Positions 1 through 64,000 of a stretch of DNA of 64,000 nt are shown here, piece after piece (positions within the stretch are counted from its first letter, which is position 1; each line of letters begins with the position of its first letter). The position numbers and the translations under genes were made by a program. The stretch lies in the NCBI GenBank assembly GCA_948144175.1, contig CANXME010000864.1, forward strand, positions 186,001 through 250,000. The letters run 5' to 3'. The notes below the pieces were generated by a model. The model did no database searches, was not told the DNA's origin, and saw only the letters and a program-made list of their open reading frames with translations. The stretch is from Closterium sp. NIES-65 (Eukaryota > Streptophyta > Zygnematophyceae > Desmidiales > Closteriaceae).

Positions 1-2207
1 CGGGGAAGGTGACGACCAGCCAAGCGTGTAACGCCACCCAGCCATGCAGCACCCAGCCATGCAGCACCCAGCCATGCAGCACCCAGCCATACGTCACCTC
101 AACAGGACACCGATTGTGCTCTCAGCAGGACACACCTGATCGGGCAGAATGGTCAACGGCAAAGAAGACGAAATGGCCGCCCGGAAGGGTACATGGCAAA
201 TGGATATTATTATTGCTCGCAACAAGTACAGAATGAGGATAAGGAGCAAAATTTGGTGAGGAACAGGGAGGGAACAACATGGGGAAAGGAGCAGGGAGGG
301 AGCAAGGAGCAGGGAATGAGCTATCCTTTCAGCACCGGCGTCGATGACTTTTGAGAGTTGTCAAAAGCGGCAATGATGATGACGGTGCCGTTGCTCGTCA
401 TATTGACTCGCCATCGCCAGCTGCTCGTGCAGCTTCGACGCGCGCGATGCTCGCGCCGCCTCTCGCAACCTACGATTTCGGCACTCGCAAAGCAGCTGGC
501 GACGCACGTGACACTCGCTCGACTCGCCGTCGCCTGTAGGAAACATTAGGGATGACCGCCAACAATGTTAGTGCTACTATCGCCTACTGGGCGAAGTTTA
601 TGTTTCTACAAAACTATCCTACGAGCAGGTGGAAGAATCATGGCCAGGAAAAGTAAGAAATTGGCAGGAGGCTGCGGGAGGGAGGGCGGCAGAATAGAGC
701 CGGCGCCGTTTCTTTCTCTGATGCCTTCTGCTGTCAATTGCGCATTCGTGCCTTTTGCGGCGGCGCCGTCGCGCAGGAGGGATTGTGAAACGGCGAAGAA
801 GGATGGGGAGTGGGGAGGAGGTGCGAACCCCCTCGTAATTGAATGTTCTACCACGTTCTGACATCCTGTAGCTAGTACGGATTGAATAATGAGCATCACA
901 TGCAAGTGCCATCTTGCTGATTTTTCTAGTCAACTTGAAATTCGCACGATGGAACTCTATCAACTCTACCATATCGTTTTTGAGCACTTCACGATTCAAG
1001 GTCGCGATAAGGCAGGTCGCGGGCAGAGCAGTAGGCCACGGGCTGAGCAGTAGTTAGCTATGTCGACAAGTCGCCAAATCGCCTGGTCGCTAGAGCCAAG
1101 AATCCAACGCAATGAAGTTACTTGCTCTTTGTATGAAAGGAGATTTTCTTTTTTCTGTAGGGCCCATTAGGGTTTCGATTCGTTCCGTTTTGCGAGAGTG
1201 AATGAAGAGGTCGGTGTTCGTCAAACAGGGTCAGCTGCTGTCCTGATTCGTCTAACTCGCAGACCTGGCGGGATTTTTGGTAGCTGGACACGCCCTGCTG
1301 GCATGCCACGCCACCATAGAAACTCGTGTAACCCTGGAAATCGCGAAATAGGGGTAAGGGCGTGTGTGAATCTAGTTTTCGTATTAAGTTTAGGTTTTGA
1401 CTCGATTGTAGCAAGCGAACATTAAGCGAACCTGACTCGATTTTGAGTGTTTACAAGGTTCGAACCGCAAGTGTCAAAAGTTGTTAACTCACAACCACAC
1501 GCGCAAGTGCGAATCTGCAAGTTCGAGCCTGTAGGGGGGGAGCCGAACCGCTTCTAGGGTGCGTAGGTTATCCAGTATCGGCATATCGACAGCGCGACAC
1601 GTCAACGAATCGCACGAATTTGTTGCGAGTGTCGCACATTCCGCGTACGTGCCTGGAACCACACACGTTCACTACAACGTGCAAAACCACGTTTGCTCAT
1701 TACTCGAATCTTGTTCACTTTTCGGGGTTCGAGTTTCGTGCGCGACGTTTGCGAATATAATCGTAACTGGTTACCATACTAGGTTCGATCCCATTTTCGA
1801 ACTGCAATTATATTCATACACGCCCTAGATTGACAAACCATTCGCATCCGTCGGGATCCACAATCCACGGCTAAATGGGAAGTCGCAACTCGCCAATTCC
1901 ACGTCGTCAGCCCTGGTTGGGATGTTGCAGCCACGGAAGAGATCTGCAAAGAAATTTTGGTTAGGAACTGGGCCATCATCATCTCCCTCAACTCCCACCC
2001 TCATCTCCCTACTACTGTCTTTCCAGTTTATCTCCTAGCTTACTATAGTAGCTTCCTCTCGGATTCCTCGTCTGCACTCCTGGTAACACTAGTTTCTTGG
2101 TTTAACCGTCTACAGATATTAGGCTGTAGAATTAGGCTCGGCTCTGTGACGCACACAAGTTCACAAACGGATTAAAAACAACCATTTCCTGGAATCGCTG
2201 CACCTCG
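1..2207. other. Upstream region of the receptor kinase, no gene recognised
   Basis: No coding exon is convincing here. A short tandem repeat of a 15-bp unit (CAGCACCCAGCCATG) is present about four times near 40-93. The 361-546 stretch is open on both strands but reads as compositionally biased sequence. The promoter and 5' UTR of the receptor kinase starting at 2208 should lie near the right end; I see no unambiguous TATA box. Confidence 0.4.
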
Positions 2208-2319
2208 ATGGCAACTTCGGACGGCGCGGGGCGCCTCATTCGGCTCAGCTTACTCATCTTGCTGACGTGTCTTGCCGTGGTTTCTCCAGTCCGCTGTGTC
2301 CCGTTCGTCGACTCCCAAG
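2208..2319 (+). CDS. Receptor kinase exon 1: signal peptide
   Basis: ATG opens 37 codons: a short basic N-region (GRLIR), then the hydrophobic core [13 protein letters not shown], then a likely cleavage zone near SPVRC. This is a typical secretory signal. The exon ends CAA G with donor GTTCGT, a weak but legal donor, in phase 1. That phase matches the acceptor of the exon at 4389, which supplies the expected [11 protein letters not shown] start of the LRR cap. Confidence 0.8.
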
Positions 2320-5300
2320 GTTCGTCGTTTCAACCCCGTACTATGTACTTTTTGGTTGCTAGTGCAAATTTGTAACAAGATGGGATTCGCCATGCCTGCG
2401 TGCATGGGAATACCCGAACGGTTGGAACCTCCCTTTCCCTAGGTAGCTCTCTTTCCCTTATCCTCGTCAGTGATTAGATGTTACTAGAATCCAGCAGGAC
2501 ATGGCATCGAGGCGTTATGCCAACTTGGCGAATACGGTTTTCCCCCAAGTCGCCATCCCTTCTTCCTAGCATAAATATCCATCTCTGAATCTTGTATTAT
2601 CATCTCATCCTACCCCATCCTTGGAGTCTTTAATCCTATCTTTTTGAAAGTCTTCTTCTCTCTTCTCTCTCTCTCATCTACGTCTCCAGAGCTGGGCTTC
2701 TCCCTCCAGCCTAGCTCCCTTTTCTTCTGCTGCAAGACTCTCCTCTTATTCTTTCTTAGCTACGGCGCCTCTCCTTAGGCGCTGGGCCGGCCAGGCCAGC
2801 CGCGCCGTGCATCGCTGCGCCGTAGCTCCTGTTTCAAAATTGAATGTAGCAGAACCTAATAGTACATAGTATGGGGGCCAACAATTTTGGGATCCTTGCA
2901 AAACGAACTTAGCAATCAGTGGCCCGCCCTCGACCCCCACCACCTAATCTTCCTGTATGTTGCACTGATAAATCTCATGTCTTCTGGATCCTTGGTGATG
3001 GTAGTATGATGCATTCCAGCAAAGGTTCCATAGAGGCTCACGTACCACGATGGCACCACCATGACGCGGACGCATTCGGCTTGGTTGCCAGCGCGCGTCA
3101 CACAGTTCTACGGAGTTTCCGCTGTGTTTCCTTTGGTTGAGCTCATGCCGCACGAGCAAAATGCCATGCACGATCATTGTGGGTTCAGGTTCAGCAGTGG
3201 CACCAACCTTGCCACGGCGGCGGATCATCAAAGTCAAGTGACGCTATCAGCGATAGCGATGAGCATGAAAGTGGGCCAGGGCCCGCCCAAAAATGCCCCG
3301 GGCCGGGCATCATAATTTTGACGTGGGCCCGGGGCGGGCCGGGCCAGCCCGATTTTGGCCCGCCCATGTACGGGCCGGGCCGGGCCGGGCCGCATCGGAG
3401 CGCAAAAATACATCCTGTGGGCGATTGTGACAGCATCCGGGCCGGGCCGGGCCGGCCCGGGTCGGGCCATGCAGAGCCCGGGTCGGGCCGGGCACGGCCA
3501 GCCCGCCTTGAGGGCGGGTCGGGCCAAGAGTTTCCTTCTATGGCCCGGGTCGGGCCGGGCCAGCCCGGCCCGCTTTTTTGCGCAGCCCGGGGTGGGCCCG
3601 ACCCGGGCCGGGCCCGGCCCGCCCGGTACTCAACGATAGCCTATCGCATGTATCCATCAGAATCGTGTTTCTATTAGAATAGTTTTCCAACGCCTGGTGC
3701 TTAGAAGATTGTTCGGCCAATTTCAAGTTTGACATTGCACCTCTCTTCTCTACTGATGTCTGGTGCAGGGATTGAAAGAGGGAGGGAAAGCCATACGAAG
3801 CGTTGATGAGCTGATACGTTCATCTCTTCTTTTTCCTGCTCCATTGCAGCCTCTCTCCTACCTGCCAGCGCAATCAGTGCAACTCCTGCTGGCTGGAATT
3901 CCAGCAAGCATAGGGGGGGGATTTGATGTATGGGTGGCTTGCTGCCATGGATGGATGCAGCAATACCAGGGCGTTGTGGCTCATTTACGACCACGAGTAC
4001 TAGTATTCGTAGTAAAATAACTTGGTGGAGTGCCTAGAGCTCAGGAATGCTCATGCCCAAAGATATATACCTCATATTTGACCTCGTTCCTGTTTACACC
4101 TCTTATCTTATGTCGTTCTCAACGGATAAGTCAGTGGCCACCGCATGCCCATGCTCCCATGCGCACAATGCTTATCGTTGTGGCACTTTTAATCTGCGAG
4201 TCACGGTAGTTACTTCACCATCGCATGCGTCCATTCCGCACTTGTGGCACAGGGTGATGAGTGAGGGAGGAAGAGAAGGGTGCAACACGCAGGTGATGAG
4301 AGCCAATTTATCCCTCCTCTCTTCCCTGCCCCAGCTTCTATCCTTCTCTTGCCCTCCTGCCCCCCTCTCCCCCACCATTTGCCACCAGTGCGAGTCCTGC
4401 AGGACTTGCAGCAAGCGTGGGGGCAGAATTTCTCTGGGTGGGTGGCTGGGGGGGACTGCAGCTGGGCCTCTGTTGTGACCTGCGATGCCCAAGGCATGGT
4501 GACGGACATGTGAGAGCACCAACTCTAGCTGGTCTTGCATCCCCCATGTGTGAACCAACTCTTGCTGGACTTGACTTGAGTGCCTGCATCTTCCCTCCCT
4601 CCCTCCACCATTCTGCGTGCTCTGCGTTTGCACTCCCTTGTTGCATTTTGGAGAGCTAACCCTTGCCGGCCATGCAATCTACGTGTTTCTTTGTATTTCT
4701 CTTGCATTCCCTTTCTTCCTTAACTGCCCTTGCCATTGTCCCTCCCTCTTCCAAACTGACTGTCTGCTTTGATGAGCCCATTAGGATGGTCCTACTGTTC
4801 TTGAAGGCATGTTAGGATGGTACCATGTTAACTCGTCAGGATTAAGAATTAAGGTTCATCGGGCAAGTGAACATGTTCGATGTTTATTCTGGAACAATTT
4901 TCCACGCTGAATCGGTTGTACGTTTTAATCACTTTAAAGATGGGGTCCTTCGAGGAAGAGAGCAGGGCAGGCAAAGCTTAAGTAGTTCTACCATGCATAA
5001 GTCAGAGCACGAGTTGGCATGTCGAGTGGTATGGCAACAGGTGCAGCTGCAGGTACTTGCATTCGCTGATTGAGCCCTTGCGGACCATGGATTCGCTGGA
5101 TGCCTTTGTGTGTTTCTTTGTTCTTCACTTGCACTCCCTTGCTACTTGAACCGTTCATCCCACGGTCCTCCTCTCATCCAAACCCACTGTCTGCTTTCGT
5201 GGACCCTTTGTAATCATTCCATGTTATAGTCATGTTCAAAGTTTTGTTAAGGTTAGAATCTATCTTTAAACATGATTGAGGAACATCTTCTATGTTTTAT

Positions 5301-8300
5301 CGAAGGTGAATCAGGGGTTTTATAGAGGGGCAGAGAGAGCAGGACAGGCACAGTTCTAGTAGTTCTATCATGCCCAAGTCAGAAAACTAGTTGGCATGCC
5401 AAGGGGAATGGCAACTGTTGTAATTGCAGCTGGTCTGTGCACAATGTCAACAAAGAAGAGAAAATGGGTGAGTGGAAGGAGGGAGGTTGTGGTGGTGCAT
5501 ATGAGAGGTGTGGAAAGGTTCGCAATGAGTGTGTTGGGGGCCTGCTAAAGGGTTTGCTACGTGCCATGGGGACGAATTTTACACAGAAATGTGGCGAAAT
5601 GTCACCGCAGAACAAAAACGTCCCTTTGTAAACACAGTAACGAAAGGTAGACATTTGGAGGCAGTATAAGGTGTTAATGTTGTCTAACCTAACTTATCAT
5701 CCCCCTTCCCTTCTCTGTTTCCCTCTGTTTTCTGTTGCGTGGTTCATATTGAAAGGAGTTCAGTGCAGTAGAATGCTACCCAAATGCACCTCCCAGGTCT
5801 CTATCATCTCCATGCATGCAGGCGCAGGTGGACAACATGTGGGCTGCATGGGCCTCTCCTTCTCAAATAGTAACGAAACCACCTTGATGGATTCACCAAT
5901 CTCTCATTTTATTTCACTCTTGATCCCGTTTCGTAACAAAATTATCATGTTCCCCACCCATTTCATTCCACTGCCCACCAGTAGGCTACGTTACGGACAA
6001 TTAACCGGATCCATTCCAGATTCCATCAGTGCCTTGAACAGGATGACCGATCTGTGAGTATGAGTGGGAGCATGCACACATGACTGTGAGCATGGAGAGA
6101 TGCCCATATGCAGAGATGAGCACGAAGATCGGCCGGCATAAATGCGACCAACCCGTGATGAGCAGGTGGTGAACATGCCTTGTCACGAGAATAGCTTGTC
6201 ACGAGAAGAATGATGTCCCTGCCAGGTTATGGTGAACCTACCTACGAGAGTTTTTAGTGGAAACTTTCGTAGGGTGAAAATGGTTAGGAGAAAGAACAGT
6301 TTCCATGACATCCTTCCTAACTGGTTTTACCTCCTTCCGTGTCCAACCCACTTCAATAAATGCCTGCGCATACGTCTACCCCTTCGGCACAGACGCTCGA
6401 CTCTGCTGAAGGCTAACAACTCGTTCTCTTCGTGCCATGACTGCTACATCAGGTCCTCTTAACCTGAAAAGCAGACTAGGCAAGCGAAAGGCAGCCAGAA
6501 TTTTCCCAACATCTAGCAGAGCCACCAACCTTTGAACTGAAACCTCAGTAGATGTGGTTCTGGTTAATTTTACACCCCTGTATTCTATGACAAGTAAGTG
6601 TGGTGCTGTACTGTACAGTAGGGTTGAGCACGGGGGCGGGCTGGACCCTGCCGGGTCGGCCCTGCCCTGAAACTGCCCTGGGCCGAAAGTCTAAATTGGG
6701 CTGTCGGCCCAAGGCGGGCCGGGCAGTCGTGGTCTGGGCCATCGGTGGCCCGATTTTGGCTAGGCATGAGCGAAAGGCCCCGAACCAACCCAGGTTTTTT
6801 GCAGGTCAACTCAGGACTTCCAATGTCCTGGCCCAGCCGGGTCAGGTCTGTCCGGCTCGGGCAAAAACCGGACCCGATGTTGAATTTCGGGTCGGGTCGG
6901 TTCGAGCCTTAGGTCGACTTTGACCCGACACCCGGAATTGGGTAAAAAACAGGGTAACCAGGTCGGGCTTTGACCCGACTTGATTTCGACACTTGGCAAA
7001 CCCCTAAAGCCGATGTCGAGGGGACATTTTCTCATTCAACATCAGTCCCGCAACCTAACTAGCCGTCAGCCCATAAATCATAGGTTCTAGGCAAGTACTA
7101 GTCGGCAATGTCCAGAGGATGAATGTCGAGAGATCTCTATAGAGTGGGAGTGGAGGGGTTTGGGATTTGTAGAATCAGTGCGGTAAAAGGTGGTGAGCAG
7201 TGACGAATTGGTTGGGAATTTTTGTTCCAACACATATGTTCGAAACGTGTGCCTAGGCTGAGAAACCTACAGGCAAAATTTCGATGTTCACAGATATCGC
7301 AATGAATTCGTCGATTTGCGCAGATCGACAGGCAAAATTTCTGATCTGCACAGATCGACGGGCAAAATAGCAGATCTGCACAGAGCGCAGGCGAGAGCGG
7401 TTTCCTGACCCGAGCCGACCCGGGGTCGGCCCGACCCGATGTTGGGCCAGGAAAGACCCGGCCCTATACCCCAGGTCGGGTCAGAGTATACAACATCCTG
7501 GTCCGGGGCTGCCCCAACCCGACCCGACCCAGAAACCTGCTTGGCCAGGCAAAATCGGGTCGGGTCGGGCCAGACGCTTACTTTTGGCCTGCCCGTTTAG
7601 GGGCGGACTGGGCCGGCCCGTCTCGAGGTGCGGCCCTGGTCGGGCCGTTTTGGCCCGCTTTTGACCCAAGCCCCACTTTTATTGAGGCCCATCACAGCGT
7701 ATGGTAGGAAGTATATACGAGCCATATTAGTTTCAAAACTAACGAGAGCAAGAGCTGAAACTAGGCCAGTATGGTTTATGCCTACATGGCTAGACATTAT
7801 CGAGATGGTATTGAGAGGGTTTACGCTGGGCGTTATCCTCGCTTTGATAGCCATGGCTCGTTTGTTTGAGTTGAACCGAGCTTGGTCTGCCATAATCCGT
7901 AGGAGCCTCATGAAGAAGGGATCAAGTTTGCCACTATCAGCATTTTCCACCATGAGAAATGTTTTTAGGGAAGGCATGAAAAACGAGGTGCGGAGAGTCA
8001 CTCTACAACAGTAGTGAGCTAGACTACGGGGGTTGGCACGAATTACTAGGAGTGATCATAGCTTTGCTTAGTTCCTTAGCGCTTGCACATTCACGGGAGA
8101 AATCGGCAAGAGTTTCCACAAACAAAGTAAAAATTACAGAATTGGTTCAACAAGCAATGACAAAAATGAGCGGTCGGCTGGCACCTAGCAACTCTGCAGC
8201 TAGCCTGGTCGACCGCCAGCCAGCGTTGCGTAGAGGAGCCGTGCTTGCACTGCCGAAAGGTGACCTGCCAACATTGCAGGTCAACGACGTACCATCGCTG

Positions 8301-11300
8301 CAGCAGGGCGGCTGTCTAGCGTTGCCCCGTAGAAGACAGCAGTGCGTACGCTCGCAGGTGCGCCTGACTCGCCTCGTTGTGCATCCTTCGTCTGTTGCCT
8401 GCGCCTGACGAGCCACATCGACTTCGGGTTACCAGCCCGAAGTCTCCTTCGCCATCGCGATCTCGACGACGTTCGCATGCCTCCCCAGAACTCGTCGAGT
8501 AGGTTACCTGGTCGACCTGGTCGACCACCAACTGCTCTGGTCGACCACCAGGTGCCTCCGGTCAATCACCAGGTGCCTCTGGTCGACCACCAGGTGCCTC
8601 TGGTCGACCACTAGGTGCCTCTGGTTGACCACAGCTCGTGTCAAGCTACCCCCTGGTCGACGGACCCCTTCTGTCGACCAGAATTGTCAGCGGTTGACGC
8701 CGAGCTTCCCTCGTCGACCACTGCTCACTTGTCAGGTCGACGGACAGCTCCGTCGGCCTCCCGGTCGAACTGCCCCTCCTGGTCGACGGCCCACCCGTCG
8801 CCCAGCCCAGTCAGCTGCAGCTGTCGAGCTCCCTGGTCGACAGCAGCACCACAGCGGTCCCCTGCAGCTCGACGAAGTCGTCTGCTCTCCCATTGTGAGC
8901 GGTCGGCTGTTTCTCCTGTACATCGGACCAAGTCGTCCGCGTTGCCCAAGCAAGGGCGGGGCCAACACCCCTCTTTCGTCAACACTAGGCATGAGCATAG
9001 GTCTAAGACAAGCTGGCTTGGTTCAAGTTGCCATGAGCCGGTGCACTGACGAGCCAGTCGGGCAGCTGACCAAGCTCGTGGCTCGTCCATTGAAGACAAG
9101 CAGGCATTGCTTACAGGGTTTTGGTATTTTACTGCTTCGGATGAATCTTGCATTTCAGGTAAGGATTTGCTTCCAGTTTCTCGTATGGGTAAGAGAGAGC
9201 CTGCCACGGGATTGAAGCAGCCTGGTTTTCCAGGCATATACCTTCTCACTGAGGACCAAAACTGTTCAAGCAGCAGTTTGACATTAGAACAGTTTAAGTA
9301 GTGCGGGCTGGCCGGTGAAAAACAGGCCACCTGATAAACCAGTTTGGCACAAGTCACAAGGGAACCTGCCCTTGGTCATGTTGTAGTGAAAGGCATAAAT
9401 CTCAAGCATGAGTAGCCCATCTTTTGCGTCTTTGATGAGTCAATGTGCTCTTAAATTGGTCTTCAATTTCCCTGTCCCCTAAAGGTTTCCCACATACTTG
9501 AGCACAGCCTGAAGTTGTATGCGAGGGGAGAGACGCATTGGATTGCGAGCATGAGCAGTCCATCTTCTGCGTATTTGATGCGTCAATGTGTTCATAAATT
9601 GGTCTTCAATTTCCCTCTTTAGGAGTCCCCTAAGAGTTTGCCACATACTGAGCACGGCCTTAAGTTGCGCGTGTAGGGAGAGAAGACGCACTGGGATGCG
9701 AGCATGGGTAGTCCATTTTTTGCATCTATAATGCGTCAATGTTCTCTTAGTCGGTCTTTGCTTTCTCTTTCTGGAAAAGAAAATGCACAGAATGCAGGAC
9801 ATTCACAACCATCTACTTGGTACTGGGGTCTGCCGCCTACCTCTGCACATTAGCCTCATGATAGGGTCTTGCAATGTCCAAGCGACAAGATACATGGGAA
9901 AGGGAGGTTCTGGCTGTTCCTCATGTTCAAATGAGAGTGAAATTCTATGAAATCAAGCTCGTAGCAAAGGGAAAAGACCCAAAGCCACGATATATAGGCT
10001 GCCATTAGTTTGATCATACCCAAACAAAGTCATCAGACCGACCATTCTCAAGCTGCCATCATCGTTGGTCAAATCTGAGCCATCCCTGAACTCTCCTTTT
10101 CGCTACAGAAAAAAAAAACAAAATGTCTTGCCAACGCTGCTGGCCTACAGACTTTCCTTCACAAAATCAATTTGTTCAAAAACAGACAGTGAAGACATTA
10201 TGCGATGGAGTATACTGTTTAAAGCACTGTGCATGCACAGCTGTTTCAGGTCTAAGTTGCGGAAGACGCATGGCTAAAAAAACTTCGGGCAGCCCGAAAA
10301 AAAATATTCCGCGCACGAAATTGAATTTCGCCATTTCGACGCGAAATTCAATTTCGCGCTTTTCAAACCCCTTCCCACCCATTTCGACCCCAAAACCAGC
10401 CCCGCATGCAAATTTGAAGCCTCCCCCACCACAATTGAATACAAACCACTCTTCACCACTCATTATCTATAGAACCCAACCTCTATGGTTAACCACAAAG
10501 AGGTTGGGGAGCACAAATCCCTCATTTGTGCTTCCCAACCTTCATTTCTTTCAAATCTCTTTCGAAAACCCTTAGGGTTTAGCTCTTTCCACCGCGCGCG
10601 CAACCATGTCCTCTAGTAGTAGCCCTTCGTCTAGTAGTTCCTCCTCCGCGAGCGAGAATGCCGTCGGCGAGGGTGTATCCGCTCGTGTTTCTCAGGAAAT
10701 GGAGGGGGTTGAGAAGAAGTCTAAGCATCCCGAGCACCCGATCTACAAGCACTATTATTTCTTTATGGATCCGAAGAAGAAGGGCGAGCAAGTTGAGTGT
10801 CTTTTTTGCCACAAGAAGTTTTCTTTTAGTAGTAGCCGCGCTCCCGAGAATCTCGTACGACCCGCACCGTCGCCGCGAGGCGGGAGTTGTTTGCAAGGAT
10901 GTGCATACGGAGATTTCCGCGGAGATTCGCGAAATGTTCGAGGCGAAGATTCGGGCGCGCAACCAAAAGGCGCGAGCGACGACTGCGGCGGTCGCGGCGG
11001 TGAGCAGCAAGAGCGAGGCGAAAGGGAAGGCGAAGCGCGGTCGTATGGATGAATTTTACGGCGAGGATGGACAAGCAGCAAGGCGGGCGGTCAACGAGGC
11101 GATTGTCCTCTACCTCGCTGAGACGCGCACGCCGGAGTCTCTGTGCGAGCACCCGCTCTTCCTCAACATGCTGCGAGCTGTCACCGCTGCCGGCCCAAAC
11201 TACGTCCCCCCCACGCGTCACTACGTCGGAGGCGCCGGCCTGCTTGAGTGCAAGTAGCGGATTGAGAAGGCGTTGTCGCCGGTAACGAAGTCGTGGACGG

Positions 11301-14300
11301 AGACGGGCGTGACAATCGCCAGCGACATGATGCAGGACAAGAGCGGCCGCGCGCAGATGAACATCATGTGCATCAACGACACTGGTGTCAACAGGAGTTT
11401 TGTATCAGCCCCGTCCTCGCTTGGGCGGAGCCGACTTCGTGGTCGGGTGTGAGGGGAGCAGCCGACCTGTGGCAATGGGCGAGCTGGTTAACGAGGAGGT
11501 CGACCTGCACGGAGACCACTGTACGGGCGCCGACTTCAGGGTGGCGCGGACTTTAGGGTGGCGCCGACTTCAGGGAGGTTGACTTGGGAAGTCGACCTGC
11601 GGAGGATGTCAACTTGGTGACGTCAACTTGGGGGAAGCCGACTTCGGTGGTCGGCTGACGGACTGCTGGTCGACCTGGTGGTTGGTCGACCAGGCCTGCT
11701 GGTTAACCTGCTGGTGGTCGACCTGGCCTGGTGGTCGACGAAGGAGGGGCCGACGTCGACCTCGACTCAGGACGCCGAGCAGTTGGGCGTCGAGTAGCTG
11801 GGCGTCAACTTCGTGACGCCGACTTCGGGTAGCCGACTTGGGTGGTCGGCCGACAACTGCGCTAGTCGATATGAAGTTGGTCGACCAGGATTTCTGGTCG
11901 ACGAGGGCTGGTCGACCAGAAGTGACGTCAACCTGGAGCTGGTCAACCAGGGGCGTGGTCGACGTGGTGAGGTCGACTTGGAGGTGGCCGTCGACTTGGG
12001 AGGTCGACGGGCACGTACGGGAGCAGCTGGTCGACGTGGTTGCCCGGTCGACCAAGTTACCTGGGTGACGAGGTTTTGCGGAGGAGTGCGACGGTCGCCC
12101 AGGCAAAGTTGGCGAGCCCGACCTCGGTGGTGGTATCCCGAGGTCGACGTGGCTGATCAGAAGCAGTCATCAGCGCCAGGTTGACTTGGTGTGTGTGTTG
12201 TGCAGGTGACGAGGCTCAACCCGCCAATCATCTGCGAGCACCTGCGAAGCGGGTGTGCTGCTGTTCTGCGTGAGCAGCGCTGGCACGCCGTCAACCTGCG
12301 ACGTTGGCACGCCGTCGACTTTGCACTGCTGGAACGCGGTCGACCATGCTGCGCTGGCAGTCGACCGACCTGAATGCTAGCTCTGATGTAGTATTGCTAT
12401 GCCAACTTCATTGTACCATTGTTGTCAACTTTCTCTAGTGAAACTCTTGCCAATTCTCCCCGTGAACTAGCAAGCTGTGTGTGCACTAGATCACACGAGC
12501 ACCCGTGCTTAGCCCGTAGTCTAGCTCCCGTTGTAGTAGTGATCTCCGCAACTGGAGCGGTCTTCGTTGAGGCGGTCGACTGCAAGGCGGTGACGAAGAG
12601 TGGCAAGTTCATCGCCAGCGTACTGCGGCCGATCATCGAGCGCATCGGGGCGGAGCATGTCGTGGCGCTGTGCACGGACGGCGGCAGCAACTACAAGAAG
12701 GCTGGAAAGCTGCTGCGGAAGGAGTGGCCGCATCTCGAAATCGTTCCCTGCGCGACGCACGTGCTGGACCTGCTGATGGAGGAAGTGGGCAAGATGGAGT
12801 GGGCGCAGGTGGTCGTGACCCAGGCTGACAACATGATCTCTTTCGTGCGGGGACACCAGTGCATGCGCGCCTTCCTGCGCGGCCGGGAGCTGCACGGCGA
12901 GAAGAAATCGCTGCCGGTGTTGCGCCCGGCAGGCACGCGCTTCGGAACGCAGTTTCTCGCAGTGTCTCGTGTGCGCGACGTTCGCCAGTAGCTTACGGCG
13001 ATGGTGACGCACAAGGATTGGCCGGAGAGGGGGGGGAGCACGGTTACAGGAGCGGATTTTGACGGGTGGGTGATGGACCAGGGGAGGTGGAAGAAGGTGG
13101 ACGTCAACCTGCAGGTGATGGAGCTGTTCTACAATGTGATGCGGCGGACGGATTCAGAGGCGAAGGGGATGATGGGCCAGCTGTACGACATCATGCTGCA
13201 GCTGACAGAGGAGTTGGATAAGCTGCTGGAGGGGAGGGAGTGCAAGCTGAAGTCGGCGGATAAGGAGAAGGTGCGGGAGCATTTGAGGAGGCGTTGGGAC
13301 GAGAGCTTGGCTTGCCCCCTCCACGTGGCAGGCCGGATCTTGTACCCGGCGAACCAGGAGGAGGGAATCTTCCTGCAGGATGCGGAGTGCACCAAGGTCA
13401 TGCAGGAGTGGCTGGAGCGACAGAAGGCGTTCGTCGACAAGTACTGGAAGAAGTACCGCGGCAAGAAGGGACCGGTGAGGCCGCTGCATGAGGGGGTGAC
13501 GGCCTACATCAACGGCGAAGGAGGATTCGGCACACAGACCGTGATCGATGGGCGTGGGGAGATTCAGCTGGGGAAGGGGAACGTGATGTTGTGGTGGCAG
13601 TACAATGGATGGGAGTACGCCGTCCTGGCGCGCATTGCGCGGCGCACGCTGTCCCAGGCCATTTCCGCTTCCCCGTGCGAGCGGGGCTGGTCTACATGGG
13701 ATGGCGTGCACACGGCGCGCAGTAACAGGCTTGGGTTGGCGAAAGTGCGCAACCTTGTGTACATTGCGCACAACTGGAATGTTGCGCACAAGTTCCACAA
13801 GGATGCGGAAGCGGGGCCTAGCGTGGTGGGGAGGAAGGGTGCAGTGGTGGAGGGAAACATCCCCCCCCCCCTCCCATCCCCGAGGGGTACAAGTTGGAGG
13901 AGGATGGGGAGGTGGAGGCGGACGAGGACGACGTGTGCCTCGATGAGTGGGCGGAGCAGGAGGAGCTGGAGAAGGAAGGGGAGGAAGAGGAGGAAGAGGA
14001 GGAGGAGGAGGAGGATGAGGAGGAGGAGAGTTAGGAAGTGATTGCTCAGATATGTAGTAGTAGTAAAGTTTTTCAAGTTTGCTACTACTAGAGAGACATG
14101 GAAGGTTAACTACATAAGATGATCATTTTTGTGAAGTCTAAGAATGGGGGAAAAATTATGGTACAGGGAAAAATTCACCCCATTGTGACATAGGTGCATG
14201 TTCCCCACCCTCCCCATGCCCCTTGGTACTTTTTTTGGTCTGCCCGAACTTTTTTTTAGGCCTGCCCGGGTTTTCGTCTTAGACGCTGCGTCTAGACGGA

Positions 14301-17300
14301 CGCGTCTTCCGCAACTTAGTTTCAGGTCACAGTTGTATCCTGCTGTGCCTTTCCACCAACACAAACATTGTATACTCTATATCCTTTTCTCCTGCTTCTG
14401 AATGTGTACACATTTGCATGTTTGCGATAAGGCGCAAGTTGTCTTCATTTATTTCCACCCATAATATACTTCGCTCGCTTTACCATCAGAGATCTCAGCT
14501 ACAATGCTTTGAGTGGGTCTATTCCATCCACCATCGGCAAAACGAGCAGCCTCAAAACATTGTGAGTATCGGCAAGGAATCCAGAAAGAGATCCCTAACT
14601 GACCTCCGCGAATGTGAATTGAGATCCACTGGGGATGGAAGGTGCCCCTGAACTGGCGGAGAGAGAATGCAGTCATTCCTCCTGTGTGCCCACAGCGACC
14701 TGTCACTGTTTTGAGCCGGTCCATCTCGCCACTCACAGTGGTGAGCAGGATTTGCTGTGAATCTCTCCACATTAGCCTCACTATATGGTCCCGAAATGTC
14801 CAGGCGGTGAGACACATGGGCAAGGTTATGAGGCCCCCTAACTGAGCCTCCAGAGTTCATTTTTGTGGACATTGACAATAATATAGAGGGTTGGTCAATC
14901 TGTCCATTAAACATCTAGTGTCAAAATGCTAACGTTCGGCTACCCCGGCACATCATTCACCATTGTTTCTTGCAGCGTTGTGGAATAATGTCGATGGTAA
15001 AATTCAGCAGCTTCTTTGTGTTGTGCTCACAATCAGGCACCTTTTAGAGTAGGTAGCTTGTATCACAAATCACATATCAGCATGTCATGTTCACTCATCC
15101 CTCTCCTACATTTTAGTTCAGTTCTTTTTTTATACACTTTCATGGCACCCTTTTCATGGGCTCTGTAGCAATGGTTTGATCTTATCCGCCTCATGTGTCC
15201 ATAAATTGAGGTATTGTTTTCTTGCTGTATCCAATGTTCCTCTGCGCTCATACACCCTTTATATGGTGTATCATTAGGTATCTTCAATACAATTCTCTGA
15301 GTGGGTCTATTCCATCCACCATCGGCGACATGAGCAACCTCAAGACGTTGTGAGTATCATGAAGGGAATAGGAAAGAGAGCCAACGTGACTTCGCACATG
15401 TTCAGAAATTAGAAGGGCTGCGATGGCGACACCAAGTAAACTTGATTTGAGAACGAGCATACATGCTAGGCATGACCACGGGCTGGCGCTGGGTCAAGCT
15501 AGCCCGCTAACCCAGGGCCTTGGGGGGGGGGGGGGGGGGGGGGGGGGCTATGGTAGGTCGGTTCTACAGCAAGTTTGCCAGAGATGTGCAGCAAGACGAC
15601 TAGTTGGTGGGCTCAGATCATGATACAACTAGTCATTGTACATGATGTTTCCGCAGCAAGCTGACCCAACAGGCCGGGCTAGTAATTGCGAGGCTGAGAT
15701 CAACAAGCGGTACATGCAAAAAGGGCAGTTTGGAACGTGTTCCAAACTGGCTGGCCCAACCACGCTGTCCCACGCCATTCAATTTGAACTACATCATGAC
15801 TAGAGGGTCCAAGCTCGGCCATGAGCATTTGGAGCTGTTGGAAATGACTCACAAATGCAAGGCTCCTACAAATAGTGGGTTTGAGCATAGGCCTATGACC
15901 AGCTTAGTCGTTCCATTGCACAACGAGCTGCTGGCCGATGAGATGAGTGGGCAGCTAATTAGGCCTGTGGCTCATCTATGATACCAGCTTGTCATCCGGA
16001 TTGCCTCCACCAAAGTTTCCCCCAACCCCACAGTAGCAGAGTTGCAGCCATCCCCCCAGCATAATGCAACTGCAGCGAAACTCCGCCAGCACTCGCACCT
16101 CCTTGAAACGCCAGTAGAAAGCGCCCTCAACTGACCTTGTGCTCCACAAGCATGCGGGAGCTCATGAGGAACCTGCCGGCCTCCTCCTGAGCCTGCGATA
16201 GCCACAAGCTCCATCCTCTCCGCTACAGCTTCATCCTGCTCGTCCACAACTACTGGAGGCTGGCATGGCACCAGTGGCGGTGGCTGTGTCCTAGGAGGGC
16301 GGAGGTGGCAGCAGTGGGTCGAGTGGGCGGATCTGTGGCAGGAAGAATGGAAGTCCATTGCCGTGGTTCATAACGCACGATGGTCCCACACGAAGCTTCG
16401 TGTGAGCAGGGAGCATCTGCACCAGCACAAGGTTGAATCGAGACCCATTGGGGGTGGAAGGTGCTCCTGAAGTCATGGGGAGAGTTTGACGCCATTCCCC
16501 CTCTGCGCCGATGCCTCCATCACCAGGGGAATCTTCGCCAAGGCTGGATTTTCTGCAGAGGCAGCCAATGCCGCCGATTTTGCAGGTGCAGCAACGGCCG
16601 GCAAGTGTGGGGTCCGTCCTGGTTGGCAGACCTACGCTTCGCGTGCTGCCAGACACACCTTTTCTCAGCACTGTTATGACAGCCGAGCAGGGGATGACAA
16701 GGAGGATTTCAGAATCTGCTAATCAGGTACACTTTTGCCCACATGGCTGACACACTGTGCACTTTAGCCCTGGCTGGGGAAGGAGACGGTGCATGGTGGT
16801 GACCAACATTGGCACAGCGGATACGAGGGAAATCTTTCCCGCCCACGTGATGTGTCACCGGTCCAGGCCGCAAATCAGAGTGGTGACCTCTTGGGTACCG
16901 GGGGTTGACTGACGAACTTTGCACATTAGCCTCGTGACTAGGCCCTGCAATGTTCAAATGACAAGGTATATGGGCAAGAGAGATTCTGAATCTTCCAAAC
17001 GTGGGCAGGAGATTGAGCGTGAAATTCTTTGGATCTGAAGTGGTGGGGAGATTCCGGCGCCATTCCCCCTATGCACCAATGTCCCTATCACCAGGAAAAT
17101 ATTCTCCAAGGCTGGATTTGCTGCAGTGGCAGCCACTACTGCAGAGTTTGCAGCTGCCGCAATGGCAGGCAGGTGTAGGGTCAGCCTGAGTGGCAGACCT
17201 ACGTTCTACGTGCAGCCAGACACACCTTTTCACAGCACTGTATGACAACCGAGCAAAGGAGGACCGCCGGTGACACTGGGAGGATCTCCATGTCCTCTGT

Positions 17301-20300
17301 CCAGATACACTTTGGGCCATATGGCTGAATCACTGTGCACTTTTGACTCCAGGGCTAGGGATGTAGACGGTGCACGGCGGTGACCAACATTGGCGGAGCA
17401 GGAGATCTCTCCCGACAGCGTCGTTATGTCAGCTGTCCAGCCCGCCACTGACATTGGTAACCTCGTGGGTACCAGGTTCTTTCGCGGCTGATATCTCCAC
17501 ATTAGCCTCGAAATATGGTCCTGCAACATTCAGGCGTTAAGTTACATGGGCGAGGATGGTAATTCCATACATGGGAGGATGATGAAAGTGGGAACCTTTG
17601 AAATCAAGCTGGCAGTGACGATGAAAGGCGCAATCTTACCAGGTATAGCGTCTAATAGTTCCATCATACACAAATCATGTCTCGGATAAAAGAAAAGAAA
17701 AGAAAAGAAAAATGACTGCCCCTCAAAACCGGTCAACCCTAATCTAATCTCGCCTTTCTGGCCAGAGCTGCTGGCTGACCTGACAGAATCTCATAAATTT
17801 GTCTGCTTACTGTTGCTTCACTAGCACTATAGGCTTCACTGGTGCCTTGGTGTGCTTGTGTAACATTTAATACAGTGGCTCTTGTGGTATCTCCTGTTAT
17901 CCATTCTTCTGATGTCTGCTCTTTACAAAACGTGTTAGAAAGCCAAAACTGTAGTACAGAAAACATGTGTGTGCTTACAGTTGGAGGCAACCTATTAAAA
18001 CGGGTACCTCAAGTGACATTCAAATCTGAGCGTAACATTTCCTACCTCCGACACCGCCTATTAGAGCGTGTGTGTAAGCTATGTTTACGTGTTCAACTCT
18101 CACGGTCTTTTTAGACTCCATTTCCACTTTCCTCTCCCTCCAACCACTTGCTGTATCCCTCTTATTCCTTGGATGGAACTCTGTGCGTGTGTACATCCTC
18201 AGGAACCTAATGAAAAACAAAGTGAATGGGTCTATTCCATCCACCATCGGCAACATGATCAGCCTTGAATCCCTGTCAGTATCCAAAGAATTGAATTGAT
18301 ATCTCTCATTTGCATGGCTAGTTGTGGTAATACTGGGTGTAGATATTTAATGATGATGGCCACATCTATCTCACAAGAAATTATGCGTCGCAAAGTTGTT
18401 CTTGAACCGGTGCATTTGGGGTGGAAGGTGCCCTTGGACTGGCGAGAGAGTCAGCCACCATTCTCCCACTGGACCAATGCTAGCATAACCAGGGGAATCT
18501 GTTCCAAGGCTTGAGGTATCAGCCACCAACAGAGATGATGCACTGGGTACATTGCACCCACAACAAGGGTCGGCAGGTGTGGGGCCCGTCCGGATGGGAA
18601 GGCATATGCCTCGTGCTGCGAAACCATCCCTTTGTTGACCAACGAGCACTCTGCGCTCAGTCCTGTGATGACGGGCAAGTAGGGGAGTGAGTCAGAAGAT
18701 GCCCACATAAGAAATTAAGCTCATAGAAGTATGAGGCACATTGGCCCGCACGGCAGAACCTCAGTGGTGAATCAGCGCTGAGCTTTGGAATTTCCTGATC
18801 CAGGCAGATCGGCAGGTGAAACCGCCGATCTGCTCAGATTGGCTGGCAAAAATAGGGTATAAATAAACACTCGACCCAGGTTCGGGTTGACCTGACCGAG
18901 GCCGTGGTCGAAAATGACCCATCTGTAAAAGGCCGGGTCAGGAAATTGGGTCGGGTCGGGATGGGTCTGTTGCCGAACTCTCCACATAAGCCTGACAACA
19001 GGGTCCATGCACAAAGGAGCTGTTGAATCCTCCATACATGAAAGGAGTGAAAGCGAAAAACTCTCAGATTAAACTTGTCATGAAGAGAAAAGTGCCAAGA
19101 AGACCACAAATAACTTCCATGAGTTCCAGCATACTCTAAGACGCCATTACTTCCTGATTGAGTCTTAGCTCCACCAACTATTAATAAGCCGCCTCTCTCT
19201 GAAATGGTAAACGCTAAGCTAATCGTGAGCTCACCATTTTTTCTCATGAACCATCTTCCCGTCAAATCCGCTAGATGGCAGTTCTTAAGGCCAATCTGTT
19301 CCAAACGCTCACTCATTGCCAGATGAGCAAGATATACACCAGTATAATTGTGAGCATAGATTTTAATCCAACCGGCCCCGGTTTCAGTTGTGACTGCATA
19401 CATCCCTTTTGAGCTAGGAAAACTTGCCATTCCCCTCTGAATCTGCAATGTGAGATTGGGATCTTGTATTCCCCCTTGGAGTAACTGCTGTAACCATGAT
19501 TTCACGCGCTTATCGCTGACGCAATCATCTCCGTCTTCTCTGTAGCTCTGTTGGTAGTCACAACCTCAACTATGAAGAAATGCTAGGCTATCAAGCCCCA
19601 CTAGCGGAGCCTCCAAATTGTTTTCTCATGTGCATGGACAAACATTTTCAAGGGTTGTGTTGTCCAATTTGCATTCACGGTCTAAATGTTAATATTTGGC
19701 CATCCCAGCTCAGGGTCTCGAGCACACTTGTCTATCTGGTGATCCACTTTAGCCTCTTGTCATCGATCTGCAGACCATACTTTTCACCCCTGTTTTGGTG
19801 TACACATGTTTGCGGGCTTATGCAACATTCAGAACAGCCCCAATTATGGCATCTCTTGTTGTCCATTCTTGTGATGTCTGCTCCTTATAAAAATGTGGTA
19901 GAAAGTCGAACTTAAGTGTAGGAAACATGTTTGCGCTCACGCTTGGAGGCACGTATTGGGATGGGTGCTTGAAATTTGAGCGTAACAACTTCCACTTCCA
20001 ACACCTCCTATTATCGTGTGTGCAAGCTAGTATAAGTGCGAAATAAACACTCTTGGCTTTTACAAATTCTGTTTCCACTCCCCTCTCCCACCAACTACTG
20101 ACTCTATCTCTCTCTTTCCTGGCCCCCTTTGGTTGTATGTACCATCAGATTCCTGTCAAGGATCAATTTCAGTGGTTCGATTCCATCCACCATCGGCAAC
20201 ATGACCAGCCTTAAATACCTGTCCGTATCCAAGGAATTTAATAGATTGCTCTCATTTGCATGGCTAATCATTCCTGCAACTACAGATTAAGCTGGATTTG

Positions 20301-23300
20301 GGCTTCGCTAAGCAGGTATACTTTGGCCCACATGACTGAACCACTTTGCACTTTGAAACTCAAGGCCGGGAAGGGAGACGGTGCATGGCGGTGACCAACA
20401 TTGGCAGAACAGTTGCGAGAGAGATCTCTCCCGCCCACGGTGACGCATCACCAGTCCAGCCTGCCACTCACAGTGGTTTCCTCCTGTTTATCAGGGTCTG
20501 CCCCCGATCTCTGCACATTAGCCTCACAATAAAGTCCTGCAATATTCAAACAATATCATACATGGGCTAGGGAGATTCATTTGTTTTCATGCGTGAGCAG
20601 GATATTGAGAGTGATGTTCTCTGAAATCAAGCCAGCAGTGAAGGATGACGACCCATGGCCATGAGATATAGCTACCATCAGTTCGTCATACCAAATCCAA
20701 CCATTCTCAAGCTGCCCTCATATTTGGTTAAACCTAAGTGAGCCTTAATAAAAAAGCAGGAATCCTCTTATCAAACCTAAGGTAGCCCTTTCTTTTTAAA
20801 TATATACATATATATATATATATTTTTTATCTTCCTCATCTCACAGACATACTGAAATTAGCAAGCCGGCCTGTGATAATGCTGCAAGGAGATAGGTTGG
20901 GGGTCGCCCACTAATTTGCACAAGGATGGCAATAAGCTGGTTTGATCTGCGTGGATCTCGCAAAGAGCATACGACTGGCTGTATTACATGACCTTTCTGC
21001 AGAGCAGAGAGATGTTCGTGCTTGCAAATTGGCTGGCCCGATCGTGCCGGACGTACAAGAAGTTCTGCACGATCAGCCCGTTTGCAAGCCCATTTGCATC
21101 AGAGGCTGACCCGACCGTGCGTGCCCTAATTCAACCATATGAACATGGCTAATGCACTCATGACGCCCTTGCCTGGGAGTGTGCTTATGTTCCATACACC
21201 CCCAGTCATGGCAGAAAGCTAGTGTCACATCAAGGTTGTTTCAGTCCACAATAAGCTGACTCGCAGACGAGCCAAGTGGGCGGCTGATTTGGTCTGTGTG
21301 ACATACATGAGCCAGGACAAGCAGGCATGGCTCATCGCAGTCCGTCAGATCAAATGTGAGAGAGATCTCTCCCGCTCGCCCATCGTGGTGAGAGAGCTTT
21401 CCTCTGTGATGGGGATCGACAAAGCACTCACTAGTGGTGCAAATCACCGAAGACACAGACAACGATGCTGTCCTCTCAGCAGGGTATGACTTACAATCTG
21501 GGTGCCAGTTGCCACTGCCACTCACGTGGCCAAGCCCTGTGAGGAACCTTGCAAGACACGTCCCATCCACTTCTTAACCATCAGAATTGTTGATATGGAA
21601 GCGTTGATGGTTTTAAAACTGTCAGTGTGCACACTTGGGTCACAAACAATAAGATCACGATCTTATTGGGTCCTTTTTGAGCCAAATGTCCACTCCGGAT
21701 GGAGACCACGTGTGGACTTATTCAGATACAATGTTATTCACCAGCGTCAAGGGTTTATCCACCTCAACTCACATGTCAGGTAAAAAGACCCAACCTTTTC
21801 ATCCGAGTCACCTTATGTGTGTGTTCCACCAGGGATACCTCCAGCCTCCCAGAAAATTTACGGCCAGCCCCTCAGTATGATGCAACCGTAGCAGAAACCT
21901 TGCCAGCACACACACCTTCTTGGGACACCAGCAGCAAGCCCCCTCACCGATCCCATGTTTGGGTGCTCCACAAGCATGAGGGAGCTCACAAAGAAGCTTC
22001 CTGGCCTCCTGCTGAGCGTTCGATGGCCTCAAGCGAGCTCCATCCTCTCAGCTGCAGCACTGCCTGCTGGTCCACAAATAGTGGAGACTGGTATGGCATC
22101 ATTCTCAGCAGCTGGGTCCTAGGAGGAAATGTGGACAGGTAATGTTCACCCCCGGAGGGATGAGTGCGTCTGGGACCAAGGGAGGCAGCATCAGTTGGCA
22201 GACGCGTGTGCAAATCTGTAGTGGGAGCATTAGAGACCAACTATCATGGTTTGAAATTCGAGTCACACGAAGCTATGCATGAGGAGGAGGGAGTATCTGC
22301 ACCAGCGCGAATGCGAATCCACTAAGATAGGGGCCGCTGATCTGGCGGAAAGAGGATGTAGTGTTGAAATGTAGAAACCCTGTTTGTGCTAACACCTGGA
22401 GGTACCTACTAGGTTAGGAGCCTCGTCCTATGATCACATTCACATCTCATCGTGGCATCTTCCACTTTTGCAGCCACCCATAACTGCCAAAATGAGTGTG
22501 TATAACTCGTCGTGATTATGTGCTTGTTCAACACTTAAGACTGCCCCAATCGGTTTCATTTGCTTTCACTAATTGTAGTGGTTGTTTCTTGCAGCATTGT
22601 GTAATCGTCCAATGTTAAAGTTCAGTAGCTTCTTTCTGGTGTGCTCACAATCAAGCACCTTCTAGAAAAGGTAGCTTATATCACAAATCACATATCAGCA
22701 TGTCATGTTCAATCATCCCTCTCTTACATTTAAGGTCAGTTCCATTCATTTTATTACTTTAATGGCACCCTTTTCATGTGCTCTGTAGCAATGGTTTGAT
22801 CGTATCTGCCTTATATGCAGCCATACTCATGTGTCCATAAATTGAGGTATTGTTTTTCTTGCTGTATTTCTTTATGTGCGCCCATACACTTTTTATATGT
22901 TGTATCATTAGGAATCTTTACAACAGTTCTCTGAGTGGGTCTATTCCATCCACCATCGGTAACCTGAGCAACCTCGAGACATTGTGAGTATCGTGAAGGG
23001 AATAGGAAAGAGAGCCAACATGACGTCGTACATGTTCAGACATTAGAGGGATTGCGATGGCGACACCAAGTCAACTTGATTTGAGAACGAGCATGCATGC
23101 TAGGCATGACCACGGGCTGGCGCTGGGTCGAGCTAGCCCGTTAACCCAGGGCTTGGGGGGTGGCCTTTGGTAGGTCGGTTCTACAGCAAGTTTACCAGAG
23201 ATCTACAGCAAGGTGACTAGTTGGTGGGCTCAGACCATGATACAACTAGTCATTGTACATGATGTTTCTGCAGCAAGCTGACCCAACAGGCCAGGCTAGT

Positions 23301-26300
23301 AATTGCCAGGCTGAGATCGACAAGCGGTAAATGCAAAAAGGGCATTCTGGAACGTGTTCCAAACAGGCTGGCCCAACCACGCTGTCCCAAGCCATTCAAT
23401 TTGAACTACATCATGACTAGAGGGTCCAAGCTCGGCCATATGAGCATTTGGAGCTGTTGGCTCACAAATGCAAGGCTCTTAAAAATTGTGGGTTTGAGCA
23501 TAGGCCTATAACCAGCTTAGTCGTTCCATTGCACAACGAGCTGACTGGCCGATGAGATGAGTGGGCAGCTAATTAGGCCTGTGGCTCATCTATGATACGC
23601 AAACCAATCGAGCTAGAACGAGATTGTATGCCTCGCCACAATCTGTCAAATCCGCATGGAGATGCCAGTTTACTGCGACGTGTATGTGGATCTTGCGTTT
23701 TACCACCACATTCACATAAAGTAGAAAACTTTTCATTGCCTTATCCATATGTTGTGCTCCTTCCAGTGGCTGTGAGGTAGGAGCGAGCAAGAATATCCTT
23801 TTGAATACATTGACTGCAGACCATATGTGCTCCTACTCGAATTCAATGCTACTCACCAGTGTCAGCTCACATGTCAGGTGGGAGGACCCAAGCTTGTCAT
23901 CTGGGTCGTCTCCACCAGAGTTTCCCCCAACCCCATAGCAGCAGGGTTGCAGCCATCCCCCAACATATTGCAACTGCAGCAGAAACTCCGCCAGCACACG
24001 CACCTCCTTGAAACGCAAGTAGAAAGTGCCCTCAACAGACCCTGTGCTCCACAAGCATGCGGGAGCTCATGAGGAACTTGCTGGCCTCCTCCTGAGCCTG
24101 TGATAGCCACAAGCTCCATCCTCTCCGCTACAGCTTCAGCCTGCCCGTCCACAAGGAGGCTGGCATGGCACCAGTGGCGGTGGCTGTGTCCTAGGAGGAA
24201 ATGTGGACAGGGGAAAGTTCACCCAGGAGACACAGGTGCGTCCGGATCCAAGGGAGGTGGTAGCAGTGGGTTAAGTGTGCGGATCTGTGGCAGGAAAAAT
24301 GGAAGCCCATTGCCGTGGTTCAGAACTCGTGATGGTCCCATACGAAGCTTCGTGTGAGGAGGGAGCGTGTGTACCAGCACAGATTTGACTCGAGATCCAT
24401 TCGGAGTGGAATTCGTGGGGAGATTCCTGCGATTCCACCCGCTGCGCCGATGACTCCATCACCAGGGGAATATTTTCCAAGGCTGGATTTGCTGCAGAGG
24501 CAGCCACTGCCGCCGATTTTGTAGCTGCAGCAACGGCCAGCAAGTGTGGGGTCCGTCCTGGTTGGCAGACCTACGCTTCGCGTGCTGCCAGACATACATT
24601 TTCTCAGCACTGTGATGACAGCCGAGCAGGGGCTGATGGTTGCTGAGAAAAGGAGGATTTCAGGCTTTCCTAACCAAGTACACTTTTGCCCACATGGCTG
24701 AAGCACTGTGCACTTTAGCCCTGGCTGGAGAAGGAGACGGTGCATGGCGGTGACCAACATTGGCACAGCGGATACGAGGGAAATCTCTCCCGCCCACGTG
24801 ACGTGTCACCGGTCCAAGTCGCAAATCAGAGTGGTGACCTCTTGGGTACCGGGGGTCTACTGTCGATCTATGCACAATAGCCTCGCGACAAGACCCTGTA
24901 ATGTTCAAATGACAAGGTATACGGGCTAGAGAGATTCTGAATCTTCCAAACGTGGGCAGGAAATTGAGCGTGAAATTCTTTGGAACTGAAGTGGTGGGGA
25001 GATTCTGGTGCCATTCCCCCTATACACCACTGTCCCCATCACCAGGAAAATATTCTTCAAGGCTGGCTTTGCTGCAGTGGCAGCCACTACCGCAGAGTTT
25101 GTAGCTGCAGCAACGGCAGGCAGGTGTAGGGTTGGCCCGATTGTCAGACCTACGTTCTGCGTGCTGCCAGACCCACCTTTTCACAATGATGTGATGACAG
25201 CCGAGCAGGGGAGGACTGTCGGTGACACTGGGAGGATTTCCATGTCCTCTATCAAGGTACACTTTGGCCCATATGGCTGAACCACTGTGCACTTTTGTTC
25301 CAGGGCTAGGGATGGAGATGGTGCACGGCGGTGACCAATATTGGCGGAGCAGGAGATCTCTCCTGACAGCGTCGTTATGTCAGCTGTCCAGCCCGCGACT
25401 CACATAGGTAACCTTGTGGGTACCAGGTTCTTCCACGGCCGATATCTTCACATTAGCCTCGAAATATGGTCCTGCAACATTCAGGCGACAAGTTACATGG
25501 GTGAGGATGGTTATTCCATACATGGGAGGATGATGAAATTGGGAACCTTAGAAATCAAGCTGGCAGTGACGATCAAAGGCGCAATCTTACCAGGTATTGC
25601 GTCTATTAGTTCCAACATACACAAATCATGTCTCGGATAAAATAAAATAAAATTAAAAAAAACAAAAACAAAAAACAAAACTGCCCCTCAAAACCGGTCA
25701 GCCCTAATCTTATCTCGCCTTTCTGGCCAGAGCTGCTGGCTGACGGAATCCCCTTCTGAAGGTCAACCTGTTTAAACGCTCGCTCAATTGCCAGCTGAAC
25801 AAAATCCCCACCCGTGAATTTGTGAGCATAAGCAATTATCCAACCAGCCCTAGTATCACTTTTGAGCACACACATTCCGTCCTGAGCTATGGAATCCTGC
25901 CTCTGACTCCCCAATGTGAGAGTGAGGGGAATAGCTGCTGCAACCCTAAATTTGCCTGCTTACTGTTGCTTCACTAGCGCTATATAGGCTTCACTGTTGC
26001 TTTGGTGTGCTTGTGTAACATTCAGAACAGTGCCTCTTATGGTACCACAAACTCTGATCTTATTCCTCGGATGGAACTCTATGCGTGTGTACATCCTCAG
26101 GTATCTTTGGAACAACAAACTGAATGGGTCTATTCCATCCACCATCGGCAGCATGAGCAACCTTACAGACCTGTCAGTATCAAGGAATTTCGATAACATT
26201 TCACCTTTGGCTTGAATGGCTGTGGTTCATTCCCTTAACTACTGCTTCAGCTGTTCTTAGGCTCGTCACAATTTATCAAACCCCCATGGGTATGCCAGTT

Positions 26301-29300
26301 TGCTGTTAGATGTACGTGGAATTTACTGCCACGCTCACATGAAATAAAAAGCTTCTTCTTGCCATATCCATATGTAGTGCTCATTCCTGTGGCTTTGAGG
26401 TAAAAACAAGCAAGAAGATGAAGGTCATATACGATTGGAACTCAAATGGACGATTCATGGTAACTAGCAACCATCTGCTCATAAGTGTATTTGATATTAT
26501 TCTTTCATTTTACATCGAGCATGACAAGGCTTCTCAAAGAGTTGAAGTATGCTTGTCGGCGCAAGTTCAGCAAGCAAGTTTTTGGATCATTAAGACAGCA
26601 CAGTTCCACTTGAGTACAGCCAGCAGAGCAAGAAATTTGGCATGGGTTCATCACCGTCTTGGACCCCTGGCTTGTGATTGATGAAGAGGATCATTGGTCA
26701 TGGTTGCCTGTGAAGTAGCAACAAGGTACGTCACAGGCCGCGATCCCTTCTCTTCAGTATGAGTCGGAATAACTCAACCATTTTGTAAGCTTCTTGGTGA
26801 TCAGAATCATATTGAACCATTTCGACCACTTTGTACATGAGAGCATTGCCGTGCACTTCTTCACCAACATGGTCTTGGATATGGAAGCGTTGTTGGTGTT
26901 TACATGTGTCTGTGTGCACAATTGGCACGCCACCACGCTCTGCTAAGCAGTGTGCACGCTCACAAGTTTCAACTCATTCTCGTGTCCTGCTATGCATTTC
27001 CACCACCACTAACATTTTGTAATGTTTATCCCTTCGTGTTGCTTCTGAATGTCCACATATTTGCATGTTTGTGTGAGGCTCAAATCATTGCCCATTGTTT
27101 TCACTTGTTAAAAGGGCTGTTTCTTGCAGCACTGTTTATATAGTGTGCTGTTTTTCACTAGGAATATTTTCTTGCTGCATTCAATGTTTCTTTCTACCCA
27201 TAAACCCTTTTGTATGTTGTATCATCAGGATTCTTGAGCACAATTCTTTGAGCGGGTCTATTCCATCTGCCATCGGCAACATGAGAAACCTCGTTTGGTT
27301 GTGAGTATTATGAAGGGAATAGGACAGAGAGCCAACATAACCTCGCACAGGTTCAGAAATTAGAGGGCCTGCAATGGCAACACCAAGTCAACTTGATTTG
27401 AGAACGAGCATACATGCTAGGCATGACCACTGTACACGCTCACAAGTTTCAACTCATTCTCGTGTCCTGATATGCATTTCCACCACTACTAACGTTTTGT
27501 AATGAGTATCCCTTTGTGTTGCTTCTGAATGTCTACATATTTGAATGTTTGTGTGAGGCTCAAATAATTGCCCATTGTTCTCATTCGCTTTTACTTGTTG
27601 AGGGCTATTTCTTGCACACTGTGCTATATAGTCGATGGTAACGTTTAGCACCTGTTTATCAGGCACAATTTAGAGTAGATAGCTTGTATCACTATCTTAT
27701 TTCAGCATGTCATGAGTTCTTTAGTCCTTCTTGGTTTTTTATAGCAATCTTCCCTCTCCTACCAATTGATTCATTTGTTATTCTTGTTGAATTTCATGGA
27801 ACCTTCCCATGTGCTTGGTAACTAGTGTTTCGCCGTATCTTTTTTTAAACACATTTGAAGCCCTATTTATGTAATCTTACCACCCGCAAAACACTTCGCA
27901 TGTTTTACCATAAGGAATCTTTACCACAATGCGCTGACTGGGTCCATTCCATCCACCATCGGCAACATGACAAACCTCGAAGTCTTGTGAGTAACATCAA
28001 GAGATCATAAAGAGAGGCAACATGACCGCTCACATGCTCATAAATAAGAGGCCCAGAGCTGGCAGTTAAGAAAACGTCTGGTCTCGGTCGGACGGGAACA
28101 GGATTTTACTGAAGACCAGAACCCAGCAGGACTTATGGTAGTTGTCATAATCTTCCCAACGCGGGGTTTGACTAGCTTGATCCTAGGCTTGTTCAAAACT
28201 TGGATTCACCCTTAGTTTATCAGTTTTAAGGGTGAACTGGCGCCTGCCCTTGGCTATGACTAATGAGAGGGGTTGCAATGCAAGCATGAGCAGCCTAACA
28301 AGTGGTTCGTGCCTTTATGCACTCTTGCTTTGATACTTCAAGATCACTCTTTCCCAGGTTTACGTGAGCATGGTTTTCAGCCATGCCTCAGGACACCGTA
28401 AGGAACTCATAATGCATGCAGTGTGTAACACAATGTCGGTTCACTTGAGATCATTGACAGATCTTGCACTGGCTATAGGTTGGAGGTATATATAAAACCT
28501 AGTGCCGAATTGTAACTTCTTTGGCTTAACCTTCTTCCGCCCAACAAACATCCTATGTTGATTTTGAAATGTGTTTTGCCTGGTTGGGAAATATCTCACA
28601 TGAAGCTGGTTATGCATCTCATGCTTGACTGGACTCTGTCACGTTGGGTGAACAGAAATCTCTATTGCAACTTAACCATGTTGACCTGGAATAGCCTAAT
28701 AGGATATGCGTCCCCTGCCACAATCCACGGCTTTTCCATCTCCTTTGACTGTCTCCTAACATCAACCGATCTTTGGTTTATTCCTTTGTTTTTCCATCCC
28801 TGTACAGGTAAAATTTCCTGCATGTATGCACGGTTAGGTATCTTGTTAGCAATGCTTTGAATGTTTCTATTCTATCTTTTATCTGTTATTTCCATCCATT
28901 GCAGAGACGTCAGCCAGAACAACCTCACGGGCCAACTCCCTCCAACAATAGCCAACCTCAAACTTCTATCATACCTGTAAGGCACTTGAGCATTGTAAAA
29001 ATACAGACTCAACGTGCACATTGTGCACGAGGTGAAGCTGGTTCAGAAATGCTTGAGAAATATGTCGCGTAACCGAAGCGAGGCAAGCGGATACAAGCAA
29101 AACATGAACCAATTGACAGAATTCGAAGAGGGCTAGCTTGGAGGCGACTTGGGCTGGTCAAGTGAGGAAACTGTTCCCAATGGTTTTGGGGTGCCAAATG
29201 GATGCTCAACTCACCCACAGTCAAGATAGGGATGTGGGTAACACTCAAAGATTGCCAAAGCACGTTTCGAATGTTGGACTTCGTGGGTCCAGGCTGGAAC

Positions 29301-32300
29301 CGCGTACTCAAGGTTGAGAAACATGCTTAATTGGGGTACCTAGCTGTTGATAAAATTTACTCGAGGAACACCCTATAACTAATATGACCAAACCTTAATG
29401 TCTACACTAATTCTATGTACACAGGATATATTAGACATACACAGGATACATGTAACTAGACATGAACACGAGGGCAAGCACCTGCTCGGTGCGCCTCGAA
29501 CATGTTTTGTTTTTGTGGCTCAACGTGTTCAGGCCGAATATGTTCGTGTTCGTTTCGACATCCCTTTCCGACGAACGCAAATCTGCTCATTAAAAATGGT
29601 TGATGAAACACACTAATCAAGCTCATTTTTTAGCTCGCCTTTATTCCCAACCCTCCTTCCACAGCCTAGACTGCAAGCTTCAGCAGCTAGGGTACCTAGA
29701 CTCTAATGAAATAGTTGTGGCGGAACAAAAATCTACTTGTTTTATTTCCTTCACTCTCAAACGTCCACCAAGTATAGCCACACCAACCTGGATGCCAAAA
29801 TCCACCATCCAGGATCATGTGTCTTGAAGACTGCTGATATGGCCAACACGAACATGTTCGCCCCAAACATGTTCGTTTTCGGCAAACATCAAGGTGTTCA
29901 CCTCCCAAAGGGGAACACCCGAACACCTTCCTCCGCCTTCCTCCCTGGAAGTGTTCGGGCGAACACATACATGTTCGGTACGCTGAACATGTGTGTTCGA
30001 TGCATGGCAAACACGTCACCTTCAAGTTCGCCCTGAACATGTTCACTAGCCCAGGATGTGCATGTTCAAGCTCAACTTTTCAACATCCGTGCACTAGTCC
30101 AGGATGTGTAGAATGGGCTACTATTTATGATATGGGTGGCGGTTTCAGCAAGTTTATATTTCCAGCTGGTTTCTTCCCTAAACGATCTAAACACAAGGCA
30201 AACACGAACATTTTCGCCCTGAACATTCTGGGCCAGAAACAATCAAGTGTTCGCCCTTGTGCTCATGTCTACTTGGCATGGTAAAGTATTACAACGTGTT
30301 ACCATAAATCTCAAATACCAACCTCAAAGCACTTTAGTTAGAGCTGAAACCCATTCCCGATCCATAGTTTGAAAACGCTCCATATGCAGCTGCGGTCACA
30401 AGCTCCGTTCGAGAACCCGTTTCGCATGCAGGAACATATCCTCGACTGCAATCACATGCCCACCTGACTACAGCAGCTGCGTGGTCCCACAGACCAATTC
30501 AAGTGCTTTCTGCAGCCAGTGCGGCTCCTTCTGCACCACATGTGACAAGCCACCACCAGGTAAGGCTAACCTTATGCTGGTGGCTGCTGCTTTCACAGCC
30601 CATTTTTGCTTTGCTCTCATTAGCGCTAAGAGAATGAACAGTGCATATCCACCTACTTAGCTAGCTTTTCCACTGTCAGGTGCGGTAACAATTACAGCTT
30701 TGCTACTCCTCAATATGTGCTTCTGTTGTATGCATCCTCATGGCTTTTACTGAAGAATACGTGTTTCTATCCTTCATTTCCTTCCTTTGCTTCCTCCCCC
30801 CATGCAAACTGTGCCTGATGCCACATCCACTTTCACCAAGCCAACCACCATCCTCATGTTTGATTGCCTTTTCCCTTCCCTCTCTCTGTCTTTCTACCCC
30901 CATAACTGTACCCTCCCCATCGTCAGTGCCGAAACCCTCCCCGTCGCCAGTGCCAACACCCTCCCCATTGCCAGTGCCAACACCCTCCCCATTGCCAGTG
31001 CCAACACCCTCCCCGTCGCCAGTGCCAACACCCTCCCCGTCGCCAGTGCCAACACCCTCCCCGTCGCCAGTGCCAACACCCTCCCCGTCGCCAGTGCCAA
31101 CACCCTCCCCGTCGCCAGTGCCAACACCCTCCCCGTCGCCAGTGCCAACACCCTCCCCATCGCCAGTGCCAACACCCTCCCCATCGCCAGTGCCAACACC
31201 CTCCCCGTCGCCAGTGCCAACACCCTCCCCATCGCCAGTGCCAAACCCCTCTCCACCTCCTCCAACGTCATCTCCCAGTGAGCCTACAGCCTCTCTCTCC
31301 CAAACTGGAGGCGGTTTATCCAGCGGAGCCATTGCTGGCATTGCTGCTGCTGGCACTGTGGCTGTCCTCGTGCTGCTGGTGCTGCTGACCTGGCTTCTGT
31401 GGAAGCGATACGGCACCAAAGGGACAGCAGGAGGAGACAATACTAGCACCAATGTGGATGGCAAGAAATCAATAAATAACATTTTGTTTCAAGGTAAGAT
31501 ATTTACGTAGATGCTGAGCCTAGATGAAGGAATAACAAGGCAAACGCCAGGCAATCGAAAGAAAATCAGAGTATCATCAAAATCAGAAGATCATAAAAAA
31601 ATCCAAGAGTAAAAGCAACAAATGCATGTGCAATTTCTCACCATGGAACATTCCAGGTCCTCCCAGATGTCAAGCCGTCTTCTTGGTTGGGTCTGACTCA
31701 TGAGTTTTGGGTTAAAGACTCAGAATCACTTGTCCGAACCTTATTTTTAGGTTGCGGCGCAAAACCCCACAAAATTGCATGTAATGGCACTGTCTTTTGC
31801 CTGCCGCTCTATGCGAAATAGTCATGAGGAAATGAGACAACCAGACTGGCTAGTTTTTTTTTTTTTTTTTTTTTTTTTGCAAAATGTGAATCGCCTAGTC
31901 CCAAGTTCGGAATAATGGGTCTGGGTCGAACTGGGCAGGTTTGGTTCTAGTTGAACGATCAAAATTCAAGCTGGATATCTGGATTGGGGTTCATTGCCAT
32001 GGTATCACACAGCCACACAGGTATGGTGTTGAGATGGCAGTACAAAAAGTTGGCGAAACTGTTCACCATGGATGTGACTGAATTCACCTTCTTGTAGAAA
32101 TTCATCCAGCCTTAACCTCGACTTGTCAGGAATCAACGAATGAAGGAATGGTGCTTGCTGGTCCTTCCTGGGTCATTAGCAATTCAGAGTAGGTGGTTTA
32201 AATTCCCAGGCCCCTTGAATTATCGGTCTTCTCTTTCATGTTCACCATCTTTTTCATCTTTTTGCAGCACCAAATAATGAGGATGAGGACCCAGCAGCAG

Positions 32301-34565
32301 CGGAAGGGGAGGCCGCAGCAGCTGCAGCAGCTGCCGCAGCAGCGCTACCATTACCAGCAGTACAAGGGATGCAGGGTGATGATTTTGTGGTGGAGATGGA
32401 GGCAGCACGGCCATACGTGTGTCGAGAGTACTCTTTGGCAGAGATGTCTAAGGCCACAGGAGATTGGGCAGAGGGGAACAGGATAGGAAGTGGTAGCTTT
32501 GGGGATGTTTACAAGGGTGTGTCGCCCCATGATTGCAATCAAGCCTGGGCAGTCAAGCGAGCTCGAGTGCTCACGAACGACTTCCAAAGAGAGGTACCAT
32601 GGTGTGAGTTTTTGTTGATATGTTAGTGGCACGTTTCCCATTAGTTTCTTCTGCCAACCCCAAGCATAGCTGGTGGTCTGGTTATTCAATCTCCTTCGAT
32701 ATGTTTACTGTTTTCCCTCTCAGGTGAAGGAGATGGCAAGCAAGCACCATCCGCATCTTGTGCGTCTGTTGGGCTATTGCATCGACATCGACCTCTCCAC
32801 ACGACTCATGGAGCAGATCCTCGTTTACGAGTTCATGCCCAACCACGACCTTGAGAGCTGGATTGGTTCTGGTGTCTCCCATCCTCTTTCGCTTCGTCAA
32901 AGGCTTGACGTTCTGATTGGAGTGGCAAAGGGGTTGCAGTATCTTCATGACTTCGGCATTGTGCATCGCGACATCAAACCTGCCAACATTCTCCTTGATG
33001 CAAAGATGCAGGCATGTCAATATTGTTGTAGGCCTTGCTGTACATGGTGAAAGATGCCTACTCGTATCCATCCCTTTGCAACTATCATGTGGTGTTTTGC
33101 ATCGCCTCGCATGCTCTGAATCTTTCACATCAATGCTCTTGTTGTCCATGGGCAGGCCAAGATTGCAGACTTTGGGCTTGTGAAGCTTAGTGGGGGCACT
33201 GCTATGGGCACGTCTGTGGCTGCCACACGAGTGATGGGAACACCGGGCTATGTGGACCCTGCGTATTTCAAGTCTCATAAGGCCACTCCAGCAGCAGATG
33301 TGCACAGGTGAGCAGATTGGCACAGGTGAGCAGATTGGCACAGGTGAGCAAAGTAGGTTATGCTACCAAATCCATGCAAGTTATAATGGCATGAGAAAAC
33401 AGTGAAGGTTAGCAGATGAGCACTTTGGCATGAGAATACTGTTCAAGGAGGCTTCCAAGTTTGATGAGAAATGCTCATGAGTTTCGTTTCTTATAGGGAA
33501 GATAGGGTTTGGGTTTCGGGCTTGCAGTGATTTCTATTTCACTCAAAGAAGGTCCATGCCTGACATTGAAGCCATTTCCAGGCATTCTTACCAATCGAGT
33601 AGCTTGGTGATGCTTGGTGATGGGGCTTGCGTGACGATCACTTGTGGAATGATTGGGAAACAAATTTCATTGTGACCATAAAGCTTTTGTACATCTGAGC
33701 GTGATTTCAAGTATGATGCCTTTGTTTATTGACGGGTTGCAGTTTTGGCGTGGTGACGCTGGTGGTTATCACGGCGCGCAAGGCTGTGCATGTAACACAG
33801 GAAAACCAGATGAATCTCAAACAATGGGTGAGAGACAGAAGTGTATCATGCCAAGGATGGCAGATCTTGTAACACAACGTATGAGAAAGCCAGCTGCACT
33901 GCGTATTGAGTTTGCTTGATAATATCAATGTTTCCTTGTTGCCCTTAGCCAAACATATGTAGGCCAATTCATGTTCTCCTTACCTCCATTCCCAACAGGA
34001 TACATGCTGCAATGATTAAGACGAGCACTTACCTTTGAATCACACCTTGTATCTGTAATAGGATTCACCTTCCTATCATCCTGCTTTCTATGTAGCACTA
34101 ATCTCCTATGATCATACATCATTCCATCAATCTCTGCGTTGCCACATTTCTACCATTCTTCACAGGTTTTATTTTAATGTGAAACTCTGTGAACATTTTG
34201 TATCACCAAATTCCATGTGATGTATGCATTTAACCTCGCAGGTGGCCCCGTTGGTGGACTCCGGTGCTGTATTGGCATTCAAGGACCCTCACTTGGACGC
34301 ACCAGATGACTTGGTGCTGCGCTGGGCTCGCCTTGCCCTCTCCTGCACGGCCATGCCTGCAGCCTCCCGCCCCTCCATGAATCAAGTGCTTTGGGAGCTG
34401 GTGAAGTTGAAGCAGGAGGCGTCCGGAGCACATGAGGGCCATGTGGGCGAGGCCAAATCTCGCATTGACATGGAGCTTGGGAGCTCCATTGGCTCCTCCA
34501 GCTTCACTGCTGAAATGGCCCGTGCGGAGCGCGAGGGGGGCATGCCAAGTGGCTCTTCCACGTAA
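2208..34565 (+). CDS. LRR receptor-like protein kinase, 19 exons, ~940 aa
   Basis: Plasma-membrane receptor kinase: extracellular LRRs would bind a ligand and an internal Ser/Thr-type kinase would signal. Exons: 2208-2319, 4389-4509, 5982-6053, 14490-14561, 15278-15349, 18203-18274, 20149-20220, 22912-22983, 26101-26172, 27229-27300, 27915-27986, 28905-28976, 30432-30559, 30927-31493, 32268-32593, 32724-33011, 33156-33307, 33743-33827, 34242-34565. Summed length is 2,823 nt, divisible by three, and every junction agrees in phase, so no break is seen. Order: signal peptide, LRR N-cap, ten LRRs, Cys-rich module, Pro-rich stalk, transmembrane helix, Ala-rich linker, kinase. Kinase motifs present: [37 protein letters not shown]. 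All LRR introns are phase 2, which allows LRR exons to be duplicated without frame damage. The family call is established by motifs; the ligand is unknown. Additional missed small exons are possible. Confidence 0.88.
3254..3638. repeat. GGGCC-rich degenerate repeat, possible hAT-type MITE
   Basis: About 385 bp of runs such as GGGCCGGGCCGGGCC. The two edges are weakly inverted (TAGCGATGAGCA on the left, TATCGTTGAGTA read inward from the right), a look common to plant hAT-type miniature elements. I found no convincing target duplication. It lies in intron 1 of the receptor kinase. Confidence 0.45.
4389..4509 (+). CDS. Receptor kinase exon 2: LRR N-terminal cap
   Basis: Acceptor CCACCAG, donor GTGAGA. 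The sequence [13 protein letters not shown] followed by [20 protein letters not shown] is the classic plant LRR-RLK cap: a helix, then a cysteine pair around W and VTC that leads into the first LRR. It ends in phase 2, as needed by the 72-nt LRR exons. Confidence 0.85.
5982..6053 (+). CDS. LRR exon 1 (72 nt)
   Basis: Encodes [18 protein letters not shown], one LRR that is less like the others and so probably older. A competing acceptor three bases downstream (TAG at 5984) would give a 69-nt exon. The CAG acceptor is preferred because it gives the 24-residue period of all other LRR exons. Donor GTGAGT. Confidence 0.8.
6616..7680. repeat. GGGTCGGG/GACCCGAC-rich repeats
   Basis: Two blocks (about 6616-7000 and 7390-7670) of degenerate GGTCGG or GACCCG repeats. 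They flank a stretch with tandem copies of an AGATCGACAGGCAAAAT-like motif (about 7300-7385). A related fragment lies near 18790-18970. The left edge TAGGGTTGAGCACGGG resembles hAT-type ends, but no partner end was settled. Confidence 0.4.
8160..9080. repeat. GTCGAC-rich repeat block
   Basis: Dense GGTCGACC motifs, including a run of near-identical units of about 23 bp around 8515-8640. By eye it resembles, in inverted orientation, the GTCGAC-rich body of the insertion at 11386-12550. It is open in several frames because of composition; I do not consider it a gene. Confidence 0.5.
9406..9800. repeat. Three tandem copies of a ~145-bp unit
   Basis: Copies begin at about 9406, 9549 and 9702 (CATGAGTAGCCCATCTTTTG and variants). 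Each contains a CACATACTTGAGCACAGCC-like segment. Non-coding, in intron 3 of the receptor kinase. Confidence 0.65.
10606..14034 (+). pseudogene. hAT transposase, inactivated
   Basis: Starts ATG with a Ser-rich leader, then a BED-type zinc finger beginning ECLFCHKKF whose His pair is not visible, suggesting a deletion and frame change near 10850. The frame continues through [12 protein letters not shown] and a DUF659-like core ([10 protein letters not shown], then [16 protein letters not shown] after the nested insertion). It then runs through [10 protein letters not shown] to the C-terminal hAT dimerisation region ([17 protein letters not shown]). In-frame TAG codons lie at 11255-11257 (within ECK-RIEKAL) and 12989-12991 (within VRQ-LTAM). 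A C-run near 13861 shifts the frame away from an acidic tail that would end at 14034. Together these make an intact protein unlikely. The family is secure; this copy cannot be autonomous. Confidence 0.85.
11386..12550. mobile_element. LTR-like insertion (TG...CA) nested in the hAT gene
   Basis: A 1,165-bp segment begins TG, ends CA and is flanked by the 5-bp direct repeat ACTGG (11381-11385 and 12551-12555). It splits the hAT codon series of INDTGAVF exactly. These are the signs of an LTR-type insertion, most simply a solo LTR. The body is rich in GTCGAC. It is younger than the host hAT copy. No coding parts were recognised. Confidence 0.6.
14490..14561 (+). CDS. LRR exon 2 (72 nt)
   Basis: Encodes [17 protein letters not shown]. 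Acceptor TTACCATCAG, donor GTGAGT. The 8.4-kb intron before it carries the hAT transposon. Confidence 0.85.
15278..15349 (+). CDS. LRR exon 3 (72 nt)
   Basis: Encodes [17 protein letters not shown]; acceptor ATCATTAG, donor GTGAGT. The exon and surrounding intron match the exon at 22912, so these two are copies from a segmental duplication. Confidence 0.85.
15522..15547. repeat. Poly-G tract (26 bp)
   Basis: An uninterrupted G run within intron copy A. The corresponding position in copy B has only a short G run near 23155. Confidence 0.9.
16440..17560. repeat. Two tandem ~550-bp intronic repeat units
   Basis: Each unit begins with a CCATTCCCCCT... segment, passes through CAAGGCTGGATTTGCTGCAG and ends with a CATTAGCCTCG...GGTCCTGCAA segment. 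The pair recurs in copy B (24380-25500). Single diverged copies lie near 14620-14830, 18370-18700 and 20310-20590. It is a dispersed family confined, within this window, to the receptor-kinase introns. No coding function was recognised. Confidence 0.65.
18203..18274 (+). CDS. LRR exon 4 (72 nt)
   Basis: Encodes [17 protein letters not shown]; acceptor ATCCTCAG. The donor is GTCAGT, unlike the GTGAGT of most neighbours but shared with the duplicate exon at 26101. Confidence 0.83.
19060..19505 (-). pseudogene. Unrecognised coding fragment in a receptor-kinase intron
   Basis: On the minus strand a stretch reads like protein: [40 protein letters not shown] and [19 protein letters not shown]. Its central part is clearly related to a second minus-strand stretch at 25914-25690 ([36 protein letters not shown]). 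A third remnant lies near 17790-17720. I do not recognise the family. It has no clear start, so it is probably a captured exon or an old gene fragment duplicated with the introns. Confidence 0.4.
20149..20220 (+). CDS. LRR exon 5 (72 nt)
   Basis: Encodes [17 protein letters not shown]; acceptor ACCATCAG. The donor GTCCGT is the weakest in the LRR array. Confidence 0.8.
20800..20825. repeat. TA microsatellite
   Basis: An alternating TA run in a receptor-kinase intron. Confidence 0.85.
22912..22983 (+). CDS. LRR exon 6 (72 nt)
   Basis: Encodes [17 protein letters not shown]; acceptor ATCATTAG, donor GTGAGT. It is the duplicate partner of the exon at 15278, about 7.6 kb away. Confidence 0.85.
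25690..25914 (-). pseudogene. Second copy of the unrecognised intronic fragment
   Basis: Contains [20 protein letters not shown] and [16 protein letters not shown], matching the 19060-19505 fragment over about 60 residues with moderate identity. A low-complexity A-rich tract follows (25640-25680). No ATG or neighbouring exon was identified. Confidence 0.35.
26101..26172 (+). CDS. LRR exon 7 (72 nt)
   Basis: Encodes [17 protein letters not shown]; acceptor ATCCTCAG, donor GTCAGT. It is the duplicate partner of the exon at 18203, about 7.9 kb away. Confidence 0.85.
26951..27590. repeat. Direct repeat around LRR exon 8
   Basis: About 160 bp (CTCACAAGTTTCAACTCATT...) occurs at 26951-27110 and again at 27431-27590, on either side of the exon at 27229. 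This is another trace of local duplication in the LRR array. Confidence 0.7.
27229..27300 (+). CDS. LRR exon 8 (72 nt)
   Basis: Encodes [17 protein letters not shown]; acceptor ATCATCAG, donor GTGAGT. Confidence 0.85.
27915..27986 (+). CDS. LRR exon 9 (72 nt)
   Basis: Encodes [17 protein letters not shown]; acceptor CCATAAG, donor GTGAGT. Confidence 0.85.
28905..28976 (+). CDS. LRR exon 10 (72 nt)
   Basis: Encodes [17 protein letters not shown], the last and most divergent LRR; acceptor CATTGCAG, donor GTAAGG. It joins in phase 2 to the Cys-rich exon at 30432. Confidence 0.85.
29457..30271. mobile_element. hAT-like MITE with ~27-bp inverted ends
   Basis: The left end is TAGACATGAACACGAGGG; the right end read inward is TAGACATGAGCACAAGGG, and similarity continues for about ten more bases. 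The interior is rich in GAACATGTTCG-type half palindromes and has no transposase. Ends starting TAG fit the hAT superfamily, but an 8-bp target duplication is not evident. It lies in the intron between LRR exon 10 and the Cys-rich exon. Confidence 0.6.
30432..30559 (+). CDS. Receptor kinase Cys-rich exon
   Basis: Encodes a module with six cysteines in about 30 residues (CPPDYSSC, then [11 protein letters not shown]), ending PPP. It probably forms a disulfide-bonded juxtamembrane cap. Acceptor GCATGCAG, donor GTAAGG. It changes the phase from 2 to 1 for the next exon. Confidence 0.78.
30927..31493 (+). CDS. Receptor kinase Pro-rich stalk and transmembrane exon
   Basis: The first half is a repeat of eight residues (PSPSPVPT) resembling an extensin-like, wall-interacting stalk. 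It is followed by [14 protein letters not shown]. The helix begins [20 protein letters not shown] and ends with the stop-transfer signal WLLWKRYG. Acceptor CATCGTCAG, donor GTAAGA; phase 1 on both sides. Confidence 0.82.
30942..31250 (+). repeat. 24-bp tandem repeat inside the receptor kinase exon
   Basis: About 13 copies of a 24-bp unit coding PSPSPVPT or PSPLPVPT, differing mainly at a single C/T position. The length is a multiple of three, so copy-number change keeps the frame and alters only stalk length. Confidence 0.9.
31854..31878. repeat. Poly-T tract (25 bp)
   Basis: An uninterrupted T run in the intron between the transmembrane and kinase exons. Confidence 0.9.
32268..34565 (+). 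CDS. Receptor kinase cytoplasmic exons: protein kinase domain
   Basis: Five exons. 32268-32593 gives an Ala-rich linker, then the Gly loop [11 protein letters not shown] and AVKR lysine. 32724-33011 gives [11 protein letters not shown], the hinge ILVYEFM and catalytic loop [11 protein letters not shown]. 33156-33307 gives ADFGLVKL and the activation segment [11 protein letters not shown]. 33743-33827 gives the DVHSFGVV helix (D and V from the preceding exon). 34242-34565 gives [21 protein letters not shown] and a serine-rich tail to TAA. All catalytic residues are present, so activity is expected. The intron at 33012 begins GC rather than GT. The glycine of the usual DPEY motif is replaced in the local context by DPAY, within normal variation. 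Confidence 0.88.
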
Positions 34566-37269
34566 TCAAGCTTGTTTTCACATGCAGCTTACTGGTTTAC
34601 CTTGTGCTTCTGATGCCAATTGTTTGCTTCATATGAAAACATGGTATGGGACACATAGGAACACTGACAGAGGCTGTGGAAGGGATACTGGTAGCATCTT
34701 TTGATGAGCACAAAAATGGGACAGGAAAATTGGGCTGTGTAGTACACTGTAGCTTCGGCTTGTCCATGGGCCAGATTTTATGCTTGTCACCTTCTTCCTG
34801 AAACTTTTAGCTGTTGCATGCATGATTTTCTGGATTGTGAATTAGATTCACGTATAGGGTTGTTTTGGGGTTTTTAGACAGAATATCGCTCTTCAAACAT
34901 CAAGCTTGAAAAGCTAAACATTCCTCTGTATACATGGAGAAAGAACTGTTTAGAAGATACCCCCTTGCTACACGATTGCCCCTAACCTCTACACTGGCTT
35001 AACTCGTACACACAAATAGGTGTCTTATAATGAGGCGAGCTTGTTGAAAAGAGACACCCGGATAATAGACAACCCCTGTCTACTATTCAACACTGTCTAC
35101 TAACCGGGCAATGACGGTATTATACTCCCCACTCCTCTCATAAAATCCCTCCTTTCGTAATCCCCACTTCTGTCATGCCTCTATATTCCTCTCATGCCCC
35201 TACACTCCTACCATACCCCCTCTGTTACTCCTCACTCTTCTTATACCCCCCACTCCTCTCATACCAGCCTCCTCTTGAATCCCCCACTCCTCGCACATCC
35301 CCTCTTTTCATAACCTTGACTCATTTCAAACCTCCACTCCTCTGATAAACCCGGTTCCTCTCATACCCCTCACTCCTCTCATACCCACCATACCTCTATG
35401 CCCCCCATTCCTCTCATACACCCCACTCACCTTATAACCACCACCATTATATTACCAGCCATGCCTCTCATACCCCCCTTTCCACCCATCCCCCCACTCC
35501 TCCCATACCCCCAATTCCTCTCATGTCCCCAATTCCGTTTACACACCCCAATTATGTCATAGACCCCACTCCTCTCATACCCCCCACTCTTCCCAATCAT
35601 TTATTTCCAAGTAGTCGCTGTCTCTTATAGTCTTGCTTTCTATGCATGCGCTCCTGCATTGAGCCTTTGGACTCCTGCACCATTTTCTCGTCCACTCCCT
35701 CCATGCACTATGGATATTTTAGGTTAGAAGAACCTGTGCAAGAGCAATATGCTTGCGCTAGACTTCTAGTGCTGTTTTGAAATTATAAAGCCTGTTCATA
35801 AAAAGTGCTACCGTACCGACCATAAGCTTGATAGATATTTGTGAATTGTGCATATAAAAATGGTGTCTTTGATTAGATCTCCTAGCCTGATTTGTCTCTG
35901 ACTGTGCTCACATACGTGACATCTTCCAAGCTAACCAATTTGTAACATTTCTGATCAATTGCTCTCTATTCTAGATGAAAACACATCATTCAAACAACGC
36001 ACTGCAGATGGTTGTGAACCATTTTAATTTGGAACAGTGCAAGTTACTGTGTTGTGGAATGGATGGAGCACGCACAGTCCAAGGTTAATGAAATCTTTAT
36101 TGATACAATTTGTAGTTTGAACCATAATGTATCCTTGCAGCTTGACTACGAACTCAGCCTTCAACCGCCAAGAAATCATGAACGTACGTTTATCATGGCA
36201 GGAAAAAAGGCAGGGAGGTGAGGAATCTGAATGCTAAGAAGTAGGCCACACTTTCTAATAATGTACCTAACCTCTCATGAGAGCCAGTTCAGCATCGAGA
36301 GTCCCCTGCTCATTGTTCTGGGTGCCAATCTTGGCCTTGTGGCTGCTAAATATGGCTTGTTGGGGCTAAAGTGCCAATGGTACGTAGGTCAGTTGGTTGC
36401 TGACGGTAGGGTGGGGGAGGAAAAAGGGTAGTGTGGGAGATTGTGGGTATCTCGTGTTTGTGGAAGGCATGGCCCTGCATCATACCTGCACCCACGACTG
36501 GCCTCAGACTGACATGAGGCTGACATGAGACTGACCAGAAACTGACCAAAAGACTGACCCGTGTTTGACCTTAGACTGACCTGAATCTGACCTTATTTGA
36601 CTTAAGACCAACCTGAAACTGATACGAGACTGACCTGAAATTGACCTGAGTTTGACCTGAGAGTGACCTGAAAGTGACCTGAGAGTGACCTGAGAGTGAC
36701 CTGAGAGTGGCCTGAAAGTGATATGAGACTCTCATTATGAGAGTTTCTAGAGCGATCTGAGTGTGACCCGAAAGTGACCTACGACTGACACAAAACCTTC
36801 CCCCCCCATGTACTTGACTGGCGAAGCTAAAGAAGGCATTGAACACAAAGGGCGTGCTACACGGGCCAGGGTTGTCGATGAAAAGGAAGAGGCAGATGGG
36901 CGCTGCACTGTGCTGCTCCTGACGTGTTGCTGGTGGGGGGCGTGAGGATGATGGTGCCATTGAATGGTTGCGCTGCTGCACCTGCCAGGGAGACTGCTGT
37001 TGTCTGTGATGATTTGGTTGAAGGGAGAATTGCAGGATTATGCAGAGCGAGGCAAGGCAGATGGGTGCAAACGGAACAGAAGAAATATGCTTGGATGTAA
37101 ATAAATCAACACCAGGAGTTCGAGAGGTTTCAACTGCGATGCAGCTGTAATGGTAACAATTACGAGGAATGAGCAGGGTATGCAACGTAATCAAAGGGCA
37201 CAACAAGAGAGTGCCATCTGCTTCTTACACCAGATCACTCAGTCTCTCCCAAAACTTGTGTATACACAC
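34566..37269. other. Intergenic region with minisatellites
   Basis: 3' flank of the receptor kinase; no polyadenylation signal was singled out. A degenerate CTCCTCTCATACCCCC array spans about 35120-35600. An 11-bp tandem unit (AGTGACCTGAG) spans about 36640-36740 inside a longer GACCTGA-rich stretch (36480-36790). No gene recognised. Confidence 0.55.
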
Positions 37270-38117
37270 CACTGTAGGAGCACGAGGGCAGTCCGGCCTG
37301 GTTGTCGAAGTTGCTATCGCAGGTGTATACTGATTCCTGCACAGACTCACTGAAGGAGCACATGCCATGCCCGCTGCACAGGGGTTGGCAATCCCCAGCA
37401 GCAACCCCACAGAATGCACCACACTCCTCTGCACTCCTCTGCTCCAAGTAGTCTCCAGGCGCCCGGGATGCGTTGAGCAGACAATGCTCAAAGGCGTTGC
37501 CAAGGTAGGTGTGGTTGGCCTCGGGCGGGATGATGGTCCCGTGGAAGAAGAAGTTGCGGTGGGTGTAGGGTAGGTAGGGTGGGAACTGGTTGGCTGCAGG
37601 TAGGGCGACAGGGGCAATGGCAGTCACCCTGTCACTGGTTGGCTGACATGTCACTGTAAAGAAGGGGGGGCGAGGGCAGGGAGAGCCAAGGCGAGGAGTG
37701 GGTGGGAAAATGGCGCATGAGCGGGGGTGTGACAAGAGTGGGTGAGAAGTGAACACGCACAGGGTGGTGCAGAGGAAAGATGCAGTGTTCTGTTGGAAGA
37801 ATGTGTTTGATGCTGGTCAGCAATTACCAGCGCGCAAGCAGATGAGCCTTGGTGTAACAAGCATTTTCAGTCCTATCTGTAGTCCTCCTTCCCAATCCAA
37901 TGCTCTCTTAGAATGGGCTCTTTCAGGACCCCCTCAACACACCAAGGCAAGTAACAAATGGCACATGGCCCATTGGCACATGGGACCTGGGACATGGCAA
38001 ATAGCACATGGTGCATGCCATATGCGATTCCCCCCATGCACGTGCAGCATGACAAGGCTGGTCATATTGCGTGTGATGCCGTACACATCGCCAGAGAGGA
38101 CGTTCCTGTTCAGGTAG
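37270..38117 (-). pseudogene. Remnant of an LRR/Cys-rich extracellular protein gene
   Basis: Minus strand. 38046-38117 is exactly 72 nt and encodes a plant-type LRR (NRNVLSGDVYGITRNMTSL) behind a good acceptor (TTCTTCCAG), but the base pair after it is GC (GCACGT), not GT. 37270-37653 begins after TTTACAG and encodes a Cys-rich segment (AAGDCQPLCSGHGMCSF, TCDSNFDNQAGLPSC) with EGF-like spacing, ending at donor GTGTGT. The phases of the two pieces do not fit together directly, so an exon is missing or the gene is broken. Kinship to the upstream receptor is plausible because both share the 72-nt LRR exon, but no kinase exons were seen here. Confidence 0.45.
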
Positions 38118-40669
38118 CTGGAAGAAAGCACATCCGAAGACAACTCGTGAACGCGGCATGCATGGCATGGCGGCACTTGGACTCCCATCTAGCAGGGTTG
38201 AGTGCGCTTCCTAAGGCCCTCAGCGGAGGTAGCATGGAGTGCTGTTGTTGCATGCAGTTGCGTTGCATACAAGCATGATTTCAACTACATGTCAAGGTTG
38301 GTAACTTGGATAAGTGTGAGTGGACCAGACGCCAAGGGACACTGGATACAACCGCAAGCAGCCAGGGTGCACACACAAAAGGCCCAAGTTCTGAAGGAGA
38401 ATGATCTCGGGACCGTACCCCTGAGCCCCACACCCTCCAGCTACCTGAACCCACAGCGTGGAAGACATCGTGTGCACACGTGATACATCACAGACTATGA
38501 TGATGGAACGATAAGGGAGTCCTTGAGTGAACGAGAGAGAGCGCATTCTATTGCAGTCTGCATATATGTCTTTAACACGCTATGTCTCAGTACCTTTCTG
38601 ATGACTCTTGTCCTCAAAGCTACTGACATAGACTGATGCAAAGCCAAGGAGACTCGGAATCATACGTGCACAGGAGGTTGCACCAGCAACACACCAGGCA
38701 AGCAAGGCAAACACCAAGAGAGAAGCTACAGGGATGGTTTAAGGTTGGCGAGATGTCAAGGTGACTCAGGGTTCCAATAGAGGGGCTAGGTTCCACCAAT
38801 GTTTGACCGTGCCACCTCCCTGTGAATACATGGCTTGATTAAACACTAGGTTGGGGATAAGAAAGGAGAGCATGATTTCAGCATGCTACACGTGTCTCCT
38901 ATCGTGATGTGATAGGCCTGACAAGTAGCACGAGCGCTACAAACATCAGAGAGGACAAATGAGAGAGCTACCAGATAGTGGGTTTCGGCGAAATCCATTA
39001 TCATAAACCAATGCCTCTGTCCTTAGGGCAGTGTCCTTATGAAACAGGGGCCAAAACGGGGGAGTGGAGGTCTGTAGACTAAAATCTCGTTCTGGATCCA
39101 TACACTATGTTTCGGCTGTACCCTGTGCACACAATGAATCGCTCGCAAGCATAAAAAATTGTCTATGATTGTATGTTGAACCCTAAAGCTATAATGATTG
39201 GTGTCAAGCGTCTATTCAAGACATTACTACGGCTGCAGTACGGTAGGGAAAGGAATTTTCTGTGGAGCGGTGATTACCCCAGAGATTGAAAAGAACACCG
39301 CACGCGCTCTCACAACTTGTGAGTCACAGTTCCACGAGCATATTCTTGGCCCCATGCAGTGACAGAATGAACGGCGTACATACCGTACTCATGATGACTG
39401 CATACATGCTCATGATGACTGCATACATGCTCGTGATGGCTGGATGCATGCTCATGGTAACTGCATACATGCTCATGATGACTGCATGCATGTTCATGAT
39501 GTCTGCATACATGCTCATCAGTGTGGGTAGGGTTGAGACCTAATTAGGAATGGCGCCAGGGAAGTTGTTATTGTGCAGGTCGCTACACGGCAGAGCACAG
39601 GATAGAGACAGTTTCTTTTCAGTCGGCTAAAAAGCACAGAGCTTGTAGTCGACTCTAAGGCAGAGCAGGGGAACAGAGGCAGTTGCATCAATCCATTTTA
39701 ATCAATCTGACTTCTTTCAAGAGCTCGAGAAACATCCACATAGCCTTGGCGCGTAAGTAATATTGTTGAGGGCTGCAGCGTCACTTTATCAGACTCAAGG
39801 GGGCATTGCAACATCGTTATCTTGACAGGAGCGGAGCTTCACTGCCTTGCATGCAGCAAGGCGAGGAGGACATTCAGAGCATGGCATGGCAAAAGGAGAG
39901 CCGCATGGCTCTATGAGTGAACAAATAGCACGTGCAGATGCAACAGCAGGGTGGGCGAGGCAATGGGGTGGCTGACAGGATATCGAGGGTGGAGATGGTG
40001 CTGAGGGCAGACTGCTGTCCACAGTGAACCCGTTGACCAAAAGGCTCCTGCACATGGTTACAGGGAATGGAATGGACCACTGGCGATGCGGGTATGTGCC
40101 CCACTGAGTGCTACGGACAACGAGATACACATGCATGGGATAGCCTTGGTAAAAGCAGAACCCAATATTCTTGCATGGTGCAGTGCTGAGTGCTAACGCA
40201 CAAGAATGCATGCATGCACACAACGCCCTGTACATAGTCCGCGCTGCACCACAGCAATCCCCCTCCCATTCGTCTTTCAATATCTATCTGTTAGAATGTT
40301 GCATATGCTAGTTAATACTACTGTAAATGATACACCCAATGTGGTGCACTTTGGCTCAACTAGCCCCAACCGATTTTGGTTGAGTGCTTCCCAACATTTT
40401 TGGACCGTATTTGATGGGGGGATCCCAAATAATAACTGGGCCATCCAATCAATTATTGCCACCCCCATCCCCCAATAATGTTGGGCAATCATTGCGTGGT
40501 CAACCTAATTGACCCACCAATGATGGTGTGGGCACTCATCCAATCTGCCCACCGTTTCCTTTCCTATGTTAACCTATCTCTCATTTGTCACAATCATAAC
40601 TTGAGACTCTTTCACTCTGCACACGCAGTGGCCCCATGCCAGTACACCCGCAACCACTAACCCTCTACC
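38118..40669. other. Gene-poor region
   Basis: No exon is convincing. A minus-strand open stretch (39795-40280) contains YQGYPMHVYLVVRSTQWG and many Cys and Pro residues but shows no start, no flanking exons and no known domain. A 21-bp minisatellite is listed separately. Confidence 0.4.
39378..39530. repeat. 21-bp tandem repeat (ATGCTCATGATGACTGCAT)
   Basis: About seven copies of a 21-bp unit rich in CATGATGACTGCATACATG, with point differences between copies. It is open in several frames because the unit is a multiple of three; not regarded as coding. Confidence 0.8.
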
Positions 40670-41296
40670 CTCTTCGACCCAGTGACACCCCTCAGCAATT
40701 GAGCCTGCCCAGATCTCTCAGTGCAGTGGACATATTACAGTGTGGCGAGTTGGTTGAGGTGCGACAGATAAGGGACTCAGGCACGGATCAGCTCAGCCAG
40801 TTCTGCGCAGATCACTCACATCAGGTTGGTCAACAAGCTGATCAACTCAGCCGGTTCCTCCAGAGGACAGATGGCCAAGAAGGGATCCGAGAAAGGGAGA
40901 GAGCATGGGACTACCTGGCATGTGACGCAAACTCATGCAATGAAACAGGGACAGAGCCAAGGAGTTGTGGGATGGATTAGGTAGGAGGGTTAAGGGTGGT
41001 ACTGACAGGTAGGTGACACTGAAGGAGGTTGCTCATGTCATTTGGAGATGTTCAGATGATTCACTCTCGGCTTGCTGCATGCGTGGCGCACACATGGAGA
41101 AACATGGGGATGGACGGGATACACGAAATGGGGTTGGATGGGGTTGGACGTATAAGGTTGGGGCAAGGAAAATGAACGATTAGGAGAGGGAGACGTGGAA
41201 GGACTACAGATGGGGCAATGTACTGAGGTGAGGAGAGGGATGCCTGGGACGTTGATGGTGCGTCCCATCTGCCGCACTGCATGCACGCAAACATGA
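40670..41296 (+). repeat. Left copy of ~630-bp direct repeat
   Basis: Begins CTCTTCGACCC and matches 61707-62343 in the same orientation with roughly a dozen substitutions and one 11-bp indel, about 98% identity by eye. After 41296 about 190 bp are unmatched. Two units of the CACATGCGCTGGAG satellite follow (41488-41514) and then the transposon end. It contains a short open frame (to TAG at 40978-40980) also present in the right copy. Confidence 0.85.
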
Positions 41297-41514
41297 CAAG
41301 ACAGCATTCCACGTTGCTTTTTCATCCGGCCTCGTCACAATCTTCCCTCTTATTTGTTCAGCACTCTCACTCTCAGTAGCGCCGCCCACCCGAACGCACC
41401 TCTGGGGCATAGCCAGTACCTGCACACGTTGCTGGCACGCCCCTGGCAAGCGGGCCGCGAGAGTACTCAGAAGGCACCCACATGCGCTGGGGCAGCACTC
41501 ACATGCGCTGGAGC

Positions 41515-41720
41515 CATCACAAAAATGTGTGTGTCTAGAAAACATTCGACCGTTTGGTTTGTTACCAAGGGTTTAAAAAACGTTTGACAATCTTTCAGAA
41601 ATCATCTACATATCATTCGGATATCATTTTGTACTACCCAAATGTTTTGTTGATGTTTTAGTAATGGATTACCAATGTTTTGATGGTTGATGTGTCAAAT
41701 GTTGTTTGTTGAGACAATAC
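41515..41720 (+). repeat. Left terminal and subterminal region of the transposon
   Basis: Terminal CATCACAAAAATG, then motifs in both orientations: ACATTCGACCG, ACGTTTGACA, CCAAATGTTTTG, CCAATGTTTTG, TCAAATGTTG. Short subterminal repeats of this sort are where accessory proteins bind in CACTA elements (known for maize En/Spm). The equivalence here is inferred. Confidence 0.6.
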
Positions 41721-41795
41721 ATAAGGCTTCATGAATAGGAGTATCACAATTATACGATGTTATAGTCTAGAAAAACAGTCGCAATTTTGAAGGCA

Positions 41796-44700
41796 TTACC
41801 AGATGAACCTATTGAGGAGCTTCACATCAGGGTCTTTGCAGCATGGGACGACATGCACGATGCTAAGAATGCAATCTGCATCTACAACTGCATAGTTGTA
41901 AGTGCCCTTCGTGGGCAGCAGTCGCTTGCAGCCTGTGTAGCGGCAGACGCGCCGATCCTCCGTGTAGTACTCTATGTAGGCGGCCTTTTTTGCCACGCCA
42001 TCTTTCACGTAATGGAACAGCATCAAGCAACGGCCGTACCAGTTGGCCCCTTTGCCAGATGGGTTTATGGCCACATCTGAAAAGTGCCTCTCAGCAGGGC
42101 TTGCTTTGACAAACTGCCCCTTCTCGGTCCACTCCATTCTGTCGTGCGGTGGGATTGCCATGGCTGTGTGCACCTGCGAGTAAACAAACATGGAACGCAA
42201 CAAAACAATGGAAGGGTCGTGTTAGATTTCTCAAGGATGAGTTGCTAAGTGGTGCGTTGATACAACGGGTTTCCATGGCTGGGTTTTACCATTACAACTG
42301 GTCTAAGACTGCTTGCGTTTAACAGGATGGTAGTGGCAGGTCTGCATTGCAGGGGGCAATCTTATGATTCTCACACTGAGCACTTGTTCGCGGATTCCCT
42401 CCATGGTCAGCCGCTTCTTCAGGGCGCCCATCGCTTCATCTCCGTGAAGGAGGACGTAGCTCCTGAATACATCATCGAGGATGTTCCCCACGGTCATCTT
42501 CTTGTGTGTCTTTGTCATCACCCGGCGCCCAAGCGTGCAAGCCTGGGTAGGAAGGTGATGGATGCATGGTTTACATGGCGGCATAACAAGGCAGCAATTG
42601 AAGTGCAATGGGGACAACAGGAGGAGGGAGCAGTGATTAGGGACGAGTGGGTGGGAATAGGGGGCAGTACGAGAGGTCAGAGGGGGCAGCAACAGTAGGC
42701 ATGTGAATAGGGGGACAAGTGCCAAGCGGGGGGGGGGGCTCAACGAATTACAAAGATGGGCTGGATGGTTTAGCCAGTGGTGGAGCAAGGGTGGGAAGTT
42801 CGAGTGGGCGAGGGGTATAGCAGGAGGGTTTAGGTTCATGGGTGGACAAGCGGGGGATCTTTTGAGAGCAGAACGGGATGTCAAGGGGGGCAGCACGAGG
42901 ACACTTGGTGGGTGGACAAGTGGGGGAGCATGTGGGGGCAGAATGGGATGTCAAGAGGGGCAGCAAGAAGATGGTTGGTCGGTGGACAAGTGGGGAAGCA
43001 TGTAGGCGACAGAACGGGAAGCAAAGAGGGGCAGCAGGAGGAAGGTCGGTGGGTGGACAAGTGGGGAAGCATGTGGGGGCAGAACGGGATGTCAAGAGGG
43101 GCAGCAAGACGAAGGTTGGTGGGTGGACTAATGGGGAAGCATCTGGGGGCATTTAAGAGATGACAAGAGGGGGCAACGGGTTAAACATCCATGTGAGGCC
43201 CCGTGGGGGAGCATGGGAGTGCAGAACGGGATGTCATAAGTTTATGGTAGTCGGGTAAGGGCCAGCGGGGCTCAAGAGGATAGGCAAGGTTTAGCTTTAA
43301 AACAGGAGGTCATGGAGGGTAGTCGGCGGTTGGAGCAAGGGGGGACAAGTGGTGGATTGAAACGGCTTTGGGTTGTATTCAGTCTCACCTCCTTCATGGC
43401 TGTCTCGTAGGTTTTGTCCCCGCCGGCAGCCCGAGACAGCTGTCGAACAACAGCTTGCTCGACATGCTTCTTCACAATCCTATCTTCCACACCCTTCCAG
43501 TTGGTGCCCCGAGATGGGCGCTTTACTGTTGTCTTGTGGGATTGCTCGTACCGGTTCGACGAGTACTCCTGTGGCAATCCGCGTGCGCGGATCGTCGGTG
43601 GCAGGTGCGATACAAGATGTACCTTCACAATAAACCACTTCGACTTCTGGTTGTCGAACGCTAGAACAAGCGCATCGACCATCCTGTATGGAATGTGTTA
43701 TGGAGGATTGGAAGATACGGGGTTGGCGCAGTGGGGTGGTATGGAGGGGTTTACTGTGCCCCATACCCTCTCACATCCCCTCCTCCCCTCTCTCATGCCT
43801 TTCCGCCTTTTTTCATCCCCTCCCCCCTCCTCTCATATCCTCCCCCCCCCCCTCTCTCATCCCCTCCTTCCTTCTAATTGCCCCTCCATTCCCTCACTCT
43901 GTGCCCCTCCTCTTCTCTCTATGCCCCTCGTTGCCTCTCTCAGCCCCTCGTTGCCTCTCTCAGCCCCTCGATGCCTCTCTCAGCCCCTCGTTCCCTCTCT
44001 CAGCCCCTCGTTCCCTCTCTCAGCCCCTCGTTCCCTCTCTCAGCCCCTCGTTCCCTCTCTCAGCCCCTCGTTCCCTCTCTCAGCCCCTCGTTCCCTATCT
44101 CAGCCCCTCGTTCCCTATCTCAGCCCCTCGTTCCCTCTCTCAGCCCCTCGTTCCCTATCTCAGCCCCTCGTTCCCTCTCTCAGCCCCTCGTTCCCTCTCT
44201 CAGCCCCTCGTTCCCTCTCTCAGCCCCTCGTACCCTCTCTCAGCCCCTCGTTCCCTATCTCAGCCCCTCGTTCCCTCTCTCAGCCCCTCGTTCCCTCTCT
44301 CAGCCCCTCGTTCCCTCTCTCAGCCCCTTGTTCCCTCTCTCAGCCCCTCGTTCCCTCTCTCAGCCCCTCTATCCCTCTCTCATCCATCCTTCCCTATCTC
44401 TGCCCCCCCTTTCCCCTCTTTCGGCCCCTCGTTCCCTCACTCTGCCCTCTTTCCCTCTCTTTTCCATTCTTTCTCTCTCTTTGCCCTTCTTTCACAAACT
44501 TTGCCCGCTGTCCCCGTTTCTCAGCCCCCATTTCCCACACACGGCCCCTTAGTCCCTCTTTCGGCCCCTCGATCCTCGCTCTGTCCCTCTTTTCCCTCTG
44601 CGCAAGGAACGCACATCCATTCACACTAGACTTACTCGCAGGAGACCTCCTCCATGCGCTCGAGAGATTCATCAGTGTGATACTCAGCCCGGATGAACTC

Positions 44701-45663
44701 CTTGTACCAGTCCGACATGAGCGTGATGGCATGTCGAATATCGGCGCGCTTGGGGAGGTCAATAATGAGGGGCAGCACTTGCATCATGGCACGGTGCTCC
44801 GACGCCGAGAAGCAGGCCGTCGTGGTGAAGTACGCCCACGCGGATGGGAGCCTCAGCAAAGATGCAGGGGTCACTGCCTTGATGATCTTGTAGCGTCTGC
44901 ACGTACGGGATGCAATCAGGGTATCGGTTATGGGGGTGTGGGGCAGGGGGGGAAGGGGGAGGGAGGGGGGCAGGCGGGCGAGCAAGGGACGGGTGAAGGG
45001 GGGGGGGGAGTAGTTAGGTGCATCCAATCGCACCCTCATCTCCCCACTTTCTCTCTCACTGCCTCACTTTCCCCCCCTCTGCCCCTCTCTCCCATACTCT
45101 ATGCCCCACCCTTCCTCTCTCTGACCCTCGTTCCCACTCTCTGCCACATGATCACCTCGCTCCGCCCCTCGTTCCCTTTCTCTGCCCCAATTTGCCTCAC
45201 TCTTACCCACTTGCCCTCTCTCTGCCCCAATCTCCCTTTCTCTATTCCCAAATTTCCCCCTTCATTCCTCTCCTGCCCTCCCTATGCCCCGAGTTCACTT
45301 CTCTATGCCCCGCATTCACCTCTCTCTGACCCTCCTTCCCTCGTTATGACCCTCCTTCACTCCGTCGCTATCCCTCTCTCTACCGCGCATTCCTTCTTGG
45401 CTTCGTCTCTTACCCTCCCTCTACCCTGCATTCCTCCTTCGCGGAGTCTGTTTCCCTCTCTATGCCCACTTCCCTATGCCCCGCTCTCACCTCTCTCCGC
45501 CCCTCCTTCCCTCTCTCCGCCCCTCCTTCGGTCTCTCAGCCCCAAATTCCTTCTCTCTTCCCCACTGTCCCTTTCTCTGCCCCACTTTCCCTCTCTTTGC
45601 CCCACATGCACCTTCCTCTGACACTCATTCCCTCATCACGCCCCACCCTCTCTCTCTGCCTCG

Positions 45664-45707
<44 letters not shown>

Positions 45708-48700
45708 CCTCCTGCATGCTCTCCGCCCGGCATTCCACCACGCTACCCCTCCATCGCCCCGCCTTCTCTCACGCCCCGCCTTCTCTCACGCCCCGCCTTC
45801 TCTCACGCCCCGCCGTCTCTCACGCCCCGCCTTCTCTCACGCCCCGCCTTCTCTCACGCCCCGCCTTCTCTCACGCCCCGCCTTCTGTCACGCCCCGCCT
45901 TCTCTCACGCCCCGCCTTCGGTCACGCCCCGCCTTCGGTCACGCCCCGCCTTCTCTCACGCCCCGCCTTCTCTCACGCCCCGCCTTCTCTCACGCCCCGC
46001 CTTCTCTCACTCCGCCCCGAAGTCACTTCTATTTGCCCATCCTTCCATCCATCTGCCCCTCCTACCCTCTCTCTGCCCCAGCATACCTCTCGCTGCCCCA
46101 CTACCCCTCTCTCTGCCCCACTCTCCCCCTCTATTTGCCCCTCATTCCCTCTTCACGCCCTTCCTTCTCTCACTCTGCCCCGAAGTCACTACACTCTGCC
46201 CCTCCTGCCTTCTCTTTGCCCCGCAAGTACTTATATCTGCCCCTCCATCCATCCCTCTGCCCATCTTTCCCTCTGGCTGCCCATCTTTCCATATATATGC
46301 CCCGAATTCCCTCTCTCTGCCCCTCTCCCGCTCTCTCTTGGTGCCATATTCCCTCTCGTTGCCCCTCTTTCCCTCTCTCTGCCTCTGGTTCCCCCTCGAT
46401 GCTCCTCTCTCTTGCCCTTATGACCCGCGCCCCACAGTGGTGTAAGGGAAACTTACTCGAGAAGTATCTTCCGTTCTGAGGGTTTCAATTTCTTCACGAG
46501 GCACCTCATTGCATGAAGCCAGAGCCCTGCCTCGATAATGTGCATGATGTCGGGTGTTTGGGCGAGATACGTGTTGCCCCACGAGGTTTTGGAGAACTCC
46601 CAATCCCACAGCAAGGACTGGCAGCAAAGGGGAGGGGAACGAGAAAAAGGGGGCCTGAAGGATCAGGGTGGGAAAGGGGGCCAGGAATGACTTACGTGGA
46701 CAGACTCACCCTTGGACAGCAAGGGTGGTACACGGCGAGGTGTCCACCTCCAGCCTAAGAGGGAGGGGGACGGGAGTTTAGTTGGAGGGGGTGTTTGTGA
46801 GCTCGCGATGCACAAAGGAGAAGTGGGCAGGGGAGAAACTGATCTTACAACCAATTGCATGGGAAGGTGAACGGGGGTGGGACCATGGTACCACGGAACC
46901 ATACAAACGTACGCACACAATCAATAGCGGTACCTTAACGAAGTGGGTCGAATACTTCTTCTTCAGACGGTTCAGTTCCTTCTTGGTTTCCGCTCCCTCC
47001 ATTTTCTTGTACACAGCTTTTTGATCTCGGACGGTACGTGGAACGATCTCGTCATCCACGTCGCGAAGATTATCTCTCGTGACCATGCAGATGGAGCAAG
47101 GTCGGAAGGAGCTACATGACATGGTGCACGAAACCTTGTTGGACTCTGGATGGTCGTTCACGACTGAGTACAGCAGCGGGATGGCCACGTACTCAACCCC
47201 GTTGCTGTCCTCCACCTTCAAGCCCCTGCTGCGCGACCAAACATGAAATCATGCCATGTTGGTGGCTTTGGGGTGAGGAAATCAGGACTGAGAGCACGAA
47301 AGCAATGTTTAAAGGGGTCGGGCGTAACGGGACCAGAATGTGCACTCCAAATAACCACTGATGCAATACATGGCAAGGAGACTCTACGAAGCTATGACAT
47401 CTTTTCACGTTTGTAGAAGAACTTTAAGGGCAGCGTACCCGCGGAGCTTGGAAAGAGACTTCAGAGGCTGTAGCATGTATTCCGCCGCCAGTTGGAACAC
47501 CCTAATCTTCTCCTCTGGCTTCAGGTCGGAGGGGATGTTAGGGAAGAGCCCCAACAGCTCGGTGCCGCCTTCCAACCAACGCGCCCATTCCGGTGTGTTA
47601 CCGAATGACAACACGAAGGGGTGTGCTGATTGCCTACCATTGTAGGACAGGTTGGTTTGATCCGAATAGAGGATGATCGCCAACACGATTGCACCGACCT
47701 TACGGACGCGGTCCTGTAAAGGGCGGGAGAGATCAGAGGGCTAAACACGGAGATCAGAGAGCAAAGGGCGAAGGTCAGAGAGCAAATGACGGAGCTAAGA
47801 GGGATAAGGGCGAGAGGTCGGAGTGAAACGGGAGGATTTCAGCGTGCAAACCGCGGAGATCACAGAGGAAAGGGCGGGAGATAGAGGGCAAATTGCGGGA
47901 GATCAGACAGAAATGGGCGGAGACCTGAAAGCGCAGGGGGGAGATCAACGAGCAAAGTGCGGAGATCAGAGGGGAAAGGGCGGAGATCATGGGGCAAAGG
48001 GCGGGAGACTAGAGGGCAAAGGGCTGAGATGAGCGAGCAAAGTGCTGGAGATCGGAGAGAGAAAAAGGGCGGTGATCAGAGAGAGGAAAGAGGAGGAGGA
48101 TCAGAGAGAGGAAGGGCTTGAGATCAGAGAGAGGAAAGGGCGGGAGATCATAGGGCAAAGGGCGGATCAGCGAGCAACGGCGTAGATCAGAGAGCAAACG
48201 GCGGAGATGAGCGAGCAAGGGGCGGAGAGTCTGTGAGCAAACGGCGGAGATCAGCGAGCAAAGTGCGGAGAAAGGAGAGAGGAAAGGGCGGAGATCAGCG
48301 AGCAAACCGTGTAGATCAGAGAGCAAATGGCGGGGATGAGCGATCACATGGCGGAGATGAGCGATCAAACGGCGGATCTAAGAGAGAAAAGGGCGATAGG
48401 TCTGAGTGAAACGGGCGGATTCCAGTGAGCAAACGGCGGAGATCAGAGTACAAACCCGGCGATCGGGCGGAGGTCTGAGAGCAAGGGGGGGAGGACCGAG
48501 ATCAAGAGCGAGGGGCGACAGAGGTCAATGACTTCGAGCTTTAGATGCTCACTAACCCACGCTTTAAGCATCCAGTCAGTATTGCCAGGCGTGCTGTAGC
48601 GTCTTTCACCCTCCACCTTCCACTCCTTCGGCTCGATGATGAATCCGCGTACTGCGGACATCTTCTTGAACATCACCTGTGCCAACTGCAGATCGGAAAG

Positions 48701-49410
48701 AGCATTGTTTCATTGGTTCGTAAGGTAGATGCCATTCAATGAGTTGTTGACTAAGATACGCGACTGGTGAGGGGTGCGGCAGAATTAACTTGGGCGAGTA
48801 ACACAAACAGAGAGAACAGCGTGAGACACACCACGTTAATATTGCGAAATCTGAAGGTGAGGAATCCCACTTCATGATCCACAGGGATCTCAGCCACTTG
48901 CCAAGAATGCTCCGGCCCCAACTCGAAGCTGCTTTCGTACTTCTCAAGGTCCCTGTAAGTCGTCCAGCCTTCTAACTGTTCAACACTAATGCCCGGGATC
49001 CTGAAGATATCTATAAGGTCAGTTATGGCCCCATTCGTAAGCCCGTGTTTCCGTGCCAGAATGCATACTTCAGCCTTAAGATCAACGGGCTCTTCATCGT
49101 CATCCGATACCACCTCAAGGGTACTTTCGCAAGGCGCCTCAGCAGACTGTCCAGGTTTTTCTGAGATGGGAACTACTCTGTAAGCGGTTTCCGTCAATGG
49201 TAACTGCAGATTGGGTCGGGGAAGCGGTGCAGGCAGCAAAACGGGGACGGAATCCGAAGCGGCTCCAAGCTTTTTATGCTTCTGGCTCGACTGTTTTAAA
49301 CGCAACTTTCTCTTCTGCGTCAGCTTGCACTTATCGCCATTGGATTGGTGGCTTCGAAGGGTCTGATAGCAGAAGAAGACATCGCCACAGTCGCACTTTT
49401 GACCCTTCAT
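41796..49410 (-). CDS. Plavaka-like CMC/EnSpm transposase, nine exons
   Basis: Catalyses cut-and-paste transposition. Exons on the minus strand: 49410-48832, 48685 to about 48530, 47713-47439, 47225-46934, 46617-46457, 44896-44636, 43683-43389, 42542-42375, 42173-41796 (TAA). All junctions agree in phase except the exon 2 donor, for which no good GT consensus is seen. The ATG at 49408-49410 opens a Cys/His finger (CDCGDVFFCYQTLRSHQSN), then basic and acidic linkers. Core: ILYSDQTNLSYNG and SFGNTPEWARW (first catalytic Asp), LLYSVVNDHPESNKVSC plus CSICM, and WDWEFSKTSW with TPDIMHIIEAGLWLHAM. The C-terminus has NRYEQSHKTTVKRPSRGTNW and ends PDVKLLNRFIW. Length is about 855 residues. These blocks fit the Plavaka group of transposases, best known from fungi. 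No internal stop was found within the exons. Confidence 0.8.
42810..43150. repeat. 70-bp tandem repeat in transposase intron 7
   Basis: About four to five units of roughly 70 bp (GGTGGACAAGTGGGGAAGCA, then CAGAACGGGATGTCAAGAGG). The array lies wholly between two transposase exons. Confidence 0.8.
43921..44380. repeat. 20-bp tandem repeat in transposase intron 6
   Basis: About 23 copies of CAGCCCCTCGTTCCCTCTCT with few differences. On the plus strand it is open in several frames by composition only; on the transposase strand it is intronic. It is bounded by the exon acceptor near 43684 and donor near 44635. Confidence 0.9.
45030..46430. repeat. Pyrimidine-rich degenerate array in transposase intron 5
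   Basis: Derived from CTCTCTGCCCC-type units. It contains a tidy 17-bp sub-array (CACGCCCCGCCTTCTCT, about 14 copies, 45771-46010) and a CT microsatellite (about 45667-45704). Confidence 0.85.
47720..48500. repeat. Purine-rich degenerate array in transposase intron 2
   Basis: Irregular copies of GCGGAGATCAGAGAGCAAA fill the intron between transposase exons 2 and 3. Its expansion may be what obscures the exon 2 donor. Confidence 0.75.
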
Positions 49411-50353
49411 TTTTCAAACGTGATGTTGTGAGTTACGTAGGGAGCTTGTGCCTTTCATGAGATATAGCACCAACGTATTACTGTCGAGATGGTGTCAACA
49501 TTGAAATCTACGTCCAGCAGCATGTCATGGATGGAGGGAATCTGTCCCAACAAACATACCCGGGCTGGCTCTGGAAATGAAAAGGGTTCACAAGAAATAT
49601 GTTACTTAGCGTGAGAACCTACTCCACCCCGCATTGCAAAGGCGAATGAGCAGCTCCACGGTATGAAAATTTGATGTTTAGCGGATCACGAAGGTAACCG
49701 TGTGGTGTGCGAAGACAGTCACCGTGGGGTTAATAGTGTTCCGCAACTCCCTAGACACCTAAAAATATCTGGACACTACAGCATACTGGATGTCGAGTGT
49801 GCAGGGTTGACGTGGTGGGTGGCGAAACACCAAACCCGGAAGTGATTCTGACAACCCTAAAATTCCAACCAATCACGTATGATTACGTCATGTGTTGCTC
49901 AAGCCCAGGCAGGGTGATGAACCCTAATCGACCAAACTGCATTTCGTCTCAAAAATCCGACCGTTGAAAAGAGTCTCATCGTGCTGGATCTACGTGTTTC
50001 TCGAGCTAATTCCGGAAACATTGGAGCGCACAATTCTTGGACCACAGCTGACTGGGCATTCCAGACCAGCGAGAATCAGAATCAGTCACTAGTGAAGGGA
50101 GGCAATCAAGCGTTAGCAACCATCCGCGTTCATGTCAGTCCACGTCATTTGGAATCTGACGGACCCAAAGGCAGCACCGAAACGTGGGTGTCGAAACTGT
50201 GTTGCGGAACCACATCATTGGGCGATGCCTCTTCAACCCCCCATACACCAGAGAGCTCACACAGTTCCAGGGATAGCACCAGCAGCCAGAACACACTCCG
50301 TTGCATGACGATCTGAATCTCCAGTACCGCCAGCTCGTAGGTGATTCCATTCC
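49411..50353. promoter_or_regulatory. Divergent intergenic region between transposase and protease
   Basis: The two genes point away from each other, so this 0.94-kb stretch should hold both promoters; no element is clear enough to name. The 50170-50340 part reads like protein in one plus frame (VETVLRNHIIGRCLFNPPYT, later LHDDLNLQYRQLV) but has a TAG at 50274-50276. A 92-nt intron (50341-50432) would join it in phase to the protease, so the protease may start further upstream than annotated. Confidence 0.4.
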
Positions 50354-51491
50354 ATGGCTTCACGAGATGCAGCTTGTGATTTTCCCTTTCACCCGATTTC
50401 AATGCCTTTCCCATTTGGCGGAGCGTGGCTAGACGTCAGTGAGGAACACGCTAATAAGCTTAAACCCGGAGAATGGGTGACCGGAATCGTCATCGACTGG
50501 CTGGGAGTGTGAGTTATGAGTTTAATTTCGTGAGAATCCAAAGTAGGACTACTTTGTAGGTCTAAGACGCTTATAATGCGTTATGTTTCAACAACCACAG
50601 GATGCTTCAATATGAGCACGGTCGCGACAACAAGATGTGGCTGTACAGTGGATCCTACTTCTGGAACTACGCTGGAAGGGACATTGCGAAGCGGGGTAAC
50701 GCCCATCTTTTTGGGCTGGGGATATTCGACTACAACTATATTCTCGTCCCGATCAACAGCGAGTGGGTGTCAATCGCTTGAATTCCAGTCATAATTTCGA
50801 TCAACGACTATTTCTGACAGATACTCGCTCATCGCTTGTTGTAGGTATCATTGGAGCTTGGTCGTCATTGAGATAATCCCCAAACCAGATGAGAACATAC
50901 CCATGACCTGCGTTCTCTGGCATGCGGATTCGTACGGATCCCACGAATCCGTGGACGCGCCTTTGCGAAAGTACTGTCAGAGGACGTCATGGGTGTGCAT
51001 TCTATCGTAGAAGCCCGATCTCTAATCTTCCATTTGTGCTCCGTCATTCAGGTACTTAAGAAACGAGGTTATGAGGGTCTCAACTTGGATCCTTGATTCG
51101 GACGCAGATGCTTGGGCTGCGAGCATCCCTCTGCGCGTCGTCAAGGTGACCTCTGATCCCGTTGTCTTAAATGCCAGCTCTCAATCAACGACCCACCTTT
51201 TGACAGCCACGTGCATGTGCGAATGTGTGTTGACAGATTCCGTCGCAGACTAATGAGAATGACTGCGGTGTGTTCACGATGCGCGTGATGCACACACTTG
51301 TTGAAAACAAGTTCCATAACCTGGGTGCGTGTAAGCTTGTTGGTACACCGAGTAAGTGGCGCCGTCAGTACCTTCGCGACCTGAAGAAGTGGTCTGTCTT
51401 CTTCCTCGAAAATGCGTTGAACCAACCTCGAAACCAGGAGGAGGAGGTGGATGAGGAGGATGAGAAGGTGCAGGCGGATGTAGTGGAGTAG
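50354..51491 (+). CDS. Ulp1/SENP-like cysteine protease (family C48), five exons
   Basis: Thiol protease fold that in hosts removes SUMO-like modifiers. Exons: 50354-50508, 50601-50762, 50845-50970, 51052-51145, 51237-51491 (TAG); 792 nt, 263 residues, all phases consistent, introns 81-92 nt. Conserved blocks: LKPGEWVTGIVIDWLG, FGLGIFDYNYILVPINSEYH, then HWSLVVIEI (catalytic His), LWHADSYG (Asp) and SQTNENDCGVFTMRVM (oxyanion Gln and catalytic Cys). An alternative acceptor at 51248 would drop the Gln. All catalytic residues are present. The C-terminus is acidic. It lies between the transposase and third gene inside the inferred transposon. Ulp1-like genes are known passengers in some plant Mutator-like elements. 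The start codon is the least certain part. Confidence 0.82.
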
Positions 51492-51544
51492 GTGGAGGAG
51501 GAGTAGGAGGAAGAGGTGGAGGAGGAGGAAGAGGAGGCATGTGA

Positions 51545-51975
51545 AGCACGTGGGGCATGAATGGCGTGTGAGGTGTTTGAGGCATGTGATGCATCGAGCC
51601 GGCATGTGAGGCATACGAGGTATACGAGGCATGAGAGGCAGAGCTCATGTGAGGAACATGATGCACGACGGGACATGTGAGGCACGTGAGGCATGCGAGG
51701 CACGTGAGGCATGAGTGGCATGTGGGGCATTGTGCTGACATGTGATGCATGTGAGGCATACGAGGCATGGGAGGCGGAGCTCAGGTGACTCCCGTGAGGC
51801 ACGTGTGGCATGTGAGGCACGTGATAAATCTGAGGCACGTGAGGCATGTGAGGCACGTGAGGCATGAGTGGCATGTGTGGCATCGGGTGAGGTATCGTGG
51901 TGGCATGTATTCATGTGAGGCGTGTGAGGCACGTGAGGCATGTGAGGCATGTGTGGCACTTGCGGCACGTGATGT
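51545..51975. repeat. GGCATGTGAGGCACGTGA minisatellite
   Basis: Immediately 3' of the protease stop. Mixed 9-12 bp units of GGCATGTGA or GGCACGTGA produce many CACGTG and CATGTG sites. All-frame openness on the minus strand reflects the repeat, not a gene. Confidence 0.8.
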
Positions 51976-52184
51976 CGGTATGAGAGGCGCACCTTGTTAT
52001 TGATGATGACCCAGCAGTCAACTCTCTTGTTAAGCCTCGCTACCTCCTCCTTGTATACACCTTGGTTTCTTAGGCAGCCTGTCAGTGGGATGAACTTGTC
52101 GATAAAGTATGGATAAACGGGCAGGAGATATGGCAGATGAATAATGTCCGGCGAATGTGGTCTTGTGGACCAACTGGATAGAGA

Positions 52185-52510
52185 ACAAGGAGGTGTAGAG
52201 GACGGAGAGGTGCTGAGAACGGAGAGGTGCAGAGAAACGAGAGGTGTAGAGGACGGAGAGGTGCAGAGAACGGAGAGGTGCAGAGAACGGAGAGGTGCAG
52301 AGAATGGAGAGGTGCAAAGAACGGAGAGGTGCAGCGGACGGAGAGGTGCAGAGGACGGAGGAGAGGGGCAGAGAACGGAGAGGTGCAGGGAACGGAGAGG
52401 TGCAGGGAAGGGAGAGGTTTAGCGAATGGAGAGGTGCAGTGGACTGGGTGAGGTAGTGAACAAAGAGTTGCAGAGGTTGTAGAGGTGCAGATTACGGAGA
52501 GGTGCACATA
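52185..52510. repeat. 17-bp minisatellite (ACGGAGAGGTGCAGAGA)
   Basis: About 17 to 19 copies with point differences and a few length variants, between the protease and third gene. Confidence 0.85.
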
Positions 52511-54043
52511 ATGGAAAGTGGACTTGGTCATTGCACTCAGCCATAGTACATTGACCTTGTCCCAGTGACTAGCTTTGCAAAAGGCAACTGGCTTCCATGT
52601 GCTGTTTTGCCAGGGAGATCAACAACTGTCTCAGCTGCATGTAACCACGTGTCTTCATGCTATTCTTCAGTAATGAAAATCACACGTCTATACATGAAGA
52701 TAATCACAACCCATAGTAAACTGTAACGGTGAATTTGACAGGATTGCTTGGCTGTTCAAAATTTAAGCTACGGTGCATAGAGCAGAGATTTTAATCGATT
52801 AACGACATCACTGTGTGCATCCTACTGATTTGTGTTGGTTATTTGTTAATGTTACGTGTGCAATTGAGTGAACGAACGAGAATTGCACTATCGAAGCAAG
52901 AGTACAATGAGCGAAGGCATGAGCGAAGGATTATATAGCGAAACAATAGTGGTAACGGTACTGGACTGTGGTTGTCGCGCGACGAGCCTGGGACTGAGGT
53001 TGGGAAAGTGTCGAAGCGTAGGCCCGGAGCGCGGGTTACCAGCCGAGCCGTGAGGTCGGGATGCGATGTGCGAAAAGGGCGGGATGATGAATGATGCGAT
53101 GGTCGCGAGTGGTAACGGTGCTGACTGAGGTGCTACAGTGATGTACGCGTTGAGCAGGGACGCGAAGTAAGGAAAAGGGAATTTCCTTACAGTTAAAAAC
53201 CAGTGTGTCCCCATGGAATATAAAGGCAGGACTGGACTCTATGAACCAATTGAGCGGATTTCCATGACGATTATACACCCAATTTCGAACAGGGTAGTAC
53301 ATGCCAATACTGTAGCATAGCGAGACTAGGCGTTTATACGCGCTGGAAATTCGGATGCGCCTCACACCCCACGCCTACGACACCTGTGCTCATCACACCA
53401 CTGAGCCGTTGCGACCGTGTCGCAATCGCTGTGCGGCGACTCACGTCGCCGCGATTTCAGGTGTTCCCTTGCACAATCACGCTGTGTCGACCTGTTGTAC
53501 GTGGCTGCACGACGTTGTGCGACCACGAGCCCACCTTCCCTCTCTCGTGTAGTTCGCTGAGTAGTCGCAGCTGCTCATCGGGCATGGTACGTGACTATTG
53601 TGATAATATACGTGCGGCACCTGTCGCGTTGCCTGTAATTCAGCAACACGAGGGAGTCGGGCAGTTCAAACTCTCACTCGTTGCCGCTGGTTTATTTATC
53701 ATAGGCCGTCCCTTTCGCACTTAGCGGCAAAACAATCAGCAGCGCGCCGTAGGTATCCAACGGACCATACAGTCAGTGGCGCGAACACGAGTGCAGTTTC
53801 TGGAAACCTGGCCAAAGCGTCATTACCTGTGACCGTGACCGTCTAGCTTCTTCCCATCTACAGTAACAGCCCATGTACCCATGCTCTGGAGAGGCGGTGG
53901 ATCTCGAAGGACCATCGTGCTTCTCTAAACCGCATGTTCAAACCCTCATCAGCCTGGTGCTGCTCATACGTGGTGGTTGGATCACGTACACCTGCTCCAC
54001 CACCGTGTCTGGTACTCGGACCTCAGCAACCAACTGACATTTA
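52511..54043. other. Spacer between protease and third gene
   Basis: No exon can be supported. It probably contains the promoter and 5' UTR of the gene at 54044. GC content rises around 53350-53600. Confidence 0.4.
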
Positions 54044-57000
54044 ATGCTAGTATCCGCTGGTGAGTCAAGTCACTATCTAATTCCTAACTTCCGTAACACG
54101 CCCGTCATGGGTGTGAACCTAGATCCAACAGTTCAAGCTCAAACCCTTAATGCGCAAGTAGGGGTTGTTGAGTTGCCTAGTTCTACCAAATCGCCAGATG
54201 AGAAGAGATATATGGAGGTAGTCACACCAGAGAAAATGGCCCAAGTCGTCAACGAGTATCGTAGGAGACATCCGTCCAAAGCTTGCAACGACAGCAAGTC
54301 AGGGGGCGATTCTTCATCTGAAAACGACTCCAGCCGTGACGGCGATGTGGAGTCATACGCAAACAAGGCTATTTCATCGCCCCCGAAACGGAGGGAACGG
54401 CGTATCAAGAAGTTGGAAGAATGCAACCCCAAAATAGGCCAGAAAGGTACGTGTTCACCGGATCCCACCAGCAATTATATGGCTCCTTGCGTAATTTCTG
54501 GGATGCCTATAGGTTGTTACCGCGTATCCCGCTTACGTCACATGTGACTACTCATTTTTCTCTTTTTATGCTTTTCACAGCCGGGTCAGAAGAGAAGGGT
54601 CACTGCCGTCCGAGAGCAAAGCGCAGGAAGGGGAGGAGTGCGGTGGAGAGGGGCAGTTCTTTCCATCGTCAGGATAAGGTGGCATTGGCCGGTGGCGACG
54701 ACGTGCTACAGTCTGGGCCTGCCAAAGACGGGGAGGGTAAGGGACGAGGGGCTGTAGGCGCTAAGGGCGACAGTGATGGGGAGCGCAAGGGACGAGGGGC
54801 TGTAGGCGCTAAGGGCGACAGTGATGGGGAGCGCAAGGGACGAGGGGCTGTAGGCGCTAAGGGCGACAGTGATGGGGAGCGTAAGGGACGAGGGGCTGTA
54901 GGCGCTAAGGGCGACAGTGATGGGGAGCGTAAGGGACGAGGGGCTGTAGGCGCTAAGGGCAACAGTGATGGGGAGCGTAAGGGACGAGGGGCTGTAGGCG
55001 CTAAGGGCGACAGTGATGGGGAGCGTAAGGGACGAGAGGCTGTAGGCGCTAAGGGCGACAGTGATGGGGAGCGTAAGGGACGAGGGGCTGTAAGCACTAA
55101 GGGCGACAGTGATGGGGAGCGTAAGGGACGAGGGGCTGTAAGCACTAAGGGCGACAGTGATAGGGAGCGTAAGGGACGAGGGGCTGTAAGCACTAAGGGC
55201 GACAGTGATGGGGAGCGTAAGGGACGAGGGGCTGAAGTCACGTACAAGCGGCGCAAGGTGGTTGACACGGGCGGTCACGACAGAAAAATGAGGAAGGCTC
55301 GCCAGGGACGGAAACGGTACGCTTCACCCAGATCGTCGTCCGGTTCCGAGGAGGGATCCAGCGACGGGGAATCTGGTAGTTCATCTGGCAGCGAATATGG
55401 GGACGAGGAGGAGGAGGAGGAGGAGGAGGAGGAGGAGAGTGAGGACCAAGATCTGGAGCCGGAAAGCGAGGAGGCGGATGAGGTGCGTCCCAAGAGAAAG
55501 GGGCGGGATCGGAAGGCCAAGAAGGGCATTCCTAAGAGGAACCGTGACAAGGGTCGGGACAAGGGCCGTAAGGGGCGCGACAGTCGTGGGAAATCGCATG
55601 GCAACAACGGTCGCCGGCGTGTGGTTTCCCAGGTTGTCCGTGTGCGCCCCAAAGTGAAGCCCGAGCCTGAATTCTATGCGGAGATGGGAGTGAAAGCAAC
55701 TGCTGCTCCTACTGGATATCTTGATCGTAAAGACCAGACCCGAAGGAGGCGTGACGATCGCGAGGACCCTTATGCTGCTCTCAGAGGGCCATCACTAAAT
55801 GCTGGGAAAGGAGCAGACCCGTTGCCTACAGGGTCATGGCGTCATAACAAGGAGGGAAAAGACCCACTTGCGAAGCGTCTCGAGACACGGGATTCACCGG
55901 ATCTTGATAAAGACGACTTTAAGCCCAAACGGTACGCTGACCCAACGGCCGCAGCAGCAAACGACGGTGTGGCAGGTGGGATGTGGGCAAACACATTGGG
56001 TGATTGTGGCGGAGTTATGGCTGGCTCTCCGTACGATGAACGTGACGAAAGGGGCGACGACTACACCTGGAAAAGGGATCCACACACGAACGAGGGGAGG
56101 GGTGAGAGCATGTGCACGCCCGGTGCATCTGGTCGTCTCAATCCGGCTCGCCCCAAGACGGTGGAGCAGCTCACGCGAGAGCTTGAGCTAGCAAACAGCG
56201 AACTAGCAACCCTCAAGGCAAAACCAGCTTGCAATGGCGTCAAAAACCGCGGACCCCCTTCCCAAGTTCCTCCTCTGGCACCTTTGGAGAGCGACCCATC
56301 ATCTGGGGGCCTCAGTCCCGAGGTAGCTGATGAGAGCACCCCGACAGAGGGCCAGCCCATTCGGCGCAGGCATGGAATGCCCACTCTCGAGAAACTGAGG
56401 GTGAGTGTGAGGGGCACTCTGCGTTGCTTTCATGCTCATTCGTAACCCCCTGCTAGCATCTTGCTATTCATGCTCATGTTAACCCCCCTTGCTAGCCCCA
56501 CATTGTCCAGCATGTCGTTCCAAACCCCCTCTGCCTGCACTACGTCTGTTCTTGCTCATTCGTAACCCCCTTGCCAGCCCCACATTGTCATGGTTGTTAA
56601 TTATAACCCCCTCTGCCTGCCCCACATTTGATATGCTTGCCCCTCGCCACTGATTTCTTCTTGCCCTACCATCCCGTCCATTGTAGCTTCATTTTGTTGA
56701 GGCGCGGGACCGGATGTGCATGGAAGCGCCGGACCATGCGGTTGACTGGTACCCATCATTTGACCAGCGACTACAGGTTCTGTATGGCGTCATCAGTGAG
56801 ACCCACATCATTTCTTACATGCAGCTGAAAGAGACAATGAAGGATCAGAACGTCGTTGCCGTCTTTAAACGTGTGTGGACAGCATGGAAGAATGAACGGG
56901 GATTTCAAGTCAAGCGCGGTGTGCTCGAGAAGTTTGGAGTGAAGGTGGAGGGACTGCGTGCATCGCAGATCAAGCTGAGCACGAAGAGGAAGTGGAGGTT

Positions 57001-60000
57001 GTGGCGAAAATACAAACCGAGTGAGTCTTGACAATCAGCTATCCCGCTGCAACTACGTTGGTTTCGTCGCGTTGCTCATTCCCTTTGTCTTTTCAGATAG
57101 CACTTTTATTTCCTAAACCTGGCCCCATCATGTCATGGTCACAAACCCGTCTGCCCTGCATTCCCCACCGCAGGTTCCTTGCCCAAACCCCTCTGCCCTG
57201 CCTGCCCCACCTCAGGATCGTAAACCCAAACTCTTCTGCCCTGCCTGCCCCACCTCAGGATCCTCACCCAAACCCCTCTGCCCTGCCTGCCCCACCTCAG
57301 GATCCTCACTCAAACCCCTCTGCCCTGCCTGCCCCACCTCAGGATCCTAAACCCAAACCCCTCTGCCCTGCCTGCCCCACCTCAGGATCCTCACCCAAAC
57401 CCCTCTGCCCTGCCTGCCCCACCTCAGGATCCTCACTCAAACCCCTCTGCCCTGCCTGCCCCACCTCAGGATCCTAAACCCCAACCCCTCTGCCCTGCCT
57501 GCCCCACCTCAGGATCCTCACTCAAACCCCTCTGCCCTGCCTGCCCCACCTCAGGATCCTCACTCAAACCCCTCTGCCCTGCCTGCCCCACCTCAGGATC
57601 CTCACCCAAACCCCTCTGCCCTGCCTGCCCCACCTCAGGATCCTAAACCCAAACCCCTCTGCCCTGCCTGCCCCACCTCAGGATCCTAAACCCAAACCCC
57701 TCTGCCCTGCCTGCCCCACCTCAGGATCCTCACCCAAACCCCTCTGCCCTGCCTGCCCCACCTCAGGACCCTAAACCCAAACCCCTCTGTCCTGCCTGCC
57801 CCACCTCAGGATCCTCACCCAAACCCCTCTGTCCTGCCTGCCCCACTACTTGGACCCTAACCCCCAGCCCCTCTGCCCTGCCTGCCCCACCTCAGGATCC
57901 TAAACCCAAACCCCTCTGCCCTGCCTGCCCCACCTCAGGATCCTCACCCAAACCCCTCTGCCCTGCCTGCCCCACCTCAGGATCCTAAACACAAACCCCT
58001 CTGCCCTGCCTGCCCCACCTCAGGATCCTCACCCAAACCCCTCTGCCCTGCCTGCCCCACCTCAGGATCCTCACCCAAACCCCTCTGCCCTGCCTGCCCC
58101 ACCTCAGGATCCTAAACCCAAACCCCTCTGCCCTGCCTGCCCCACCTCAGGATCCTCACCCAAACCCCTCTGCCCTGCCTGCCCCACCTCAGGACCCTAA
58201 ACCCAAACCCCTCTGCCCTGCCTGCCCCACCTCAGGATCCTCACCCAAACCCCTCTGCCCTGCCTGCCCCACCTCAGGATCCTAAACACAAACCCCTCTG
58301 CCCTGCCTGCCCCACCTCAGGATCCTAAACCCAAACCCCTCTGCCCTGCCTGCCCCACCTCAGGATCCTCACCCAAACCCATCTGCCCTGCCTGCCCCAC
58401 CTCAGGATCCTAAACCCAAACCCCTCTGCCCTGCCTGCCCCACCTCAGGATCCTCACCCAAACCCCTCTGCCCTGCCTGCCCCACCTCAGGACCCTAAAC
58501 CCAAACCCCTCTGCCCTGCCTGCCCCACCTCAGGATCCTCACCCAAACCCCTCTGCCCTGCCTGCCCCACCTCAGGACCCTAAACCCAAACCCCTCTGCC
58601 CTGCCTGCCCCACCTCAGGATCCTCACCCAAACCGCTCTGCCCTGCCTGCCCCACCTCAGGACCCTAAACCCAAACCCCTCTGCCCTGCCTGCCCCACCT
58701 CAGGATCCTCACCCAAACCCCTCTGCCCTGCCTGCCCCACCTCAGGTTCCTCGCCCAAACCCCTCTGCCCTGCCTGCCCCACCTCAGGATCCTCACCCAA
58801 ACCCCTCTGCCCTGCCTGCCCCACCTCAGGATCCTAAACCCAAACCCCTCTGCCCTGCCTGCCCCACCTCAGGATCCTCACCCAAACCCCTCTGCCCTGC
58901 CTGCCCCACCTCAGGATCCTCACCCAAACCCCTCTGCCCTGCCTGCCCCACCTCAGGATCCTCACCCAAACCCCTCTGCCCTGCCTGCCCCACCTCAGGA
59001 TCCTCACCCAAACCCCTCTTCCCTGCCTGCCCCACCTCAGGATCCTAAACCCAAACCCCTCTGCCCTGCCTGCCCCACCTCAGGATCCTCACCCAAACCC
59101 CTCTGCCCTGCCTGCCCCACCTCAGGATCCTAAACCCGAACCCCTCTGCCCTGCCTGCCCCACCCCAGGATCCTCACCCAAACCCCTCTGCCCGGCCTGC
59201 CCCTTCTTACGATGCCCAAACATACCTCCAAACACTGCCTGCCCCACTACTTGATGATAAAACATACCCCGTGCTTCCCCACATGGTTGTGCCTCCTTGT
59301 AGGAGGGAATGAGCGGGTCAGCTCGTGGGGGAACGACAGATCCGGGCTCCCTTTTGCCAACGCCTGGTTTGTGGATGCGGTGAAGGCATCATTTCGGGAT
59401 TACGCTGTTGGGCGCAGGCTGGCCCTAAAGACGTACCACATAGCCTGGTCACTCATGGTGGTGAGACTGGTTTTGTAAATCACATGTACTTGCCCTAATG
59501 CTCAATCTTTTCTATTGCACGTGAACGACTTGGGACCCTTGGGGGCTAACACCGGTAACATGCAACTCTGCCTTGCTGCTGGTCCCTGTAATCCAAACCC
59601 GTTTCAGATTGATCAAGGCTTGGCGCGCTTCAAGGAGACCGACATGAACCTGCCGAACTCCCACAGGAAAAACACTAGATGGATGAGGAGTTTGACTCGG
59701 GGGGTGCGGAGGATTGTAAGGGATCACTTTACACGCCACACCCCCGTGTACAACGCAGAGTTGCAGGGCTTCAAGTGGGGCACGCGTGGGCTCTATGTAC
59801 ATGAGTCCGGGTTTCAGGCGTTCCGGGGGACGGCTCAGGCTGATAACGAGGAGGAGGAGGAGGAGGAGGAGGAGGAGGAGGAGGAGCAAGAGGATTTCAG
59901 TGAGAAGGAGGAGGAGGAGGAGGAGCAAGAGGAGGAGGAGCAAGAGGAGGAAGAGGAGGAAGAGGAGGAGGAGGATGAGGATGAGGAGGATGAGGAGGAG

Positions 60001-60111
60001 GATGAAGAGGAGGAAGAGGAAGAGGAGGATGATGAGCAGGGGGGGAAGGAGTTGAGAGGGAGCAGAAGGCACAAGAGAGGCAAAAACATGGGTGGCAGGA
60101 GGGGAAAGTGA
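54044..60111 (+). CDS. Large charged protein of the transposon, five exons, function unknown
   Basis: Exons: 54044-54446, 54581-56400, 56687-57020, 59303-59460, and a last exon to TGA at 60109-60111. About 1,070-1,100 residues. The last exon either starts at 59608 after a normal CAG, or at 59521 after an AC; both keep frame. The ATG at 54107 is an alternative start. Order: short N-region; basic linker; ten 16-residue repeats (RKGRGAVGAKGDSDGE); acidic and basic tracts; LTRELELANSELATLKAK, a probable short coiled coil; then a folded-looking C-terminal half (HFVEARDRMCMEAPDHAVDW, VAVFKRVWTAWKNERGF, FANAWFVDAVKASFRDYAVG, HRKNTRWMRSLTRGVRRIV) and a long Glu/Asp tail. I recognise no known family. 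Its place inside the transposon suggests an accessory, possibly DNA-binding, protein; that is inference. Confidence 0.62.
54745..55230 (+). repeat. 48-bp coding tandem repeat
   Basis: Ten full units and a partial one code RKGRGAVGAKGDSDGE. The last three full units carry VSTKG instead of VGAKG, so the array has two sub-families. Being 48 bp long, it preserves frame. Confidence 0.92.
57130..59210. repeat. 42/43-bp minisatellite filling intron 3 of the third gene
   Basis: About 48 units containing GCCCTGCCTGCCCCACCTCA followed by GGATCCTCACCC (42 bp) or GGATCCTAAACCC (43 bp). The two unit types alternate irregularly, some with GGACCC in place of GGATCC. It accounts for nearly all of the 2.28-kb intron (57021-59302). 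Confidence 0.92.
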
Positions 60112-60234
60112 TGTGCAGGCAGACAAGGGGGCAAGCAGGACGGGTGGCAGTGGAGGAAGTTGGAGAGGCATCGGGTGAGGCAGGAGGGTATCGGTTAACG
60201 GGGAGAGCAGGGGCGTTTAACGGGTATGGATAAA

Positions 60235-60850
60235 GGAAAGGCATCAGGATAGGCAACAAGGGTAAGAAGCCGAGAGTCAACAAGGAAAGGCAGCAGGGGA
60301 GGCAACATAGAAAGGCACCACGGGAGGCAACAGGGAGAGGGAGCAGGGAAGGCAACATAGAATGACAGCAGGGGAGGCAACAGAGAAAGGCACCACGGGA
60401 GGCAACAGGGAGAGGGAGCAGGGAAGGCAACATAGAATGACAGCAGGGGAGGCAACAGAGAGGCAGAATGGGAGGCAACATAGAATGGCAGCAGGGGAGG
60501 CAACAAAGGGAGGCAGCAGGGGAGGCAACATTAAATAGCAGCAGGGTAGGCAACAGAGAGAGGGAGTAGGGGAGGCAACATAGAATGGCAGCAGGCGAGA
60601 CAACAGAGAGAGGCAGCATGGGAGGCAACATAGAATGGCAGCAGGGGAGGCAACAAAGGGGCAGGGGAGGCAACAAAGGGAGGCGGTAGGGGAGGCAACA
60701 TTGAACAGCAGCAGGGTAGGCAACAGAGAGAGGCAGCATGGGAGGCAACTAGAATGGCAGCAGGGGAGACAACAAAGGGAGGCAGCTTGGGAGGCAACAT
60801 TGAATGGCAGCAGGGGGGGAGGCAACATCCCGTGGCAGTAGGGGAGGAGT
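60235..60850. repeat. Purine-rich degenerate array (GGCAGCAGGGGAGGCAACA)
   Basis: Follows the stop of the third gene. Units of about 24-30 bp. Minus-strand frames are open over long stretches (Cys/Leu/Pro-rich) only because of the repeat. Confidence 0.8.
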
Positions 60851-61549
60851 GCATATTTAATATGCGACCGTTTTGCAGGTTGCCTGGGTGGCGGAGGAGC
60901 AGTGGAGGCAGCATGTGAGGCAGTAGTGGAGGAGCAGTGGAGGCAGCATGAGTAGCATCAGGGGGGGGAGGCCGGGAGGTAAGAGGGGAGTTCCAGGAGA
61001 GGCCCAATGTGGAGCAGCAGGAGCAGGCATGAGAGGAGACCGCATAGGGGGCAGCAGCGTGGAGACAGCAAGGGGACAGGAGTATAAGCAAGAGAGGAGA
61101 CAGGAAGTGTGTAGCCGTGCAGGTTAGCATTAGATGGAGCAGTATCTGTAGTCAAGAACTCTCTAGGCCAAGAGCTGGAGAGATGGGGCGGGGCTGCATC
61201 CGATGATGGCTTGCGAAGTAGGTAGGAGGATGGTGCAGATTAATCCACCCTAGCAGGACTACGCAACGCGTGTTTAGGCAGCTGTTTTGTGTGCCAAGCC
61301 AACTCTGTAATGAGATTAATAATCATTGAGCAATGCATTCATGATGTGCGTGTACACCTAAGAATGGCTAATAGACCTTCCATCAAACAACGAGAATCAC
61401 TTGATAAAGGTTCATATACAATCTTCTTGAACTTTGGTCCTAAGCTCTGCTAAAGAGTATATGAGTGGAAAGTAATCTCCCTGAACTCTCCGAACGAAGT
61501 CTTATACATCTCCGAAGAAACTCAGACAGACCCTAATCTGAAGGTAATA
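60851..61549. other. Transposon right arm, non-coding
   Basis: No gene seen. The left part continues a GGAGGCAGCA-type purine bias to about 61090; the remainder is AT-richer and unique in this window, apart from its last 100 bp. Confidence 0.45.
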
Positions 61550-61706
61550 CAAACATGTCATCACCTGCAAAGCATTCGACAAAGCATTCGAAAAAATGTT
61601 TATACTTTCACCGAAAAGCGTTTTGGCCCCTACGTTTTAAAAGCATTTGAAAATACTTCACCACAACTTTTTACAATAGGTTTCTGGTCATATGATTTTT
61701 GTGATG
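61550..61706 (-). repeat. Right terminal and subterminal region of the transposon
   Basis: Contains AAGCATTCGA twice, AAAGCGTTTTGG, AAAGCATTTGAAA, then CTGGTCATATG and the terminal ATTTTTGTGATG. It matches a diverged second terminus at 63590-63751 along its full length. Confidence 0.65.
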
Positions 61707-62343
61707 CTCTTCGACCCAGTGACACCCCTCAGCAATTGAGCCTGCCCAGATCTCTCAGTGCAGTGGATATATTACAGTGTGGCGAGTTGGTTGAGGTGCG
61801 ACAGATAAGGGACTCAGGCACGGATCAGCTCAGCCAGTTCTGCGCAGATCACTCACATCAGGTTGGTCAACAAGCTGATCAACTCAGCCGGTTCCTCCAG
61901 AGGAGAGATGGTCAAGAAGGGATCCGAGAAAGGGAGAGAGCATGGGACTACCTGGCATGTGACGCAAACTCATGCAATGAAACAGGGACAGAGCCAAGGA
62001 GTTGTGGGATGGACTAGGTAGGAGGGGTAAGGGTGGTACTGACAGGTAGGTGACACTGAAGGAGGTTGCTCATGTCATTTGGAGATGTTCAGATGATTCA
62101 CTCTCGGCTTGCTGCATGTGTGGCGCACACATGTAGAAACATGGGGATCGATGGGATACACGAAATGGGGTTGGATGGGGTTGGACGTATAAGGTTGGGG
62201 CAAGGAAAATGAACGATTAGGAGAGGGAGAGGGAGGGGAGACGTGGAAGGACTACAGATGGGGCAATGTACTGAGGTGAGGAGAGGGATGGCTGAGACGT
62301 TGATGGTGCGTCCCATCTGCCGCACTGCACGCACGCACATGCG
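61707..62343 (+). repeat. Right copy of ~630-bp direct repeat
   Basis: Starts at the first base after the transposon end and matches 40670-41296 in the same orientation. An 11-bp insertion (GAGGGAGGGGA-like) relative to the left copy lies near 62225. It runs straight into the 21-bp satellite. Confidence 0.85.
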
Positions 62344-63150
62344 CTGGAGCAGCACTCACATTCGCTGGAGCAGCATTCACATGCGTTGGAGCAGCACTCA
62401 CATGTGCTGGAGCAGCACTCACATGCGCTGGAGCAGCATTCACATGCGCTGGAGTAGCACTCACATGCGCTGGAGCAGCACTCACATGCGCTGGAGCAGC
62501 ACTCACATACGCTGGAGTAGCACTCACATGCGCTGGAGCAGCACTCACATGCGCTGGAGCAGCACTCACATGCGCTGGAGCAGCACTCACATGCGCTGGA
62601 GCAGCACTCACATGCGCTGGAGCAGCACTCACATGCGCTGGAGCAGCACTCACATGCGTTGGAGCAGCACTCACATGCGCTGGAGTAGCACTCACATGCG
62701 CTGGAGCAGCACTCACATGCGCTGGAGCAGCACTCACATGCGCTGGAGCAGCACTCACATGCGCTGGAGCAGCACTCACATGCGCTGGAGCAGCACTCAC
62801 ATGCGCTGGAGCAGCACTCACATGCGCTGGAGCAGCACTCACATGCGCTGGAGCAGCACTCACATGCGCTGGAGCAGCACTCACATGCGCTGGAGCAGCA
62901 CTCACATGCGCTGGAGCAGCACTCACATGCGCTGGAGCAGCACTCACATGCGCTGGAGCAGCACTCACATGCGCTGGAGCAGCACTCACATGCGCTGGAG
63001 CAGCATTCACATGCGCTGGAGCAGCATTCACATGCGCTGGAGTAGCACTCACATGCCCTGGAGCAGCACTCACATGCGCTGGAGCAGCACTCACATGCGC
63101 TGGAGCAGCACTCACATGCGCTGGAGCAGCACTCACATGCCTCACGTACC
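62338..63150. repeat. 21-bp satellite array, ~38 copies
   Basis: The unit contains CACTCACATGCGCTGGAGCA. Most copies are identical; a few carry ATTCAC, GTAGCA or CGTTGG variants. Three reading frames (one plus, two minus) stay open for more than 300 codons, because 21 is a multiple of three and the unit has no stop in them. Two units of the same satellite lie at the left transposon end (41488-41514). Confidence 0.92.
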
Positions 63151-63479
63151 AGGGAGACAACGTTGCCTTGCCATGAGCGTCGCACGTGACGCCCTGCACG
63201 GTTGAGCAGTCACTGCTGCCCGACCACGCCTGCCAGCCGCCCCCAAGCTGCCCCCATGCCGCCAGCGCCTGCGGAACAGCTTGACTGCCAGCGAAGGCCG
63301 GAGAGGGTTGGACGCAGGGGGTGCAGCCGCGGGCTCACGGAGGTCAGCGGGCACGGTGGAGTGTGGGGGGAGGGAATCCACATGGGGAGGGGCATGGGGG
63401 CACGCAGGGACCGGAAGAGGCCCTCTTAAAAATATTAATAACGTTTGTGGAATGTCCAATAATTAGTAGTATGAAGTCA
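63151..63479. other. GC-rich unique segment
   Basis: No gene recognised. The minus strand is open but Pro/Ala/Arg-rich without a domain. A CTTAAAAATATTAATAACG transition near 63425 marks the change to AT-rich, transposon-like sequence. Confidence 0.4.
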
Positions 63480-63751
63480 ACATCAAACTCACTGAAGAGT
63501 ACAATGCAATCAGATCTAGTCTCCAAAATCACTTCGCAAAAACTCATACCAAACGTCAGTCGAAGGTATTCAAGATGCAGTTTTGGACAGAGAAGCATTC
63601 GAGTACCATTTGAAAAGCATTCGACAACGCATTTGGAAAACGACCTATACTTTCTCAGAAAAGCGTTTGAAACCCTACGTTTCTAAATCATTTGAAAAAG
63701 CTCCAACGAGCCTCTTTTCATTGGCTTTCTGGACGCTGGATTTTTGTGATG
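63480..63751 (-). mobile_element. Diverged right terminus of a second, related transposon
   Basis: Matches 61500-61706 in the same orientation at perhaps 65-70% by eye: AAAACTCATACC, CGAAGGTATTCAAGATG, AAGCATTCGA, AAAGCGTTTGAAACCC, CTTTCTGGACG and the terminal ATTTTTGTGATG at 63740-63751. No matching left end was found in the window, so it is a fragment or its other end was lost. Confidence 0.6.
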
Positions 63752-64000
63752 GGGTTGTGTGACAGATGAGTGAGGGTTGTTGGGAGAGGGGATGAGAAGA
63801 GGGAGTGGAGGGAGGAAAGGGAGGGAAAGGAGGGAAGGCGGGGTGATAACAGGGTAGTAGCATAGGAAGGGGGGCATGGAGAGGCAAAGAGGGGGCATGG
63901 AGAGGCAAAGAGGGGGCAGTGAGAGGTGGAACAAGGATGTTAAGGGTGAGTTGTGCGTTCAGGAGAGGGATTGACCGTTGCACAACATGCGAAACGGCTA
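63752..64000. other. Right edge of window, no gene seen
   Basis: Purine-rich (GGGAGGGAAAGG) with three short copies of a GGGGGCATGGAGAGGCAAAGA-like unit at about 63870-63925. Confidence 0.5.

Follow-up and report, generated by a model that had tools for sequence, protein, structure and literature searches.

A Plavaka-group DNA transposon of about 20 kb that probably unites a transposase, a Ulp1/C48 protease and a large third protein

Related elements

The Plavaka group of DNA transposons is best known from fungi, and giant repeats flanked by Plavaka transposases occur in Amoebidium. As described in the main text of Kojima 2025 (PMC12730594), the PlavakaB families of fungi resemble the element reported here in their match to Pfam PF18759, the order of the catalytic and C2C/H3H residues, and the termini CATCA..TGATG. 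A TET/JBP dioxygenase gene is present in some of these families and absent from others, whereas a protease and a third gene accompany the transposase here. PlavakaB is fungal in that account, while the surroundings of the present element look like a streptophyte genome. For the green lineage, the main text on the green alga Auxenochlorella reports “EnSpm-Plavaka” (PMC12633428), like the present case a Plavaka-group cut-and-paste element, in a passage that does not list its genes.

Ulp1 domains have been described in other DNA transposons. Passages of a review (PMC13317346) assign three coding genes, one with a Ulp1 domain, and a link to silencing escape to the KIU/Kaonashi VANDAL Mutator-like elements of Arabidopsis. 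Three coding genes including a Ulp1 domain are likewise present here, but the KIU transposase is of another superfamily and the Ulp1 domain lies in a VANC-type protein rather than in a separate short gene (PMC13317346). The KIU statement rests on this review, and Hosaka 2017 (PMC5735166) contains no occurrence of Ulp1, KIU, or ULP. Ginger1 (PMC2836005) also brings a Ulp1 protease, as a C-terminal domain fused to an integrase-like transposase and with a proposed function in repair accompanying or following transposition; the Ulp1-bearing rows of Table 1 in that source are from Hydra. The main texts of Kojima 2025 and of the Auxenochlorella paper contain neither Ulp1 nor C48 nor SUMO, the same held across the main texts of the Plavaka literature searched, and no paper pairing Plavaka with Ulp1 was found, nor one among the Plavaka papers pairing EnSpm with Ulp1. 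An earlier sequence-only reading of this DNA had called such an element not a standard description, which agrees with the literature searched as to the combination of Plavaka and Ulp1 but is otherwise overstated: Plavaka outside fungi (Auxenochlorella and Amoebidium) and Ulp1 in DNA transposons (Mutator/KIU and Ginger1) are each already in print.

Ends and boundaries of the element

The window, i.e., the whole stretch of 64,000 nucleotides that was analyzed, contains an element of about 20 kb with Plavaka ends, a transposase with its active-site residues, an apparently intact protease, and a large third protein. Positions 41515-61706 likely constitute one Plavaka-group (PlavakaB-like) DNA transposon with the gene roles and the history of insertion and repair proposed below. 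The left terminal inverted repeat CATCACAAAAAT (41515-41526, + strand) is matched exactly, as its 12-bp reverse complement, by the right repeat ATTTTTGTGATG (61695-61706, - strand), and the sole other exact copy of the left repeat in the window belongs to a second right-hand end (63740-63751). The termini at 41515 and 61706 read 5'-CATCA..TGATG-3' as published for PlavakaB and the element was therefore delimited at these bases. The sequence-only reading had expected empty sites bounded by 41518-61703, which would trim CAT/ATG from PlavakaB-type ends and were corrected; the inverted ends and shared subterminal motifs that it had also described were borne out.

Beyond the 12 bp, the left and right ends displayed weak similarity (local score 74.5 versus a random maximum of 61.5). 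The motif CATTYGA occurred 19 times on both strands of the window, with nine occurrences in the three 200-bp termini against an expectation of approximately 0.06 per 200 bp. Two of the nine lay in the first 200 bp of the element, which include the left subterminal region (41527-41714, + strand), three in the last 200 bp with the right subterminal region (61412-61694, - strand), and four in the second right-hand end, to which the right subterminal region is homologous.

Genes of the element

The transposase gene (41796-49410, - strand) was modeled by hand as nine exons (49410-48835, 48685-48557, 47713-47439, 47225-46934, 46617-46457, 44896-44636, 43683-43389, 42542-42375, and 42173-41796) encoding 844 amino acids. 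Residues 192-460 matched the Plavaka profile PF18759 (E = 2.1e-21; 76.9 bits versus a cut-off of 26.3), the sole Pfam match of the protein at E up to 1, such that no Mutator-type transposase was matched. Residues D253, D351, C370-x2-C373, H587-x3-H591, and E611 follow the D-D-C2C-H3H-E order of Plavaka relatives, in which C(2)C and H(3-4)H fall between the second D and the last E, as set by eye from the published description and not from aligned references. Residues 1-192 had no Pfam match; the N-terminus is Cys/His-rich (residues 6-28) and finger-like by eye only.

The Ulp1/C48 protease gene lies on the opposite strand (50354-51491, + strand) and its splice model comprises five exons (50354-50508, 50601-50762, 50845-50970, 51052-51145, and 51237-51491) encoding 263 amino acids. 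The product matched PF02902 (Peptidase_C48; E = 4.3e-11), aligned with SENP2 (1tgz; E = 1.5e-6), and retains every residue of the His-Asp-(Gln)-Cys active site (H108, D134, Q183, and C189); it appears to be intact. Its match to cpSF2-GREB1 (E = 0.19) lay below the cut-off and was read as chance. The 943 bp between the divergent transposase and protease start codons (49411-50353, no strand assigned) are a candidate bidirectional promoter, as suggested by the gene positions.

The third gene (54044-60111, + strand) has five exons (54044-54446, 54581-56400, 56687-57020, 59303-59460, and 59608-60111) encoding 1072 amino acids with no known domain, and its intron 3 houses a 2-kb minisatellite with a 42-bp unit (57142-59203, no strand assigned). 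About ten 16-amino acid repeats correspond to a 48-bp array of 10.5 copies (54730-55234), accompanied by basic and acidic stretches and a 244-amino acid region ahead of the acidic tail. No Pfam match was obtained for the whole protein at E up to 1 or for the 244-amino acid region at E up to 10; the N-terminal 134 amino acids gave a single Pfam match, which fell below cut-off (IMUP, E = 0.033), and the only PDB row for the 244-amino acid region was the chain 1to4 (E = 1.6). A single-sequence structure model of exon 3 (111 amino acids) was of low confidence (mean pLDDT 56.4).

In all three spliced models, the internal junctions are GT/AG and the terminal stop is the sole in-frame stop, although the open frames arise partly by construction as the junctions were hand-picked to join frames. 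Reading the joined exons in the remaining two frames gave 37 and 40 stops for the transposase, 11 and 19 for the protease, and 38 and 84 for the third gene. Outside its array, the third gene had a position-specific G+C of 0.54/0.42/0.68 versus 0.54/0.40/0.67 in the transposase, and together with the stop counts these values support the frame. Codon-usage correlation between the transposase and third gene did not discriminate (0.730 in frame versus 0.734 shifted), with its own control failing. The Plavaka-like transposase for which the sequence-only reading had proposed a profile search, the divergently transcribed Ulp1/C48 protease, the large repeat-bearing third protein, and three multi-exon genes without stops in the modeled exons were thus all recovered.

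Contig collections of viral and prokaryotic origin were also scanned, where null results say little. Viral contigs held no relative of the transposase or of the 244-amino acid part of the third protein, and four stretches matching a pattern for the protease did not encode a relative; in prokaryote genome contigs, two stretches matched in the scan for the transposase and neither was a relative.

Flanking duplication and probable insertion history

The right flank duplicates DNA that begins 845 bp to the left of the element. The left copy A (40670-41281, + strand) and the right copy A' (61707-62329, + strand), which starts at the first base past the element, shared 612 aligned bases with 11 mismatches (1.8%) and 11 unaligned bases. 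A 192-bp stretch of the left flank (41282-41473) had no second copy in the window, and A' runs at a short similar sequence directly into a 21-bp minisatellite of 38.6 copies (62331-63140, + strand). Because two of its units also lie next to the left terminus of the element, this minisatellite is the likely insertion target, and the element probably inserted into it. Target-site duplications are 2-3 bp in PlavakaB and none was seen between the flanks (...GGAGC / CTCTT...), the original right flank apparently having gone and been replaced by the upstream copy. The right-flank copy was probably generated by repair following a transposase cut: a later cut at the right end would have been mended by copying upstream DNA, removing any target-site duplication, and the exact start of the copy at 61707 is as expected if 61706 is a real, cut end. 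A recent origin of the element, raised as a possibility in the sequence-only reading, is consistent with the open frames and with the 1.8% mismatch of A and A' but is not proven. An interpretation of the duplication as a pair of long terminal repeats was dropped by reasoning, as the DNA between the copies has Plavaka ends.

For the flanks only, duplication by alternative transposition, in which the ends of two elements act jointly, is possible but rather doubtful as a substitute for templated repair. Reversed-ends events of maize Ac place the element at the junction of a direct duplication, as here, but those events begin with the ends of two elements in reversed orientation and show target-site duplications at reciprocal junctions, neither of which was seen at this locus, and the uncopied stretch 41282-41473 and the passage of A' into the array at short similarity fit template switching better.

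Gene content and proposed mechanism

Under the favored reading of one Plavaka element repaired at its right end, the transposase would act as a DDE enzyme of the EnSpm/CACTA-Transib clade, cutting at CATCA..TGATG once bound to the CATTYGA-rich subterminal regions and inserting the element anew. The protease could detach SUMO from the transposase itself or from host factors that act in repair or silencing, aiding transposition or expression, and the basic and acidic stretches of the third protein suggest a DNA- or chromatin-binding accessory; both proteins may help the element to move or stay active. A single complete copy is apparent in the window, no target-site duplication was seen, and the third protein has no recognizable domain, all of which count against this reading; the three genes may travel together. 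If they do, another transposon superfamily besides Mutator and Ginger1 would have taken up a SUMO-type protease, the unsolved role of Ulp1 in transposons would become testable by comparison, and Plavaka would have a wider gene content with an apparently intact member in a streptophyte-like genome. More speculatively, PlavakaB of the green lineage might be a three-gene lineage in which a stand-alone SUMO protease and a new chromatin-binding protein take the anti-silencing place that a TET/JBP dioxygenase occupies in some of the fungal Plavakas, a convergence with the KIU elements of flowering plants, which also have three genes.

It is unlikely that the protease and/or the third gene were captured from the host and are passenger cargo, foreign to the family and without a role in transposition. 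Plant transposons take up host genes including Ulp1 domains according to passages of the review (PMC13317346), the third gene has no transposon-related domain, and approximately 35% of the element is minisatellite (from a hand-merged list) and thus much DNA without evident function. However, the commonest fate of captured sequences in the same passages is pseudogenization or loss (PMC13317346), whereas both genes have open multi-exon models and the protease has kept its active-site residues. A nested element carrying either gene was also rejected, with none of nine inverted pairs in 49400-61706 at plausible borders.

A second right-hand end

Nearby lies a second right end (63424-63751, - strand) that belongs to the same family but has diverged, and the window shows no recognizable left end to go with it. 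It carries the same CATTYGA motif cluster and aligned with the first right end (61412-61706) over 282 bases at 72.7% identity. The local score of this pair was 168, compared with at most 49.5 among up to 300 random windows, and the presence of the second right end supports the reading as a Plavaka element. In the full scan, run with ends of 180 bp, the left end had its best non-self matches at the two right ends (56.5 and 50.5), both exceeded by two matches that it made to its own opposite strand (60 and 57). For the second right end, the best place other than a right end was the left end (56.5; next 46.5). When the first right end served as query, the left end was absent from the best 14 rows and an unrelated place scored 53.5; the left end is therefore not above background in this comparison, which counts against the element reading. 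Among the best 14 rows of each scan, no further Plavaka-type end was found inside the element. That the ends stem from different insertions, with the left end paired to 63751 in a 22.2-kb composite or with 61706 belonging to another element, is very improbable: the window has one left and two right ends, left and right have little in common past the 12 bp, and such a composite would take in the flanking copy together with the 21-bp array and an LRR-like coding fragment, much as in the Pack-CACTA capture model outlined in the review passages (PMC13317346), but the flanking copy starts at 61707 as if 61706 were the real cut end, and the two right ends differ by 27%.

Gene content of the element

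The transposon at 41515-61706 carries a Plavaka transposase gene of nine exons on the minus strand (49410-41796; 844 aa), a divergently transcribed Ulp1 protease gene of five exons on the plus strand (50354-51491; 263 aa), and a third gene of five exons, also on the plus strand (54044-60111; 1072 aa). The sequence-only reading had described three stop-free multi-exon genes including a Plavaka-like transposase and, on the opposite strand to it, a Ulp1/C48 protease, and this description held in each respect. Internal junctions were GT/AG throughout and all frames were open up to the terminal stop, with the limit that the models were made by hand and the open frames are therefore partly by construction. 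Profile searches on the joined exons, one of the checks proposed with that reading, matched both enzymes: the first product was identified as a Plavaka transposase by PF18759 (E = 2.1e-21) over residues 192-460, a match crossing several junctions, and the second as a Ulp1 protease by PF02902 (E = 4.3e-11). The third product had no Pfam family at E values up to 1.

The published account of PlavakaB notes for this clade a C(2)C motif followed by an H(3-4)H motif, both placed between the second D and the last E (Kojima 2025, PMC12730594). The transposase displayed the same D-D-C2C-H3H-E order in residues D253, D351, C370/C373, H587/H591, and E611, assigned by eye against that description. Independent support for the predicted gene models is provided by the PF18759 match across junctions together with the active-site residues of both enzymes being in place.

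Termini and boundaries

The ends of the element consist of an exact 12-bp inverted pair, CATCACAAAAAT from 41515 and ATTTTTGTGATG ending at 61706, which was the sole such pair in the window and bore out the inverted ends noted from the sequence. The boundaries were set at 41515-61706 because these termini match the CATCA..TGATG published for PlavakaB (Kojima 2025, PMC12730594); the narrower limits of the sequence-only reading (41518-61703) were not retained, as they would cut CAT and ATG off the PlavakaB-type termini. Beyond the 12 bp, resemblance between the left and right ends was weak, and when the window was scanned for similarity to the first right end, the left end scored no better than background. 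The subterminal motifs that had been said to be common to the ends were recovered as CATTYGA, present on either strand two times per 200 bp in the left end, three in the first right end, and four in the second right end at 63424-63751, from a total of 19 in the window.

This second right end is homologous to 61412-61706 (score 168, where random windows reached at most 49.5; the two share 72.7% of 282 aligned bases) and finishes in an extra copy of the right-hand form ATTTTTGTGATG ending at 63751. By sequence homology, it is assigned to a second member of the family of the element. No second left end was found in the window by exact 12-bp matches and a scan for end similarity.

Flanking sequences and proposed insertion history

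The target-site duplications described for PlavakaB are 2 or 3 bp (Kojima 2025, PMC12730594). None is visible at the element, but its right flank is a copy of upstream DNA, and the original right flank appears to have been lost. The bases from 61707 matched 40670-41281 (612 aligned, 11 mismatches, and 11 unaligned), with the match starting at the very first base beyond the element, while 41282-41473 of the left flank was absent from the right copy. A 21-bp repeat forms an 810-bp array at 62331-63140, and the left flank terminates in two units of the same repeat. In the simplest reading, the 21-bp array was the insertion site of the element; the right end of the element broke later, and repair copied in the upstream segment via a short similar sequence. 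This would account both for the missing target-site duplication and for the right copy lacking 41282-41473. Alternative transposition of the kind described in maize (PMC3744419) is a live rival that could also have produced the flanking duplication. Two tandem units of ACCCTCT at 40660-40673 span the point where the left flanking copy begins, which could be a footprint or chance.

Predicted mechanism and role of the protease

The ends, enzyme signatures, and open gene models established for the element are features of its sequence; movement would be by cut-and-paste, with the protease predicted to strip SUMO and the third protein to have a binding role. In KIU-type VANDALs, a Ulp1-bearing gene accompanies escape from silencing, with the part played by Ulp1 itself described as unknown in the review (PMC13317346), and a repair-activating role has been suggested for the Ulp1 protease of Ginger1 (PMC2836005). 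By analogy, the protease of the element may act in repair or on the transposase, or in anti-silencing, with roughly equal odds.

Ulp1, C48, and SUMO did not occur in the main texts of the Plavaka papers listed (10 of 11), in a literature collection covering few subscription journals. The two papers on EnSpm with Ulp1 were not among the Plavaka papers listed; a wider search had no Plavaka among the 15 matches listed of 4,567, and a further search had no Ulp1 among its 5 matches.

Tandem repeats and genomic surroundings

Tandem repeats made up 34.8% of the element versus 5.8% of the remaining window in a hand-merged list. Eleven of the 14 arrays inside the element lay entirely outside exons and three overlapped exons; the largest (2 kb) occupied most of one intron of the third gene.

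Elsewhere in the window, a plus-strand kinase exon was identified at 32670-33047 (PF07714, E = 7e-16), along with two mutually similar segments at 4415 and 63158 that we take to be LRR-N-terminal-like; one of them gave no match to Pfam. The kinase exon, these segments, and the many-intron genes would fit a streptophyte. Pieces of one or more receptor-kinase genes extend over 4415-34562 on the plus strand, including the LRR-N-terminal-like stretch 4415-4504 and the kinase exon. The minus-strand counterpart of 4415-4504, at 63158-63334 (52% identity over 33 aligned positions), is a coding fragment with the right flanking copy on one side and the second right end on the other, possibly a gene fragment en route to capture. 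hAT transposase pieces were located at 10576-14038, with Pfam matches to DUF659 (6.1e-25) and the hAT dimerisation region (5e-7) and a BED finger below the cut-off (E = 0.0057). Finally, 14963-17779 and 22582-25744 are large duplicated segments with ~88% identity in their two longest pieces.
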